A DNA stretch of 42,835 bases from Elusimicrobia bacterium RIFOXYA12_FULL_51_18 (GTDB lineage Bacteria; Elusimicrobiota; Elusimicrobia; Elusimicrobiales; UBA9959): NCBI GenBank assembly GCA_001800245.1, contig MGVA01000064.1, positions 1 to 42,835 of the forward strand. The letters are read 5' to 3'. The notes beneath the pieces were generated by a model, which saw nothing but the letters and a program-made list of their open reading frames with translations, ran no database searches and was not told the DNA's origin. Positions 1 through 42,835 of this stretch are shown here, in pieces. How positions within the stretch are numbered: position 1 is the stretch's first letter; each line of letters begins with the position of its first letter. A program made the translations under genes and the position numbers.

Positions 1-3000
1 ATCTCGGCATCGACACCGTCAAACAGGCCGAACTGTTCGCCGCCATACGTGAACATTACAGCATCGCCAGGAAAGAAAACCTGTCGCTCAAGGATTATCC
101 GACCATCCGCCACTGCATTAAATACGTGATGGACGAGACGGGCGGGACAGCGGGACGGCTAGGCAGCGGGGCAGCTAGGCAGTTAGACAGTCAGACAGCT
201 CTGGCCGCACAGCCGTTTTCCGCTCCGGCGGTCCATCCGTCCAGCCGTCCAGCTGCCCAGCCTTCAGCCTTAAACGAGGATTCGGTTAAGGCTGAGATCC
301 TCACCATGATCGCCGATAAGACCGGCTATCCCAAGGACATGCTGGAACTAGATCTCGACATGGAAGCAGACCTCGGCATTGACACCGTCAAGCAGGCCGA
401 GCTGTTCGCCGCCATACGTGAACATTACAACATCGCCAGGAAAGAAAACTTATCCCTAAAGGATTACCCCACCATCCGCCATTGCATTAAATACGTGATG
501 GACGAGACGGGCGGGACAGCGGGACAGCTAGGCAGCCAGACAGCTCTGGCCGCACAGCCGTTTTCCGCTCCGGCGGTCCAGCCGTCCAGCCATCCAGCTG
601 CCCAGCCTTCAGCCTTAAACGAGGATTCGGTTAAGGCTGAAGTCCTCACCATGATCGCCGATAAGACCGGCTATCCCAAGGACATGCTGGAACTCGACCT
701 CGACATGGAAGCCGATCTCGGCATTGACACCGTCAAGCAGGCCGAGCTGTTCGCCGCCATACGTGAACATTACAACATCGCCAGGAAAGAAAACCTATCC
801 CTAAAGGATTACCCCACCATCCGCCATTGCATTAAATACGTGATGGATGAGACGGGCGGGACAGCGGGACGGCTGGACAGCGGGGCAGCTAGGCAGCTGG
901 ACAGCCAGACAGCTCTGGCCGCACAGCCGTTTTCCGCTCCGGCGGTCAAACCGTCAAGGCTCAACCAGGACTCAGTCCAGGCTGAACTTCCGTATCCTAA
1001 ACGGCATATCCGCTATGTTCCGGCCATTATCGCGGCCCCGGTGGAAAATGAAATAATAACCAAATTATCTTCCAAGCGGCCGGTGGTTATTTTCGGTGAA
1101 GATCTGGATCTCATAAAAGCCTTCCGGTCGGAACTTAACAAGCACCGGATAGAGTCCTTCGCGTTCACCTCGGCCAAAACCAAGCTAAAAGACACGATCC
1201 ACGTGGATTACAAAGACCTTGCCTCGGTGGAAAAAGCCGTTTCAGAATTCGCCGCCGCGCATGATAACGTGCAGGGCGTCTTCTATCTCATGGGCTGCGT
1301 AATAAAAGGGCTTGGGAAGGAGACTAACGCGTTCGAGGATCTTAAGCGCTACGTTATGCCTCTATTCCTGGCCGGAAAACACTTCAACGGCGGCCTCAAC
1401 AAGCTGGAGGATGGGCATACCACTTTTCTGGCCGTGGTGACCACCCTGGACGGCGGTTTCGGCTACAAGACCCGTGAAGTCTATGACCCTATCTACGGCG
1501 CCATACACGGCATCACCTTGTGCCTGAGAAAAGAGCTGGATAAATGTGTAGTGAAGCTCCTGGATTTCGAGCCCCACGCCTCGCCTCAGACCCTGGTGCA
1601 GAAGACCTTCTATGAGATACTTTACTCCGACAAGCGCCTGGCGGCGGGTTACGCAGACAATAAGCGCTGGACGCTGATAGGCAAACCGGAACTGCTTGAA
1701 AAAGACAAAGAGCGCACCCCGCTCAAAGGCAAAAAAGTTCTAATCACCGGCGGAGGCAGAGGCCTCGGAGCGCTGTTCGCCAAAACGATAGCGGCGCAGC
1801 ATAAACCGCATATCGTCATCCTGGACATCATAGAACTGAACGCCGACTCCGCGCGCTTCGCCGCTATGAGCGAGGAAGAACTTAAAACCTATAAGACCGG
1901 CACGCTCTGGGCGGAGCTTAAGCAGAAAATGGAAAAAGCCACGCCCGCCATCCTGGAGCGGGAGTTCACCAAGCTAAAGGACTCGGCCCAACTCTACCGC
2001 TCGGTAGAAGAACTGAAAGCGCTGGGAGTAAAAGTAAGCTATTACCGCTGCGACCTCACCAACAAGGAATCCTTTGACTCTGTCATGAACAACATCAAGG
2101 CCGACCTCGGCCAATTGGACGGAGTAGTGCATTTCGCCGGCCTGGAACGCTCCAAGCTGGTGGTGGACAAGACGCTGGATGAGTTCTTTCTCATCTTCAA
2201 TGTTAAATGCGAGAGTGCCGTCAACATGATGAAGTCCGGAATAGTGAAGGAAAAAGGCTTCTGGGTAATGGCTTCCTCAATAGCCGGCAAGTTCGGCAAC
2301 CTCGGCCAATCCGACTATGCCGCCGCTTCGGACTACATGGCAAAGCTGACCATCAGCCTTACCAATAAAGGCGTACGGGCTTTTAGCGTGGACATGACCG
2401 CCTACGCCAATATCGGCATGGGCATAAGACCCGGTGTTGAGGCCTTCCTGAAATCGCAGGAACTTGACTTCCTCTATCCGGAGGAAGGCATGAACGCGCT
2501 TGCCGACGAACTGGTTTACGGCAGGGTGCCGGAGATCATACTTTCGGGCAGCCTGGGCAAACTGGATTGGGACAAGCAGCTGCGTTTTGACCCCAACTTC
2601 CCCGACGCCGGCGGCTCGGAGTTCCACTTCCTGGAACGCGCCGTAAAGAACGTCAAGGGCCTGGAGTTTGAGGCCTCCAAAGAATTATCCATCGAGAAGG
2701 ACCCATACCTGGCCGACCACGCCATCAACGGCACGCCTTATCTGCCGGGCGTCATGGGCATAGAAACTTTCGCCGAAGCGGCCGCGGCCATATCCGGAGA
2801 AAGGCCCAGGGCCATCAAGGATCTGCGGTTTACCGTACCGGTAAAACTTCTGCGCGGCAAACCGATGAACACCATAATAAGGGCCAACGCTTCACGCGGC
2901 GGCTATGATCTCAGGCTGGAATCCGACTTTGTGAACGCCAAGGGCGTAAAACTGGGCTCTACCAAGACGCATTTCTCCGCCCGTTTTGAACCGGGGACCC

Positions 3001-3473
3001 CGAAAAGCGCCTGGGGGGAACTGGAAAAACCCGAACTACCCAAGCACGCCAAGTATAAGATAACGGCTGAGGAGATTTATAAGATCTATTTCCATGGCCC
3101 CAGTTTCCGGGTGCTGGACGGGATACTCTCCATAGAAAAGGACGCCGTACTGGGCGTATTTAAAAAACCTTCGGCCGCCCTGTGGCGCGTTAAAGCCCCG
3201 GGCCTTCTGCTCCATCCTCTGGTGCTGGAAGCCATGTTCCAGACCTGCGGCTGGCGCGACATCCACTTTGACCGGAAGATGATGCTCCCGGACGCCGTAG
3301 GCCAGGCCATGGTTTATGATAACAACCCGGACCCCGACCGGCTCTACACCTATGCCGTTTACAAAGGCACCACCGAAGACGGCAAGACCCGCTACGACGC
3401 CTACGCCTTCGACAGCGAAATGAACCCCGTAGCCGAGTTGAAAGACTACCTGGGGATACCGACGCAGATCTAA
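1..3473 (+). CDS. PfaA-like polyketide/PUFA-type synthase, 3' part (ACP-ACP-ACP-KR-DH)
   Basis: The frame is open from base 3, so the gene begins upstream of the window; the ATG at 126 lies inside it. Domain order is a partial acyl-carrier domain (3-130), two complete ones (about 280-510 and 625-850), a ketoreductase and a hot-dog dehydratase. The ketoreductase has a glycine-rich GGGRGLG motif near 1747-1767, and catalytic-type Ser (about 2274-2279) and Tyr (2315-2317). The dehydratase has an HxxxGxxxxP motif whose His is 2718-2720, and a second conserved stretch near 3210-3242. This order matches the C-terminal half of PfaA-type synthases; ketosynthase and acyltransferase domains would lie upstream. 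The carrier motif reads LGIDTVK in all three copies, with Thr where Ser normally carries phosphopantetheine. Linkers are Ala/Pro/Gln-rich. The product probably builds a long-chain acyl or polyketide lipid; the exact product cannot be told. Confidence 0.85.
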   Translation, partial: LGIDTVKQAELFAAIREHYSIARKENLSLKDYPTIRHCIKYVMDETGGTAGRLGSGAARQLDSQTALAAQPFSAPAVHPSSRPAAQPSALNEDSVKAEILTMIADKTGYPKDMLELDLDMEADLGIDTVKQAELFAAIREHYNIARKENLSLKDYPTIRHCIKYVMDETGGTAGQLGSQTALAAQPFSAPAVQPSSHPAAQPSALNEDSVKAEVLTMIADKTGYPKDMLELDLDMEADLGIDTVKQAELFAAIREHYNIARKENLSLKDYPTIRHCIKYVMDETGGTAGRLDSGAARQLDSQTALAAQPFSAPAVKPSRLNQDSVQAELPYPKRHIRYVPAIIAAPVENEIITKLSSKRPVVIFGEDLDLIKAFRSELNKHRIESFAFTSAKTKLKDTIHVDYKDLASVEKAVSEFAAAHDNVQGVFYLMGCVIKGLGKETNAFEDLKRYVMPLFLAGKHFNGGLNKLEDGHTTFLAVVTTLDGGFGYKTREVYDPIYGAIHGITLCLRKELDKCVVKLLDFEPHASPQTLVQKTFYEILYSDKRLAAGYADNKRWTLIGKPELLEKDKERTPLKGKKVLITGGGRGLGALFAKTIAAQHKPHIVILDIIELNADSARFAAMSEEELKTYKTGTLWAELKQKMEKATPAILEREFTKLKDSAQLYRSVEELKALGVKVSYYRCDLTNKESFDSVMNNIKADLGQLDGVVHFAGLERSKLVVDKTLDEFFLIFNVKCESAVNMMKSGIVKEKGFWVMASSIAGKFGNLGQSDYAAASDYMAKLTISLTNKGVRAFSVDMTAYANIGMGIRPGVEAFLKSQELDFLYPEEGMNALADELVYGRVPEIILSGSLGKLDWDKQLRFDPNFPDAGGSEFHFLERAVKNVKGLEFEASKELSIEKDPYLADHAINGTPYLPGVMGIETFAEAAAAISGERPRAIKDLRFTVPVKLLRGKPMNTIIRANASRGGYDLRLESDFVNAKGVKLGSTKTHFSARFEPGTPKSAWGELEKPELPKHAKYKITAEEIYKIYFHGPSFRVLDGILSIEKDAVLGVFKKPSAALWRVKAPGLLLHPLVLEAMFQTCGWRDIHFDRKMMLPDAVGQAMVYDNNPDPDRLYTYAVYKGTTEDGKTRYDAYAFDSEMNPVAELKDYLGIPTQI
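3..850 (+). repeat. Tandem acyl-carrier-domain repeat with low-complexity linkers
   Basis: Three near-identical in-frame copies. The LGIDTVK codons start at 3, 372 and 717, so the periods are 369 and 345 bp; the 24-bp difference lies in the linker. The linker DNA (about 131-200, 502-540, 850-915) is itself made of degenerate short units rich in ggcag/gacag. It encodes Gly/Ala/Gln/Ser, then a segment rich in Ala, Pro and Ser. Such high DNA identity suggests recent duplication or gene conversion. Confidence 0.9.
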
Positions 3474-3606
3474 GAGCTGTGGGTAGTGGCCAATCTTCTT
3501 CCCGACAATACGCTGTCGGGGTCATCTGCCATACTATTACAGGAGCCTGGGTCCTTCGACCCTTACGCGCCAACTCAAAATCCTGTAAAGTAGCGATAGA
3601 AATTAT
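3474..3606 (+). other. Intergenic segment with two small hairpins
   Basis: There is a perfect 7-bp stem cccgaca (3501-3507) / tgtcggg (3514-3520) with a 6-nt loop, and a 5-bp stem gggtc (3549-3553) / gaccc (3558-3562) with loop cttc. Neither is followed by a T-run, so this is not a classical terminator. It may be a structured leader for the next small gene or a degenerate repeat. Confidence 0.4.
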
Positions 3607-3939
3607 ATGACCGGCAATAAATCCGAAAACCAACCAGCCACCAAGGGCGACGTAGCGCTTGTCAAAACGGAACTGAGGTCCGACATTAAGCGTTTGGAAG
3701 ACATCGTAAAGACCAACACCATAGACATATTACACATCAAAGACGATATTCGCGATATGCGGGAAACCATGGCCACAAAAAGCGACATAAACCGCATAAT
3801 GAACGCCGTCGACAGATTTGGCGCGGACGCCATAGCTTACCGCAACCAAGACACGCTGCGCGGCCAGGCCGTCATGGACCACACCGCAAAACTTTCCGAC
3901 CACGAGACCCGCATCCAGAAGCTGGAAACTACGAAATAA
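3607..3939 (+). CDS. Small predicted coiled-coil protein, unknown function
   Basis: A 110-residue, highly charged, soluble protein. It starts with a short polar tail, then has a long helix-forming stretch with heptad-like spacing of Leu/Ile/Val from about residue 15 to 75. A second helical segment (AKLSDHETRIQKLE) closes the protein. There is no signal peptide, membrane segment, cysteine or catalytic motif. The ATG has no clear Shine-Dalgarno site. I do not recognise the family; the shape resembles small coiled-coil adaptors. It sits between the synthase and a zinc-ribbon gene on the same strand, but the intervening structured DNA makes a shared operon uncertain. Confidence 0.6.
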   Translation: MTGNKSENQPATKGDVALVKTELRSDIKRLEDIVKTNTIDILHIKDDIRDMRETMATKSDINRIMNAVDRFGADAIAYRNQDTLRGQAVMDHTAKLSDHETRIQKLETTK

Positions 3940-4305
3940 GTATTAGCTTTAAGTTAGTGAGCCGCAGGATAGCGAAGTCGGATCGGCGGCGGGATTCCCG
4001 CGCGCTCCGGGTCCGGGTTTTATGGGGAAAAAGACCGGGGCCTTCCGCCGGCTGCGGAACGCGCCGGCCCGCATAGCGGTCCGGCTTGAACGGTCCTCGC
4101 CGTTCCTTAATGATAGGAATACGCTCCAGGCCCCGGTCTTAAAACCCTCCGAATGGAGCGCGCAGCAACCCCGCCGCCGCCTCCGATATAATTTACGCCC
4201 ATATTACGCGGCCCGATGGACTTTATCGTGCAAGTTCGCCATGGATTTCATAGAATTAAGCAAGGGGATTGTAAGCAGATTTCAACGGGATAAGGGGGGC
4301 ACGCA
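3940..4305. other. Long intergenic region containing a structured repeat
   Basis: No convincing gene lies in these 366 bases. The short frame at 4022-4351 overlaps the structured DNA and lacks family features. Bases 3947-3982 match 39740-39776 at 25 of 36 positions, including an uninterrupted ccgcaggatag. A perfect 12-bp inverted repeat follows (4031-4042 and 4129-4140), enclosing two further hairpins. A TATAAT box at 4187-4192 may drive the zinc-ribbon gene at 4306, although no good -35 is visible. Confidence 0.6.
4031..4140. repeat. Compound inverted repeat with nested hairpins
   Basis: The outer arms aagaccggggcc (4031-4042) and ggccccggtctt (4129-4140) are perfect reverse complements over 12 bp. 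Inside are ttccgc/gcggaa (4043-4048, 4054-4059; 5-nt loop) and gaacgg/ccgttc (4088-4093, 4100-4105; 6-nt loop). No protein is evident. It could be a small non-autonomous element or a structured RNA; the sequence alone does not decide. Confidence 0.65.
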
Positions 4306-4734
4306 ATGGGGTCAAAAACTGGTTGTGATATTTGCGGCGGCGGGGTTGTAGGCATCTTTTCAGATTTAAGCAATGTAAATGGCATGAGCCTGTGTCCAAA
4401 ATGCTTATTGAACCCTCCCGGCTCAACTCCCAAATACTATTGCAATGTGTGCAAAAACCACTCATCCACTGCCTTAAGGAAGGGTAATGGTTGGATTGAA
4501 TTTATCCTCTACCTTTTCTACATCATTCCGGGGATAATTTATTCAGTTTGGCGGAGGTCAGGTCAACCGAATGTTTGTCCGGTATGTAAAGTTACAGCTC
4601 TTATTCCCGCCGCCTCCAAGCCACGTCCAGCAGAGAGTGCACCTGAGACTCGCGAAGAGAAAGAGTGCCCACACTGTGCAGAGAAAATACTGGTCAAAGC
4701 TAAACTGTGTAAACATTGTGGTCAGGCTGTTTAA
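4306..4734 (+). CDS. Membrane protein with several zinc-ribbon CxxC pairs
   Basis: 142 residues. CxxC pairs occur near residues 7-10, 30-33 and in the CNVC segment, then a hydrophobic helix (WIEFILYLFYIIPGIIYSVW), then CPVC. An Ala/Pro/Glu linker leads to a C-terminal CPHC...CKHC zinc ribbon. It should be anchored by one membrane helix with treble-clef or ribbon modules on either side. The start is supported by a G-rich Shine-Dalgarno-like run (aagggggg) just upstream. Zinc ribbons of this kind often hold proteins or nucleic acids, but no specific role can be assigned. A possible -10 (TATAAT) lies at 4187-4192. The gene ends just before a dispersed repeat copy. Confidence 0.7.
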   Translation: MGSKTGCDICGGGVVGIFSDLSNVNGMSLCPKCLLNPPGSTPKYYCNVCKNHSSTALRKGNGWIEFILYLFYIIPGIIYSVWRRSGQPNVCPVCKVTALIPAASKPRPAESAPETREEKECPHCAEKILVKAKLCKHCGQAV

Positions 4735-4766
4735 GTGACTGGGCGGGTTATTAGGATGTATCGTCA

Positions 4767-4862
4767 AGGGTTTCCTACGCGGCGTAAGGGCAAAACCCTC
4801 GGCAGGCCCCCGACTGGGCATCTCGCGGCTCAATACCCAAAGCCAACCAGCCCGGCATTACA
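4767..4862 (-). repeat. Dispersed structured repeat, copy A
   Basis: The core cgactgggcatctcgcg (4811-4827) and the downstream octamer aaccagcc (4845-4852) recur at 41094-41110 and 41128-41135 with the same 34-base offset. It is flanked by a hairpin agggttt (4767-4773) / aaaccct (4793-4799) that encloses a second, one-bulge stem (4774-4780 / 4782-4789). The reverse-strand end (taatgccgggctggttg) also matches copy B at 39724-39740. The short frame across this element is not considered a gene. Confidence 0.75.
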
Positions 4863-4873
4863 CTTTAAGTTTA

Positions 4874-5539
4874 ATGAAAACAAACACTATTATAACCTTA
4901 GAAAACGAACTACGGCTTACGCTTATCCGTGCGGACGAAGTCCCGGAGCCTGGGACTTTTCTTTCGGCCGGCGAACTGGCAAAACTTGCTTCCTTAAAAA
5001 TTGAAAAACGGAGACGCGACTGGCTGGGGGGGAGATATGCCGCCAAAACCCTCCTCAAAGAATCTCTAGCATTAACAACCCAGCTTTCAGCTATAGAGAT
5101 ATCCTATGACTCCTTCGGAAGACCCGTTTGGACCGACCGGCTCATCTCCATAACCCACAGCGGCCCCTTCTGCGCCGCCGCCTGCGGACCGGCCCGCACG
5201 AAATTCCTGGGCATCGACATCGAAAAAGCCGAACCCCGCGCGGCCGCTTGGTATAAGGATTACTTCCATAAAAGCGAACTACCCTCCCACGACATGGAAG
5301 CCGCCACCCGCCTCTGGACGCAGAAAGAAGCCCTGCTCAAAGCCTTGGGACTAGGCCTCAAAGCCGACCCCCTGGACATAAAGCTGAGCGGCGACAAACC
5401 GGAATTCTCGCGCACCGCGCTCTCGCGTTATAAAGAACTGGGCAGCCCGGCCTTTACCCTGAACACCCTGACCCCCGGACCGGGCTATTATTTATCCGCT
5501 GCCTGCGAAAACTCCGGGACCGGGGCCTCCGAACAGTAA
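4874..5539 (+). CDS. 4'-phosphopantetheinyl transferase, Sfp type
   Basis: This enzyme moves the phosphopantetheine arm of CoA onto carrier proteins and would activate the synthase encoded upstream. Of 221 residues, the N-terminal half holds WLGGRYAAK (50-58) and SITHS (92-96). The metal-binding GIDIE is at 113-117 (Asp115, Glu117) and WTQKEALLKALG at 148-159. These are the standard Sfp/HetI-type motifs, and the length is normal. The ribosome site before the ATG is weak. The gene is separated from the synthase by two small genes and repeats, but the pairing with carrier domains supports the role. Since the window's carrier domains show Thr rather than Ser, its true target could be another carrier protein. 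Confidence 0.9.
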   Translation: MKTNTIITLENELRLTLIRADEVPEPGTFLSAGELAKLASLKIEKRRRDWLGGRYAAKTLLKESLALTTQLSAIEISYDSFGRPVWTDRLISITHSGPFCAAACGPARTKFLGIDIEKAEPRAAAWYKDYFHKSELPSHDMEAATRLWTQKEALLKALGLGLKADPLDIKLSGDKPEFSRTALSRYKELGSPAFTLNTLTPGPGYYLSAACENSGTGASEQ

Positions 5540-5579
5540 AAAACCGACAAACCGTTCCAAACTTGCTAAAATATTTAAG

Positions 5580-5595
5580 TACCTTTTTTAAGGTA
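5580..5595. other. Small hairpin in the PPTase-carboxyltransferase gap
   Basis: The stem tacctt (5580-5585) / aaggta (5590-5595) has a TTTT loop. An AT-rich stretch just upstream (around 5565-5579) could contain a -10 box. It has no T-tail, so it is a weak terminator candidate at most. Confidence 0.3.
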
Positions 5596-5662
5596 TCGGA
5601 CGCCGCCTCATAAAACCCGGCGGGTCCGCCCGCATTAAGCGGAGGCGACACCAGGAGGCCAC

Positions 5663-7297
5663 ATGGCGGATTTAATCAACGACCCGATAAGCGGCACCAG
5701 CATTCCCGAACCCGGCAAAAAAAGCCACCCGAAGAGGATCCGGGTAGTGCCTGATTCCCTCAAAAAATTTCGTGATATCACAGCCTTGGCGGCGGCCGGC
5801 GGACCGCCGGAAAAAATAGCGGCTCAGAAGAAAAAAGGCAAACTCACAGCCCGGGAGCGCATAAGCTACCTTGTGGACGAGGGCTCGTTCCAGGAGATAG
5901 GACTGCTGATGGAATCGCGTTGCACCGATTTCGGCATCAAAGACAAGCACATAAAAGGCGACGGCGTGGTAACCGGCTTCGCAAGAGTCAACGGCCGTCC
6001 CATAGCCCTCTTCTCTGAAGATTTTACGCAGTTGGGCGGGTCCCTGGGCCGCACGCACGCGGACAAGATAGCCAATATAATGGATATGGCCCTTGAAGCG
6101 CGTATGCCAGTTATAGGCATCCTGGACTCGGGCGGCGCCCGCATCCAGGAAGGCGTGGACAGCCTTGACGGCTACGGAGAGATCTTCTACCGCAACACCA
6201 AATCCTCCGGGATCATCCCGCAGATCTCCGTGATCGTAGGGCCATGCGCCGGCGGAGCGGTCTATTCTCCCGCGCTTACCGACTTCGTCTTCATGGTTAA
6301 GGGCATCAGCAATATGTTCGTCACCGGCCCGGAAGTGGTAAAAGCCGCTACCGGAGAGGAAGTGGATTTTGAAACCCTCGGCGGTTCCATGACCCACGCC
6401 TCCAAATCAGGCGTATGTCATTTCGTGGCCAATTCCGAACCGGATTGTTTCAGACAGCTCAAAGAGCTTATCAGTTTTCTGCCGCAGAGCCGCTACGAGG
6501 CCCCGCCGGCGCACGAGACAAAGGATCCGGTGGACCGCAAGATCCTGCTCCTGGAAAAACTCTGCGAAGTGGACCCGCGCAAACCATACCGCGTCCATCA
6601 CATCATCTGGTGGCTGTCGGACGACCACAGGTTCCTGGAAGTACACCATGATTTCGCCAAAAATATAGTCGTCGGTTTCATGCGGCTTGGCGGACAGACG
6701 GTGGGAGTGGTGGCCAACAACCCGGCGCACATGGCCGGAGCGCTGGATATAAACGCCAGCGACAAGGCCGCCCGCTTCATCAGGTTCCTGAACAACTTCA
6801 ACATCCCCATACTGACCCTGGTGGACGTGCCGGGCTACTGGCCCGGAGTGGCCCAGGAGCACGGCGGCATTATCCGCCACGGCGCAAAACTTCTTTACGC
6901 TTATTCCGAAGCCAGCGTCCCCAAAGTAACGCTGGTGCTCAGGAAGGCCTACGGCGGCGCATATATCGCCATGAGTTCCAAGTTTCTGCACGGCGACCTG
7001 AACTTCTCCCTGCCTTCGGCCGAAATAGCGGTCATGGGCCCGAGGGGCGCCATCGAGATCCTCTATTCCAGGCAGATCAAGGAAGCCAAGGATGAAGAAA
7101 GGGACGCCCTCAGGGTAAAACTGGCGAAAGAATATTCCGACAAGTTCGCTTCACCCTACCAGACTGCTTCTACCGGCTCCTTGGACGAAGTCATAGAACC
7201 GGCCACAGCCCGTCCGCGTCTTATAGAAGCGTTCCGGTTCCTGTCGAACAAACGCCGGCCCGGTACTCACGAGCGCACGGGGAACATACCGCTGTAA
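5663..7297 (+). CDS. Acyl-CoA carboxyltransferase (propionyl-CoA carboxylase beta-like)
   Basis: A 544-residue crotonase-fold carboxyltransferase of the PccB / methylmalonyl-CoA decarboxylase alpha family. It moves CO2 between biotin and an acyl-CoA. The N-terminal half has the acyl-CoA-binding loop DSGGARIQEG and FVTGPEVV; the C-terminal half has VDVPGYWPGVAQEHGG, then the Gly/Ala-rich RKAYGGAYIAM site. Length is normal with a slightly long N-terminus. A strong Shine-Dalgarno (aggagg) precedes the ATG. No biotin carboxylase, biotin carrier or decarboxylase membrane subunit lies in the window, so the direction is unclear. Next to the synthase and PPTase, it may supply malonyl- or methylmalonyl-type extender units; a role in propionate metabolism is the alternative. 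Confidence 0.9.
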   Translation: MADLINDPISGTSIPEPGKKSHPKRIRVVPDSLKKFRDITALAAAGGPPEKIAAQKKKGKLTARERISYLVDEGSFQEIGLLMESRCTDFGIKDKHIKGDGVVTGFARVNGRPIALFSEDFTQLGGSLGRTHADKIANIMDMALEARMPVIGILDSGGARIQEGVDSLDGYGEIFYRNTKSSGIIPQISVIVGPCAGGAVYSPALTDFVFMVKGISNMFVTGPEVVKAATGEEVDFETLGGSMTHASKSGVCHFVANSEPDCFRQLKELISFLPQSRYEAPPAHETKDPVDRKILLLEKLCEVDPRKPYRVHHIIWWLSDDHRFLEVHHDFAKNIVVGFMRLGGQTVGVVANNPAHMAGALDINASDKAARFIRFLNNFNIPILTLVDVPGYWPGVAQEHGGIIRHGAKLLYAYSEASVPKVTLVLRKAYGGAYIAMSSKFLHGDLNFSLPSAEIAVMGPRGAIEILYSRQIKEAKDEERDALRVKLAKEYSDKFASPYQTASTGSLDEVIEPATARPRLIEAFRFLSNKRRPGTHERTGNIPL

Positions 7298-7361
7298 CGC
7301 TATAAGTTCCGCTAATGGAATTTATTAGATATTTTTTATAAAGGAGATATTTTTATTTTTG

Positions 7362-7374
7362 TATAATAAAAAAT
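7362..7374 (+). promoter_or_regulatory. -10 box TATAAT, 7 nt before the hydrogenase operon start
   Basis: TATAAT at 7362-7367 is followed by only seven bases before the ATG at 7375. Transcription would start at or next to the ATG, giving a leaderless message. An AAGGAG sequence (7341-7346) lies 28 bases upstream of the ATG, too far to serve it. No strong -35 is visible. Confidence 0.5.
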
Positions 7375-8817
7375 ATGGATCTTGTAACTATACTTAAAAC
7401 CGCAGTAGCCGTACCGGTAATAGGCTCGCTTCTCATCCCCGTAGCCAATAAAATATCCGTCCAGGTCCGCAACGCTTACGCAGTCGCGCTGGGACTTGTG
7501 ACATTCGCCGCCGCCGCGTCATTGCTCCCGCACATGATGAACGGCGCCACGGCGACCTACGCCTTAAGCTTCCCGCTGGGCTTCGACTTTGTGTTGAACG
7601 CCGACCTGCTTTCGGTCTTTATGGCGGCTATCTCCTCGTTCGTCAGCGCCATCATCCTGATCTACTCGCTGGACTATATCTCCCATTACGAGAACCAAAC
7701 CGAATATTACACCATGGTGGTCCTGTTCCTCGGCTCCATGATGGGCCTGGTTTTTTCGGCCAATCTCCTGTGGATGTACATATTCTGGGAACTCACCGCC
7801 TTCGCCAGCTGGCGTTTGGTGGGCTTTTTCCGCTCCGACAGGGATGTGGCCAAAGCCAACAAGACCATCCTGGTCACGGTGTTCGGCGCGCTGTGCATGC
7901 TTATAGGCATCTTGATGGTCTACTTCGATCATGGCACTATGGACCTGCGCCTGTTGCGCGGCGAGACGATAACCACCGCGGCCGCGATGCTTATCTTAGT
8001 AGGCATCCTGGCTAAATCCGCCACTCTGCCGTTCTCCACCTGGCTGCCGGACGCCGGCGTAGCGCCCTCCACCGTAACCGCTCTGCTTCATGCCGCTGTG
8101 CTGGTCAAGATCGGAGTTTACGCTTACGCGCGCATTTTCGGGGTTACCTTTATGGTCTCCCCGGCTTTCTCGCATGGCGTGCTGATAATCGCGGGGTTAA
8201 GCGCCCTGGTCGCGGCCGGAGCGGCGCTTATAGATAAGGATATTAAGCGCATAATCGCCTACTCTACGGTGAGCCAGCTGGGGTTCATTTTCCTGGGACT
8301 AGCCTCGGGCAACAAAACCGCTTTCGTGGGCGGCCTTCTTTACATACTGATGCACAGCATCGCCAAGGGCGGTTTGTTCCTGTGCGCCGGCATAGTGGAA
8401 CAGAACACCCACAATAAGGATATAACCAAAATGGGCGGGTTGATCAAGACCATGCCGATCACGGCGGTCGCCTTTGCCCTGTGTTCATTATCCGTCATGG
8501 GCATCCCGCCTTTCGGCGGTTTTTTCAGCAAGTTCCTGGTTTTTAAAGGCGCCGCGCAGCACGGCAGTATTCTAGTGCTTATTATTTTCCTGGCCGGCGC
8601 GATGATGACGCTATTATACCTTGTGCGCCTTTTCTACCTGGTGTTCCTGGGAGAAGACAAGGCGTCCAATCCCAGGGAGGGCTCCGCCACCATGGTGGGG
8701 AGCGTTCTGGCCCTGGCTCTCATCGGCCTGGCGCTGGGCGCGTTCATCTATTATCCGTCCCTTTACGTTGACATGCTCACCACGCAATTAGGAGTGGGCC
8801 TGGAAACTATTCAATAA
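7375..8817 (+). CDS. Antiporter-like membrane subunit 1 of complex I-like hydrogenase (NuoL/M type)
   Basis: A 480-residue polytopic protein of the proton-conducting transporter family (NuoL/NuoM/NuoN, MrpA/MrpD). It has about 14 membrane helices. The ion-path residues expected for the family are present: Glu139 in IFWE, Lys214 in ILAKSATLPF (followed by STWLPDA), His239 and Lys245 in ALLHAAVLVKIG, and a later HSIAKGG. It therefore looks able to move protons or sodium. It lacks the long C-terminal lateral helix of NuoL. It is first in the eleven-gene hydrogenase operon, and its promoter implies leaderless translation. It could equally be called a NuoM-type subunit. Confidence 0.9.
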   Translation: MDLVTILKTAVAVPVIGSLLIPVANKISVQVRNAYAVALGLVTFAAAASLLPHMMNGATATYALSFPLGFDFVLNADLLSVFMAAISSFVSAIILIYSLDYISHYENQTEYYTMVVLFLGSMMGLVFSANLLWMYIFWELTAFASWRLVGFFRSDRDVAKANKTILVTVFGALCMLIGILMVYFDHGTMDLRLLRGETITTAAAMLILVGILAKSATLPFSTWLPDAGVAPSTVTALLHAAVLVKIGVYAYARIFGVTFMVSPAFSHGVLIIAGLSALVAAGAALIDKDIKRIIAYSTVSQLGFIFLGLASGNKTAFVGGLLYILMHSIAKGGLFLCAGIVEQNTHNKDITKMGGLIKTMPITAVAFALCSLSVMGIPPFGGFFSKFLVFKGAAQHGSILVLIIFLAGAMMTLLYLVRLFYLVFLGEDKASNPREGSATMVGSVLALALIGLALGAFIYYPSLYVDMLTTQLGVGLETIQ

Positions 8818-8907
8818 AAGGCCGTTTTGGAATACAATACTTTCGTAAGTGCCGTATCAAGCGCGGTGTGCCGCAGACGGCCAATTCAATAAGAAGGTCA
8901 ACCTCTA
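8818..8907 (+). other. Intra-operon gap with hairpins and a possible internal promoter
   Basis: This is the only sizeable gap in the hydrogenase operon (90 bp). It contains ggccgt (8820-8825) / acggcc (8877-8882), enclosing a gcgg/ccgc stem (8863-8866, 8871-8874). A TACAAT-like -10 lies near 8833-8838. It could be an mRNA processing or stability site or an internal promoter. Confidence 0.35.
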
Positions 8908-10776
8908 ATGAACCCAATACTTATCCCCGTCATCCTGCCCATCGCGGCGGCTCTTCTGGTCCTTCTGATATCGGAAAAGACCAGGTATCTTAAAGAACTG
9001 CTGGCCATCGCCGTTTCCGGCGTCGCCCTGATCAGCGCCTTTCCCGTTATCAGCCAGGCGCTTTTCGGGACCTGCATGGAATTCAGCGCCCGATGGGCCG
9101 GCTACGGCATCGATTTCACGCTTAAAGCCGACAAGCTGAGTTCTTTCATCTTGCTGGGCGTGACGTTCTTCGCTTTTGTCGTCTCGATCTACTCTTTCAG
9201 CTTTGAGAAAAAAGGCAGCGCCAAGTGGTTCTATTTTAACCTGCTTCTAACGCAAGCCTTCTCCGCCGGAGCGGCGCTGGCGGACAATCTGGTGGCCATG
9301 CTTTTCTTCTGGGAAGGCCTTTTGATCTTCCTCTACGCCTTCATTGCCCTTTCCAAGCCGGACCAAAGCGCGAAGAGGACGGCGATGAAAGCTTTCCTGA
9401 TCAACGCCGTTACGGACCTGGCCATGCTGGCCGGCATCTGCATCACCGGCTATATAGCCGGCACTTTCAGCATGACCGGCATCGCCGCCAACAAGCTCAC
9501 GCTTAACGGGTGGGCGGCGTTAGGCTACGTGCTGATGCTTATCGGCGCGGTTTCAAAGGCCGGGGCACTCCCGTTCCATACCTGGATACCCGATGCGGCC
9601 GTTGACTCCAATGCGCCGTTCATGTCCTTTATTCCGGCGGCTCTGGACAAGCTTCTGGGCATCTATTTCCTGACCCGCATCAGCGTTTACCTGTTCTCGC
9701 TGAACGGCGTTGCGCAGCTAGGCCTGATGACGCTGGGCGCCCTGACCCTCCTGATCGCGGTCATGATGGCTTTCGTCCAGACGGACTATAAGCGCCTGCT
9801 GGCCTATCACTCCGTCAGCCAGGCTGGCTACATGATCCTCGGCATCGGCACGCTGAACCCCATCGGTATCGCCGGCGGCCTCTTCCACATGGTTAACAAT
9901 GCCGTTTACAAATCCTGCCTGTTCATGACGGCCGGCTCCGTGGAGCGCCAGACCGGGTCCAACGACCTTTCGAAGCTGGGAGGCCTTTTCGGCGCCATGC
10001 CGCTGACCGCCATCTGCTATATCATAGCGGCCGCGGCCATCTCGGGTATCGCTCCGCTGAACGGCTTTTTCTCCAAAGAAATGATCTACACGGGCGCGCT
10101 CAACACCGGCTACAAATGGTTTTTCATAGCGGCGGAGGTCGGCTCCGTATTGACGCTCGCCTCTTTCCTGAAGCTGGGACATTCGGTCTTTTTCGGCAAG
10201 CGCCCTGAAGCGCTCAAGGACACCCGCGAAGCTCCGTTCTCAACGCTTCTGCCGATGATAATACTCGCGGGCGTATGCGTGGCGTTCGGTTTCGGCGCCA
10301 AGCTGCCCATAGATTACCTGATAGAGCCTTCGCTGCAGAACCTGGGCCTCTCGCATGAGGAAGTTCTGGCGGGCTTCCATTTCAACAAACTCTTCTGGGC
10401 CTCCATTGTCGTTATTCTGGTGGCGCTGATCAACCATATGTTCGGCCTCGCGGCGGGCAAAGGCGCGCCCAGCAAAGCCTCCGATCACATCCACTACGCG
10501 CCCGCCTTAAAAGAGATCTACTCTATGGCGGAGGCCCGCGTGTTCGACCCCTACGAACAGCTGATGAAACGCGTGCCATCGGCGGCCGGGCTTCTGTATA
10601 AAGTGGACAGGTTCTTGGACTACCTGACCGACGACCTCCCTTCTTTCGCCGTCAACGCCTTCTCCAAGACCTCGCAGCGCTTTCATACCGGCTCTTACCC
10701 GCTTTATATGGCTCTGACCATAGCCGGGTTCGTAGTTTTTATACTGCTCACCGCAACTTACGGAGGAATTAAATGA
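8908..10776 (+). CDS. Antiporter-like membrane subunit 2 of complex I-like hydrogenase (NuoL type)
   Basis: This 622-residue protein is the longest of the three antiporter-like subunits. It shows Glu136 in FFWEG, Lys217 in GAVSKAGALPFHTW (followed by IPDA), and a later HMVNNAVYKSCLF segment, all typical of ion-conducting NuoL/MrpA members. The C-terminal extension after about residue 500 contains an amphipathic stretch (ALKEIYSMAEARVFDPYEQL) and a last membrane helix. This resembles the region of NuoL that carries the lateral helix linking the membrane arm. A Shine-Dalgarno (aagaagg) precedes the ATG. Its last four bases overlap the next start (ATGA), implying translational coupling. Confidence 0.9.
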   Translation: MNPILIPVILPIAAALLVLLISEKTRYLKELLAIAVSGVALISAFPVISQALFGTCMEFSARWAGYGIDFTLKADKLSSFILLGVTFFAFVVSIYSFSFEKKGSAKWFYFNLLLTQAFSAGAALADNLVAMLFFWEGLLIFLYAFIALSKPDQSAKRTAMKAFLINAVTDLAMLAGICITGYIAGTFSMTGIAANKLTLNGWAALGYVLMLIGAVSKAGALPFHTWIPDAAVDSNAPFMSFIPAALDKLLGIYFLTRISVYLFSLNGVAQLGLMTLGALTLLIAVMMAFVQTDYKRLLAYHSVSQAGYMILGIGTLNPIGIAGGLFHMVNNAVYKSCLFMTAGSVERQTGSNDLSKLGGLFGAMPLTAICYIIAAAAISGIAPLNGFFSKEMIYTGALNTGYKWFFIAAEVGSVLTLASFLKLGHSVFFGKRPEALKDTREAPFSTLLPMIILAGVCVAFGFGAKLPIDYLIEPSLQNLGLSHEEVLAGFHFNKLFWASIVVILVALINHMFGLAAGKGAPSKASDHIHYAPALKEIYSMAEARVFDPYEQLMKRVPSAAGLLYKVDRFLDYLTDDLPSFAVNAFSKTSQRFHTGSYPLYMALTIAGFVVFILLTATYGGIK

Positions 10777-12209
10777 CCACGAGCCTCCTGGCTTATCTGC
10801 TCATCCCTCTTTTCACGGCGATATTGATACCTTTCGCCGCGAAGACCCGGCGCAAACTGGCCGATGTCCTGGCAAACGTCACGCTGCTGGCCGGCCTCCT
10901 CAACATCAGTTTCATCCTGTTCAACCCGGCAAACATAGCCCTCTCCTTCTCCAATATCACCGAGGACGGTTTCGCGCTGCTGATGATCTTCATCATCTAT
11001 CTAGTGGCGCTGTGCGTTACTTTCTTCTCGTCTTATTTTATCGGGGACGATTCGAAGGTCAACCGCGTACCCTACTATTCGCTGATCATGACTTCGGTTT
11101 CTGCGATGTGCGGCATCGTCACCACCGGCGACTTTTTTACGCTGTACATCTTCGTGGAAGTGCTGGCGGTCACCTCATTCGCCCTGATAGCCTCCGATGA
11201 GAGCGGCAAAGGGCTGGAAGGCGCCATAAAATATTTCCTGCTCACCTTCCCGGCATCGCTGTTCATTCTGTTCGGCATCGCCTTCCTGATGCTTACCGCC
11301 GGCACCTTCTCCTTTGAGAGCATTAAGATCATCATCGCCTCCGGAATACCGGCCGGCGCGGTGGTTTTCTCGCTCTCCTTGATTCTGCTGGGCTTCCTGA
11401 TTAAATCCGGCGTGGCGCCTTTTCACGCCTGGACGCCCGACGCTTATGAAGGGGCTTATGCGCCGGTATCGGCTTATCTGGCCGGCATCGTTACCAAGAT
11501 CTCCGGCGTATATGCGGTTATAAAAATTTCCATAATGTTGCGCCTCTTTGAGATCAAGGCCTATCACACCGCCGAAATCCTGATGTTCCTCGGCATGCTG
11601 TCCATAGCCATAGGCGCCCTGGCGGCCCTGCGGCAGAAAGAATTAAAGAGAATGCTGGCCTTCTCCAGTATAAGCCAGATCGGATACATCATTCTGGCGG
11701 CGGGCATGGGAACTCCGTTGGCGATCCTCGGCGCCATCTTCCACCTGGTAAACCATGCGACTTTCAAGACCGTCCTGTTCCTCAACAGTGCCAGCCTTGA
11801 GAAAGGCGCCGGCACCAGCGACATGCGCAAGTTGGGCGGCATGGAACACGCCATGCCCTGGACCTCCTGGACCTCCATCGTTGCGCTCCTGGCCACGGCC
11901 GGCGTACCGCCGCTTTCCGGCTTCTGGAGCAAACTTATCATCATAATAGCCCTGTGGGACGGGGGGGCGAAAACCTATGCGGTACTGGCGCTATTGTTCA
12001 GCGTAGTCACGCTGGCGTACTTCATGGTGATGCAGAAAAAGATCTTCTTCGGGAACCCCACGGAAGCTTCACGGAACGCGCGCGAGGTCAGGCCCGCCAT
12101 GCTGGCTCCGGTCGTTGTCATGTGCCTGCTCATAGCGGCGCTGGGCGTCTTCTTCCCGTATATTTACTCCTACCTGGTTGAAACTATCGCGGCGAGGATC
12201 ATATTATGA
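10773..12209 (+). CDS. Antiporter-like membrane subunit 3 of complex I-like hydrogenase (NuoN/MrpD type)
   Basis: 478 residues, about 14 membrane helices. Family residues include Glu129 in YIFVEV, Lys211 in FLIKSGVAPFHAW (followed by TPDAYEGAYAPV), and a later HLVNHATFKTVLF. The PDAYEGA(Y)APV wording is closest to NuoN/MrpD members. With the two preceding genes this gives the three-antiporter membrane arm known from complex I. The start overlaps the previous stop by four bases and has a good ggagg site; the stop overlaps the next start in the same way. Confidence 0.88.
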   Translation: MTTSLLAYLLIPLFTAILIPFAAKTRRKLADVLANVTLLAGLLNISFILFNPANIALSFSNITEDGFALLMIFIIYLVALCVTFFSSYFIGDDSKVNRVPYYSLIMTSVSAMCGIVTTGDFFTLYIFVEVLAVTSFALIASDESGKGLEGAIKYFLLTFPASLFILFGIAFLMLTAGTFSFESIKIIIASGIPAGAVVFSLSLILLGFLIKSGVAPFHAWTPDAYEGAYAPVSAYLAGIVTKISGVYAVIKISIMLRLFEIKAYHTAEILMFLGMLSIAIGALAALRQKELKRMLAFSSISQIGYIILAAGMGTPLAILGAIFHLVNHATFKTVLFLNSASLEKGAGTSDMRKLGGMEHAMPWTSWTSIVALLATAGVPPLSGFWSKLIIIIALWDGGAKTYAVLALLFSVVTLAYFMVMQKKIFFGNPTEASRNAREVRPAMLAPVVVMCLLIAALGVFFPYIYSYLVETIAARIIL

Positions 12210-12694
12210 CCTATCACACACTGCTGTTAATACTGGTCGCCGCGGCGGCGGTAGCCGCCGTGATGGCAAGAAATCTCCTGTTGAGCGCCATAATGCTGGC
12301 CCTGGTCAGCGTAGGAGCGTCCCTCGTTTTATTCGATTTCCAGGCTCCCTGGGCCGCGGTTTTCGAATTGTCGGTCTGCGCCGGCCTGATCACCGTGCTG
12401 TTCGTAAGCGCCGTCAGCCTTATCCGCCACGAGGAAAGCAAAGTCGCGGAAAACCGGGCACGCTTTTACGCCATGCCGCTGGTAATGGGCATAGTGGCTA
12501 TCGCCGCCTGGTTCTACGCCGTGCCGTACTTTGAATCCCTGGAAGACTGGGCGCGTTTAGGCGGCCGCGCCAACACCCTGGGCACGGTCATATGGGATAT
12601 AAGACGTTTCGACCTGTTGGGCCAGGTCTCCATTCTGGCCGCCGGGGTCTTCGTGGTCAATTCGATGTTCCCCAGGAGAAAAAAACAAAAATGA
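12206..12694 (+). CDS. NuoJ-like membrane subunit
   Basis: 162 residues with about five hydrophobic helices. The segment FELSVCAGLITVLFVSAVSL (about residues 53-72) corresponds to the conserved third helix of NuoJ, which in complex I carries a pi-bulge and takes part in coupling. The C-terminus is basic. It overlaps both neighbours by ATGA, as expected for a coupled J-K pair. Similar subunits exist in multi-subunit hydrogenases and Mrp antiporters, but the position before a K-like gene supports NuoJ-like. Confidence 0.8.
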   Translation: MTYHTLLLILVAAAAVAAVMARNLLLSAIMLALVSVGASLVLFDFQAPWAAVFELSVCAGLITVLFVSAVSLIRHEESKVAENRARFYAMPLVMGIVAIAAWFYAVPYFESLEDWARLGGRANTLGTVIWDIRRFDLLGQVSILAAGVFVVNSMFPRRKKQK

Positions 12695-12999
12695 TAAATT
12701 CCTTCTCGATGGACTGGTATTTCATCACCCTGATATTTTTTGCCGGCATGTATTGCATGCTCGTTTCCCGCAATCTGCTGAGACAATTCATAGGCCTTGA
12801 GATCATGTCTAAATCTTGTCTGCTGGGAGTGATCTCGGTCGGAGCGAAGACCGGGAACCTGGCGCTCGCCCAGGCCCTTATCATCACCATGATCGTGATC
12901 GAAGTCGTGGTGGTTGCCGCGGGTCTGTCGCTGCTGGTCAAGAACTACCGGATCACCAATTCGGTGGACATCTGGTCGCTTAACAATCTGAGAGGATAA
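12691..12999 (+). CDS. NuoK-like membrane subunit
   Basis: 102 residues, three membrane helices. The start is taken at 12691 because it forms an ATGA overlap with the previous gene and has an aggag site; the longer upstream frame would run inside that gene. The sequence contains FIGLEIMSKS and IITMIVIEVVVVA, each with an intramembrane Glu. NuoK/MrpC family members use two such glutamates in the central hydrophilic axis. It ends in a short soluble tail. Confidence 0.88.
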   Translation: MINSFSMDWYFITLIFFAGMYCMLVSRNLLRQFIGLEIMSKSCLLGVISVGAKTGNLALAQALIITMIVIEVVVVAAGLSLLVKNYRITNSVDIWSLNNLRG

Positions 13000-13003
13000 A
13001 ATC

Positions 13004-13339
13004 ATGGACATTCTCCTTTTTCCGCCGGTAGTTTTCATCATCTCGCTCCTGTTCGCGATGTGCCTCTCCGGGTTCGTTTCGGGCTGGGCTCCGGCGCCCA
13101 AGGCCGAAGCCGGTTCCGGCAGGGACAAACCCTACGCCTGCGGCGAGGACATTCCGGCCGAAAAAATGATCCCCGACTATCAGGAATTTTTTCCGTTCGC
13201 CATCTTTTTCACCCTGCTGCACGTGGCGGGCCTGATGCTCGCCACCTGGAGCCTAAACCCGCTTTCCGCGGGCCTTGAGATGGTGGTGGGCTATGTGGCA
13301 GCGGTAGCGGTAATACTTGCAATCTTGTTCGTGGGATAA
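13004..13339 (+). CDS. NuoA-like membrane subunit
   Basis: 111 residues, three helices: one N-terminal, then a soluble loop with KPYACGED, then two more. The PYxCG loop Cys is the hallmark of NuoA, where the loop sits near the quinone/Ni-Fe-derived site and changes conformation. The following EFFPFAIFFTLLHVAGLML matches the second NuoA helix. A NuoA homologue is expected in complex I and Fpo-type enzymes and, to my knowledge, is not clearly seen in most group 4 hydrogenases, so its presence beside a Ni-Fe-binding large subunit is notable. The start has a good gagagga site, four bases after the previous stop. Confidence 0.85.
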   Translation: MDILLFPPVVFIISLLFAMCLSGFVSGWAPAPKAEAGSGRDKPYACGEDIPAEKMIPDYQEFFPFAIFFTLLHVAGLMLATWSLNPLSAGLEMVVGYVAAVAVILAILFVG

Positions 13340-13343
13340 AGAC

Positions 13344-13784
13344 ATGAAAATCAAAGATAAGCTCATCCTCTGGTCCAGACTCAAATCGCCATGGCTGCTG
13401 CACTTCAACAGCGGGGCATGCAACGGCTGCGATATCGAGGTAGTGGACGCCCTGACTCCAAGGTACGACCTGGAACGTTTCGGCGTAGTCCTGAAGTCCA
13501 CCCCCAGGCACGCGGACATTCTGGTGATCAGCGGCCCGGTTACGCGCCAGCAGGTCAAACGCCTTAAGAGGATCTACGACCAGATGCCGGCGCCCAAATT
13601 CGTTATGGCGGTCGGAGCCTGCGCCTGTTCCGGCGGCGTTTTCGACGGCTGTTACAGCGTGGTTTCCGGAGTGGACAAGGTCCTTCCCGTTTCCATTTAT
13701 ATACCGGGCTGCCCCGCCCGGCCCGAAGCAATCCTGGACGGCGCAGTGAAGCTTCTTGGAGCCCTCGAAGCGAGTTCGAAGTAG
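13344..13784 (+). CDS. Group 4 [NiFe] hydrogenase small subunit / NuoB-like
   Basis: 146 residues. The start is set at 13344, five bases after the previous stop; the longer frame overlaps that gene. It holds one proximal [4Fe-4S] cluster: CNGC (Cys26, Cys29), a central ACACSGG (Cys93/95) and PGC at Cys123. The CxxC...C...C pattern and the wording GACNGCDIE are typical of group 4 hydrogenase small subunits and their NuoB relatives. It should pass electrons between the ferredoxin-like subunit and the Ni-Fe site. It has no signal peptide, so it is cytoplasmic. Confidence 0.92.
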   Translation: MKIKDKLILWSRLKSPWLLHFNSGACNGCDIEVVDALTPRYDLERFGVVLKSTPRHADILVISGPVTRQQVKRLKRIYDQMPAPKFVMAVGACACSGGVFDGCYSVVSGVDKVLPVSIYIPGCPARPEAILDGAVKLLGALEASSK

Positions 13785-13804
13785 CGGCTAAAAAAGAGGA
13801 AATT

Positions 13805-14302
13805 ATGAGCGAATTTGAAAAAGAAGAAAAATTAAAAGCGCAGTTGGAAGACAAGTTTGGCGGCGCCATCTCCGACATGATCATACAGCGCAAGGACCGC
13901 GTCTGGTTCGAGATCAAGGCGGAACAGCTGGTCGAACTCATGAACTTCATGAAAACCGGGATGGGCTTCAACCGCGTGTCCACCATCACCGGCGTGGACG
14001 AGGGGGAGAAGCTCGGCGCCTTCTACCACCTGACGGACGAGAACGGCATCGTAACCGTGCGGGCCAAAACTCCCAGGACGGATCCGCATCTGCCCACCAT
14101 AACAGGGGTGTTCCCCGGGGCCGAGCCCTACGAACGCGAACTCGCGGACATGTTCGGCATAAAAATAGACGGTCTGAAGCCCGGGCGCCGCTATCCCCTG
14201 CCCGACGATTTTCCTACCGACCAGTACCCGTTGAGGAAAGACTGGAAGGTAGGCGACGCCTACCCCGAAGAGAAGACGTCGCCCGCTACGGAGGCCAAAT
14301 AA
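13805..14302 (+). CDS. NuoC-like subunit of complex I-like hydrogenase
   Basis: 165 residues, soluble. The C-terminal half carries the 30-kDa subunit signature: PGAEPYERELADMFGI, then LKPGRRYPLPDD and PLRKDW. The charged N-terminus is typical for the stand-alone form. NuoC braces the large and small subunits of the peripheral arm. It is a separate gene here, not fused to the large subunit. A clear gagga site precedes the ATG, 20 bases after the previous stop. Confidence 0.9.
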   Translation: MSEFEKEEKLKAQLEDKFGGAISDMIIQRKDRVWFEIKAEQLVELMNFMKTGMGFNRVSTITGVDEGEKLGAFYHLTDENGIVTVRAKTPRTDPHLPTITGVFPGAEPYERELADMFGIKIDGLKPGRRYPLPDDFPTDQYPLRKDWKVGDAYPEEKTSPATEAK

Positions 14303-14303
14303 T

Positions 14304-15497
14304 ATGACCAAGATGACGATCCCCCTCGGTCCCCAGCATCCCGCGCTTAAAGAGCCGGTCAACTTCTCGCTCGTCCTCGAAGGAGAACAGATAACCGGCT
14401 CAACGGTAAACCTTGGCTACAATCACCGCGGCATTGAGAAGGCGGCCGAGAGCAGGACCTACCTGCAGGACATCTACCTCCTGGAACGCGTATGCGGGAT
14501 CTGTTCGCACTCCCACACCACCTGCTACCTCACCTGCGTGGAAGAAATAGCCAAGGCCGAAGTCCCCGAGAGGGCTAAAGCCATCAGGACCATCGTCGCG
14601 GAACTGGAAAGGATACACAGCCACCTGCTATGGCTGGGGATCGCCGGCTACGAGATGGGCTTTGAAACTCTTTTCATGTACAGCTGGCGCGACCGCGAGC
14701 AGGTCCTGGACTGCCTGGAGCTGGTCTCCGGCAACCGCGTACACTACGCCATGAACACTATAGGCGGCGTACGCCGCGACATCACGCCGGAACAGAAGAC
14801 CGAGATCCTCAGAAGGGTCTCAATTCTGGAAGAACGCACCAAATATTACATCAAGCTGGGCACGGAAGAAGCCACCGTGCTGGCCCGCACCCAGAACGTG
14901 GGCCTGCTGCCGCACGACGTAGCGATGAACCTGGGCACGATCGGGCCGACGGGAAGGGCTTCCGGCATAAAGTGCGACGTCCGCAAGCACGAACCTTACC
15001 TACTCTACGGCAAGCTGGATTTCAAGGAAATAACGCACGACACCAACGACGTCTTCGGGCGCCTGGTGGTGCGCGTGCTGGAACTGGTAGAGTCCTACAA
15101 GATCATCCGACAGGTCCTGAACTACCTGCCCGACGGCCCGATAGCCGTGAAGGTGCCCGCCAAGATAGGTCCCGGCGAAGCCACCAACCGCTATGAGGCG
15201 CCCCGCGGCGAGGATATCCATTACGTGAAGGCCAACGGCACCGACAAGCCAGAGCGCGTGAAAGTGCGTGCCCCCACCATGGCCAACTACGTTGCCGTGC
15301 CCTATATGCTCAACAGCGGCTACCTAGCCGACGCGCCGATGACCATAGCGGCCATAGACCCCTGCATGTCCTGCACGGACAGGGCGATGGTATATGACAC
15401 TAAAAAGAACAAGGTCCGGATATACGGTTGGGACGACCTGCGCAAATTAGGCATCGAGCACTATAAGAAAAGAGGCGTTGATTTTTCAAAGCTGTAG
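14304..15497 (+). CDS. Group 4 [NiFe] hydrogenase large subunit / NuoD-like, Ni-Fe ligands intact
   Basis: 397 residues. The N-terminal L1 motif ERVCGICSHSH supplies Cys64 and Cys67. The C-terminal DPCMSCTDR supplies Cys354 and Cys357. All four cysteine ligands of the Ni-Fe centre are therefore present, unlike in true complex I NuoD, where they are lost. DPCxxCTDR is the group 4 form. About 40 residues follow the last Cys, so I see no sign of the usual His-ended tail removed by a maturation protease. The enzyme should make or use H2 while coupled to the ion-pumping membrane arm. No hyp maturation genes lie in the window. The start follows the previous stop by one base. Confidence 0.95.
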   Translation: MTKMTIPLGPQHPALKEPVNFSLVLEGEQITGSTVNLGYNHRGIEKAAESRTYLQDIYLLERVCGICSHSHTTCYLTCVEEIAKAEVPERAKAIRTIVAELERIHSHLLWLGIAGYEMGFETLFMYSWRDREQVLDCLELVSGNRVHYAMNTIGGVRRDITPEQKTEILRRVSILEERTKYYIKLGTEEATVLARTQNVGLLPHDVAMNLGTIGPTGRASGIKCDVRKHEPYLLYGKLDFKEITHDTNDVFGRLVVRVLELVESYKIIRQVLNYLPDGPIAVKVPAKIGPGEATNRYEAPRGEDIHYVKANGTDKPERVKVRAPTMANYVAVPYMLNSGYLADAPMTIAAIDPCMSCTDRAMVYDTKKNKVRIYGWDDLRKLGIEHYKKRGVDFSKL

Positions 15498-15526
15498 ATT
15501 TCTATCTTAATCGAAAGGTTGGACAT

Positions 15527-16477
15527 ATGACCATTGACTCGACACTGCCCGCGCTGACGTACATCCTGGTCTTTCCGGGGTTCACGTTCCTGGCGGTATA
15601 CGGATTCTTTCTCCAATGGTTCGACAGGAAGCTGTCGGCCGTCATGCAGAACCGCGTGGGCCCGCCCTGGTACCAGGCGCTGGCGGATTTCATCAAGCTG
15701 CTGGCTAAGGAAGTCATAGTCCCCGAGGTGTGCGACACCGTGATGTTCAAGGTCCTGCCGTATTTCGCCATGGCGGCCGTCATGACCTCGGTGTTCATGC
15801 TGCCCGTCTGGACCGACGCGCTATACGCCTTCCAGGGCGACCTGATAGTCGTCATCTACCTGCTGACCATACCCACGGTGACATTCTTCCTGGCCGGCTG
15901 GAGTTCCACCAGCCCCTACGCCACCATAGGCGCCATGCGCGTCCTGACGCAGCTCTTCGCCTACGAAGTACCGCTGATGCTCGCGCTCATCGGCCCCGCG
16001 ATACTGGCCGGCACCTGGAATATCAGTGAGATAGCTGGCTTCTTCACCAACAACAAACTCTACATGCTGGCCCAGATCCCCGGGCTTATCATAGCGCTGC
16101 TCGCCCTGCAGGGCAAGCTCGAGCGGGTGCCGTTCGACATCCCGCACGCCAAGAACGAGATAGTAGGCGGACAGTTCACCGAATACTCCGGCCGGCTCCT
16201 GGCGTTCTTCTACCTGGCCATAGACATGGAAATGGTGGTAGGTGTCGCGTTGGTTAACGCCGTTTTCCTGGGCGGGACGCTCGGCACCGCCGGCCTGCTC
16301 GGCATGGCCGTGTTCCTCGCCAAGACCATGGCAATAGTGTTCCTGCTGACCCTGGTAAAGGTCGCCATGGGCCGCGTGCGCATAGACCAGATGGTCAGGG
16401 GCTGCTGGCAGATACTGGCGCCCCTGTGCCTGGCCCAGATATTGTTCGACATCTTTCTTAAGTTCAAATTAGGATAA
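15527..16477 (+). CDS. NuoH-like membrane anchor subunit
   Basis: 316 residues, about eight helices. Family signatures are DRKLSAVMQNRVGPPWYQAL near residues 29-48 and, later, LERVPFDIPHAKNEIVGGQF then TEYSG. In complex I the second motif usually reads DLPEAExEL; here two acidic positions are replaced (HAKNE), which fits hydrogenase-type members and a site that does not handle quinone. The subunit links the peripheral arm to the antiporter-like subunits. An aaagg site precedes the ATG. Confidence 0.9.
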   Translation: MTIDSTLPALTYILVFPGFTFLAVYGFFLQWFDRKLSAVMQNRVGPPWYQALADFIKLLAKEVIVPEVCDTVMFKVLPYFAMAAVMTSVFMLPVWTDALYAFQGDLIVVIYLLTIPTVTFFLAGWSSTSPYATIGAMRVLTQLFAYEVPLMLALIGPAILAGTWNISEIAGFFTNNKLYMLAQIPGLIIALLALQGKLERVPFDIPHAKNEIVGGQFTEYSGRLLAFFYLAIDMEMVVGVALVNAVFLGGTLGTAGLLGMAVFLAKTMAIVFLLTLVKVAMGRVRIDQMVRGCWQILAPLCLAQILFDIFLKFKLG

Positions 16478-16481
16478 CGCT

Positions 16482-16883
16482 ATGAAAAAACCCGGCAGAG
16501 TTTTAGGTGAAATGCTCGAGAACCTTTTTGCCAAAAAGGCCACCTCCAATTACCCGTTCACAAAGGCCGTGGTGGACGCCCGTTACCGCGGACGCATCGC
16601 CTTTGAGTCCGATAAGTGCATCGGCTGCAAAATGTGCGTACGAGCGTGCCCGTCCAAGGCCATAGAAATACCGCTTTCGGCCGAACAGCCGGCTGCGGCG
16701 CCGATACCGGAAGGGTCCGCCCCGGTTCCGGCAAAAAAGAAATTCGACTGCATCATGAGCCTGGACCGCTGCATTTACTGCTCGCAGTGCGTGGATGTAT
16801 GCCCCAAAAAGGCTCTCATCTCCACAACGGACTTTGAGCTGGCGCACACGGACAGGAAGCTCCTCAGGCTTCATTACAAATAG
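16482..16883 (+). CDS. NuoI-like 2x[4Fe-4S] ferredoxin subunit
   Basis: 133 residues with two CxxCxxCxxxC motifs: Cys46/49/52/56 and Cys97/100/103/107. These hold two [4Fe-4S] clusters that would accept electrons from reduced ferredoxin and feed the small subunit. A Pro/Ala-rich insert (about residues 65-85) separates the motifs, longer than in typical NuoI. It is the last gene of the operon. The gap after it contains an imperfect GC-rich inverted repeat (16903-16908 / 16949-16954, ccccgg/ccgggg) that may help end transcription, without a T-run. Confidence 0.92.
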   Translation: MKKPGRVLGEMLENLFAKKATSNYPFTKAVVDARYRGRIAFESDKCIGCKMCVRACPSKAIEIPLSAEQPAAAPIPEGSAPVPAKKKFDCIMSLDRCIYCSQCVDVCPKKALISTTDFELAHTDRKLLRLHYK

Positions 16884-16971
16884 CCCGCCAGACATATCCC
16901 GGCCCCGGCAAAGCCCCCTATCCCGCCAGTTATTGGCTTGAGGCGGAACCGGGGTTTATGCGTTTGTGCCA

Positions 16972-17877
16972 ATGAAAATCAAAGATTCCGTAATCTGCCT
17001 GACAGATCTATGCAACTACAGGTGCATTTTTTGTTCGCGCTGGGGCACGCATTGCGCGAACACCCCCGCCACGGTTAAAAAAATAATAAAATTGTTTCCC
17101 GATGATGTGTGCTTCGAAGGCGGAGAACCCATGCTTGCCCCGGACCTTGAAAAATGGGTGGCTTTCGCAAAAGCCGAACATGTTAAAGACATCATTCTGG
17201 TAACCAACGGCTTCGGACTTGGCAAACCGGCCTTAGTCGAAAAAATGCTCAAGGCCGGGGTGACCATGTTTAATGTCAACTTTCCGGCGCATGAGCAAAA
17301 GCTTTTTGATCTGCTCACACAGAGAAAAGGTAATTTCAAAAAAACCGTAAGAACCATTAAAACCCTGATAAAAACCGCGGGGCCGGCAAAAGTCAGGCTG
17401 ACTCTGGTGGCCAACGACGTAATCATCAGATATATTGAAGATTATGCAGGATTTTTGGTGAGGAATTTCCCGGGGCTATCCTATCTTGAGATCAACATGG
17501 TGAAGGTGCTTGGCGCTGTCAGGAAAAGAACCTGGCTGGTGCCCAGGCTTACGGAGCTGAAACCTTATCTGCTGAAAGCTTTTTATCTTTTAGAACAGAA
17601 AAAGGTTTGTTTCATAACCGACGGTTTCCCGTTGTGCATTATGGAAGGCTTCGAGGACCATGCGATAGACACCAGATTTCTGATAAGCTACGGCAGGCCG
17701 GCCACACAGGAAAAGCGCCATGCCGGACCATGCCGGCTCTGCACGTTTAATAAAATATGTCCCGGCCCAAGAAGAGATTATCTCCGGATTCATGGTTTCT
17801 CCGGACTCAAGCCCTCCGCAAAGGATCCCGCGGCCATAATAGAAACCACCCGTAAAAGATGGCTCTCCGCGCCATAG
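16972..17877 (+). CDS. Radical SAM protein with C-terminal Cys cluster
   Basis: 301 residues from the ATG at 16972; a GTG six bases upstream is an alternative start. The CxxxCxxC motif (Cys14, Cys18, Cys21) binds the SAM-cleaving [4Fe-4S] cluster, followed by FEGGEPML, the GGE-type SAM-binding motif. The C-terminal CRLC...C stretch (GPCRLCTFNKICPGPRR) suggests a SPASM/twitch-like extra cluster. Such proteins modify peptides or other substrates, but no substrate peptide or partner is visible. It is separated from the hydrogenase operon by 82 bp and has lower GC and more AAA codons, so it is probably independent. Confidence 0.8.
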   Translation: MKIKDSVICLTDLCNYRCIFCSRWGTHCANTPATVKKIIKLFPDDVCFEGGEPMLAPDLEKWVAFAKAEHVKDIILVTNGFGLGKPALVEKMLKAGVTMFNVNFPAHEQKLFDLLTQRKGNFKKTVRTIKTLIKTAGPAKVRLTLVANDVIIRYIEDYAGFLVRNFPGLSYLEINMVKVLGAVRKRTWLVPRLTELKPYLLKAFYLLEQKKVCFITDGFPLCIMEGFEDHAIDTRFLISYGRPATQEKRHAGPCRLCTFNKICPGPRRDYLRIHGFSGLKPSAKDPAAIIETTRKRWLSAP

Positions 17878-17945
17878 CGAGCTTCGCGTTAAGCGATGTA
17901 AATCAACCACGCTGTATGGGGCTGTTCAAAGCGGGTGTATTTTTT

Positions 17946-17958
17946 TATAATTATTCAT
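17946..17958 (+). promoter_or_regulatory. -10 box TATAAT, 7 nt before the MscS start
   Basis: TATAAT (17946-17951) is separated by seven bases from the ATG at 17959, the same spacing as at 7362. A weak -35 (TGTTCA, 17923-17928) lies 17 bases upstream. No Shine-Dalgarno occurs in the 20 bases before the ATG. This argues for the ATG at 17959 rather than the GTG at 17935. Confidence 0.5.
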
Positions 17959-19020
17959 ATGGTTATAGATGCCCCTTCTATCTTAACAACTCAATTCCTG
18001 GATAATACCGTTTTAGGCTATCTCTGCTCCGCCGTTACGTTCGCCGCCGCGCTGGCCGCCCTTTATGTCCTCAAACACATAGTATTCGCAAGGCTCCGCG
18101 CCATAGCCTCCGGTACCGAAACGGACCTGGACGACCTGGCGATGGACCTCATCCAGAAGATCCGGCCGCTTGAATATAATCTGCTGGCGTTATACCTCGC
18201 CATACGGACCTTGAACCGCTCGCCGGGCTTCGGGCGCGCCGCCAACATACTCCTGCTCATAGTTTTCACCTACCGGGCCGTCACTATGGTCCAGCATCTT
18301 CTAAACTACTGGACGAACAAGATAGTCTCCCAACGGGGTCTGACGGAAGCCGCCAAAGCGTCGGTCGTACACAGTACGCAGGTGATCCTGCGCGCGATAC
18401 TCTGGGTGGCGGCGGTTCTTTTCATACTCGGAAATCTCGGAGTGAACGTGTCGGCGGTCCTTACCGGCCTGGGAATAGGCGGCGTAGCGGTAGCCCTGGC
18501 GGCCCAGGCCATACTTGGAGACCTTTTCAATTTTTTTGTGATCCTGCTGGACAAGCCGTTTAACATAGGCGATTTCGTTGTCTCCGACTCCGTGTCCGGG
18601 ACTATAGAACACATAGGTTTAAAATCCACCCGTATCCGCAGCATTTCAGGAGAGATGATAGTGGTGTCAAACTCCAATCTGCTGTCCTCCAGAATAAGAA
18701 ATTATAAAGATCTCAATAAGCGCCGGGTGGTTTTCAAGACCGGCGTGGTTTACGGGACCGGCGCGGAAAAGCTCCGCAAAGTACCGGCACTGATAAAAGC
18801 GGTGGTTCTCGGCCAGGACGGCACCGAATTTGAGCGGTCCAACCTGTATAACACCGGGGATTTTTCCGTGGATTTTGAAACGGTATATTACATCACCAGC
18901 GGGGATTATACGCTCTACATGAACACGCAGGAACGTATTTTGCTGGGGATCATAGAGGGGTTTGCCGGGGAAGGAATAGAATTCGCTTATCCGACCCAGA
19001 CGCTTTTCATCAATCGATGA
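17959..19020 (+). CDS. MscS-family mechanosensitive channel
   Basis: 353 residues from the ATG. About four N-terminal membrane helices precede the pore-lining helix (NVSAVLTGLGIGGVAVALAA), rich in Gly/Ala as in MscS TM3. Next come GDLFNFFVILLDKPFNIGD and the beta domain with VSGTIEHIGLKSTRIRS and VVSNSNLL, both family signatures. It releases solutes on osmotic downshock in the inner membrane. There is no extra ligand-binding domain; length fits the YnaI/small-plus class. It lies 34 bases before the parvulin gene on the same strand. Confidence 0.92.
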   Translation: MVIDAPSILTTQFLDNTVLGYLCSAVTFAAALAALYVLKHIVFARLRAIASGTETDLDDLAMDLIQKIRPLEYNLLALYLAIRTLNRSPGFGRAANILLLIVFTYRAVTMVQHLLNYWTNKIVSQRGLTEAAKASVVHSTQVILRAILWVAAVLFILGNLGVNVSAVLTGLGIGGVAVALAAQAILGDLFNFFVILLDKPFNIGDFVVSDSVSGTIEHIGLKSTRIRSISGEMIVVSNSNLLSSRIRNYKDLNKRRVVFKTGVVYGTGAEKLRKVPALIKAVVLGQDGTEFERSNLYNTGDFSVDFETVYYITSGDYTLYMNTQERILLGIIEGFAGEGIEFAYPTQTLFINR

Positions 19021-19054
19021 AATATATTATCAGAGATCAGAAGAGGAGAATAAA

Positions 19055-19912
19055 ATGAAAAAAATAATGCTATTCACGGCGCTGATGGCCCTGGCAAACG
19101 GGCTCGTCTGCGCCCAGGACCGCGTTATCGCCACGGTCAACGGCGACAAAATAACTTCCGGAGATATCACAAAAAAACTATGGTGGCAGTATTCCGCCCA
19201 GGGGCTCTCCGATATAATAGACGAAAAGCTTCTTCTGGGAGAAGCCGCCAGGCTCAAAATACCCTATGACGTCAAAGAGGCGGATAAACGCTTTGAAGCC
19301 CTGGCCGCGGGCTATAAAGATAAAAAAGAATTCGACGCCAATCTCAAGACGGTGGGATGGACCGCTTCCGATGTAAAGGAATTGATAAAGCGGCAACTGC
19401 TCATCAAAGACACCGTCATCACGGCCAAGGCAATCAACTTCACCGACGCGGACATAAAAACCTTTTTCGAACAGAATAAGGAAAAATTAGGCAAAGCGGC
19501 GAGCGTCAAGCTGCGTCAGATCTTCGTCGGGACCCAGACCGAAGCGGACGATGCCTACGTGGCGCTGTCCGCTGGCGCGGATTTCGCCAAGCTCTCCGGC
19601 CTTAAATCCACAGATGAGAATCTCCGGAAAAAGGAAGGAGACATCGGCTATATCTCAAAAGGCCTTCTTCTGCCTGAGATAGAAAAAGAGATCTTCGCCC
19701 TCAAACCCGGACAATACACCAAAGCCATCGCCACAGGCAACGGTTACAGCCTTTTCAAACATGAGACGTCCAAACCCGGAGAACCGGCTAAACTGGATGA
19801 CGCGTTAAAGGCGGACTTAAAAATAGCCCTGACAAATCAGGCCGTGACCCAGAAACTGCCGGAACTGGTCGGCGAACTGCGCAAAAAGGCTAATATAGAA
19901 GTGAACAGATAA
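19055..19912 (+). CDS. Exported parvulin-type peptidyl-prolyl isomerase (SurA/PpiC-like)
   Basis: 285 residues. A signal peptide (MKKIMLFTALMALANGLVCA) sends it out of the cytoplasm. The N-terminal part (about 25-130) is helical, like the SurA/PrsA chaperone arm, with VNGDKIT near its start. The parvulin domain (about 145-235) starts at VKLRQIFVG and includes GDIGYISKG and FALKPGQ. It would assist folding of exported or outer-membrane proteins. A strong aggag site precedes the ATG. The gene ends about 30 bases before a strong terminator. Confidence 0.85.
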   Translation: MKKIMLFTALMALANGLVCAQDRVIATVNGDKITSGDITKKLWWQYSAQGLSDIIDEKLLLGEAARLKIPYDVKEADKRFEALAAGYKDKKEFDANLKTVGWTASDVKELIKRQLLIKDTVITAKAINFTDADIKTFFEQNKEKLGKAASVKLRQIFVGTQTEADDAYVALSAGADFAKLSGLKSTDENLRKKEGDIGYISKGLLLPEIEKEIFALKPGQYTKAIATGNGYSLFKHETSKPGEPAKLDDALKADLKIALTNQAVTQKLPELVGELRKKANIEVNR

Positions 19913-19942
19913 AAGCTGACCAAAAATATAGCTTAGAATAAA

Positions 19943-19977
19943 TTAAAAGGCCGTCCGGTTAACGGACGGCCTTTTAA
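19943..19977. terminator. Bidirectional rho-independent terminator
   Basis: A perfect 15-bp stem (19943-19957 / 19963-19977) with loop gttaa. The GC-rich inner part (ggccgtccg) is flanked by A-run and T-run, so it works in both directions. It lies between the convergent parvulin gene and the membrane-protein operon that ends at 20025. Confidence 0.93.
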
Positions 19978-20024
19978 ATTCGCTGTTTTCTGTCTGTCTA
20001 AATTATCCGGCAACCTGGTCGCTC

Positions 20025-20801
20025 TTACCGCGCGGCTTCAGGCTCTTTCCCGCCTCTGGTGAAAAAAGCATGTATCGCGAAATAAACCACCATGCCTATC
20101 ACAATAAACTGCGTTGCGTAAAGATACTTAGAAGAAGAGAAGGTGTAGAGTTGATCAAAGCGTCCGTACAATAGCGAGAAGCGGGCCATGACCGTGTTGC
20201 CGAAAGCCGCTCCGAAGTAGATCATCAAAAAATAAATGCCGATATTGGAGACTTTCTGCATGTGGCCCTTGTGCTCCACGGAAAAGAAAAAGTAGAACAA
20301 CACGCATATAACGCCAAAAGCCACCAGAAAAGCGTTAAAGATCATCCATGGAGTCATTGAAGCCATCATGGAAAGCGGTTGCACGGTCCCGGATATCTGG
20401 CTTATGAAATCCGTGGAAAGGCCGACGGGTATTGCCAACCCGGCGCCATACCCCATCAGAAAGGTAAAACCGTAGCGTGAGATCCAGGAGATCTTCGGTA
20501 TGAACTGGGTAAGCAGGGAAAGGCCCAGTAACGAGGGAACAAGCACCAGCCACTCATGCTTCATAAGCGGCTCCCATACCTTAGGCACCAGAACGCTGTA
20601 AAAAGAAACCTGCAGCAGCCAGCCCATGCCGGCGCCCAGATACAGATGCTCCGCCGCCTTAAAGAAAGGATTGTCTTTATACAGAAAACTGAACAGGAAT
20701 ATGGTAAGACCCGCCGCCAGCCAGGCGCCAGCCGTCATCCATGCCGGAGTGATGACGAAAAAACCGCAAAGCCAAGTCCAAAAATGAGTAAGCAAGTCCA
20801 T
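20025..20801 (-). CDS. Polytopic membrane protein, unknown, last gene of the four-gene module
   Basis: 258 residues, about seven hydrophobic helices joined by short loops. I recognise no enzyme or transporter motif. One loop carries VEHKGHMQKVSN, and the C-terminus is a short charged tail. It is the last gene of a same-strand set (23610 to 20025) whose other members are also membrane-bound; the gap to the preceding gene is 40 bp. The cluster suggests one membrane complex, with this as an integral scaffold or channel-like part, but that is inference. Confidence 0.75.
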   Translation of the reverse strand: MDLLTHFWTWLCGFFVITPAWMTAGAWLAAGLTIFLFSFLYKDNPFFKAAEHLYLGAGMGWLLQVSFYSVLVPKVWEPLMKHEWLVLVPSLLGLSLLTQFIPKISWISRYGFTFLMGYGAGLAIPVGLSTDFISQISGTVQPLSMMASMTPWMIFNAFLVAFGVICVLFYFFFSVEHKGHMQKVSNIGIYFLMIYFGAAFGNTVMARFSLLYGRFDQLYTFSSSKYLYATQFIVIGMVVYFAIHAFFTRGGKEPEAAR

Positions 20802-20841
20802 TTAAGTCACCTCTTGTAGAATAGCACCGGGAGCAACGCGA

Positions 20842-21666
20842 TTACAGATATTTTATAATCAAAAGTATAATGTTGGAGATAGAGATCAGCGCCAGGACAA
20901 GCAGATGCCCGAGGTTCAGGGAATCGATGCCGGAGGTGCCTTTCCCTGGAACCTTCACCAGAGATTCGTACTCTGCGGCGCCTTTCATACCGCCCAAGAG
21001 ACCTTTTAACTGGCCTCTTTGCAGATAGGGCCCGTAGCCGGGCTGGCTGATGCCGGTCACGCCGCCGATCACGGGAATATGGTATTTATCCCCGACATAG
21101 GCGACCCAGTAATCCAGCATAGCGGTGCCGGTAATCTCCACCACAAGAGCCATGTCTTTATAATTCTTTATGCCCTGCATGACAGGCAGAGAGCGCGCGT
21201 CCGCGCCCGCCTCGTCTTTATTATAGATCCCATACATATCCGAGGCCATCTGGGTCATCACCGCCACAGGATTGGCCATGTAGGGGAAAACGACATAATC
21301 TTTGCCGTAAACCTTACTATATTCCTTCGGAACCTTTTCAAATATTTCCGCTATAAGGCCGGTTGAGCCGGCGATATAGGTGACCACTCCCACGCGCAGA
21401 TTTTTTTTGAAGGCATGGCGTATCATCGCTATGGCCTGCGGATGAAGTTCGGGCCGGGTGGAAGGGTCATAGTCAAGAGAGAATAGCACGAAAGAGCCGG
21501 CTGGCACTTTGTCCATAAAGTCAAAGGAATGCTGAACATCCCGGGAAATGGTCTTATTCGGCAGGCCGAGCGGTTTCATGATAGGGATGAAAAGCATCAC
21601 GGCCAGCAACAAGAAAATCCATCTTCTGTCTATTTTAAAGAATTTTTGTAGTTTTTCCTTGAGCAT
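20842..21666 (-). CDS. Membrane-anchored protein with Rossmann-like domain, unknown
   Basis: 274 residues: an N-terminal helix (WIFLLLAVMLFIPIM), a large soluble domain (about 45-245), and a C-terminal helix (LGHLLVLALISISNIILLII). The soluble part alternates hydrophobic strands and helices (GSFVLFSLDYDPS, LRVGVVTYIAG, KDYVVFPYMAN, DMALVVEITG, IPVIGGVTGISQ). Its order and wording resemble the soluble domain of the 22339-23610 product, suggesting the two are distant paralogues. No catalytic motif is evident. It starts one base after the preceding gene's stop. Confidence 0.75.
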   Translation of the reverse strand: MLKEKLQKFFKIDRRWIFLLLAVMLFIPIMKPLGLPNKTISRDVQHSFDFMDKVPAGSFVLFSLDYDPSTRPELHPQAIAMIRHAFKKNLRVGVVTYIAGSTGLIAEIFEKVPKEYSKVYGKDYVVFPYMANPVAVMTQMASDMYGIYNKDEAGADARSLPVMQGIKNYKDMALVVEITGTAMLDYWVAYVGDKYHIPVIGGVTGISQPGYGPYLQRGQLKGLLGGMKGAAEYESLVKVPGKGTSGIDSLNLGHLLVLALISISNIILLIIKYL

Positions 21667-21667
21667 A

Positions 21668-22336
21668 TTAGTCCTTCCCCAAATACTGCTTTTCTATCCC
21701 GAATATGATCTTGAACGACGTCACAATAGCGCCTATGGAGATACCTATCATGATACCCCGTTTGCCGGCCACCGCCGGCACGCTCATGATCCATTCAATG
21801 ACATCCGACACGCCGCATTTGGTCCAGCCAAGAACCGAATCCCATATTATCTGCCCCAGCGGCACTTTGCCGAGTATCAGGATAAAAGCCGCGACAAAAA
21901 GCACAAAGGCCTGTTTGGATTTTATCCTGAACGACCTGTAGGCGGTGGAAACGATATAGAAAGCCAGCACCGCGAACATCGTAGAACTTAAAGCGTTATA
22001 GATATAGCGGAACGACCACCCCAGCAGAGTGATCCCGGTTTCGGAGCCCTGCTTGCCGCCACTGATATAGGCGGGGATGACCATGGCCAGGAAACCCACG
22101 AACACGAATATGCTGTATCCCCAACCGTCGGCCTTCCTTGCTATTTTATTATAATGGCTGTAAAACAAGCTGATCAGCCCCAGTAGAAAGGCGAAGGCGT
22201 ATACGATATTCTCCCACTGACTGACAAGTTCCGTGTAATCCACCGAAACTTTGTGAGGGACGTAGTAGGAGGCCAGGGTAAGCACGCCGAAAGTGAAGAC
22301 GATCGCCAAAGGAATATATTTTTTTATCAGTTTCAT
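21668..22336 (-). CDS. Polytopic membrane protein, unknown, in four-gene module
   Basis: 222 residues, six or seven hydrophobic helices with short basic cytoplasmic loops (SHYNKIARKADGWG, STAYRSFRIKSK). There are no recognised motifs. It lies two bases downstream of the 22339 gene and one base upstream of the 20842 gene, so these three are almost certainly co-translated. Size and topology are similar to the 20025 product, though the sequences do not obviously match. Confidence 0.75.
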   Translation of the reverse strand: MKLIKKYIPLAIVFTFGVLTLASYYVPHKVSVDYTELVSQWENIVYAFAFLLGLISLFYSHYNKIARKADGWGYSIFVFVGFLAMVIPAYISGGKQGSETGITLLGWSFRYIYNALSSTMFAVLAFYIVSTAYRSFRIKSKQAFVLFVAAFILILGKVPLGQIIWDSVLGWTKCGVSDVIEWIMSVPAVAGKRGIMIGISIGAIVTSFKIIFGIEKQYLGKD

Positions 22337-22338
22337 AA

Positions 22339-23610
22339 TCAGTAGGCCCCAAAGAGATTAAGGATGACCTGGACGAACGGGTCCCAGTGCAATCTGGCTC
22401 CGACAGCCACGAGTATGATGCCGAAAAACACGGACACCATAACCACAAGTTTGCCGAAATCCTGTACTTTCAGGGCGCTCATCAGCATCGGCTCTTTGGA
22501 AAGATACGCTCCCGCGGCGTACAACTCCTCTCCGATGAGGGTGTAATCGCAGGCCGTGAAGAAGAACGGAAGCTGTGATTCCTGATCGGTGCCGGCTATC
22601 TGTATGGCTCCGCTGGTGGCGCCGACCTCGGCCAGCAACAACGACTCGGCCATAAAATAACCCATAAAGAAGATAGCCGCCGGTTTTTCCCTTGAGATCA
22701 TGCCGTCCACGGAGGCGGCGTAGGAGAACTGGTCCTGGCTGATGAACTGATTGATGTCATCCCGGTATGAATCGGGACGGCCGGCTTCCAGGAAAGATTG
22801 TTTTACCACTTCCTTGCAGACGGTCATGACTATAGGGTCGTAGTGAGGTACCTTTATCTGAGTGTCGTATTGGGCCACTTTTTTTGAAACTTCCCCGAGA
22901 ATAAAAGTGGAAGCTATGGTGGAGATTCCGGACATGCCGCCGATACCGGGCACGTAGTAAACGGGTTTTCCCATCTCGGTAGCGCGGCCGAGGGCTTCGT
23001 CTATGGCGTCAAGACCGGCGATGCGGCGGATAAACAAACCTTTGCGCTTGGCGTGTGAAACCGCCCAAAAGAAAACGGTAATGATTGTAACGAGAAGGAG
23101 CAGATTGTTAAGCCGGTCCAGGCGGAACCAATTGCTGGCGGTTTTACCGGAAACTATCCCGCTGTCGAAACTTTTTTTGTCCTTTATCGTGACGACTTTA
23201 AAGTTAAAGACGGGCCCGGTGGTCCGCGCTTCACCGAAATAATTCGGCAATTCTACTTTCACGACATGTTCTTTAACGGAAGCATTCCAGGCCCAGAACG
23301 GCAGCTCTATATCCTTGCCGGTTCTTGTGTCCGCCGGAAACTCGTCGGCTTTTATCCAGCCGCCGGTCTCCAGGGAAGACACATAGATCTGATACATCAC
23401 ATCGGGATTGTCCGTAGGGCGCACATCCCATTTAAGCAAAGCCGTTCCTCCGACATCATACGGCATGTCCGCGAACGTAAGGTTTTCTATGGGGGGGATA
23501 GCGCCGGCAGGCGTCTGTTTTTTAACCGCCTGGGAGGGCTTTGCGGCGGATACGTTTATTGCCGCGAACAAAACTGAAAATAAAACGAAGCCGAATTGGT
23601 TTTTGATCAT
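22339..23610 (-). CDS. DUF6754-like membrane protein with extracytoplasmic beta domain
   Basis: 423 residues from the ATG at 23610; a TTG four codons earlier is an alternative start. It has a signal peptide, then an extracytoplasmic beta-rich domain (about 45-145, fibronectin/Ig-like by pattern: ALLKWDVRPT, YQIYVSSLETGGW). A membrane helix (LLLLVTIITVFFWAV) follows, then a large domain with YYVPGIGGMSGISTIASTFI, PAAIFFMGYFMAESLLLAEV and AGTDQESQLPFFFTACDY, and a last helix near the end. I associate the second domain with the DUF6754 family, from memory. Its function is unknown. It leads the four-gene operon. Confidence 0.75.
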   Translation of the reverse strand: MIKNQFGFVLFSVLFAAINVSAAKPSQAVKKQTPAGAIPPIENLTFADMPYDVGGTALLKWDVRPTDNPDVMYQIYVSSLETGGWIKADEFPADTRTGKDIELPFWAWNASVKEHVVKVELPNYFGEARTTGPVFNFKVVTIKDKKSFDSGIVSGKTASNWFRLDRLNNLLLLVTIITVFFWAVSHAKRKGLFIRRIAGLDAIDEALGRATEMGKPVYYVPGIGGMSGISTIASTFILGEVSKKVAQYDTQIKVPHYDPIVMTVCKEVVKQSFLEAGRPDSYRDDINQFISQDQFSYAASVDGMISREKPAAIFFMGYFMAESLLLAEVGATSGAIQIAGTDQESQLPFFFTACDYTLIGEELYAAGAYLSKEPMLMSALKVQDFGKLVVMVSVFFGIILVAVGARLHWDPFVQVILNLFGAY

Positions 23611-23650
23611 ACTATCGTACAATATATATCATTTACCTCTTGCCACGCAA
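23611..23650 (-). promoter_or_regulatory. Candidate promoter of the four-gene membrane module
   Basis: Read on the minus strand: -35 TTGCGT (23650-23645), an 18-base spacer, -10 TATATT (23626-23621), then ten bases to the ATG at 23610. The 5' leader would be only a few bases, and no Shine-Dalgarno lies close to the ATG. Confidence 0.45.
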
Positions 23651-23783
23651 GATTTTTTTCAACGCCTTACAGCAAAGCCCTCCCGGGCTGATTTCGACGG
23701 AGACTGCCCCACAGTGAATCCGGAAAGATTTTCAATTCGTGGCCGTTTTCAAATCCGGCAAGAAGCGCGATAAGGACCGTTTT

Positions 23784-24923
23784 TCACCTATGCTCGCCCA
23801 ATGCCGCTTCCGCTATTTTCGGCGCGGTATTGTTCCAGGTATATTTTTCCACGGTTAATGCGCCCCCGCGCGCCAGGGCAGCGGCCAAATTCCTGTCTTC
23901 CAGAAGCGTTACAATCTTGTCGGCCAGATCGTCCGCCGACCCGGACCGAAAGAATAGGATATCCCCGCCGTCCTCGGCTATCTCGGATATTCCTTCAAGC
24001 CTCGAAGCCACCACGGCCGTTCCGCCGGCCCAGTATTCATAGATCTTTAAGGTTGTAACTATGCGGTTGGGAAGATCGTCCTGCCTGGGGATCACGCCGA
24101 TAGCGGCCCGGCTGAGATACCGCCGGGCTTCGTCGCAGGGGAGGTAATCAGTAAAAACGCAGTTATTACTCACGCCGAGCTTTTCCGCAAGTTTTATAAT
24201 ATTCCAAAGCTCGCGGCCCCCGCCGACTATCAGAAACCGGGCGTCCGCGTGCTTCTTCAGTACTTTTGGTATAGCTGAGATCAACAGTTCCACGCCATGC
24301 TGTCTGTCCACCGTCCCCAGGTGGATAACGGCGTTTTCATAGCCGGCCTCTTTTTCCCGCGGGATTCTCTCAATTTCCGCCGCGTCATAAACTATCGACA
24401 CCTTTGCGGGGTCTATCCCCTTACCGATCACCAGGTCCCGCATGGCCTTTGTGACCACGATAAGGTGGTCGGCGCTCCCTATTATCCAGTACTCTATCGC
24501 CAGTATCAGCGGCGTCACCGCGCGCTCCAGCAGGGTTTTCCGGTTGGTCACAAGATACTCGGCGTGAATATCGGTTATATCCAGAACGAACCTGAATTTA
24601 TAAAACCATTTAAGAAAAGGCAGCGTGGCCGCGGCTATTGAATTGTGCACGAAGAACATATCCGTACTGCCGGCGAACTGCAAAAACTTGCGCAGCAGCC
24701 TTATATTGAACTTGAGCGAGGAGAGAAGTTGCGAACGCTGTTTCTTGGGCGCGTGCAGCCAGTGCACTTTTATCCCGTCCAGTTCGCCAATACCGTCGGT
24801 GGGGGCGATTATAGTCACCTCGTGGCCCAGTTTTTTAAATTCCCCGGCCGCCTTTAGAGTCCGAAGAGCGCCGCCGCCTTTTATAGGGCACAGCGAGTCG
24901 TGCGTCGAAACTATTATTTTCAT
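23784..24923 (-). CDS. Glycosyltransferase family 4 protein
   Basis: 379 residues, GT-B fold. The N-terminal domain begins MKIIVSTHDSLCPIKGGGAL, with the glycine loop that faces the acceptor. The C-terminal half has VIHLGTVDRQHGVELLISAI, ARFLIVGGG and the donor-binding LKIYEYWAGGTAVVASRLEG then ISEIAEDG, where two glutamates hold the nucleotide-sugar. It transfers a sugar from a nucleotide-sugar to a growing glycan or lipid. It is the last gene of the same-strand glycan block, 31 bases after the radical SAM gene, and is probably cytoplasmic and membrane-associated. Confidence 0.88.
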   Translation of the reverse strand: MKIIVSTHDSLCPIKGGGALRTLKAAGEFKKLGHEVTIIAPTDGIGELDGIKVHWLHAPKKQRSQLLSSLKFNIRLLRKFLQFAGSTDMFFVHNSIAAATLPFLKWFYKFRFVLDITDIHAEYLVTNRKTLLERAVTPLILAIEYWIIGSADHLIVVTKAMRDLVIGKGIDPAKVSIVYDAAEIERIPREKEAGYENAVIHLGTVDRQHGVELLISAIPKVLKKHADARFLIVGGGRELWNIIKLAEKLGVSNNCVFTDYLPCDEARRYLSRAAIGVIPRQDDLPNRIVTTLKIYEYWAGGTAVVASRLEGISEIAEDGGDILFFRSGSADDLADKIVTLLEDRNLAAALARGGALTVEKYTWNNTAPKIAEAALGEHR

Positions 24924-24954
24924 TCTTTCCGTTCTCCAGCCTGTCGGAGCTTTC

Positions 24955-26364
24955 TCACGTCATTTTTCGTATTTTCCAGCTTAATCGTATCATTTCGCCC
25001 CAGCCCATGGCCCGGCTCACCCGGTAGGTGCTGAAAAGATCGTAATCATTCAACAGTTTGAACACGAAGTTGTGGGGAAGGCATATAAGCATTCTTATCA
25101 GAGGGATAAGAGAGGGGAACTTCACTCCAAGAAAAGCTATCTTGTGCAGATTCACTATCTCCCGCTTATGGCTGAGCCTGACGGGCGTATCGTAGGAATA
25201 ATGACTAAACGACTCCGTACGGCCTTTTTCAAACAGGTCATGCTCCACCATATAATCCCAGAGTTCCGTTTTGACTATCGGCTGATAAATTGTAGGGGCT
25301 ATGCTGTCCGACCCGATTCGTCCGAGCAGTTCCACGGTGCTTACCGCCTCATCCAATGTTTCCCCGGGCAGCCCAAACATTACGTACGAGATGAACTTTA
25401 TATTGTGCCGGCGCAGCAGCGCGGCTCCGCGTATTATCTGTTCGTCAGTCATGTTCCGCTTAAGAACGAGATTACGCAGCTTTTCGCTGCCGCTTTCAAC
25501 GCCCAAAGCCATATAAAAACACCCGGCCTCGGCAAGCTTCCCCACATTTTCCTCCGTCAATTCGTTGAACCGGCCCTGGCAGAAGAACGGCAGAGCTATC
25601 TCTTTGCGATACAGCTCAAGGAATTCCAGGATCCTAGGGTAAAGAGTGAAAGTATCCGCGCAGAAGGACACGGTCTTCATCCCGTATTTTTCCCGCACAT
25701 CTTTTATCTCGCTGATAATATCAGCCGGGCTTCTGAACCTGACGAAGCGGCCTTTCCCGGCGTAGGCCGCGCGCAATTCATGATTGTGGCAGTAAGTACA
25801 GTTATACGGACAACCCCGCCCCACAAGGAACCGCTTGCTGGAAAGCCCGGCCAGCATCGGAGAATCCTTGTAAAATATCTCCCTGTCCAGGTGCGGCAGC
25901 AGGTCCAGATCTTCCACCAGCGGCCTCAATTCATTACGGAATACCCGGCCGCCGGACTTCACGCAGAGATTTTTAATGCCGGTTATATCCTGCCCGGCCT
26001 CAAGACGCCGCGCCAGTTCGAGAAGAGCCTCCTCGCCTTCGCCCATGCAGATTATGTCAACGCCGTCCGTTTCGATGAACTCCGGGAAATAGGTCGGATG
26101 CGGTCCGCCGAAAATGACCGGGATGCCGGCAGCTTTTTTTATTTCCCCGGCCAGCTCCACCGCCCACTTATAATTCATCGAGGTCACGGAAAATCCGACC
26201 AGCAGCGGTGGAGACGCCGCGATAGCGGAAACAATGGAGTCCGATCCGCCCTTCTCATAAATACGCGCTTCGACTCCGTAACCGCTGCGTTTCATGAAAG
26301 CGGAAAGCGCCTGTATCCCCTGATGCTCAAAAACGGAGTCAAGCACGAACAGTATTTTAGCCAT
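24955..26364 (-). CDS. B12-binding radical SAM protein 1
   Basis: 469 residues. A Rossmann-like cobalamin-binding domain (1-125; GFSVTSMNYKWAVELA, VIFGGPHPTYFPE) is followed by the radical SAM core with CPYNCTYC (Cys185, Cys189, Cys192) and a class-typical ALGVESGSEKLR. A helical C-terminal region of about 80 residues ends with basic and aromatic residues. Members of this broad family methylate unactivated carbons or rearrange C-C bonds in lipids, antibiotics or cofactors. The DxHxxG motif of base-off B12 binding is not evident. It sits 24 bases after a related gene. Confidence 0.85.
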   Translation of the reverse strand: MAKILFVLDSVFEHQGIQALSAFMKRSGYGVEARIYEKGGSDSIVSAIAASPPLLVGFSVTSMNYKWAVELAGEIKKAAGIPVIFGGPHPTYFPEFIETDGVDIICMGEGEEALLELARRLEAGQDITGIKNLCVKSGGRVFRNELRPLVEDLDLLPHLDREIFYKDSPMLAGLSSKRFLVGRGCPYNCTYCHNHELRAAYAGKGRFVRFRSPADIISEIKDVREKYGMKTVSFCADTFTLYPRILEFLELYRKEIALPFFCQGRFNELTEENVGKLAEAGCFYMALGVESGSEKLRNLVLKRNMTDEQIIRGAALLRRHNIKFISYVMFGLPGETLDEAVSTVELLGRIGSDSIAPTIYQPIVKTELWDYMVEHDLFEKGRTESFSHYSYDTPVRLSHKREIVNLHKIAFLGVKFPSLIPLIRMLICLPHNFVFKLLNDYDLFSTYRVSRAMGWGEMIRLSWKIRKMT

Positions 26365-26387
26365 ATTATAATATCAGCAGGCCCCGC

Positions 26388-27911
26388 CTATTTCTCTCCG
26401 GAAATAACCGACTCCTCCCGAAGCAGCGAACGAAGCTGCCTGAAGATGAACAGCGGGCCGAGCCCGCGCAGCACACGGAAAAAATAATAAGCCTGGCGCG
26501 CCACCCAGCCCGGAGAGGCAAGTCTTTTGAAGAGCCAGCGGCGCATCGCGGTGACGCGCATGGCCTCGACCCTGTCCAGGTCCAGATAGCGGTGACTTAT
26601 CACCTCACCCGCCTTCCCGTCATACTTATCCCATTCCTTGGTCTTCAGCAGGCCTTCTTTCTCGGCCGCTTCGAAAAACTTCGTGCCGGGGAAAGGCGTG
26701 GCAATGCTCACCTGTATGGTATCCGTGCCCAAGTCCTCAAGGTAAAGCAGCGTTTCTTCGGCGCTGCGTTCGTCCTCACCCAGCAGACCCAGCGCGAAGG
26801 TGGCGTGCGTTTTTATCTTGCCGGCGGCGCACCAGCGCACCACTTCCTTGACCTTCTCCAGATTCACCGGCTTTCCCAGATCCTTTATCATGCGGGAGCT
26901 GCCGGTCTCAACGCCGAACTTTATCCCCACGCAACCGCTCTCGGCCATCAAAGCCACCAATTCCCCGGTGAGGTTTATCGCGTCGCCCATGCACGACCAT
27001 TTCACGTCCAGCTTTTTCTCCATCAGGCCGCGGCACAGTTCCTCAACATGGGCCTTGTTTATCGTGAAATCATCATCGTCGAAATATATTTCTTTAACGC
27101 CATACCGTTTTACCAGCTCCTCCATCTCGGCCAGTACGCGGGCGGAACGAAAAGTTCTGTACTTGCCGTTACCGTACATCACCTGGTTCCACAGACAGAA
27201 ATTGCAGCGGTAAGGGCAGCCTCGCGACGCATGCATCTGCACGGCCGGCCTGTGCTGGCAGAATCCGTCCCAGTAGAGCTCCGGCTCGACGCGCCAGGAA
27301 GCCGGAAACATGTCGTAAGCGGGGGGGGGCAGCTTGTCCAACGGGTCTATCAATGGGCGCGGCGAAGTTTCCAGTAACTCTCCCGCGTTCTTGTAGTTTA
27401 TACCGGCCACCCGGGCCGGATCGCCGTTATCCCTAAGGCACTTAAGCAGCTCCACCAACCCCTCTTCGTACTCACCACGTACCACATAGTCCACGCCGCA
27501 GTTGCCCTTCAGCATCTCTGCGGGATAAACGGAAGAGTGCGGACCTCCCGCTATTACCGTAACGCCGGGATTTAAATCCTTGAGTTTTTTAACAAGAGCC
27601 ATGTCCATGGCTATGGTGGGGGTGGTTGTTTCGAAGAAAACCGCGTCCGGGGCCTCTTTAGAGAAAATCTCCAGGAAGCCCTCCTCTCCAATGTCAAGCG
27701 CCACACAATCCGCAACGGCCACTTCAAAGCCCTCGCGCTTGAGCCAGGCGGTGGAATACGCAAGAAAAAAAGGGAAAGGAAGGTAATGCGGCAGTTCGCC
27801 CTTTTTCTTTATGCCGGAATGCGGCCAGCGGGAACCGGACCGCACGAAATATTTCTCATAACCGCCTTTAAGCGGAAACCTGTACAACGGGTTGAATAAT
27901 AGAATTTTCAT
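26388..27911 (-). CDS. B12-binding radical SAM protein 2
   Basis: 507 residues. The cobalamin-binding domain includes VIAGGPHSSVYPAEM and VVRGEYEEGLVEL. The radical SAM motif is CPYRCNFC (Cys232, Cys236, Cys239), followed by KYRTFRSARVLAEMEEL, IYFDDDDFT and GIKFGVETGS. The wording is close to the PhpK / hopanoid-type B12-dependent radical SAM group, but the substrate is unknown. A good Shine-Dalgarno (aagggcgg) precedes the ATG, seven bases after the epimerase. Together with gene 24955 it probably adds methyl groups or remodels a sugar or lipid built by this cluster. Confidence 0.85.
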   Translation of the reverse strand: MKILLFNPLYRFPLKGGYEKYFVRSGSRWPHSGIKKKGELPHYLPFPFFLAYSTAWLKREGFEVAVADCVALDIGEEGFLEIFSKEAPDAVFFETTTPTIAMDMALVKKLKDLNPGVTVIAGGPHSSVYPAEMLKGNCGVDYVVRGEYEEGLVELLKCLRDNGDPARVAGINYKNAGELLETSPRPLIDPLDKLPPPAYDMFPASWRVEPELYWDGFCQHRPAVQMHASRGCPYRCNFCLWNQVMYGNGKYRTFRSARVLAEMEELVKRYGVKEIYFDDDDFTINKAHVEELCRGLMEKKLDVKWSCMGDAINLTGELVALMAESGCVGIKFGVETGSSRMIKDLGKPVNLEKVKEVVRWCAAGKIKTHATFALGLLGEDERSAEETLLYLEDLGTDTIQVSIATPFPGTKFFEAAEKEGLLKTKEWDKYDGKAGEVISHRYLDLDRVEAMRVTAMRRWLFKRLASPGWVARQAYYFFRVLRGLGPLFIFRQLRSLLREESVISGEK

Positions 27912-27917
27912 CCGCCC

Positions 27918-28988
27918 TTATCCAAACCATTGCCCGACCAGGCTTTCGTTATCTGACGCCCAGCGGCAGATCCTTTCCACCATTTCCGCGGCGGAAAGCG
28001 AAGGCTTCCAGTCCCAGGTCTTTTCAGCCAGCCTGTAATCGGTCACATAATACGGCACATCGTAGGGCCTGGTTTCCCTGACGATAGCCGGAGGAGGGCC
28101 GCCGGCTCCGAGGAATCCGGAGCAGAGCGCGTCCAGCTCCCGAAGGGAAAAAGAGCCGCGCAGCCCGCCGCCGGCGTTTATCACGCGCGGCACGTTCCTG
28201 GACGGAGATGTTATCTGCTTCATAACCAGGGCGGCCACATCGGAAGCATCCATGCAGTCCCGCACTTGCCGCCCGCTGTACCCGATGAACTTGAGCGGTC
28301 TTTTGAGCAGCTTTGAATAGGCCCAGAAGGAGAGTATGCCCTGGTCTATGCGTCCGAATTGCCCCGGTCCGCCTATAACGCCGCAACGGTTTATCCAGAC
28401 CGGGAAGCCGAAGGCGGCGGAGTATTCAAGGGCCAGCAGTTCGGAGGCAGCCTTGCTGGTCCCGTACAGCGAAAGCGGCGGCCTGGTGGAAAAGTCCTCT
28501 GAAACCCCGGCCTTTGAAAAACCGAGCACGGTGGAAGGCGGCACAGGCTCCAGCCTTTCGCCTTTTATCCTGAGCTTTATTGAAAGCAGATCCGATATGG
28601 AATAAACGCGGCTGGTGCTGAGCAGCACTAAGCCGCAGGAATGCCTCTTGCAGTACTCCAGCAGATTTATAGTGCCGGAAAGATTGTTCTCCATCAGCTG
28701 CCGGGAGGAAGTATCGTTCAAGACGCCTGACCCGGCCAACACGGTTGGGTTAGCTGCACAGTCTATCAGCCAATCCGCCGGCGGCAGCGCGTCCACATCG
28801 GCCTGAACGCGGATATCCCCGTGATAAAACTTAGCGCCGACCTTTTTGAGGGCGGCCAGGTTGCTTTCCGAGCCGCGCCTGGAAATATTGTCCAGTCCGC
28901 ATATCTCCGCTCCGGGGAGAGCGTCAGCCAGGAAGGAGGCCGTTCTGAAACCGAGATAACCGCAGATTCCGGTGATCAATATCCGCAT
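27918..28988 (-). CDS. NAD-dependent sugar epimerase/dehydratase, CDP-paratose-epimerase-like
   Basis: 356 residues, extended SDR. NAD-binding TGICGYLG is at 6-13, the CAANPTV segment near 77-83, and catalytic Tyr175 and Lys179 in YGTSK, with Ser/Thr near 124-126. The typical SDR catalytic set is present. INRCGVIGGPGQFGRIDQGI and GRQVRDCMDASDVAAL match the CDP-tyvelose/paratose 2-epimerase group. It would convert a nucleotide sugar for the neighbouring transferases. It overlaps the preceding gene's stop by one base (TAATG), implying coupling and probably joint action of the two paralogues. Confidence 0.82.
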   Translation of the reverse strand: MRILITGICGYLGFRTASFLADALPGAEICGLDNISRRGSESNLAALKKVGAKFYHGDIRVQADVDALPPADWLIDCAANPTVLAGSGVLNDTSSRQLMENNLSGTINLLEYCKRHSCGLVLLSTSRVYSISDLLSIKLRIKGERLEPVPPSTVLGFSKAGVSEDFSTRPPLSLYGTSKAASELLALEYSAAFGFPVWINRCGVIGGPGQFGRIDQGILSFWAYSKLLKRPLKFIGYSGRQVRDCMDASDVAALVMKQITSPSRNVPRVINAGGGLRGSFSLRELDALCSGFLGAGGPPPAIVRETRPYDVPYYVTDYRLAEKTWDWKPSLSAAEMVERICRWASDNESLVGQWFG

Positions 28989-30052
28989 TAAATGCTCCGA
29001 GCTTTCCAGGCTCCGGCTATCTCCGCGAATATTCTGTCCAGCGGCACCGTTATATCCCAGCCCGGGTAATGGGCGCGCATCTTGTCCAGGTTGGAGATGT
29101 AGCAGATATGGTCGCCTTCGCGATTTTTGTCCACGTATTCATAATTCATTTTACGGCCTGTCGCCTGTTCCGCCATATCGAAGGCTTCGAGTATGGAACA
29201 CGAGTTCCCGCGCCCGCCGCCCAGATTATAAACCTCGGCAACGCGCGGCTTATCGATGAACCGATCTATGAATTTAGCCACATCTAGAGAATGTATATTG
29301 TCGCGCACCTGCTTGCCTTTGTAGCCGAACACCTTATACTTGCCGCCGGTAACGTTCACCTTCATGAGGTAGCTCAGGAAACCGTGCAGCTCTACGCCGG
29401 AGTGGTTCGGGCCGGTCAGGCATCCGCCGCGCAGACAGCAGGTCTTCATACCGAAGTAGCGCCCGTATTCCTGCACCATAATGTCGCCGGCCGCCTTGGA
29501 GGCGCCGAAGATGGAATGCTTGGACCTGTCTATCCGGAAATCTTCGGCTATGCCTCGCGCGTAGGCGGGATCATCGTACTCCCAGCGCGTGGACAATTCC
29601 TTCAGTTTTATCTCGTTGGGCGCGTCGCCATAGACCTTGTTGGTGGACATGTGGACAAAAGGCGCATCGGGGGCGCAGCGCCTGGCCGCTTCCAGCATGT
29701 TCAGCGTGCCCACCGCATTCACGTCGAAGTCGTCATAAGGTCTTGAAGCCGCGAGGTCATGGCTTGGCTGCGCGGCGGCATGCACTACCGCGTCCGGTTT
29801 AAGCTCTTCGAAACATTTCAGGACGGCCGCCCGGTCCCGTATATCAACGGGATAGTGCCTGTAATTCGGATATCTGGCGCCCAATTCTTTCTGTCTCCAG
29901 CCGGTATCGCCTCCGGGGCCGAAAAAATCCGCCCGCATATTATTGTCTATCCCGTGCAGGTCATACCCCTTTTCAGCGAAGTAGGAAACCACTTCGCTGC
30001 CTATCAAGCCTCCGGAACCCGTTATCAGTATCCTGTATTTACCTGAAGCCAT
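28988..30052 (-). CDS. NAD-dependent epimerase, CDP-paratose 2-epimerase-like, with Phe at the catalytic Tyr position
   Basis: 354 residues, extended SDR. NAD-binding TGSGGLIG is at 11-18, HAAAQPSHD at 91-99, Ser136/Thr137 in MSTNKVYGD, and FGASK at 182-186, where Phe182 takes the place of the usual Tyr. Lys186 is kept. [20 protein letters not shown] and [17 protein letters not shown] are family-like. I recall that many members of this branch share the Phe, so it may use a different acid/base. It precedes its paralogue and has a gaggaagag ribosome site. Confidence 0.82.
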
Positions 30053-30062
30053 ATTCTCTTCC

Positions 30063-32357
30063 TCATCTCTTGTCTAAGAGCGATTTAAAATAATCTATCT
30101 GAGCTTTCACATTATAACCATATCGGGCGTATTCCTCGTATTGCTCCAGGCAACTGGCCCACATTTTATTATCTATAAGTACCTTCATGAACATCTCGTT
30201 CTTCCAGTCGTTCTTCGCAAGTTCCTCAAGTATATTGGGGGAATTGCCGTTTGCCTCTCCCGGCAGTACGCTGTAAACGTACACCCCTTCTTTGAAGTTA
30301 ACCAGTTTGACATGATTCTTCCAGAAAACGTCGAATATGTCCCGTTCCCGCCGCGTCCAGTTAAATTCCCGGTAGGTGGCGTTGTTCCTCAGGGCTTCCC
30401 TGTAATTGACAAGCAGATGTGTGATTTTTTCCTTCGACAATATCCCGTAAAAATCATCCGCGTCCCTGGATCTTTTCAAAAATTCCATCAATGGCTGCAG
30501 ATTTGTTTCCACGGAATATGAAATAAAATCCCGTTTTAAATAATAAGGTCTGCTTTCTCCCACAAAGAGGATTTTTGCGTCATCCGGCAGATTTTTATTT
30601 ATCCACCGCAGCTCGGCGTACGGGGGATTCGGGTAGGAAGGCTGGGACACCGAGAGGAAATCGTCCTTAGACGCGCCTTTACCTAAATATCCATCAAGCC
30701 CTAAAGTCCTCGCCACGGAAAAAACAGCCGTAAAATTGAAGACGAACATGGCCGCGGCCAGCGCTTTGAACAGCGTGAAACGCTCGGAAAAGTAATACCC
30801 GGCCCGCCCCAGGCAGACCGAGAGGGCGACAAAAAGCGGCAACAGGTACCTGTAACCGGGCGTGCCCAGATACCAGAAGGCGTATCCGGCGCAGAACATT
30901 AACAGGGAATGTTTGATCTCTCTGTCCATTTTTCTGAACATAAACAGGCATGGCAGCAACAGCAGGAAAACCGGACCGATATAAGTCATAGAATCAACGC
31001 CCGCCATAGTCAGGGTCCAGGGAGAGCGCAGGAAATCGGTAAACTTAAAACCGAACAGATTCAGCGGCGTATTGATCATGCCGCCGCCACCATCGCCCAC
31101 TATTCTAAGATTCTCTCCGCCAAGCACGGCATGAAAGAAGGGGTGGACAGGATTATGCGTGAAAAGATAGTCCTTTAAAAGCCACGGCAGGCTCAGCAGA
31201 AATATTGTTCCGAAAAAAATAGAAAGGTTCTTCACCGAACGGCCCGCGCCGAACTTACGCCATGAATGAACAGCCAGCGAAACGGCAAAGCCCGCCACAC
31301 AGAAAACCGCGGTATATTTCGCGCCCATACAGATCCCGGTGAAAACGGAAAACAGGGCGAACTGGCCGTTATCCCCGGATTTCAGCCAATTGAGATAAGC
31401 GACATACGCCAGAGCGAAAAAGAACGTAACCCCCACATCGTTGCCGCAGGTCCATGAATTCATGGCGAAGATCGGAGTCGCGCATAAAGTCAGAACGGAG
31501 AAAATGGCGGTTTTCGCGTTATAATTTCTTTTGACCGACAGATAGATCAGCAGAACGGTCAACAGGCCGGTAAGAGCGTGTATCATTTTTGCCAGGATCT
31601 CATTACTCAGCGACAAGGCCAACATATAGATCATGGACAGGTTAAGGGGAAAATTAGAGTGGCTGAGAAACCTCATCGGCTCAATTTTATGCTTGAGCAG
31701 ATAGTAATTGGGCGTGGCGAGATGGTAAACCAGGGAATCATAAAACGTTTCCGGCACGAACGCCATTACGCAATTGAGCGCGAGAAACAGCGCTCCCAGC
31801 AATGCCAGAGCTTTCCAGGCGGAATCAAGTTTCCAGATTTCTCCGATCTCGCTTCTCAAAGCGCCGGCTTTGAACGTCCATATCCTGGTCTTAAACGCGG
31901 CAACGGCGCCGCCGGCAAGGAACACGGACAGGATGAGATTTTTGTGAAGCGCGCCCAGGGCGCCGAGCAGCAGCATCAGATAGGCTATAACCCCGAAACC
32001 GAGCCCGATGGAAAAAATGAACCGTTCCGGGTCCGGAGCCGCGATCCTGCAAACGCTCAAAATCCCGCTTCCGATTCCGTAGGATAAGACTATTAGAAGG
32101 ACCAGGAACAGAAGATTCAAGGCGTTGGCCGGAACTACGCCGGCAAAACCGGCGAACACCGCCGGGAAGTCAAAATCCGCCAATCCGGAAATAGGATGTA
32201 AAGGCAGATAATTCCTGCAAACCGCATAGAACCATACCAGCAGGCCGGCAAAAAGTAAAAGCGGCGGAAACCTGAAAACCCCGTCAGGAGAACCGTCCAG
32301 CCCGAGGCTGGCGGCATCCGCCGCTTCCTTTCTTTTGAGCCTGTTTTTTTTCGACAT
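30063..32357 (-). CDS. Large polytopic membrane protein, GT-C glycosyltransferase-like
   Basis: 764 residues. About 12-13 membrane helices fill residues 30-560, followed by a soluble C-terminal domain of about 200 residues. The large loop after the third or fourth helix has [20 protein letters not shown], an acidic/aromatic arrangement like the catalytic loop of GT-C (ArnT/PMT-type) enzymes. GT-C enzymes move sugars from polyprenyl-phosphate carriers to lipid or protein outside the inner membrane. The C-terminal domain includes [17 protein letters not shown], often seen in such proteins. It is the first gene of the glycan block. Confidence 0.7.
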
Positions 32358-32384
32358 GCAGGTTGCAGACCGGCCCGTTTTTAT

Positions 32385-33509
32385 TTATTTTTCCAGAACT
32401 TCTATATTGGCTCTAGGGATGACCAGCGTCTCTCCGCCGGGCAGATCCACTTCCAGCACGCGCACATGAGACTCGCTGCCGATCTTGGTCAATTCCGGCG
32501 GAAGCGATTTAACGACGCCGATAACGCCGAAATGCGGCTCGCGGATGATGCGCACCGGGTCGCCCGGTTCTATCCAGCCGCGGCCTTCTTCCTTCTTACA
32601 GGTGGTGACGTTTTTCGGGTAGCCGGGAACTATTATCTCCGGCCGCATGACGCCGGCGCGGATCTGCGTGGCTCCGGAAACGGAAGCTTTCTCTCCGTTC
32701 CTTGAGGCCAGCAGTTTAAACGTATATTCGGCCATAGGGATCATGCCGAAACCTTCGGTGACTATAAGCGTAACGCCTACCTTCTCGGTGCCGGTGACGG
32801 CGACTCCGATATCGTAACCCAGCAGCTGGCGGAGGTCCCGATCGTGGATGCCGCCCACCACAATTGCGTGCACGCCAAGCTCCACGGCCCGCTTTATCGT
32901 GGCCAGGCCGGCGTGCCTGCCACCTAGAACTATTTTGCCTTTATGGGTTTCGTTCAGGGCTTCGGCGGGCAGATCTTCGTCGGGGCTGGCCGCAACCACG
33001 GCTATCTCGCCGTTAGTCTCGCCGCCTATGCCGAAAATACCCTGGATGAAGGTGCCCTCGGACTCTACGGTCACTCCAAAATCGGGAGTCACGTCCACTA
33101 CCTTACCCTTGACATACGCCATAATAGGGAGGATCCTGGGAGGTTCGCGCAGCAGGACCTGCCCTGTCAGCATGGAGACGGTTTCAACGGTGCCGTCCAC
33201 GGGGGATTCCACCGAGGTCTTGAACCATTTCAGGAGAGGCTTGTTCTCCGCGATTATCTCGCCTTTTTTAACGGTATCGCCTTCTTTTTTCAGTATAAAG
33301 TTCTGGATCTCTTCCGGGGCTACCGCCAGGCGGTTGGCGATATTTACGGAAAAGACCTTGCCGGGCAGCTGGGTCTGGGCTACCACGTCCAGCGCCTCCA
33401 CCTGCTGTCCCATTCCCACCAATACTTTGCCTGGGATAGGGAGCAGTCTCTTCTTTTTAAGCACCGTGCAGGGAATGACTTTAAGACCAGGTGTGTAAGC
33501 GTGCGCCAT
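32385..33509 (-). CDS. Lipoyl-like/KOW-domain protein, partner of GlmL-like ATPase
   Basis: 374 residues, soluble. Residues 65-125 look like a barrel-sandwich (biotinyl/lipoyl-like) domain: ILKKEGDTVKKGEIIAENK, then SPVDGTVETVS, but with no lysine in the usual MKM attachment position. The middle part (about 185-285) alternates strands and helices (GKIVLGGRHAGLATIKRAVE, AIVVGGIHDRDLRQLLGYD). The C-terminus has a KOW-like segment, GDPVRIIREPHFGVIGVVKS, and ends in strands. I know no function for this combination. It has a strong ggagg site and follows the GlmL-like gene, from which it is separated by a structured 119-bp gap. Confidence 0.7.
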   Translation of the reverse strand: MAHAYTPGLKVIPCTVLKKKRLLPIPGKVLVGMGQQVEALDVVAQTQLPGKVFSVNIANRLAVAPEEIQNFILKKEGDTVKKGEIIAENKPLLKWFKTSVESPVDGTVETVSMLTGQVLLREPPRILPIMAYVKGKVVDVTPDFGVTVESEGTFIQGIFGIGGETNGEIAVVAASPDEDLPAEALNETHKGKIVLGGRHAGLATIKRAVELGVHAIVVGGIHDRDLRQLLGYDIGVAVTGTEKVGVTLIVTEGFGMIPMAEYTFKLLASRNGEKASVSGATQIRAGVMRPEIIVPGYPKNVTTCKKEEGRGWIEPGDPVRIIREPHFGVIGVVKSLPPELTKIGSESHVRVLEVDLPGGETLVIPRANIEVLEK

Positions 33510-33560
33510 AATTCATATCCTCCAGATCAAATTCGACCATACTGTGGTTTGCCTGCCCGG

Positions 33561-33613
33561 ATGCCGGCGCGCGGCGTAAATGAGAGTTTGTGTTTACGCT
33601 GGTAAGCCGGCAT
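33561..33613 (-). other. Two-tier hairpin between GlmL-like and lipoyl/KOW genes
   Basis: The outer stem atgccggc (33561-33568) / gccggcat (33606-33613) encloses gcgtaaa (33574-33580) / tttacgc (33593-33599). Both arms are perfect. Without a T-run it is not a standard terminator. It may set relative expression of the two genes by mRNA processing, or be a mobile palindrome. Confidence 0.6.
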
Positions 33614-33628
33614 GCTTTTACGCCTTCA

Positions 33629-35422
33629 TTATATCGGATACATCTCCATGGCTTTGTACCATTTGTTAAGGTCTGCTATGCGCTTGGCCGCGGTCTTGGA
33701 CAAGTCTAACGGCCTGCCGCGGCCATCCAACACCACTCCGACCACGCCGCCTTCTATATTCGCTTCCAGCTTGTTGCCTGGGCCTGCGCCCATGTCAAAG
33801 CCCTTGGCCGGCTTCACTATCGCGCGACCCTTGGGCGATTCGAACGGTATATGCAGGATCTCTCCGAAGCGCAATTCGCCGGAATGGCGTTTACCGTTCT
33901 CTTCCACAAGTTCCCAGTCCATGATAACCTGGCCGTCCTTGGCCATTCCTTTCGGCGCCAGGCAGGTACCCAGGCGCACCAGGCAATCGTTATAGAACAC
34001 ATCCAGGGCGGCTTTCTCGCTTACCTGCGCCAGCACGCCCAAATGCGGCATCATGAAGATGGAATCGACGGCTATCATGGTTACGCCTTCCGGCTGATAC
34101 GCGTCTATCATCATCAGCATGGACTGCGTCCTGCGCGGGGAATGCGCCAGAATACCGCCCGAACCGATGATATAGTTAAGGTCCATAAGATTTATGAGGC
34201 TCTGGCCGCTGGAGGTCTGTTCAAAAGCGTCGGAAATCGAACGCTCCTGCTGCACGCCCTTAAGACCCACGGCTAGCGCCTTGTGCTGATCAAAGGCCAG
34301 TCGCAGGGCTTCGCGCGCCACCGCGTGCTCCACCTGCAGGTCCTCAACGGTCTGCGGAATGGTAGTGGGGCGGATCATTTTATTCTTCAGGCGGTTCCTG
34401 AGATCCTGTTCGTCCAGGCCGAAGGGCAGCCACCTGAGAATGTTGGGGAGGCCGGCCTCGGCCATGACGTTTGAAATGGAGTAGCTCATACCCAGGTTCG
34501 CGCTCACGGTGCGGTTGAATACTCCGGAAAAAACGGAGAACACGTCGGTGGTGGCTCCGCCGATGTCCACGGCCAGCACGTTGAAATTATTGGCTTTGGC
34601 GAATTTTTCGGTCATGACGCCCACGGCCGCAGGGGTGGGCATGATGGGCGCGCCTACCATCTTCATAAGTTTCGGATATCCGGGCGCCTGCTGCATAACA
34701 TGTTCCAGGAAAATATCGTGGATCTTATGGCGGGCGGGCATGAGATTTTCTTTTTCAAGCGTGGGGCGCAGATTTTCGGTAATGATCAGGGCCGTCCGCT
34801 CGTCCAGGATATCCTTTATCTCCTGATGGGCCTTGTTGTTGCCGGCGTAGATGACAGGAAGCTTATAGGAGGCTCCGAGACGGGGCTTCGGATCGGCCGC
34901 TTTCAGGAATTGCGCCAGCTCCACCACGTGTGTCACGGTACCACCGTCGGTGCCGCCGGAAAGCAGCATCATATCCGGCCGCAGCTGACGGATGCGTTCT
35001 ATCTTTTCATGATCCGCGCGGCCGTCATTGGAAGCCAGCACATCCATGACGATCGCTCCCGCTCCGAGGGCGCAGCGCTGAGCCGATTCGCCGGTCATCG
35101 CTTTCACGGCGCCGGCCACCATCATTTGCAGTCCGCCTCCGGCCGACGAGGTGGAGACGTATATATCCGCCCCGGTATTGCCGTTATTCGGGGTTATGAT
35201 GTGCTCTCCGTTCAGGATCTTGCGACCGGAAAGTTCCTCCACTTCGGTGATGGCGTTCAGCACGCCTTTGGTGACGTCTTCAAAAGGAGCTTCCACGGTG
35301 GTGGGGGCTTCGCCGCGGTAGGTTTGGCGGTAAGTGTCGCCTTTCTTTTCTATTAAAATAGCTTTGGTGGTGGTACTACCGCAGTCCGTCGCGATTATTA
35401 TTTCAAGGTCTTTGTTAGACAT
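33629..35422 (-). CDS. GlmL/MutL-like ASKHA-fold ATPase (orphan)
   Basis: 597 residues. The phosphate-1 motif DCGSTTTKA (near 14-22) and phosphate-2 motif VDIGGATTD mark an actin/Hsp70/sugar-kinase fold; GSGGILAHSPR resembles the adenosine loop. This matches the protein annotated as glutamate mutase L, thought to be a reactivating or accessory ATPase in B12-dependent glutamate fermentation. However, no glutamate mutase E or S subunit lies in the window. Its neighbours are instead a small unknown protein and a lipoyl/KOW protein. The gene has an aggag site. The role is therefore open, probably ATP-driven remodelling of a partner. Confidence 0.82.
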   Translation of the reverse strand: MSNKDLEIIIATDCGSTTTKAILIEKKGDTYRQTYRGEAPTTVEAPFEDVTKGVLNAITEVEELSGRKILNGEHIITPNNGNTGADIYVSTSSAGGGLQMMVAGAVKAMTGESAQRCALGAGAIVMDVLASNDGRADHEKIERIRQLRPDMMLLSGGTDGGTVTHVVELAQFLKAADPKPRLGASYKLPVIYAGNNKAHQEIKDILDERTALIITENLRPTLEKENLMPARHKIHDIFLEHVMQQAPGYPKLMKMVGAPIMPTPAAVGVMTEKFAKANNFNVLAVDIGGATTDVFSVFSGVFNRTVSANLGMSYSISNVMAEAGLPNILRWLPFGLDEQDLRNRLKNKMIRPTTIPQTVEDLQVEHAVAREALRLAFDQHKALAVGLKGVQQERSISDAFEQTSSGQSLINLMDLNYIIGSGGILAHSPRRTQSMLMMIDAYQPEGVTMIAVDSIFMMPHLGVLAQVSEKAALDVFYNDCLVRLGTCLAPKGMAKDGQVIMDWELVEENGKRHSGELRFGEILHIPFESPKGRAIVKPAKGFDMGAGPGNKLEANIEGGVVGVVLDGRGRPLDLSKTAAKRIADLNKWYKAMEMYPI

Positions 35423-35450
35423 GATGGCTCCTGTTTTTTTAGCAGTGAAA

Positions 35451-35774
35451 TTATTTTACCACTTTCGTATCGGACTTCGAATCGCCTGAGTTAAGCTCAT
35501 CTATAAAAAAGTCCACCGCATTGGGGTTTTCAAGCAGTTTCACGAACTTATCCATCTCTTCTTTACTGAAAACCGCGCTTATCATTGGCGTCACGAAAAC
35601 CAGAGCCTGAGAACCCAGATTATGGAGGGGGCGCGTGCTTTCAAGCGCCAACGCAGCAACATTCCCCATTGAACGCTTGTTTATCTTCAAGGCCAGCGCG
35701 TTAAGGAGTTTTTTCTCCTCTTCGGTTATCGCGCTGTGGCCCGGCAGTTTGAAAGCGTTTTTCCAGATTCCCAT
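35451..35774 (-). CDS. Small protein upstream of GlmL-like ATPase, unknown
   Basis: 107 residues. The charged N-terminus (EEEKKLLNALALKINKRS) is followed by a mildly hydrophobic segment (PLHNLGSQALVFVTPMISAV, about residues 49-68) and an acidic C-terminus (FSKEEMDKFVKLLENPNAVD). No known motif is present. It is 28 bases upstream of the GlmL-like start on the same strand, so probably co-transcribed. It may bind the membrane peripherally. The start lacks a strong Shine-Dalgarno, and 44 bases separate it from the DUF192 gene. Confidence 0.6.
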   Translation of the reverse strand: MGIWKNAFKLPGHSAITEEEKKLLNALALKINKRSMGNVAALALESTRPLHNLGSQALVFVTPMISAVFSKEEMDKFVKLLENPNAVDFFIDELNSGDSKSDTKVVK

Positions 35775-35818
35775 TTTATTTACCGAGCCCCGAACCCGGC
35801 CTTAATTCTACATAAATA

Positions 35819-36403
35819 TTATTTCTTTGTCTTTCCCAAATGACGGCCGTCCAAGAGCGGGGATACCGCCGCGCCGGTATCCGCCTGCGGCTCAATTCCC
35901 CCGGAAGGAACCTTTATGGCGGCATCCGAACAAGTATCGGACGGAAAACTTATTTTCAGGCGCACGCCCGGTTTAAGCCCGTGTTTGCGGGCCGAGCCTC
36001 CGGCCAGTTCCAGCACACAGAGCGCCGGAGCCGAAACCACGGCGACTTCCGAATCTCCCTGTCCGGGAGTTGAAGGAGTTACGCGGTGAAACACCTTCCC
36101 GATTTTAAGATCTTTGTCCAGGAAAACGATATCCAGTTCCACAAAAGTATTCTTCATCCAGAAACTTTTTTCGCCGGCTTCCTTAAAAACGAACAGCATC
36201 CCCCGATCCTGTTTCAGCTCTTTACGGAACATCAGGCCTTTTGCCTGCTCTTCCCGCGTCAACGCCAGTTGCGCCCTGACCGGGAACCCGTCGGGCAGCG
36301 CCAGAAACGCTTCCTGCGCGCATTTAGGTATCTCAAAGGCGCCCGCAGCGGCAGATTCCGCGGAAAGCAGCAGCAATGAGAACAAAATACTATTTTTTTT
36401 CAT
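35819..36403 (-). CDS. Exported DUF192-family protein
   Basis: 194 residues. A signal peptide (about 1-21) is followed by the DUF192 core: ALTREEQAKGLMFRKELK, GMLFVFKEAGEKSFWMKNTF, and VELDIVFLDKDLKIGKVFHR. DUF192 is a small beta-barrel domain of uncertain function, usually exported. A C-terminal tail of about 40 residues is Pro/Gly-rich and low complexity. The start overlaps the end of the upstream gene by 14 bases, so they form one transcription unit. Confidence 0.85.
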   Translation of the reverse strand: MKKNSILFSLLLLSAESAAAGAFEIPKCAQEAFLALPDGFPVRAQLALTREEQAKGLMFRKELKQDRGMLFVFKEAGEKSFWMKNTFVELDIVFLDKDLKIGKVFHRVTPSTPGQGDSEVAVVSAPALCVLELAGGSARKHGLKPGVRLKISFPSDTCSDAAIKVPSGGIEPQADTGAAVSPLLDGRHLGKTKK

Positions 36404-36926
36404 TTTCCACAGGTAAAGCGGGTTCGGAGGGGGGTTCCATTTTGACCGCCGCGGAGGAAGTTCCAGCCACGAACGCGGCCGTGGAAATATCCATAAAAGC
36501 CGCTCTTATCTCTATTTTTTTCTGCAACTCTTCCGCCTCCTTGAAGATCTTCATGAGATCCGACTTGTTCTTTTCGGCTATGGCCTGGAGAGTTACTCCC
36601 TTGTCGCGTTCTTTGGCCAGCGTCTTGAACACGGTTTTAGAATCGAGAGCTATGGCGAATAAGATCAGTAATTCCTGGCGGTATATGCCCTGCCGCATGA
36701 AAGAAGCCGCGGCCTTGGCCGGAGCGGTGGATTCGAACACGGCGTAAAGCGCGGCCGTTGAATTTTCAAGAACAAAAGCCTTGGCGAAGGCATCTTCGTC
36801 CTGCTGGTTTAATTTAATTTCTTCGGACCTGTTAAAAACGTCCGGCCCCGTTTCGGCGCCCATATACAACTGCTGGGCGCCGGCCGGACCCGCGTTCAGC
36901 ATTAGAATAAAAATCAGTTTAAACAC
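36390..36926 (-). CDS. Secreted helical protein, unknown
   Basis: 178 residues starting at a GTG (36926), with an aagg site at the junction with the preceding stop. A short signal peptide (FKLIFILMLNAGPAGA) leads to a mostly helical, Ala/Lys/Glu-rich domain (about 40-140). The C-terminus is a disordered Pro/Glu tail. There are no cysteines or catalytic motifs. It may be a periplasmic coiled-coil protein. It lies four bases after the AsnC-like gene and overlaps the DUF192 gene. Confidence 0.65.
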   Translation of the reverse strand: MFKLIFILMLNAGPAGAQQLYMGAETGPDVFNRSEEIKLNQQDEDAFAKAFVLENSTAALYAVFESTAPAKAAASFMRQGIYRQELLILFAIALDSKTVFKTLAKERDKGVTLQAIAEKNKSDLMKIFKEAEELQKKIEIRAAFMDISTAAFVAGTSSAAVKMEPPSEPALPVENEKK

Positions 36927-36930
36927 GGCC

Positions 36931-37164
36931 TTATATGGAGGTGGTGACCAGGGTCTCGGTGGTCAAAACCCCCGGTATGGACCGGATCCCCTGCACAACG
37001 AGGTTCGACAGGGTCGGCAGATCATCGGTTTCCATATCAAGAACCAGGTCCCAACGACCGAATACGGCCGACATATGCGTAACGCTATCAAGGGCCTTTA
37101 ATTTGAGCAAGGCCTGTTTTTCCTTGCCAGGCATGAGTTTCACCAGTACCAGTCCGGTTACCAT
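36931..37164 (-). CDS. Stand-alone Lrp/AsnC ligand-binding (RAM) domain
   Basis: 77 residues: the alpha/beta RAM fold alone, with strands GLVLVKLMPG, VTHMSAVFGRWDLVLDME and GVLTTETLVTT in the family order. There is no helix-turn-helix. Such proteins form oligomers that bind amino acids at their interfaces and may act as small-molecule sensors or assistants to other regulators. A strong aaggagat site precedes the ATG. It begins the minus-strand unit that runs through the secreted protein and DUF192. Confidence 0.88.
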   Translation of the reverse strand: MVTGLVLVKLMPGKEKQALLKLKALDSVTHMSAVFGRWDLVLDMETDDLPTLSNLVVQGIRSIPGVLTTETLVTTSI

Positions 37165-37406
37165 ATCAGTATCTCCTTCTTCTTCCGGGTCGCGAACCCC
37201 GCGCTTAACATATGCGCGGAGCGGATTATCCCGCCGGGCCTTTAGCGGACCCCTTCCATGTTTGCTTCCTTCGACAACCCATTTGCATGTGGCACAGGTT
37301 GGCCAGGAAATCAGAAGTATTATACTATAGAAAAAGCCGCTTTCAGAGCGGTAAAAAGATTTTGCGAGAGCATACGATACGCGGAAATTATTATAATTAT
37401 ACGGAC
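37165..37406. promoter_or_regulatory. Divergent promoter region between AsnC-like gene and dtd
   Basis: It contains a 6-bp hairpin ccgcgc/gcgcgg (37199-37204, 37214-37219), a TATACT box (37321-37326) and a TATAAT box (37392-37397). The last is nine bases before the dtd ATG and would give a leader of about two bases; no Shine-Dalgarno precedes that ATG. Confidence 0.45.
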
Positions 37407-37859
37407 ATGAGAGCGCTGATCCAAAGAGTCAAGAGAGCCGCCTTAACGATAGACGGTAAAAACCGGGGGGAAATAGGCCCGGGATATGTGGTGCTATTGG
37501 GCGTGGGAGAAGGCGACGTTGAAAAAGACGCCGAATTCCTTGCGGACAAGACGGCTAATCTGCGCATTTTTTCCAATTCCGAAGGTAAATTCGACAATTC
37601 GCTTCTGGACGTGGGGGGCGAAGCGCTGGTGGTTTCGCAATTTACGCTTTATGGCGACACCCGCAAAGGCAGGCGGCCGGATTTCACCGCCGCTGCCAAA
37701 CCCGCTGAGGCAAATAAACTTTACGAATACTTCGTAAAATGCCTCAAAAACAAAGGTTTAGAAGTAAAGACCGGCGTTTTCGCCGCCGCCATGGTAGTGG
37801 AAATAATCAACGACGGCCCGGTAACTATCTGGCTTGACAGCAAAAATGCCGACAGTTGA
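37407..37859 (+). CDS. dtd: D-aminoacyl-tRNA deacylase
   Basis: 150 residues. It removes D-amino acids wrongly loaded on tRNA. It starts with the family N-terminus [17 protein letters not shown] and includes LLGVGEGD, the [17 protein letters not shown] catalytic stretch (SQxT motif) and the C-terminal [10 protein letters not shown] (NxGPVT motif), both essential for chirality control. The upstream frame is open further, but this ATG gives the exact family start. It is a single gene between divergent and convergent neighbours. Confidence 0.95.
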
Positions 37860-37930
37860 ACCGCCAAAGCGCAACACACCATCCTATCGAAAAGGGGGGT
37901 TCAGCGGACTGCCGATTCCACCGCTCCGGA

Positions 37931-39406
37931 TTATTCCCGGCCGGACTCGTGGACCTGTATATAGCGCCGGAAGAGAACCAGCCCCACCGGGGAAATAAGC
38001 GCCATACCGCCCACTATCAGCCAGATCATCTGCGAATTGCGGGGCCCCTCCGCCGGGCAGTAACGCACCAGCAGAAAGCCTGAAATAGCGCCAACAAAAA
38101 ACTTGGCCACGAAGTACGGCAGCATCGAAAGGGCCAGGTAAGAACCCTCCTGCCCCTTGGGAGCTATGGCGGCGGGATACTCGTACAGGCGCGGCGAATA
38201 AAAAGCCTCGCCTATGGAATATATCACCACGCACAGCACGATGGCCACGTACAGCGGGTGCACCGGACCCGCGAGTCCGAGCCAGCTGTGGCCGATAAGG
38301 TTTCCCAGCCAGCCGTCCGCCAGCCCCTGGAACAGCGCCGGCGGCACCGCCATAAAGAACACCGACAAAGCGGTTATCGTAGTTCCGATGACAACGGCTT
38401 TATAGGCCGTAAACTTCTGGGTCAGCGCGCCCACTACCGGCGCCAGGACTATCACTATCGCCGCGTTAAGCATTCCGAAGATGTGGCCTATCGGGGCGCC
38501 TTCGCCCAGTTCGCGTATGGCGAACTTGGGGAAGGTATAGTACATGTGGTACAGAATAAGTTTCACGAACACCACAAAGCCGAAAAAGGCGAGGAAACGA
38601 TAGAAAGTGGGCTGTGTCCATAGGTTCGAGAAGATGCGCCCCCAATCCTTCAACGCGTCGCGGCAGGAAAGGGAAAAAGAATTCAGGAACGACGCCTCGG
38701 GATACTTAGGCGCCTCCGGGCTTATCTTTACTCCCTCATCCGTGGCCTCGGCCCCCGCGCGCAGTCCGAAATAGGTTATCAGCAGATTGGGGATGGTGAA
38801 CATCAGGCCCAGCAAAATTATCGTCTGATAGGTGCTTATCTGTATGCCGGTAAAGGGTACGGCGTAATGGCCGTATTCTCCTAGGCCGGCGCGCACCCTG
38901 TCGAAGGTCCAGGCGGCCACCAGGAACCCCACGTTCATCATGGAATAATAGATGGAGAAAGCGATGGAGCGCTGGCGCGTGGTAGAGAAGCGTCTTACCG
39001 CGGCCACCATCACCGGCGTCTGCAGGGCTTCGCCGAGGGCCAGCGGGAGCAGGCCTAAAGGCAACGCTATCCACGGGGCGGAGAAGAATGACATTATAAA
39101 GCGGGCTATCACACAGAGGCCGAAGCCGGCTAGCAGGGATTTGCGTATGCCTATAGCGTCCACCAGCGAGCCCACCATCACGGTGAATATGGTAAGCACG
39201 GAAGACCAGCTGGCGATCACCAGGCCTGCGCTCTGGTCGCTTAATTTAAGGTCCGAGGACAGCCACAGTCCCAGCGTGGAAGTGCCGACAAGCCCGTAGG
39301 CGGTAATGGTAAGTATTTTGGTGCCGAAGATAAGCCACAGTTCGCGCATCGCGCCCTTCAGCACCATGAACTTGCCGATGAAAGACTCTTCCTTTGTTTC
39401 AGTCAT
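37931..39406 (-). CDS. MFS-type transporter (possibly POT/peptide-like)
   Basis: 491 residues from the ATG at 39406, chosen for its gga-ga site; a GTG 15 bases upstream is the alternative. About 12 membrane helices. The loop after TM2 has LVDAIGIRKSLLAGFG, an MFS A-type motif. Features such as YYSMMNVGFLVAAWTFD in the fifth helix region recall the proton-dependent oligopeptide family, though the ExxER motif is not seen. The substrate cannot be predicted. It converges with dtd without an obvious terminator in the 71-bp gap. Confidence 0.8.
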   Translation of the reverse strand: MTETKEESFIGKFMVLKGAMRELWLIFGTKILTITAYGLVGTSTLGLWLSSDLKLSDQSAGLVIASWSSVLTIFTVMVGSLVDAIGIRKSLLAGFGLCVIARFIMSFFSAPWIALPLGLLPLALGEALQTPVMVAAVRRFSTTRQRSIAFSIYYSMMNVGFLVAAWTFDRVRAGLGEYGHYAVPFTGIQISTYQTIILLGLMFTIPNLLITYFGLRAGAEATDEGVKISPEAPKYPEASFLNSFSLSCRDALKDWGRIFSNLWTQPTFYRFLAFFGFVVFVKLILYHMYYTFPKFAIRELGEGAPIGHIFGMLNAAIVIVLAPVVGALTQKFTAYKAVVIGTTITALSVFFMAVPPALFQGLADGWLGNLIGHSWLGLAGPVHPLYVAIVLCVVIYSIGEAFYSPRLYEYPAAIAPKGQEGSYLALSMLPYFVAKFFVGAISGFLLVRYCPAEGPRNSQMIWLIVGGMALISPVGLVLFRRYIQVHESGRE

Positions 39407-39953
39407 ATATCTCCATTGCACATGATATGCGGCCGATTGATTCTAAGACATTCCCGCTCGTCCTGTCAAACTCAGCGCCGGCTGCGCGGGGCCGGGATAG
39501 ACATTGCACATATAAAATCCGTTTAGCAAATTTATGCGGAGCATCCGGATAAGACATCTGAAAGAATTGGGGACAGCTTCCGGGGCGGTGTCCTATATGG
39601 TGCACAAGGGAAGAGGCTTAGCCGGTAAATAATTGAGAAACAAAGTTACGTTCCCTCATCCACACAGCCCGTTGAAAAGGCGTAAACTTCTTCATTAATT
39701 CCTGAACGTTCTTTTTTATAAAGTAATGCCGGGCTGGTTGATTTTAAGCTATGGCACCGCAGGATAGTAAAGCGGGGTCCTGCCGGGGCCAGTCTTTTTT
39801 GCGTTCCGTCGGAGACCTGCCGGGTCAAAAAAGCCTGGCCCCGTCACCCCGCGTAAAACTTACGCACTTGATGCTCCTTCAGCAATAGCCCCGGCACTTC
39901 CTAAAACTAAACTAATATATTTCCCCAAAAAGCGTCTGCCACCTTTTCTTCCC
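39407..39953. other. Long intergenic region with structured repeat, no gene
   Basis: About 550 bases lie between the MFS start and the end of the nucleoside phosphorylase. No frame here has family features or a good ribosome site. The first 300 bases show nothing recognisable. The second half holds dispersed repeat copy B (39720-39852). Confidence 0.6.
39720..39852 (+). repeat. Dispersed structured repeat, copy B
   Basis: It starts with taatgccgggctggttg (39724-39740), the same as the reverse strand of copy A except for small changes. The ccgc-N12-cggggtcctg arrangement (39758-39783) also matches the reverse strand of copy C in spacing. A 17-base inverted repeat with one mismatch follows (39785-39801 / 39826-39842), and an outer gcgggg/ccccgc stem (39772-39777 / 39847-39852) encloses it. 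Confidence 0.75.
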
Positions 39954-40730
39954 TTAGCCCTCAAGCAATACAGATAGCGCGGCTTTATAAAGCACTTCAA
40001 GCCCTTCTCCGGTTTTTTTTGAATGGAATTCAGGCCGCCATTCCAATTCCGCCAGAGAATCGCTTACGGTAAGCATTGCAGCAAGTTGAACATGCCTGTA
40101 TTCAGCTACGGCAAACAGAGCTGACGCTTCCATTTCAACTGTTGCTACACCTTCTTTTTGATATTGCTTGATTTCGGCAATAGTTTCTCTGTATGGCGCG
40201 TCTATGGTCCAGGTGACTCCGGCAAAATACTTCTGGTCTAATACTTCCAGGGCGTCCATTATTTCCCCGGTGAGTTTTTTTGAGGGATATGCGTATTTTG
40301 AAGGCTTGATGTAATGATAAGACGTGCCTTCGTCCCTTATCGCTTTTTCACAAACCATCAGATCCCCGACCTTTATCTTTTTCTGCAACGTGCCGGCTGT
40401 TCCGATGGATATAAACCGTTTTATGCCAAAAGCTATAAACTCTTCAAGGATTGTAACCGCCGCCGGAGCGCCTATGCCGAAATTCCCCGCAACAATCACT
40501 TTTCCGTCAGTTTCATCAAGGGAGTATAGCCCGCGGCAGAAACCACTGAGCTTGGTGGTCCGATGATTTTCGAGGATATGTTCAAGTAAACCGCTCTGAT
40601 AACAGATGATCAACCCACGCGGTACTATAAATTTTGGGTAGCGCTTTCTTTTCTTAAGGTAAAAAAGATATTCTTTCGGGGTAAACAGCGGAGTTCGCTC
40701 ATGTTTATCTTTTAAATTTGGAAACCCCAT
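39954..40730 (-). CDS. Nucleoside phosphorylase (uridine phosphorylase-like)
   Basis: 258 residues from the ATG at 40730, with a gggaga site; a TTG 33 bases upstream is an alternative. Family signatures of the PNP/UDP phosphorylase superfamily are GNFGIGAPAAVTILEE, FISIGTAGTL (phosphate/ribose loop), GVATVEMEASALFAVAEY and TVSDSLAELEW. It splits nucleosides with phosphate for base salvage. Length is normal. It stands alone, flanked by structured repeat copies on both sides. Confidence 0.88.
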   Translation of the reverse strand: MGFPNLKDKHERTPLFTPKEYLFYLKKRKRYPKFIVPRGLIICYQSGLLEHILENHRTTKLSGFCRGLYSLDETDGKVIVAGNFGIGAPAAVTILEEFIAFGIKRFISIGTAGTLQKKIKVGDLMVCEKAIRDEGTSYHYIKPSKYAYPSKKLTGEIMDALEVLDQKYFAGVTWTIDAPYRETIAEIKQYQKEGVATVEMEASALFAVAEYRHVQLAAMLTVSDSLAELEWRPEFHSKKTGEGLEVLYKAALSVLLEG

Positions 40731-41011
40731 GCTCTCTCTCCCATTTCTTAAGTTTAAGGTCAAACTCAGAAGGTGCTCCTTTACCCTGTTCAGATATTAT
40801 GCCCCAAATCAGGCGTACGGGGCAAATTTTATAAGAGTGGCGGCTACATTTGGGCGGGCAACTCATTCGACTTCATCATCAAAAGGGTGGAATAATGTTA
40901 CATTAGTTTAAAAAAATGCCGGGTAATTAGCCGAACGAGCATCAAGTACGTAAGTTTTAGCGGGAGGGGTGTGTGGGGTTTTGCCCGCTCGCCCCAGTAG
41001 CGGAGAGAAGG

Positions 41012-41143
41012 CTCCAATCCGGCAGGATTGGAGGAGGACCACGGGAGGGTCCTCCACGGGTCTGGGGCGGAGGGCAAACCCCAGACAGGACCCCGACTGG
41101 GCATCTCGCGACTCTGACCCCAAGGCGAACCAGCCGACGTTAC
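41012..41143 (-). repeat. Dispersed structured repeat, copy C
   Basis: Three perfect hairpins stand in a row: ctccaatcc/ggattggag (41012-41020, 41025-41033), ggaggacc/ggtcctcc (41033-41040, 41048-41055) and gtctgggg/ccccagac (41060-41067, 41079-41086). Then comes the shared core cgactgggcatctcgcg (41094-41110) and aaccagcc (41128-41135), spaced exactly as in copy A. Confidence 0.78.
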
Positions 41144-41177
41144 CACCGGGTCCGGTCCGAGTTCGGTCGAGTCCGGA

Positions 41178-41206
41178 TTGTTTTGGATTCGCGATTTCGC
41201 TATACT
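41178..41206 (+). promoter_or_regulatory. Sigma-70-like promoter of the FAD-linked oxidase gene
   Basis: -35 TTGTTT (41178-41183), a 17-base spacer, -10 TATACT (41201-41206). The expected start site near 41213 gives a leader of about 29 bases that contains an aagga ribosome site before the ATG at 41242. Confidence 0.65.
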
Positions 41207-41241
41207 TGTGTGTCAGCTCTTAATATCAAGGAACTACGATA

Positions 41242-42792
41242 ATGAATACAACGAACATTCCGACCGCGGAGACACTTGACCACGTAGCGCCCGATTCACT
41301 GAAGGGCATCCCCAGGCAGCAAACCAATCCGGGCAGGTGGGCCGGCGCAGGATGGGACGCTTTTACCGGAGCCCTGCGCTCCCAGGACATAGAAGTCCGA
41401 GAAACAAAACATACCTGCGGGGTTTACGCCACGGATTCCGGCGGCCTTGCTTACGGCATGCCTCACGGAGTGGTTCTAGCCAGATCGGCCGAACAGATAG
41501 CGGCGATCCTTAAACAAGCGCAGTTGCACCGCGTACCGGTTACGGTAAAAGGCGGAGGGCTTACCACGGAAGGAGAAAGCGTGGCGTTCGGCGGCCTTCT
41601 GCTTGATATGCGCGGAATGAACCGCGTTATTTCGGTGGACAGCGCCGCCATGACGGTTCGTACTCAGGCCGGTATCTACTGGCACACCCTCGCCGAGATC
41701 TTGCGCCGCGATGGTTTGGATTACCTGTCCGCGCCGCTTAATCTTACGGCTTCGGTGGGAGGCACGCTGTCGGTGGGAGGCATAGACATCAATTCCCCAA
41801 GGCTGGGCTGCAGCGCCGACCAGGCGGTTTCCCTTCAGGTGGTCACGCCAACCGGGGAAATAAAGGAGTGTTCGGAATCCGTGAACCCCGGCCTTTTCGA
41901 GCGGATACTCCTCGGCTACGGCCAGTTCGGCGTGATAACTGAAGCCGTTATGCGCATACGCAAATTCACGCCCATCACAATGCGTTACTTTTACTACGGT
42001 TCTCTCCGGGAGGCGCTGGAAGACCTGCAGATGCTGGTGCGTGAGGACGCCGCTGACTATTGCGGTATTCTCACAATACTGGACAAGGCGGTGAACCTTC
42101 TGGTGGCGTTCGATTCCGACGAGCGCGAGCGCGCTTTTTTCGACAAGTGGCGCAAGCGTATCCGCGGCCACGGGGAATTCGCTTTCGCCCTGCGCATGGC
42201 CTGGCATTACGCGATCAGGCCCTGGCGCATAGGTGAAGCTCTCTATCTCCTGGGCCGAAAACAGGCCCTGGAACCGGCGTTCAATCCCAGCCATTATATG
42301 GAAAACGGCAAGATAGTTGACCGGGCGGTGGTGTTCGGCAACCAGGTCTGGAAATTCTGGGGCGGCAAGCAGATGGTGATCCCGGATCTGGCCGTCAGCG
42401 CCGGGAAATACGTGGAGGCCATCGAGCGGGGAAACGCCGTGTGTAAAAAATATTTTCCGCGCTACACACTGTACTGCGTGGGCATAAAACTCTCACGGCC
42501 GCGCGACCGGTACGAACTTTCCTGCGTTCCCCCGGACGCGGTGGATTTCGCCTACGGCTGCGAATTCGAACCGATGCTGGGCGACACGGTTTATAGCCGC
42601 GAGTACCTGCAGGCTTTCAAAAACGAGATCTACGACATAGGCGTGGACATGAAGACCAGCTACTACCGTTTCGGCGGAATGATGAAGGGATACATACGCC
42701 GCGCTTTCGGAGACGAAGTCGTTGATAAGCATCTTGCCATGAAACGCGAGGCCGATCCGGCCATGATACTCAATCCGGACGTGATATTCTAA
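41242..42792 (+). CDS. FAD-binding oxidoreductase (cytokinin dehydrogenase/FAD_binding_4-like)
   Basis: 516 residues, no signal peptide. The FAD-binding PCMH-type domain (about 65-235) includes VTVKGGGLTTEGESVAFGG, LLDMRGMNRVISVD and the pyrophosphate loop LTASVGGTLSVGGIDINSPR then LGCSADQAVSLQVVTPTGE. ILLGYGQFGVITEAVMRIRK closes the domain. The second half is a substrate domain with a cytokinin-dehydrogenase-like layout. It oxidises a hydroxyl or amine substrate with FAD; the substrate is unknown. It starts after its own promoter and lies two bases before the next start, so probably leads an operon that continues beyond the window. Confidence 0.85.
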   Translation: MNTTNIPTAETLDHVAPDSLKGIPRQQTNPGRWAGAGWDAFTGALRSQDIEVRETKHTCGVYATDSGGLAYGMPHGVVLARSAEQIAAILKQAQLHRVPVTVKGGGLTTEGESVAFGGLLLDMRGMNRVISVDSAAMTVRTQAGIYWHTLAEILRRDGLDYLSAPLNLTASVGGTLSVGGIDINSPRLGCSADQAVSLQVVTPTGEIKECSESVNPGLFERILLGYGQFGVITEAVMRIRKFTPITMRYFYYGSLREALEDLQMLVREDAADYCGILTILDKAVNLLVAFDSDERERAFFDKWRKRIRGHGEFAFALRMAWHYAIRPWRIGEALYLLGRKQALEPAFNPSHYMENGKIVDRAVVFGNQVWKFWGGKQMVIPDLAVSAGKYVEAIERGNAVCKKYFPRYTLYCVGIKLSRPRDRYELSCVPPDAVDFAYGCEFEPMLGDTVYSREYLQAFKNEIYDIGVDMKTSYYRFGGMMKGYIRRAFGDEVVDKHLAMKREADPAMILNPDVIF

Positions 42793-42794
42793 TT

Positions 42795-42835
42795 ATGACC
42801 AACACCGATACAACCATATTCGACGACAGCATCCG
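42795..42835 (+). CDS. Start of a downstream gene, truncated by the window edge
   Basis: An ATG two bases after the oxidase stop opens a frame (MTNTDTTIFDDSI...) that runs to the window end. Close spacing suggests translation coupled to the oxidase. Thirteen codons are too few to name the product. Confidence 0.45.
   Translation, partial: MTNTDTTIFDDSI

Follow-up and report, generated by a model that had tools for sequence, protein, structure and literature searches.

Arguments on how complex I arose from membrane hydrogenases usually rest on Mbh and on archaeal MAGs. In Pyrococcus furiosus, Mbh (group 4d, PDB 6cfw) has one large antiporter subunit without a lateral helix, plus a sodium module, and structural papers have equated its subunit MbhI with ND3. 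The sodium module is described as MbhABCF (PMC7886697). The same description presents Hfo as an Fpo-like 11-subunit [NiFe] hydrogenase of Bathy-6, in subgroup 4g-6, and reports Hfo-like clusters in Pyrodictium delaneyi and Ca. Methanomethylicus (PMC7886697). A complex I-like group 4 hydrogenase from Asgard combines a NuoL-like subunit carrying a lateral helix with an Mbh-like Ni-Fe module; two antiporters are reported for it, and NuoA is unmentioned in the text searched (PMC11291895). A related smaller enzyme, the purified Ech of T. kivui, is reported to pump H+ during ferredoxin-driven H2 formation (PMC9356269). Elusimicrobiales homologues have been placed near group 4g enzymes in one report (PMC11257099), and HydDB lists 4g as of 'undetermined role'. 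We analysed a stretch of 42,835 nucleotides (the window) of an Elusimicrobiota MAG, which carries a cluster resembling these systems.

Results

The cluster (7375..16883) consists of eleven plus-strand genes in the order L1-L2-N-J-K-A-B-C-D-H-I, all of them present as the original prediction had it. Three antiporter-like subunits come first: L1 (7375..8817, 480 aa, NuoL/NuoM-like without C-terminal arm, Pfam Proton_antipo_M and _N), L2 (8908..10776, 622 aa, NuoL-like by Pfam) and N (10773..12209, 478 aa, NuoN/MbhH-like by Pfam). They are followed by the NuoJ-like J (12206..12694, 162 aa), which scores 41.2 bits with Pfam Oxidored_q3 and 26.4 bits with the MbhD family, slightly below the cut-off of 27.2, and by the NuoK-like K (12691..12999, 102 aa, Oxidored_q2). 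Next are A (13004..13339, 111 aa, NuoA/ND3-like, Oxidored_q4), the hydrogenase small subunit or NuoB-like B (13344..13784, 146 aa, Oxidored_q6), the NuoC-like C (13805..14302, 165 aa, Complex1_30kDa), the [NiFe] large subunit or NuoD-like D (14304..15497, 397 aa, Complex1_49kDa and NiFeSe_Hases), the NuoH-like H (15527..16477, 316 aa, NADHdh and PDB matches) and the NuoI-like ferredoxin subunit I (16482..16883, 133 aa, two 4Fe-4S motifs). For I, two stretches match Pfam Fer4 families, and NCBIfam NuoI-type models score under their own cut-offs. With I assigned in this way and the others by Pfam, the eleven genes match all complex I core subunit classes outside the NADH module, in agreement with the prediction. 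The operon contains no NuoEFG-type genes and no leftover ORFs for MrpB/E/F/G-like subunits. The sole PF01512 match is on contig C40, next to an [FeFe]-hydrogenase-like ORF. Promoter-like (9, shuffled mean 5.2) and terminator-like patterns (20, shuffled mean 11.1) occur in the operon region, many of them intragenic or on the opposite strand.

The large subunit D carries the motifs CGICSHSH and DPCMSCTDR with all four cysteines, so the CxxC pairs taken to form the full Ni-Fe ligand set are indeed kept; it also has a 37-residue tail. Its best PDB match is MbhL (E 2.4e-92), and that of B, which has the hydrogenase-type CxxC (CNGC), is MbhJ. Glu17 of D aligns with MbhL Glu21, where Nqo4 has His, so that D differs from the cysteine-free large subunit of complex I with its His at the quinone head-group site. 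MbhL Glu21 is the proposed proton donor according to PMC11228991. Judged by its sequence, with both cysteine motifs (called L1 and L2) in the large subunit, a CxxC-type small subunit, a membrane NuoH (NADHdh) and antiporter-like subunits (Proton_antipo_M), the cluster is a group 4 energy-converting [NiFe] hydrogenase. The loss of Ni-Fe ligands that defines Ehr is not seen in D. Another locus of the same genome, C7, has lost these ligands and does fit Ehr.

That the 13004-13339 protein is a NuoA homologue was borne out by Pfam PF00507 (28.4 bits, cut-off 23.3), and the protein also matches ND3/NuoA chains of the PDB in sequence. Its loop reads PYACGED. In helix 2, the Asp and Glu of complex I (E. 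coli Asp79/Glu81) correspond to His and Ala, and A thus lacks the acidic pair typical of the NuoA/ND3 family. Among 117 hydrogenase A rows (some genomes counted twice, the complex I locus L189 excluded), the first position of the pair is His in 114, Asp in 2 and Glu in 1, and the second is acidic in none. A branch with SH-aLRT 99 separates hydrogenase A from canonical NuoA (43 versus 13 rows, about 119 columns). A Foldseek search with the A model gave 13 matches, all to complex I/NDH entries of ND3-like length, but with every E-value above 1, so this search alone proves little. We also considered that this ORF might be a chance or mis-annotated frame; the Pfam match, conservation in relatives and, weakly, the predicted model argue against it. 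The search for a second NuoA in the MAG (about 90% complete) gave nothing. The 17 PDB sequences that the NuoA profile picked up do not include MbhI, an outcome without bearing on the MbhI fold. The statement that a clear NuoA is missing from most group 4 enzymes holds at sequence level at best; structurally, the equation of MbhI with ND3 goes against it.

Key antiporter residues are intact in L1, L2 and N of the window; L1, aligned to NuoL, keeps the TM5 Glu, the TM7 Lys, the TM8 His and Lys and the TM12 Lys. In the A-bearing Elusimicrobiota loci, key residues are kept in 36-41 of 41 for L1 (the TM8 Lys among the lowest, 36/41), in 34-38 of 39 for L2 (TM12 Lys, 34/39) and in 39-40 of 40 for N. 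Both membrane glutamates of K are present in all 108 K rows from NuoA-bearing loci. The best PDB sequence match of N is MbhH (6cfw_H). The AF2 model of L2 (pLDDT 89.6) places a lateral helix at 548-592 and an anchor helix at 597-617, and in Foldseek it aligns with NuoL 8e9g_L over 641 columns (TM 0.82) versus only 491 with MbhH. L2 is thus predicted to bear a lateral helix of the NuoL type.

The hydrogenase with NuoA had been thought an unusual combination. This did not hold, because a NuoA gene was found in 75 of 80 related loci when the species genomes were scanned. Related clusters span about 14 phylum-level groups according to genome-record titles, which makes the cluster a widespread relative of complex I, and the isolate Elusimicrobium minutum carries it in full. 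Gene order is fixed among the relatives; an apparent 'B before A' order in L143 and L171 proved to be an artefact of stop-to-stop ORFs.

The A-bearing enzymes form one clade in three trees, none of which includes Ech, Eha/Ehb, CooH, Fpo or Hfo. In the best B+D+H tree this clade adjoins Nuo, with support of 92/86 that is not firm. An earlier, larger tree (97/85 for this split) had lacked Mbh and had contained 8 more A-clade rows, 1 more Mrp-type row and three further Nuo rows (L186, L193 and the E. coli row L198), which were taken out partly because of long branches; Hyc/Hyf and Mbh are represented by few, long rows. A grouping of the A-bearing clade with Mbh alone (MbhJLM) was rejected (p-AU 0.008, with Mbh a single long row), and for the Mrp type as sole partner the rejection was weak (p-AU 0.032). 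The topology with Nuo beside the Mrp type was not rejected (p-AU 0.221), and a quick D-only tree, in which the Ehr row L035 had a branch length of 10, did not settle the order of the deep branches. Of the proposal that the enzyme is intermediate between membrane-bound hydrogenases and complex I, the separation from Mbh and, in the best tree, the vicinity of Nuo stand; since the Nuo-beside-Mrp tree survives, these alignments make the intermediate position favoured at most.

Discussion

By published description, one close likeness is with Hfo (PMC7886697): the cluster has A, B, C, D, H, I, J, K, three antiporter-like subunits and the Ni-Fe motifs, no N module, and a presumed ferredoxin/H2 coupling. 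It differs in that Hfo is archaeal and has the Fpo/Nuo gene order, here replaced by LLN-JK-ABCDHI. With the Asgard enzyme, as reported in PMC11291895, it shares the NuoL-like subunit with a (here predicted) lateral helix and the Mbh-like Ni-Fe module, and differs by three antiporters instead of two. For D, B and N, the nearest PDB sequences are subunits of Mbh, which has its ND3 counterpart in MbhI; no sodium module of the MbhABCF kind lies beside the hydrogenase module. Complex I and Nuo/Fpo-like 11-subunit enzymes share with the cluster the ABCDHI block order, J, K, three antiporters and the lateral helix, predicted in the case of the cluster; the cluster departs from them in retaining Ni-Fe ligands, hydrogenase CxxC and Glu17, in its NuoA without acidic pair and in the absence of E, F and G. 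The Mrp-type group 4 hydrogenases of Elusimicrobiota (L057-L066, L070-L073; D identity 43-47%) also have a hydrogenase module, J, K and antiporter genes, but in the order HBCD-L-J-K-N-I, with no A found and with MnhB/E/F/G genes in L064. They resemble a Saganbacteria type with Mrp and asrA/asrB genes described in PMC6349859.

The combination therefore has precedents in print, namely the archaeal 11-subunit Hfo (2021), the lateral-helix Asgard hydrogenase (2024) and MbhI as ND3 counterpart. The bacterial class as such was not found in the literature searched and may have been described earlier elsewhere; neither were its single clade, its LLN-JK-ABCDHI order unlike that of Hfo, a NuoA minus the acidic pair, three antiporters with intact key residues and a predicted NuoL-type lateral helix.

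We think it quite probable that the cluster encodes a ferredoxin-oxidising, H2-making eleven-subunit [NiFe] hydrogenase coupled to H+ pumping; from the subunit sequences, H2 formation from ferredoxin with proton pumping is the likely reaction. Electrons would enter at the two 4Fe-4S clusters of I and pass through the cluster of B to the Ni-Fe site of D, where Glu17 lines up with the putative proton donor of MbhL. Loops of D, A, H and B may transmit the redox signal to J and K, then to N, L1 and L2, by analogy with Mbh and complex I. The pumped ion is probably H+, because MrpB/E/F/G genes are absent from the cluster and the c subunit of the ATP synthase presumably lacks the sodium motif. The reaction may be reversible, and with a pmf of 150 mV the energy available at low H2 would pay for about 1-3 H+ per H2. 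Some relatives are without one antiporter key residue, which counts against this explanation.

The complex might instead run mainly in reverse, proton-motive force driving electrons from H2 to ferredoxin. The computed forward driving force at 1 bar H2 is small (12 to 172 meV), which favours reverse running at high H2 and is little for three pump modules, a point against forward pumping; the same modules would be a strong ram for reverse flow. E. minutum, on the other hand, is an H2-making glucose fermenter, the MAG has three POR loci as candidate sources of reduced ferredoxin, and no Rnf that would drain it was matched there, although Rnf or complex I genes may have been missed at about 90% completeness. 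We consider reverse running unlikely, even though Hfo of Bathyarchaeia would work this way according to Loh and others (PMC7886697).

A quinone-reducing enzyme which retains the cysteines without a working Ni-Fe site would fit the subunit set, which the cluster shares with 11-subunit complex I-like enzymes. Such an enzyme is most improbable given the retained D cysteines, B CxxC and hydrogenase Glu, the maturation genes (HypD and two HycI-type proteases) in the MAG, and the lack of both motifs in the Elusimicrobiota complex I-like D subunits examined. An ordinary Mbh-like hydrogenase could also have borrowed NuoA late from a complex I operon, and its likeness to complex I would then be uninformative on its origin. 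The Mrp-type hydrogenases of the phylum have no A, and a possible donor is available, since several Elusimicrobiota genomes (G245, G326, G333) combine such a NuoA-bearing enzyme with a complex I-like operon of 11 genes. Yet the SH-aLRT 99 branch sets hydrogenase A apart, A occurs in most loci across many phyla within a single clade, and MbhI, equated with ND3, is encoded just before the small subunit in mbh, the same place as A; a loan thus seems to us rather doubtful.

With the ferredoxin-oxidising hydrogenase as the preferred reading, a further step can be put forward only tentatively: that this is a bacteria-wide H2-making class with the whole complex I membrane arm, nearest to Nuo, and that complex I arose from such a machine. 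If true, the eleven-subunit machine, with NuoA, three antiporters and lateral helix, was complete before quinone reduction, and complex I lost the Ni-Fe ligands, swapped the catalytic Glu for His and gained the NuoA acidic pair. Some of the group 4g annotations called 'functionally unresolved' may also stand for this machine; group 4g, possibly another clade of it, is reported to rank with the hydrogenases of highest RNA/DNA ratio in sheep rumen (PMC6776011). The cluster is common in bacteria and offers all complex I core subunit classes minus the NADH module, and its presence in the isolate E. minutum opens to testing how it is assembled, how many ions it pumps and what a NuoA does when the acidic pair is missing.

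Subunits and Ni-Fe site of the operon

The host MAG (2.75 Mb in 69 contigs, about 90% complete) carries the operon on contig C64. Between 7375 and 16883, eleven genes (L1, L2, N, J, K, A, B, C, D, H and I) all lie on the + strand, spaced by short gaps or 4-base overlaps. Each of the complex I subunit classes originally claimed was assigned by Pfam. This holds for the NuoA-like protein A, which passed the curated Pfam cut-off, though with a weak match; NCBIfam gave no NuoA match to A, and a PF00507 profile search of the same genome found no second match. The closest named large subunits, at 83-85% identity, come from Elusimicrobiales and Elusimicrobia MAGs, which places the host in Elusimicrobiota.

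The cysteine motifs announced for the large subunit D were found as CGIC at 64-67 and DPCMSC at 352-357. The latter is followed by a 37-residue tail in which W377, I385, Y388, G392 and D394 (P0106 numbering) are invariant across 8 diverse aligned D sequences, as expected of an extension cleaved off by a HycI-type protease. Two HycI-type proteases and HypD are encoded in the genome. The small subunit B has CNGC at the place where complex I chains in the alignment have a CC pair. Glu17 of D aligned with Glu21 of MbhL, where Nqo4 has a His; in the available text of PMC11228991, MbhL Glu21 is suggested to donate protons to the Ni-Fe site.

The same genome contains, on contig C7 (locus L035, bases 2684-10051), a block of the order L-H-(K-like)-N-D-B. 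Its 508 aa D-like protein has neither Ni-Fe cysteine motif, in contrast to D of the window; this fits an Ehr/Hyf-like complex. On contig C40 (locus L180, bases 485-3516), NuoE-like, NuoF-like and [FeFe]-hydrogenase-like ORFs are consecutive, the last one incomplete at the locus end. The available text of a 2024 paper reports trimeric group A3 HydABC as missing in the phylum except in Endomicrobiaceae.

The stretch just 5' of the operon (3-7297, + strand) holds a partial ORF that is PfaA/ketoreductase-like, a gene like those of phosphopantetheinyl transferases and a carboxyltransferase like methylmalonyl-CoA decarboxylase alpha, its match below cut-off. Directly 3' (16966-17877, + strand) lies a radical SAM protein with HxsC4/HxsC as best, weak match. 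The - strand run at 20028-36403 encodes DUF6754, a glycosyltransferase, two B12-binding radical SAM proteins, two epimerases, a membrane mannosyltransferase-like protein, a weak RnfC_N-like protein and a MutL/GlmL-like protein; several genes of the run are without Pfam match.

Distribution of the NuoA-bearing cluster

A search with D in 340 genomes of the phylum gave a match in 188 (E <= 1e-40, complex I-like ones counted in), and at least 76 places in at least 75 genomes reached at least 54% identity. Of these 76 loci 42 were inspected, the window among them. All 42 had A, and 38 had the full order LLN-JK-ABCDHI; the remaining four were L081, with one additional J/K call in the full order, L040, from a contig of 3.3 kb, and L055 and L056, with JK at the front. 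A further 20 loci in the same table comprised 2 complex I operons and 18 loci without A, these being 15 of Mrp-type order (some incomplete), 2 Hyc/Hyf-like and 1 Ehr-like. Elusimicrobium minutum Pei191 has the full cluster: locus L039 encodes, without a single difference, protein P0093, which carries the name of this strain.

The NuoA-bearing combination is not rare among related loci: A was present in 75 of the best 80 loci taken from a scan of species genomes. Fifty-seven of the 75 had the full pattern, 16 had ABCDH and an upstream region that was incomplete or atypical, in most cases at contig ends, and an apparent odd order in 2 turned out to be an ORF artefact. Among the five loci without A, four (L121, L134, L151, L161) end at a contig edge. 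L173 is a genuine exception: B, C and D stand alone (bases 1392-3462), the Ni-Fe motifs of D are intact, A and H are absent nearby, and the flanking genes are pilin-like. A small adjoining two-gene pair there resembles a HEPN/nucleotidyltransferase pair.

Record titles assign the A-bearing loci to about 14 groups at phylum level (Elusimicrobiota, Omnitrophota, Bacillota, Planctomycetota, Margulisbacteria with WOR-1, Myxococcota, Bacteroidota, Verrucomicrobiota, Kiritimatiellota, Spirochaetota, Bipolaricaulota, Actinomycetota, Riflebacteria, Pseudomonadota), of which those represented by one MAG may be binning errors. Searches of the open-access literature, to which most subscription journals do not belong, turned up no description of the bacterial NuoA-bearing cluster as a class. 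Where group 4g enzymes are mentioned for Elusimicrobiales, Omnitrophota and bacteria of the rumen, the available text names no NuoA subunit.

Relation to complex I

The loop of subunit A typically reads PYACGED and its helix 2 EFFPFAIFFTLLHVAGLMLAT. In an alignment of 119 rows (2 of complex I, L069 and L074, and 117 others), not independent as some genomes occur twice, the loop Cys was found in 111/117 hydrogenase rows (Gly in 5, Ser in 1); 114 had His where E. coli has Asp79 (Asp in 2, Glu in 1), and none had an acidic residue at the position of Glu81. The Gly rows are L055 (G327), L056 (G326), L129, L141 and L143. A branch with SH-aLRT 99 divides hydrogenase A from canonical NuoA. The hydrogenase-A profile scored a median of 106 bits on sequences of its own type, against 20 on 12 canonical NuoA rows; the canonical profile, built from those 12, scored 176 bits on them and 19 on hydrogenase A. 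The available text of PMC10396290 pairs MbhI with ND3.

The 65 A-bearing rows of the D tree form one clade (SH-aLRT 99). With B+D+H (56 rows), A-hydrogenases (98/98), Nuo (100/100), Mrp type (100/100) and Hyc/Hyf (100/97) each occupy one side of a branch, and the split of A-hydrogenases plus Nuo from the others received 97/85. With Mbh added and rows removed (45 rows), this split dropped to 92/86, below the tool's criterion for support. AU tests gave 0.008 for A-hydrogenases with Mbh alone, 0.032 for A-hydrogenases with the Mrp type alone, and 0.221 for Nuo beside the Mrp type. Closeness of the A-hydrogenases to Nuo is thus favoured, not proven.

Membrane arm and energetics

The roles of the key residues of antiporter subunits are well established. 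TM5 Glu, TM7 Lys, TM8 Lys and TM12 Lys are all present in the window's L1, L2 and N, in alignments judged by eye. Over the A-bearing Elusimicrobiota loci they were conserved, in that order, in 41, 41, 36 and 39 of 41 L1 sequences, in 36, 38, 37 and 34 of 39 L2, and in 40, 40, 39 and 40 of 40 N. Both glutamates of K were present in 108/108 K rows of NuoA-bearing loci. The folds of A and L2 are predicted ones, the model of A being of modest quality and that of L2 having pLDDT 89.6 and pTM 0.86, with helices at 548-592 and 597-617. For L2, Foldseek ranked MrpA chains on top; NuoL-type chains came next, aligned over some 640 columns (TM 0.82 with 8e9g_L), whereas the alignment with MbhH covered just 491 columns; a NuoL-type lateral helix is therefore predicted on L2. 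Two antiporters plus a lateral helix are described for Asgard group 4 hydrogenases in the available text of PMC11291895.

The operon has no spare ORFs for MrpB/E/F/G-like subunits, unlike the Elusimicrobiota hydrogenases of Mrp type (L064, bases 5712-19142; also L057-L063, L065, L066, L070-L073), which have the order HBCD-L-J-K-N-I, no NuoA and MrpB/E/F/G-like genes (in L064, MnhB, MNHE, MrpF and MnhG by Pfam). Upstream of the L064 hydrogenase are a flavin/NAD-binding reductase-like gene and a 4Fe-4S gene. In the host genome, subunit c of the ATP synthase lacks the residues that form the sodium site in Ilyobacter, and a search for Rnf gave no match; H+ is thus the likely ion.

Electrons would follow a path through the complex to form H2, with a signal passing from loops to the pump modules, which would move H+. 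For ferredoxin at -500 mV, the energy from two electrons amounts to 172 meV at 1 bar H2, 409 meV at 10 Pa and 468 meV at 1 Pa, which corresponds to about 1.1, 2.7 and 3.1 H+ when the pmf is 150 mV; for ferredoxin at -420 mV the values are 12, 249 and 308 meV. Given so small an energy drop, the retention of three pump modules is the most puzzling trait of the enzyme.

Parts, ligands, residues, gene order and distribution are established. The initial observation was borne out and its interpretation in part: instead of a one-off intermediate, the cluster is a variant, widespread in bacteria, of a known kind of hydrogenase, and it is testable in an isolate.
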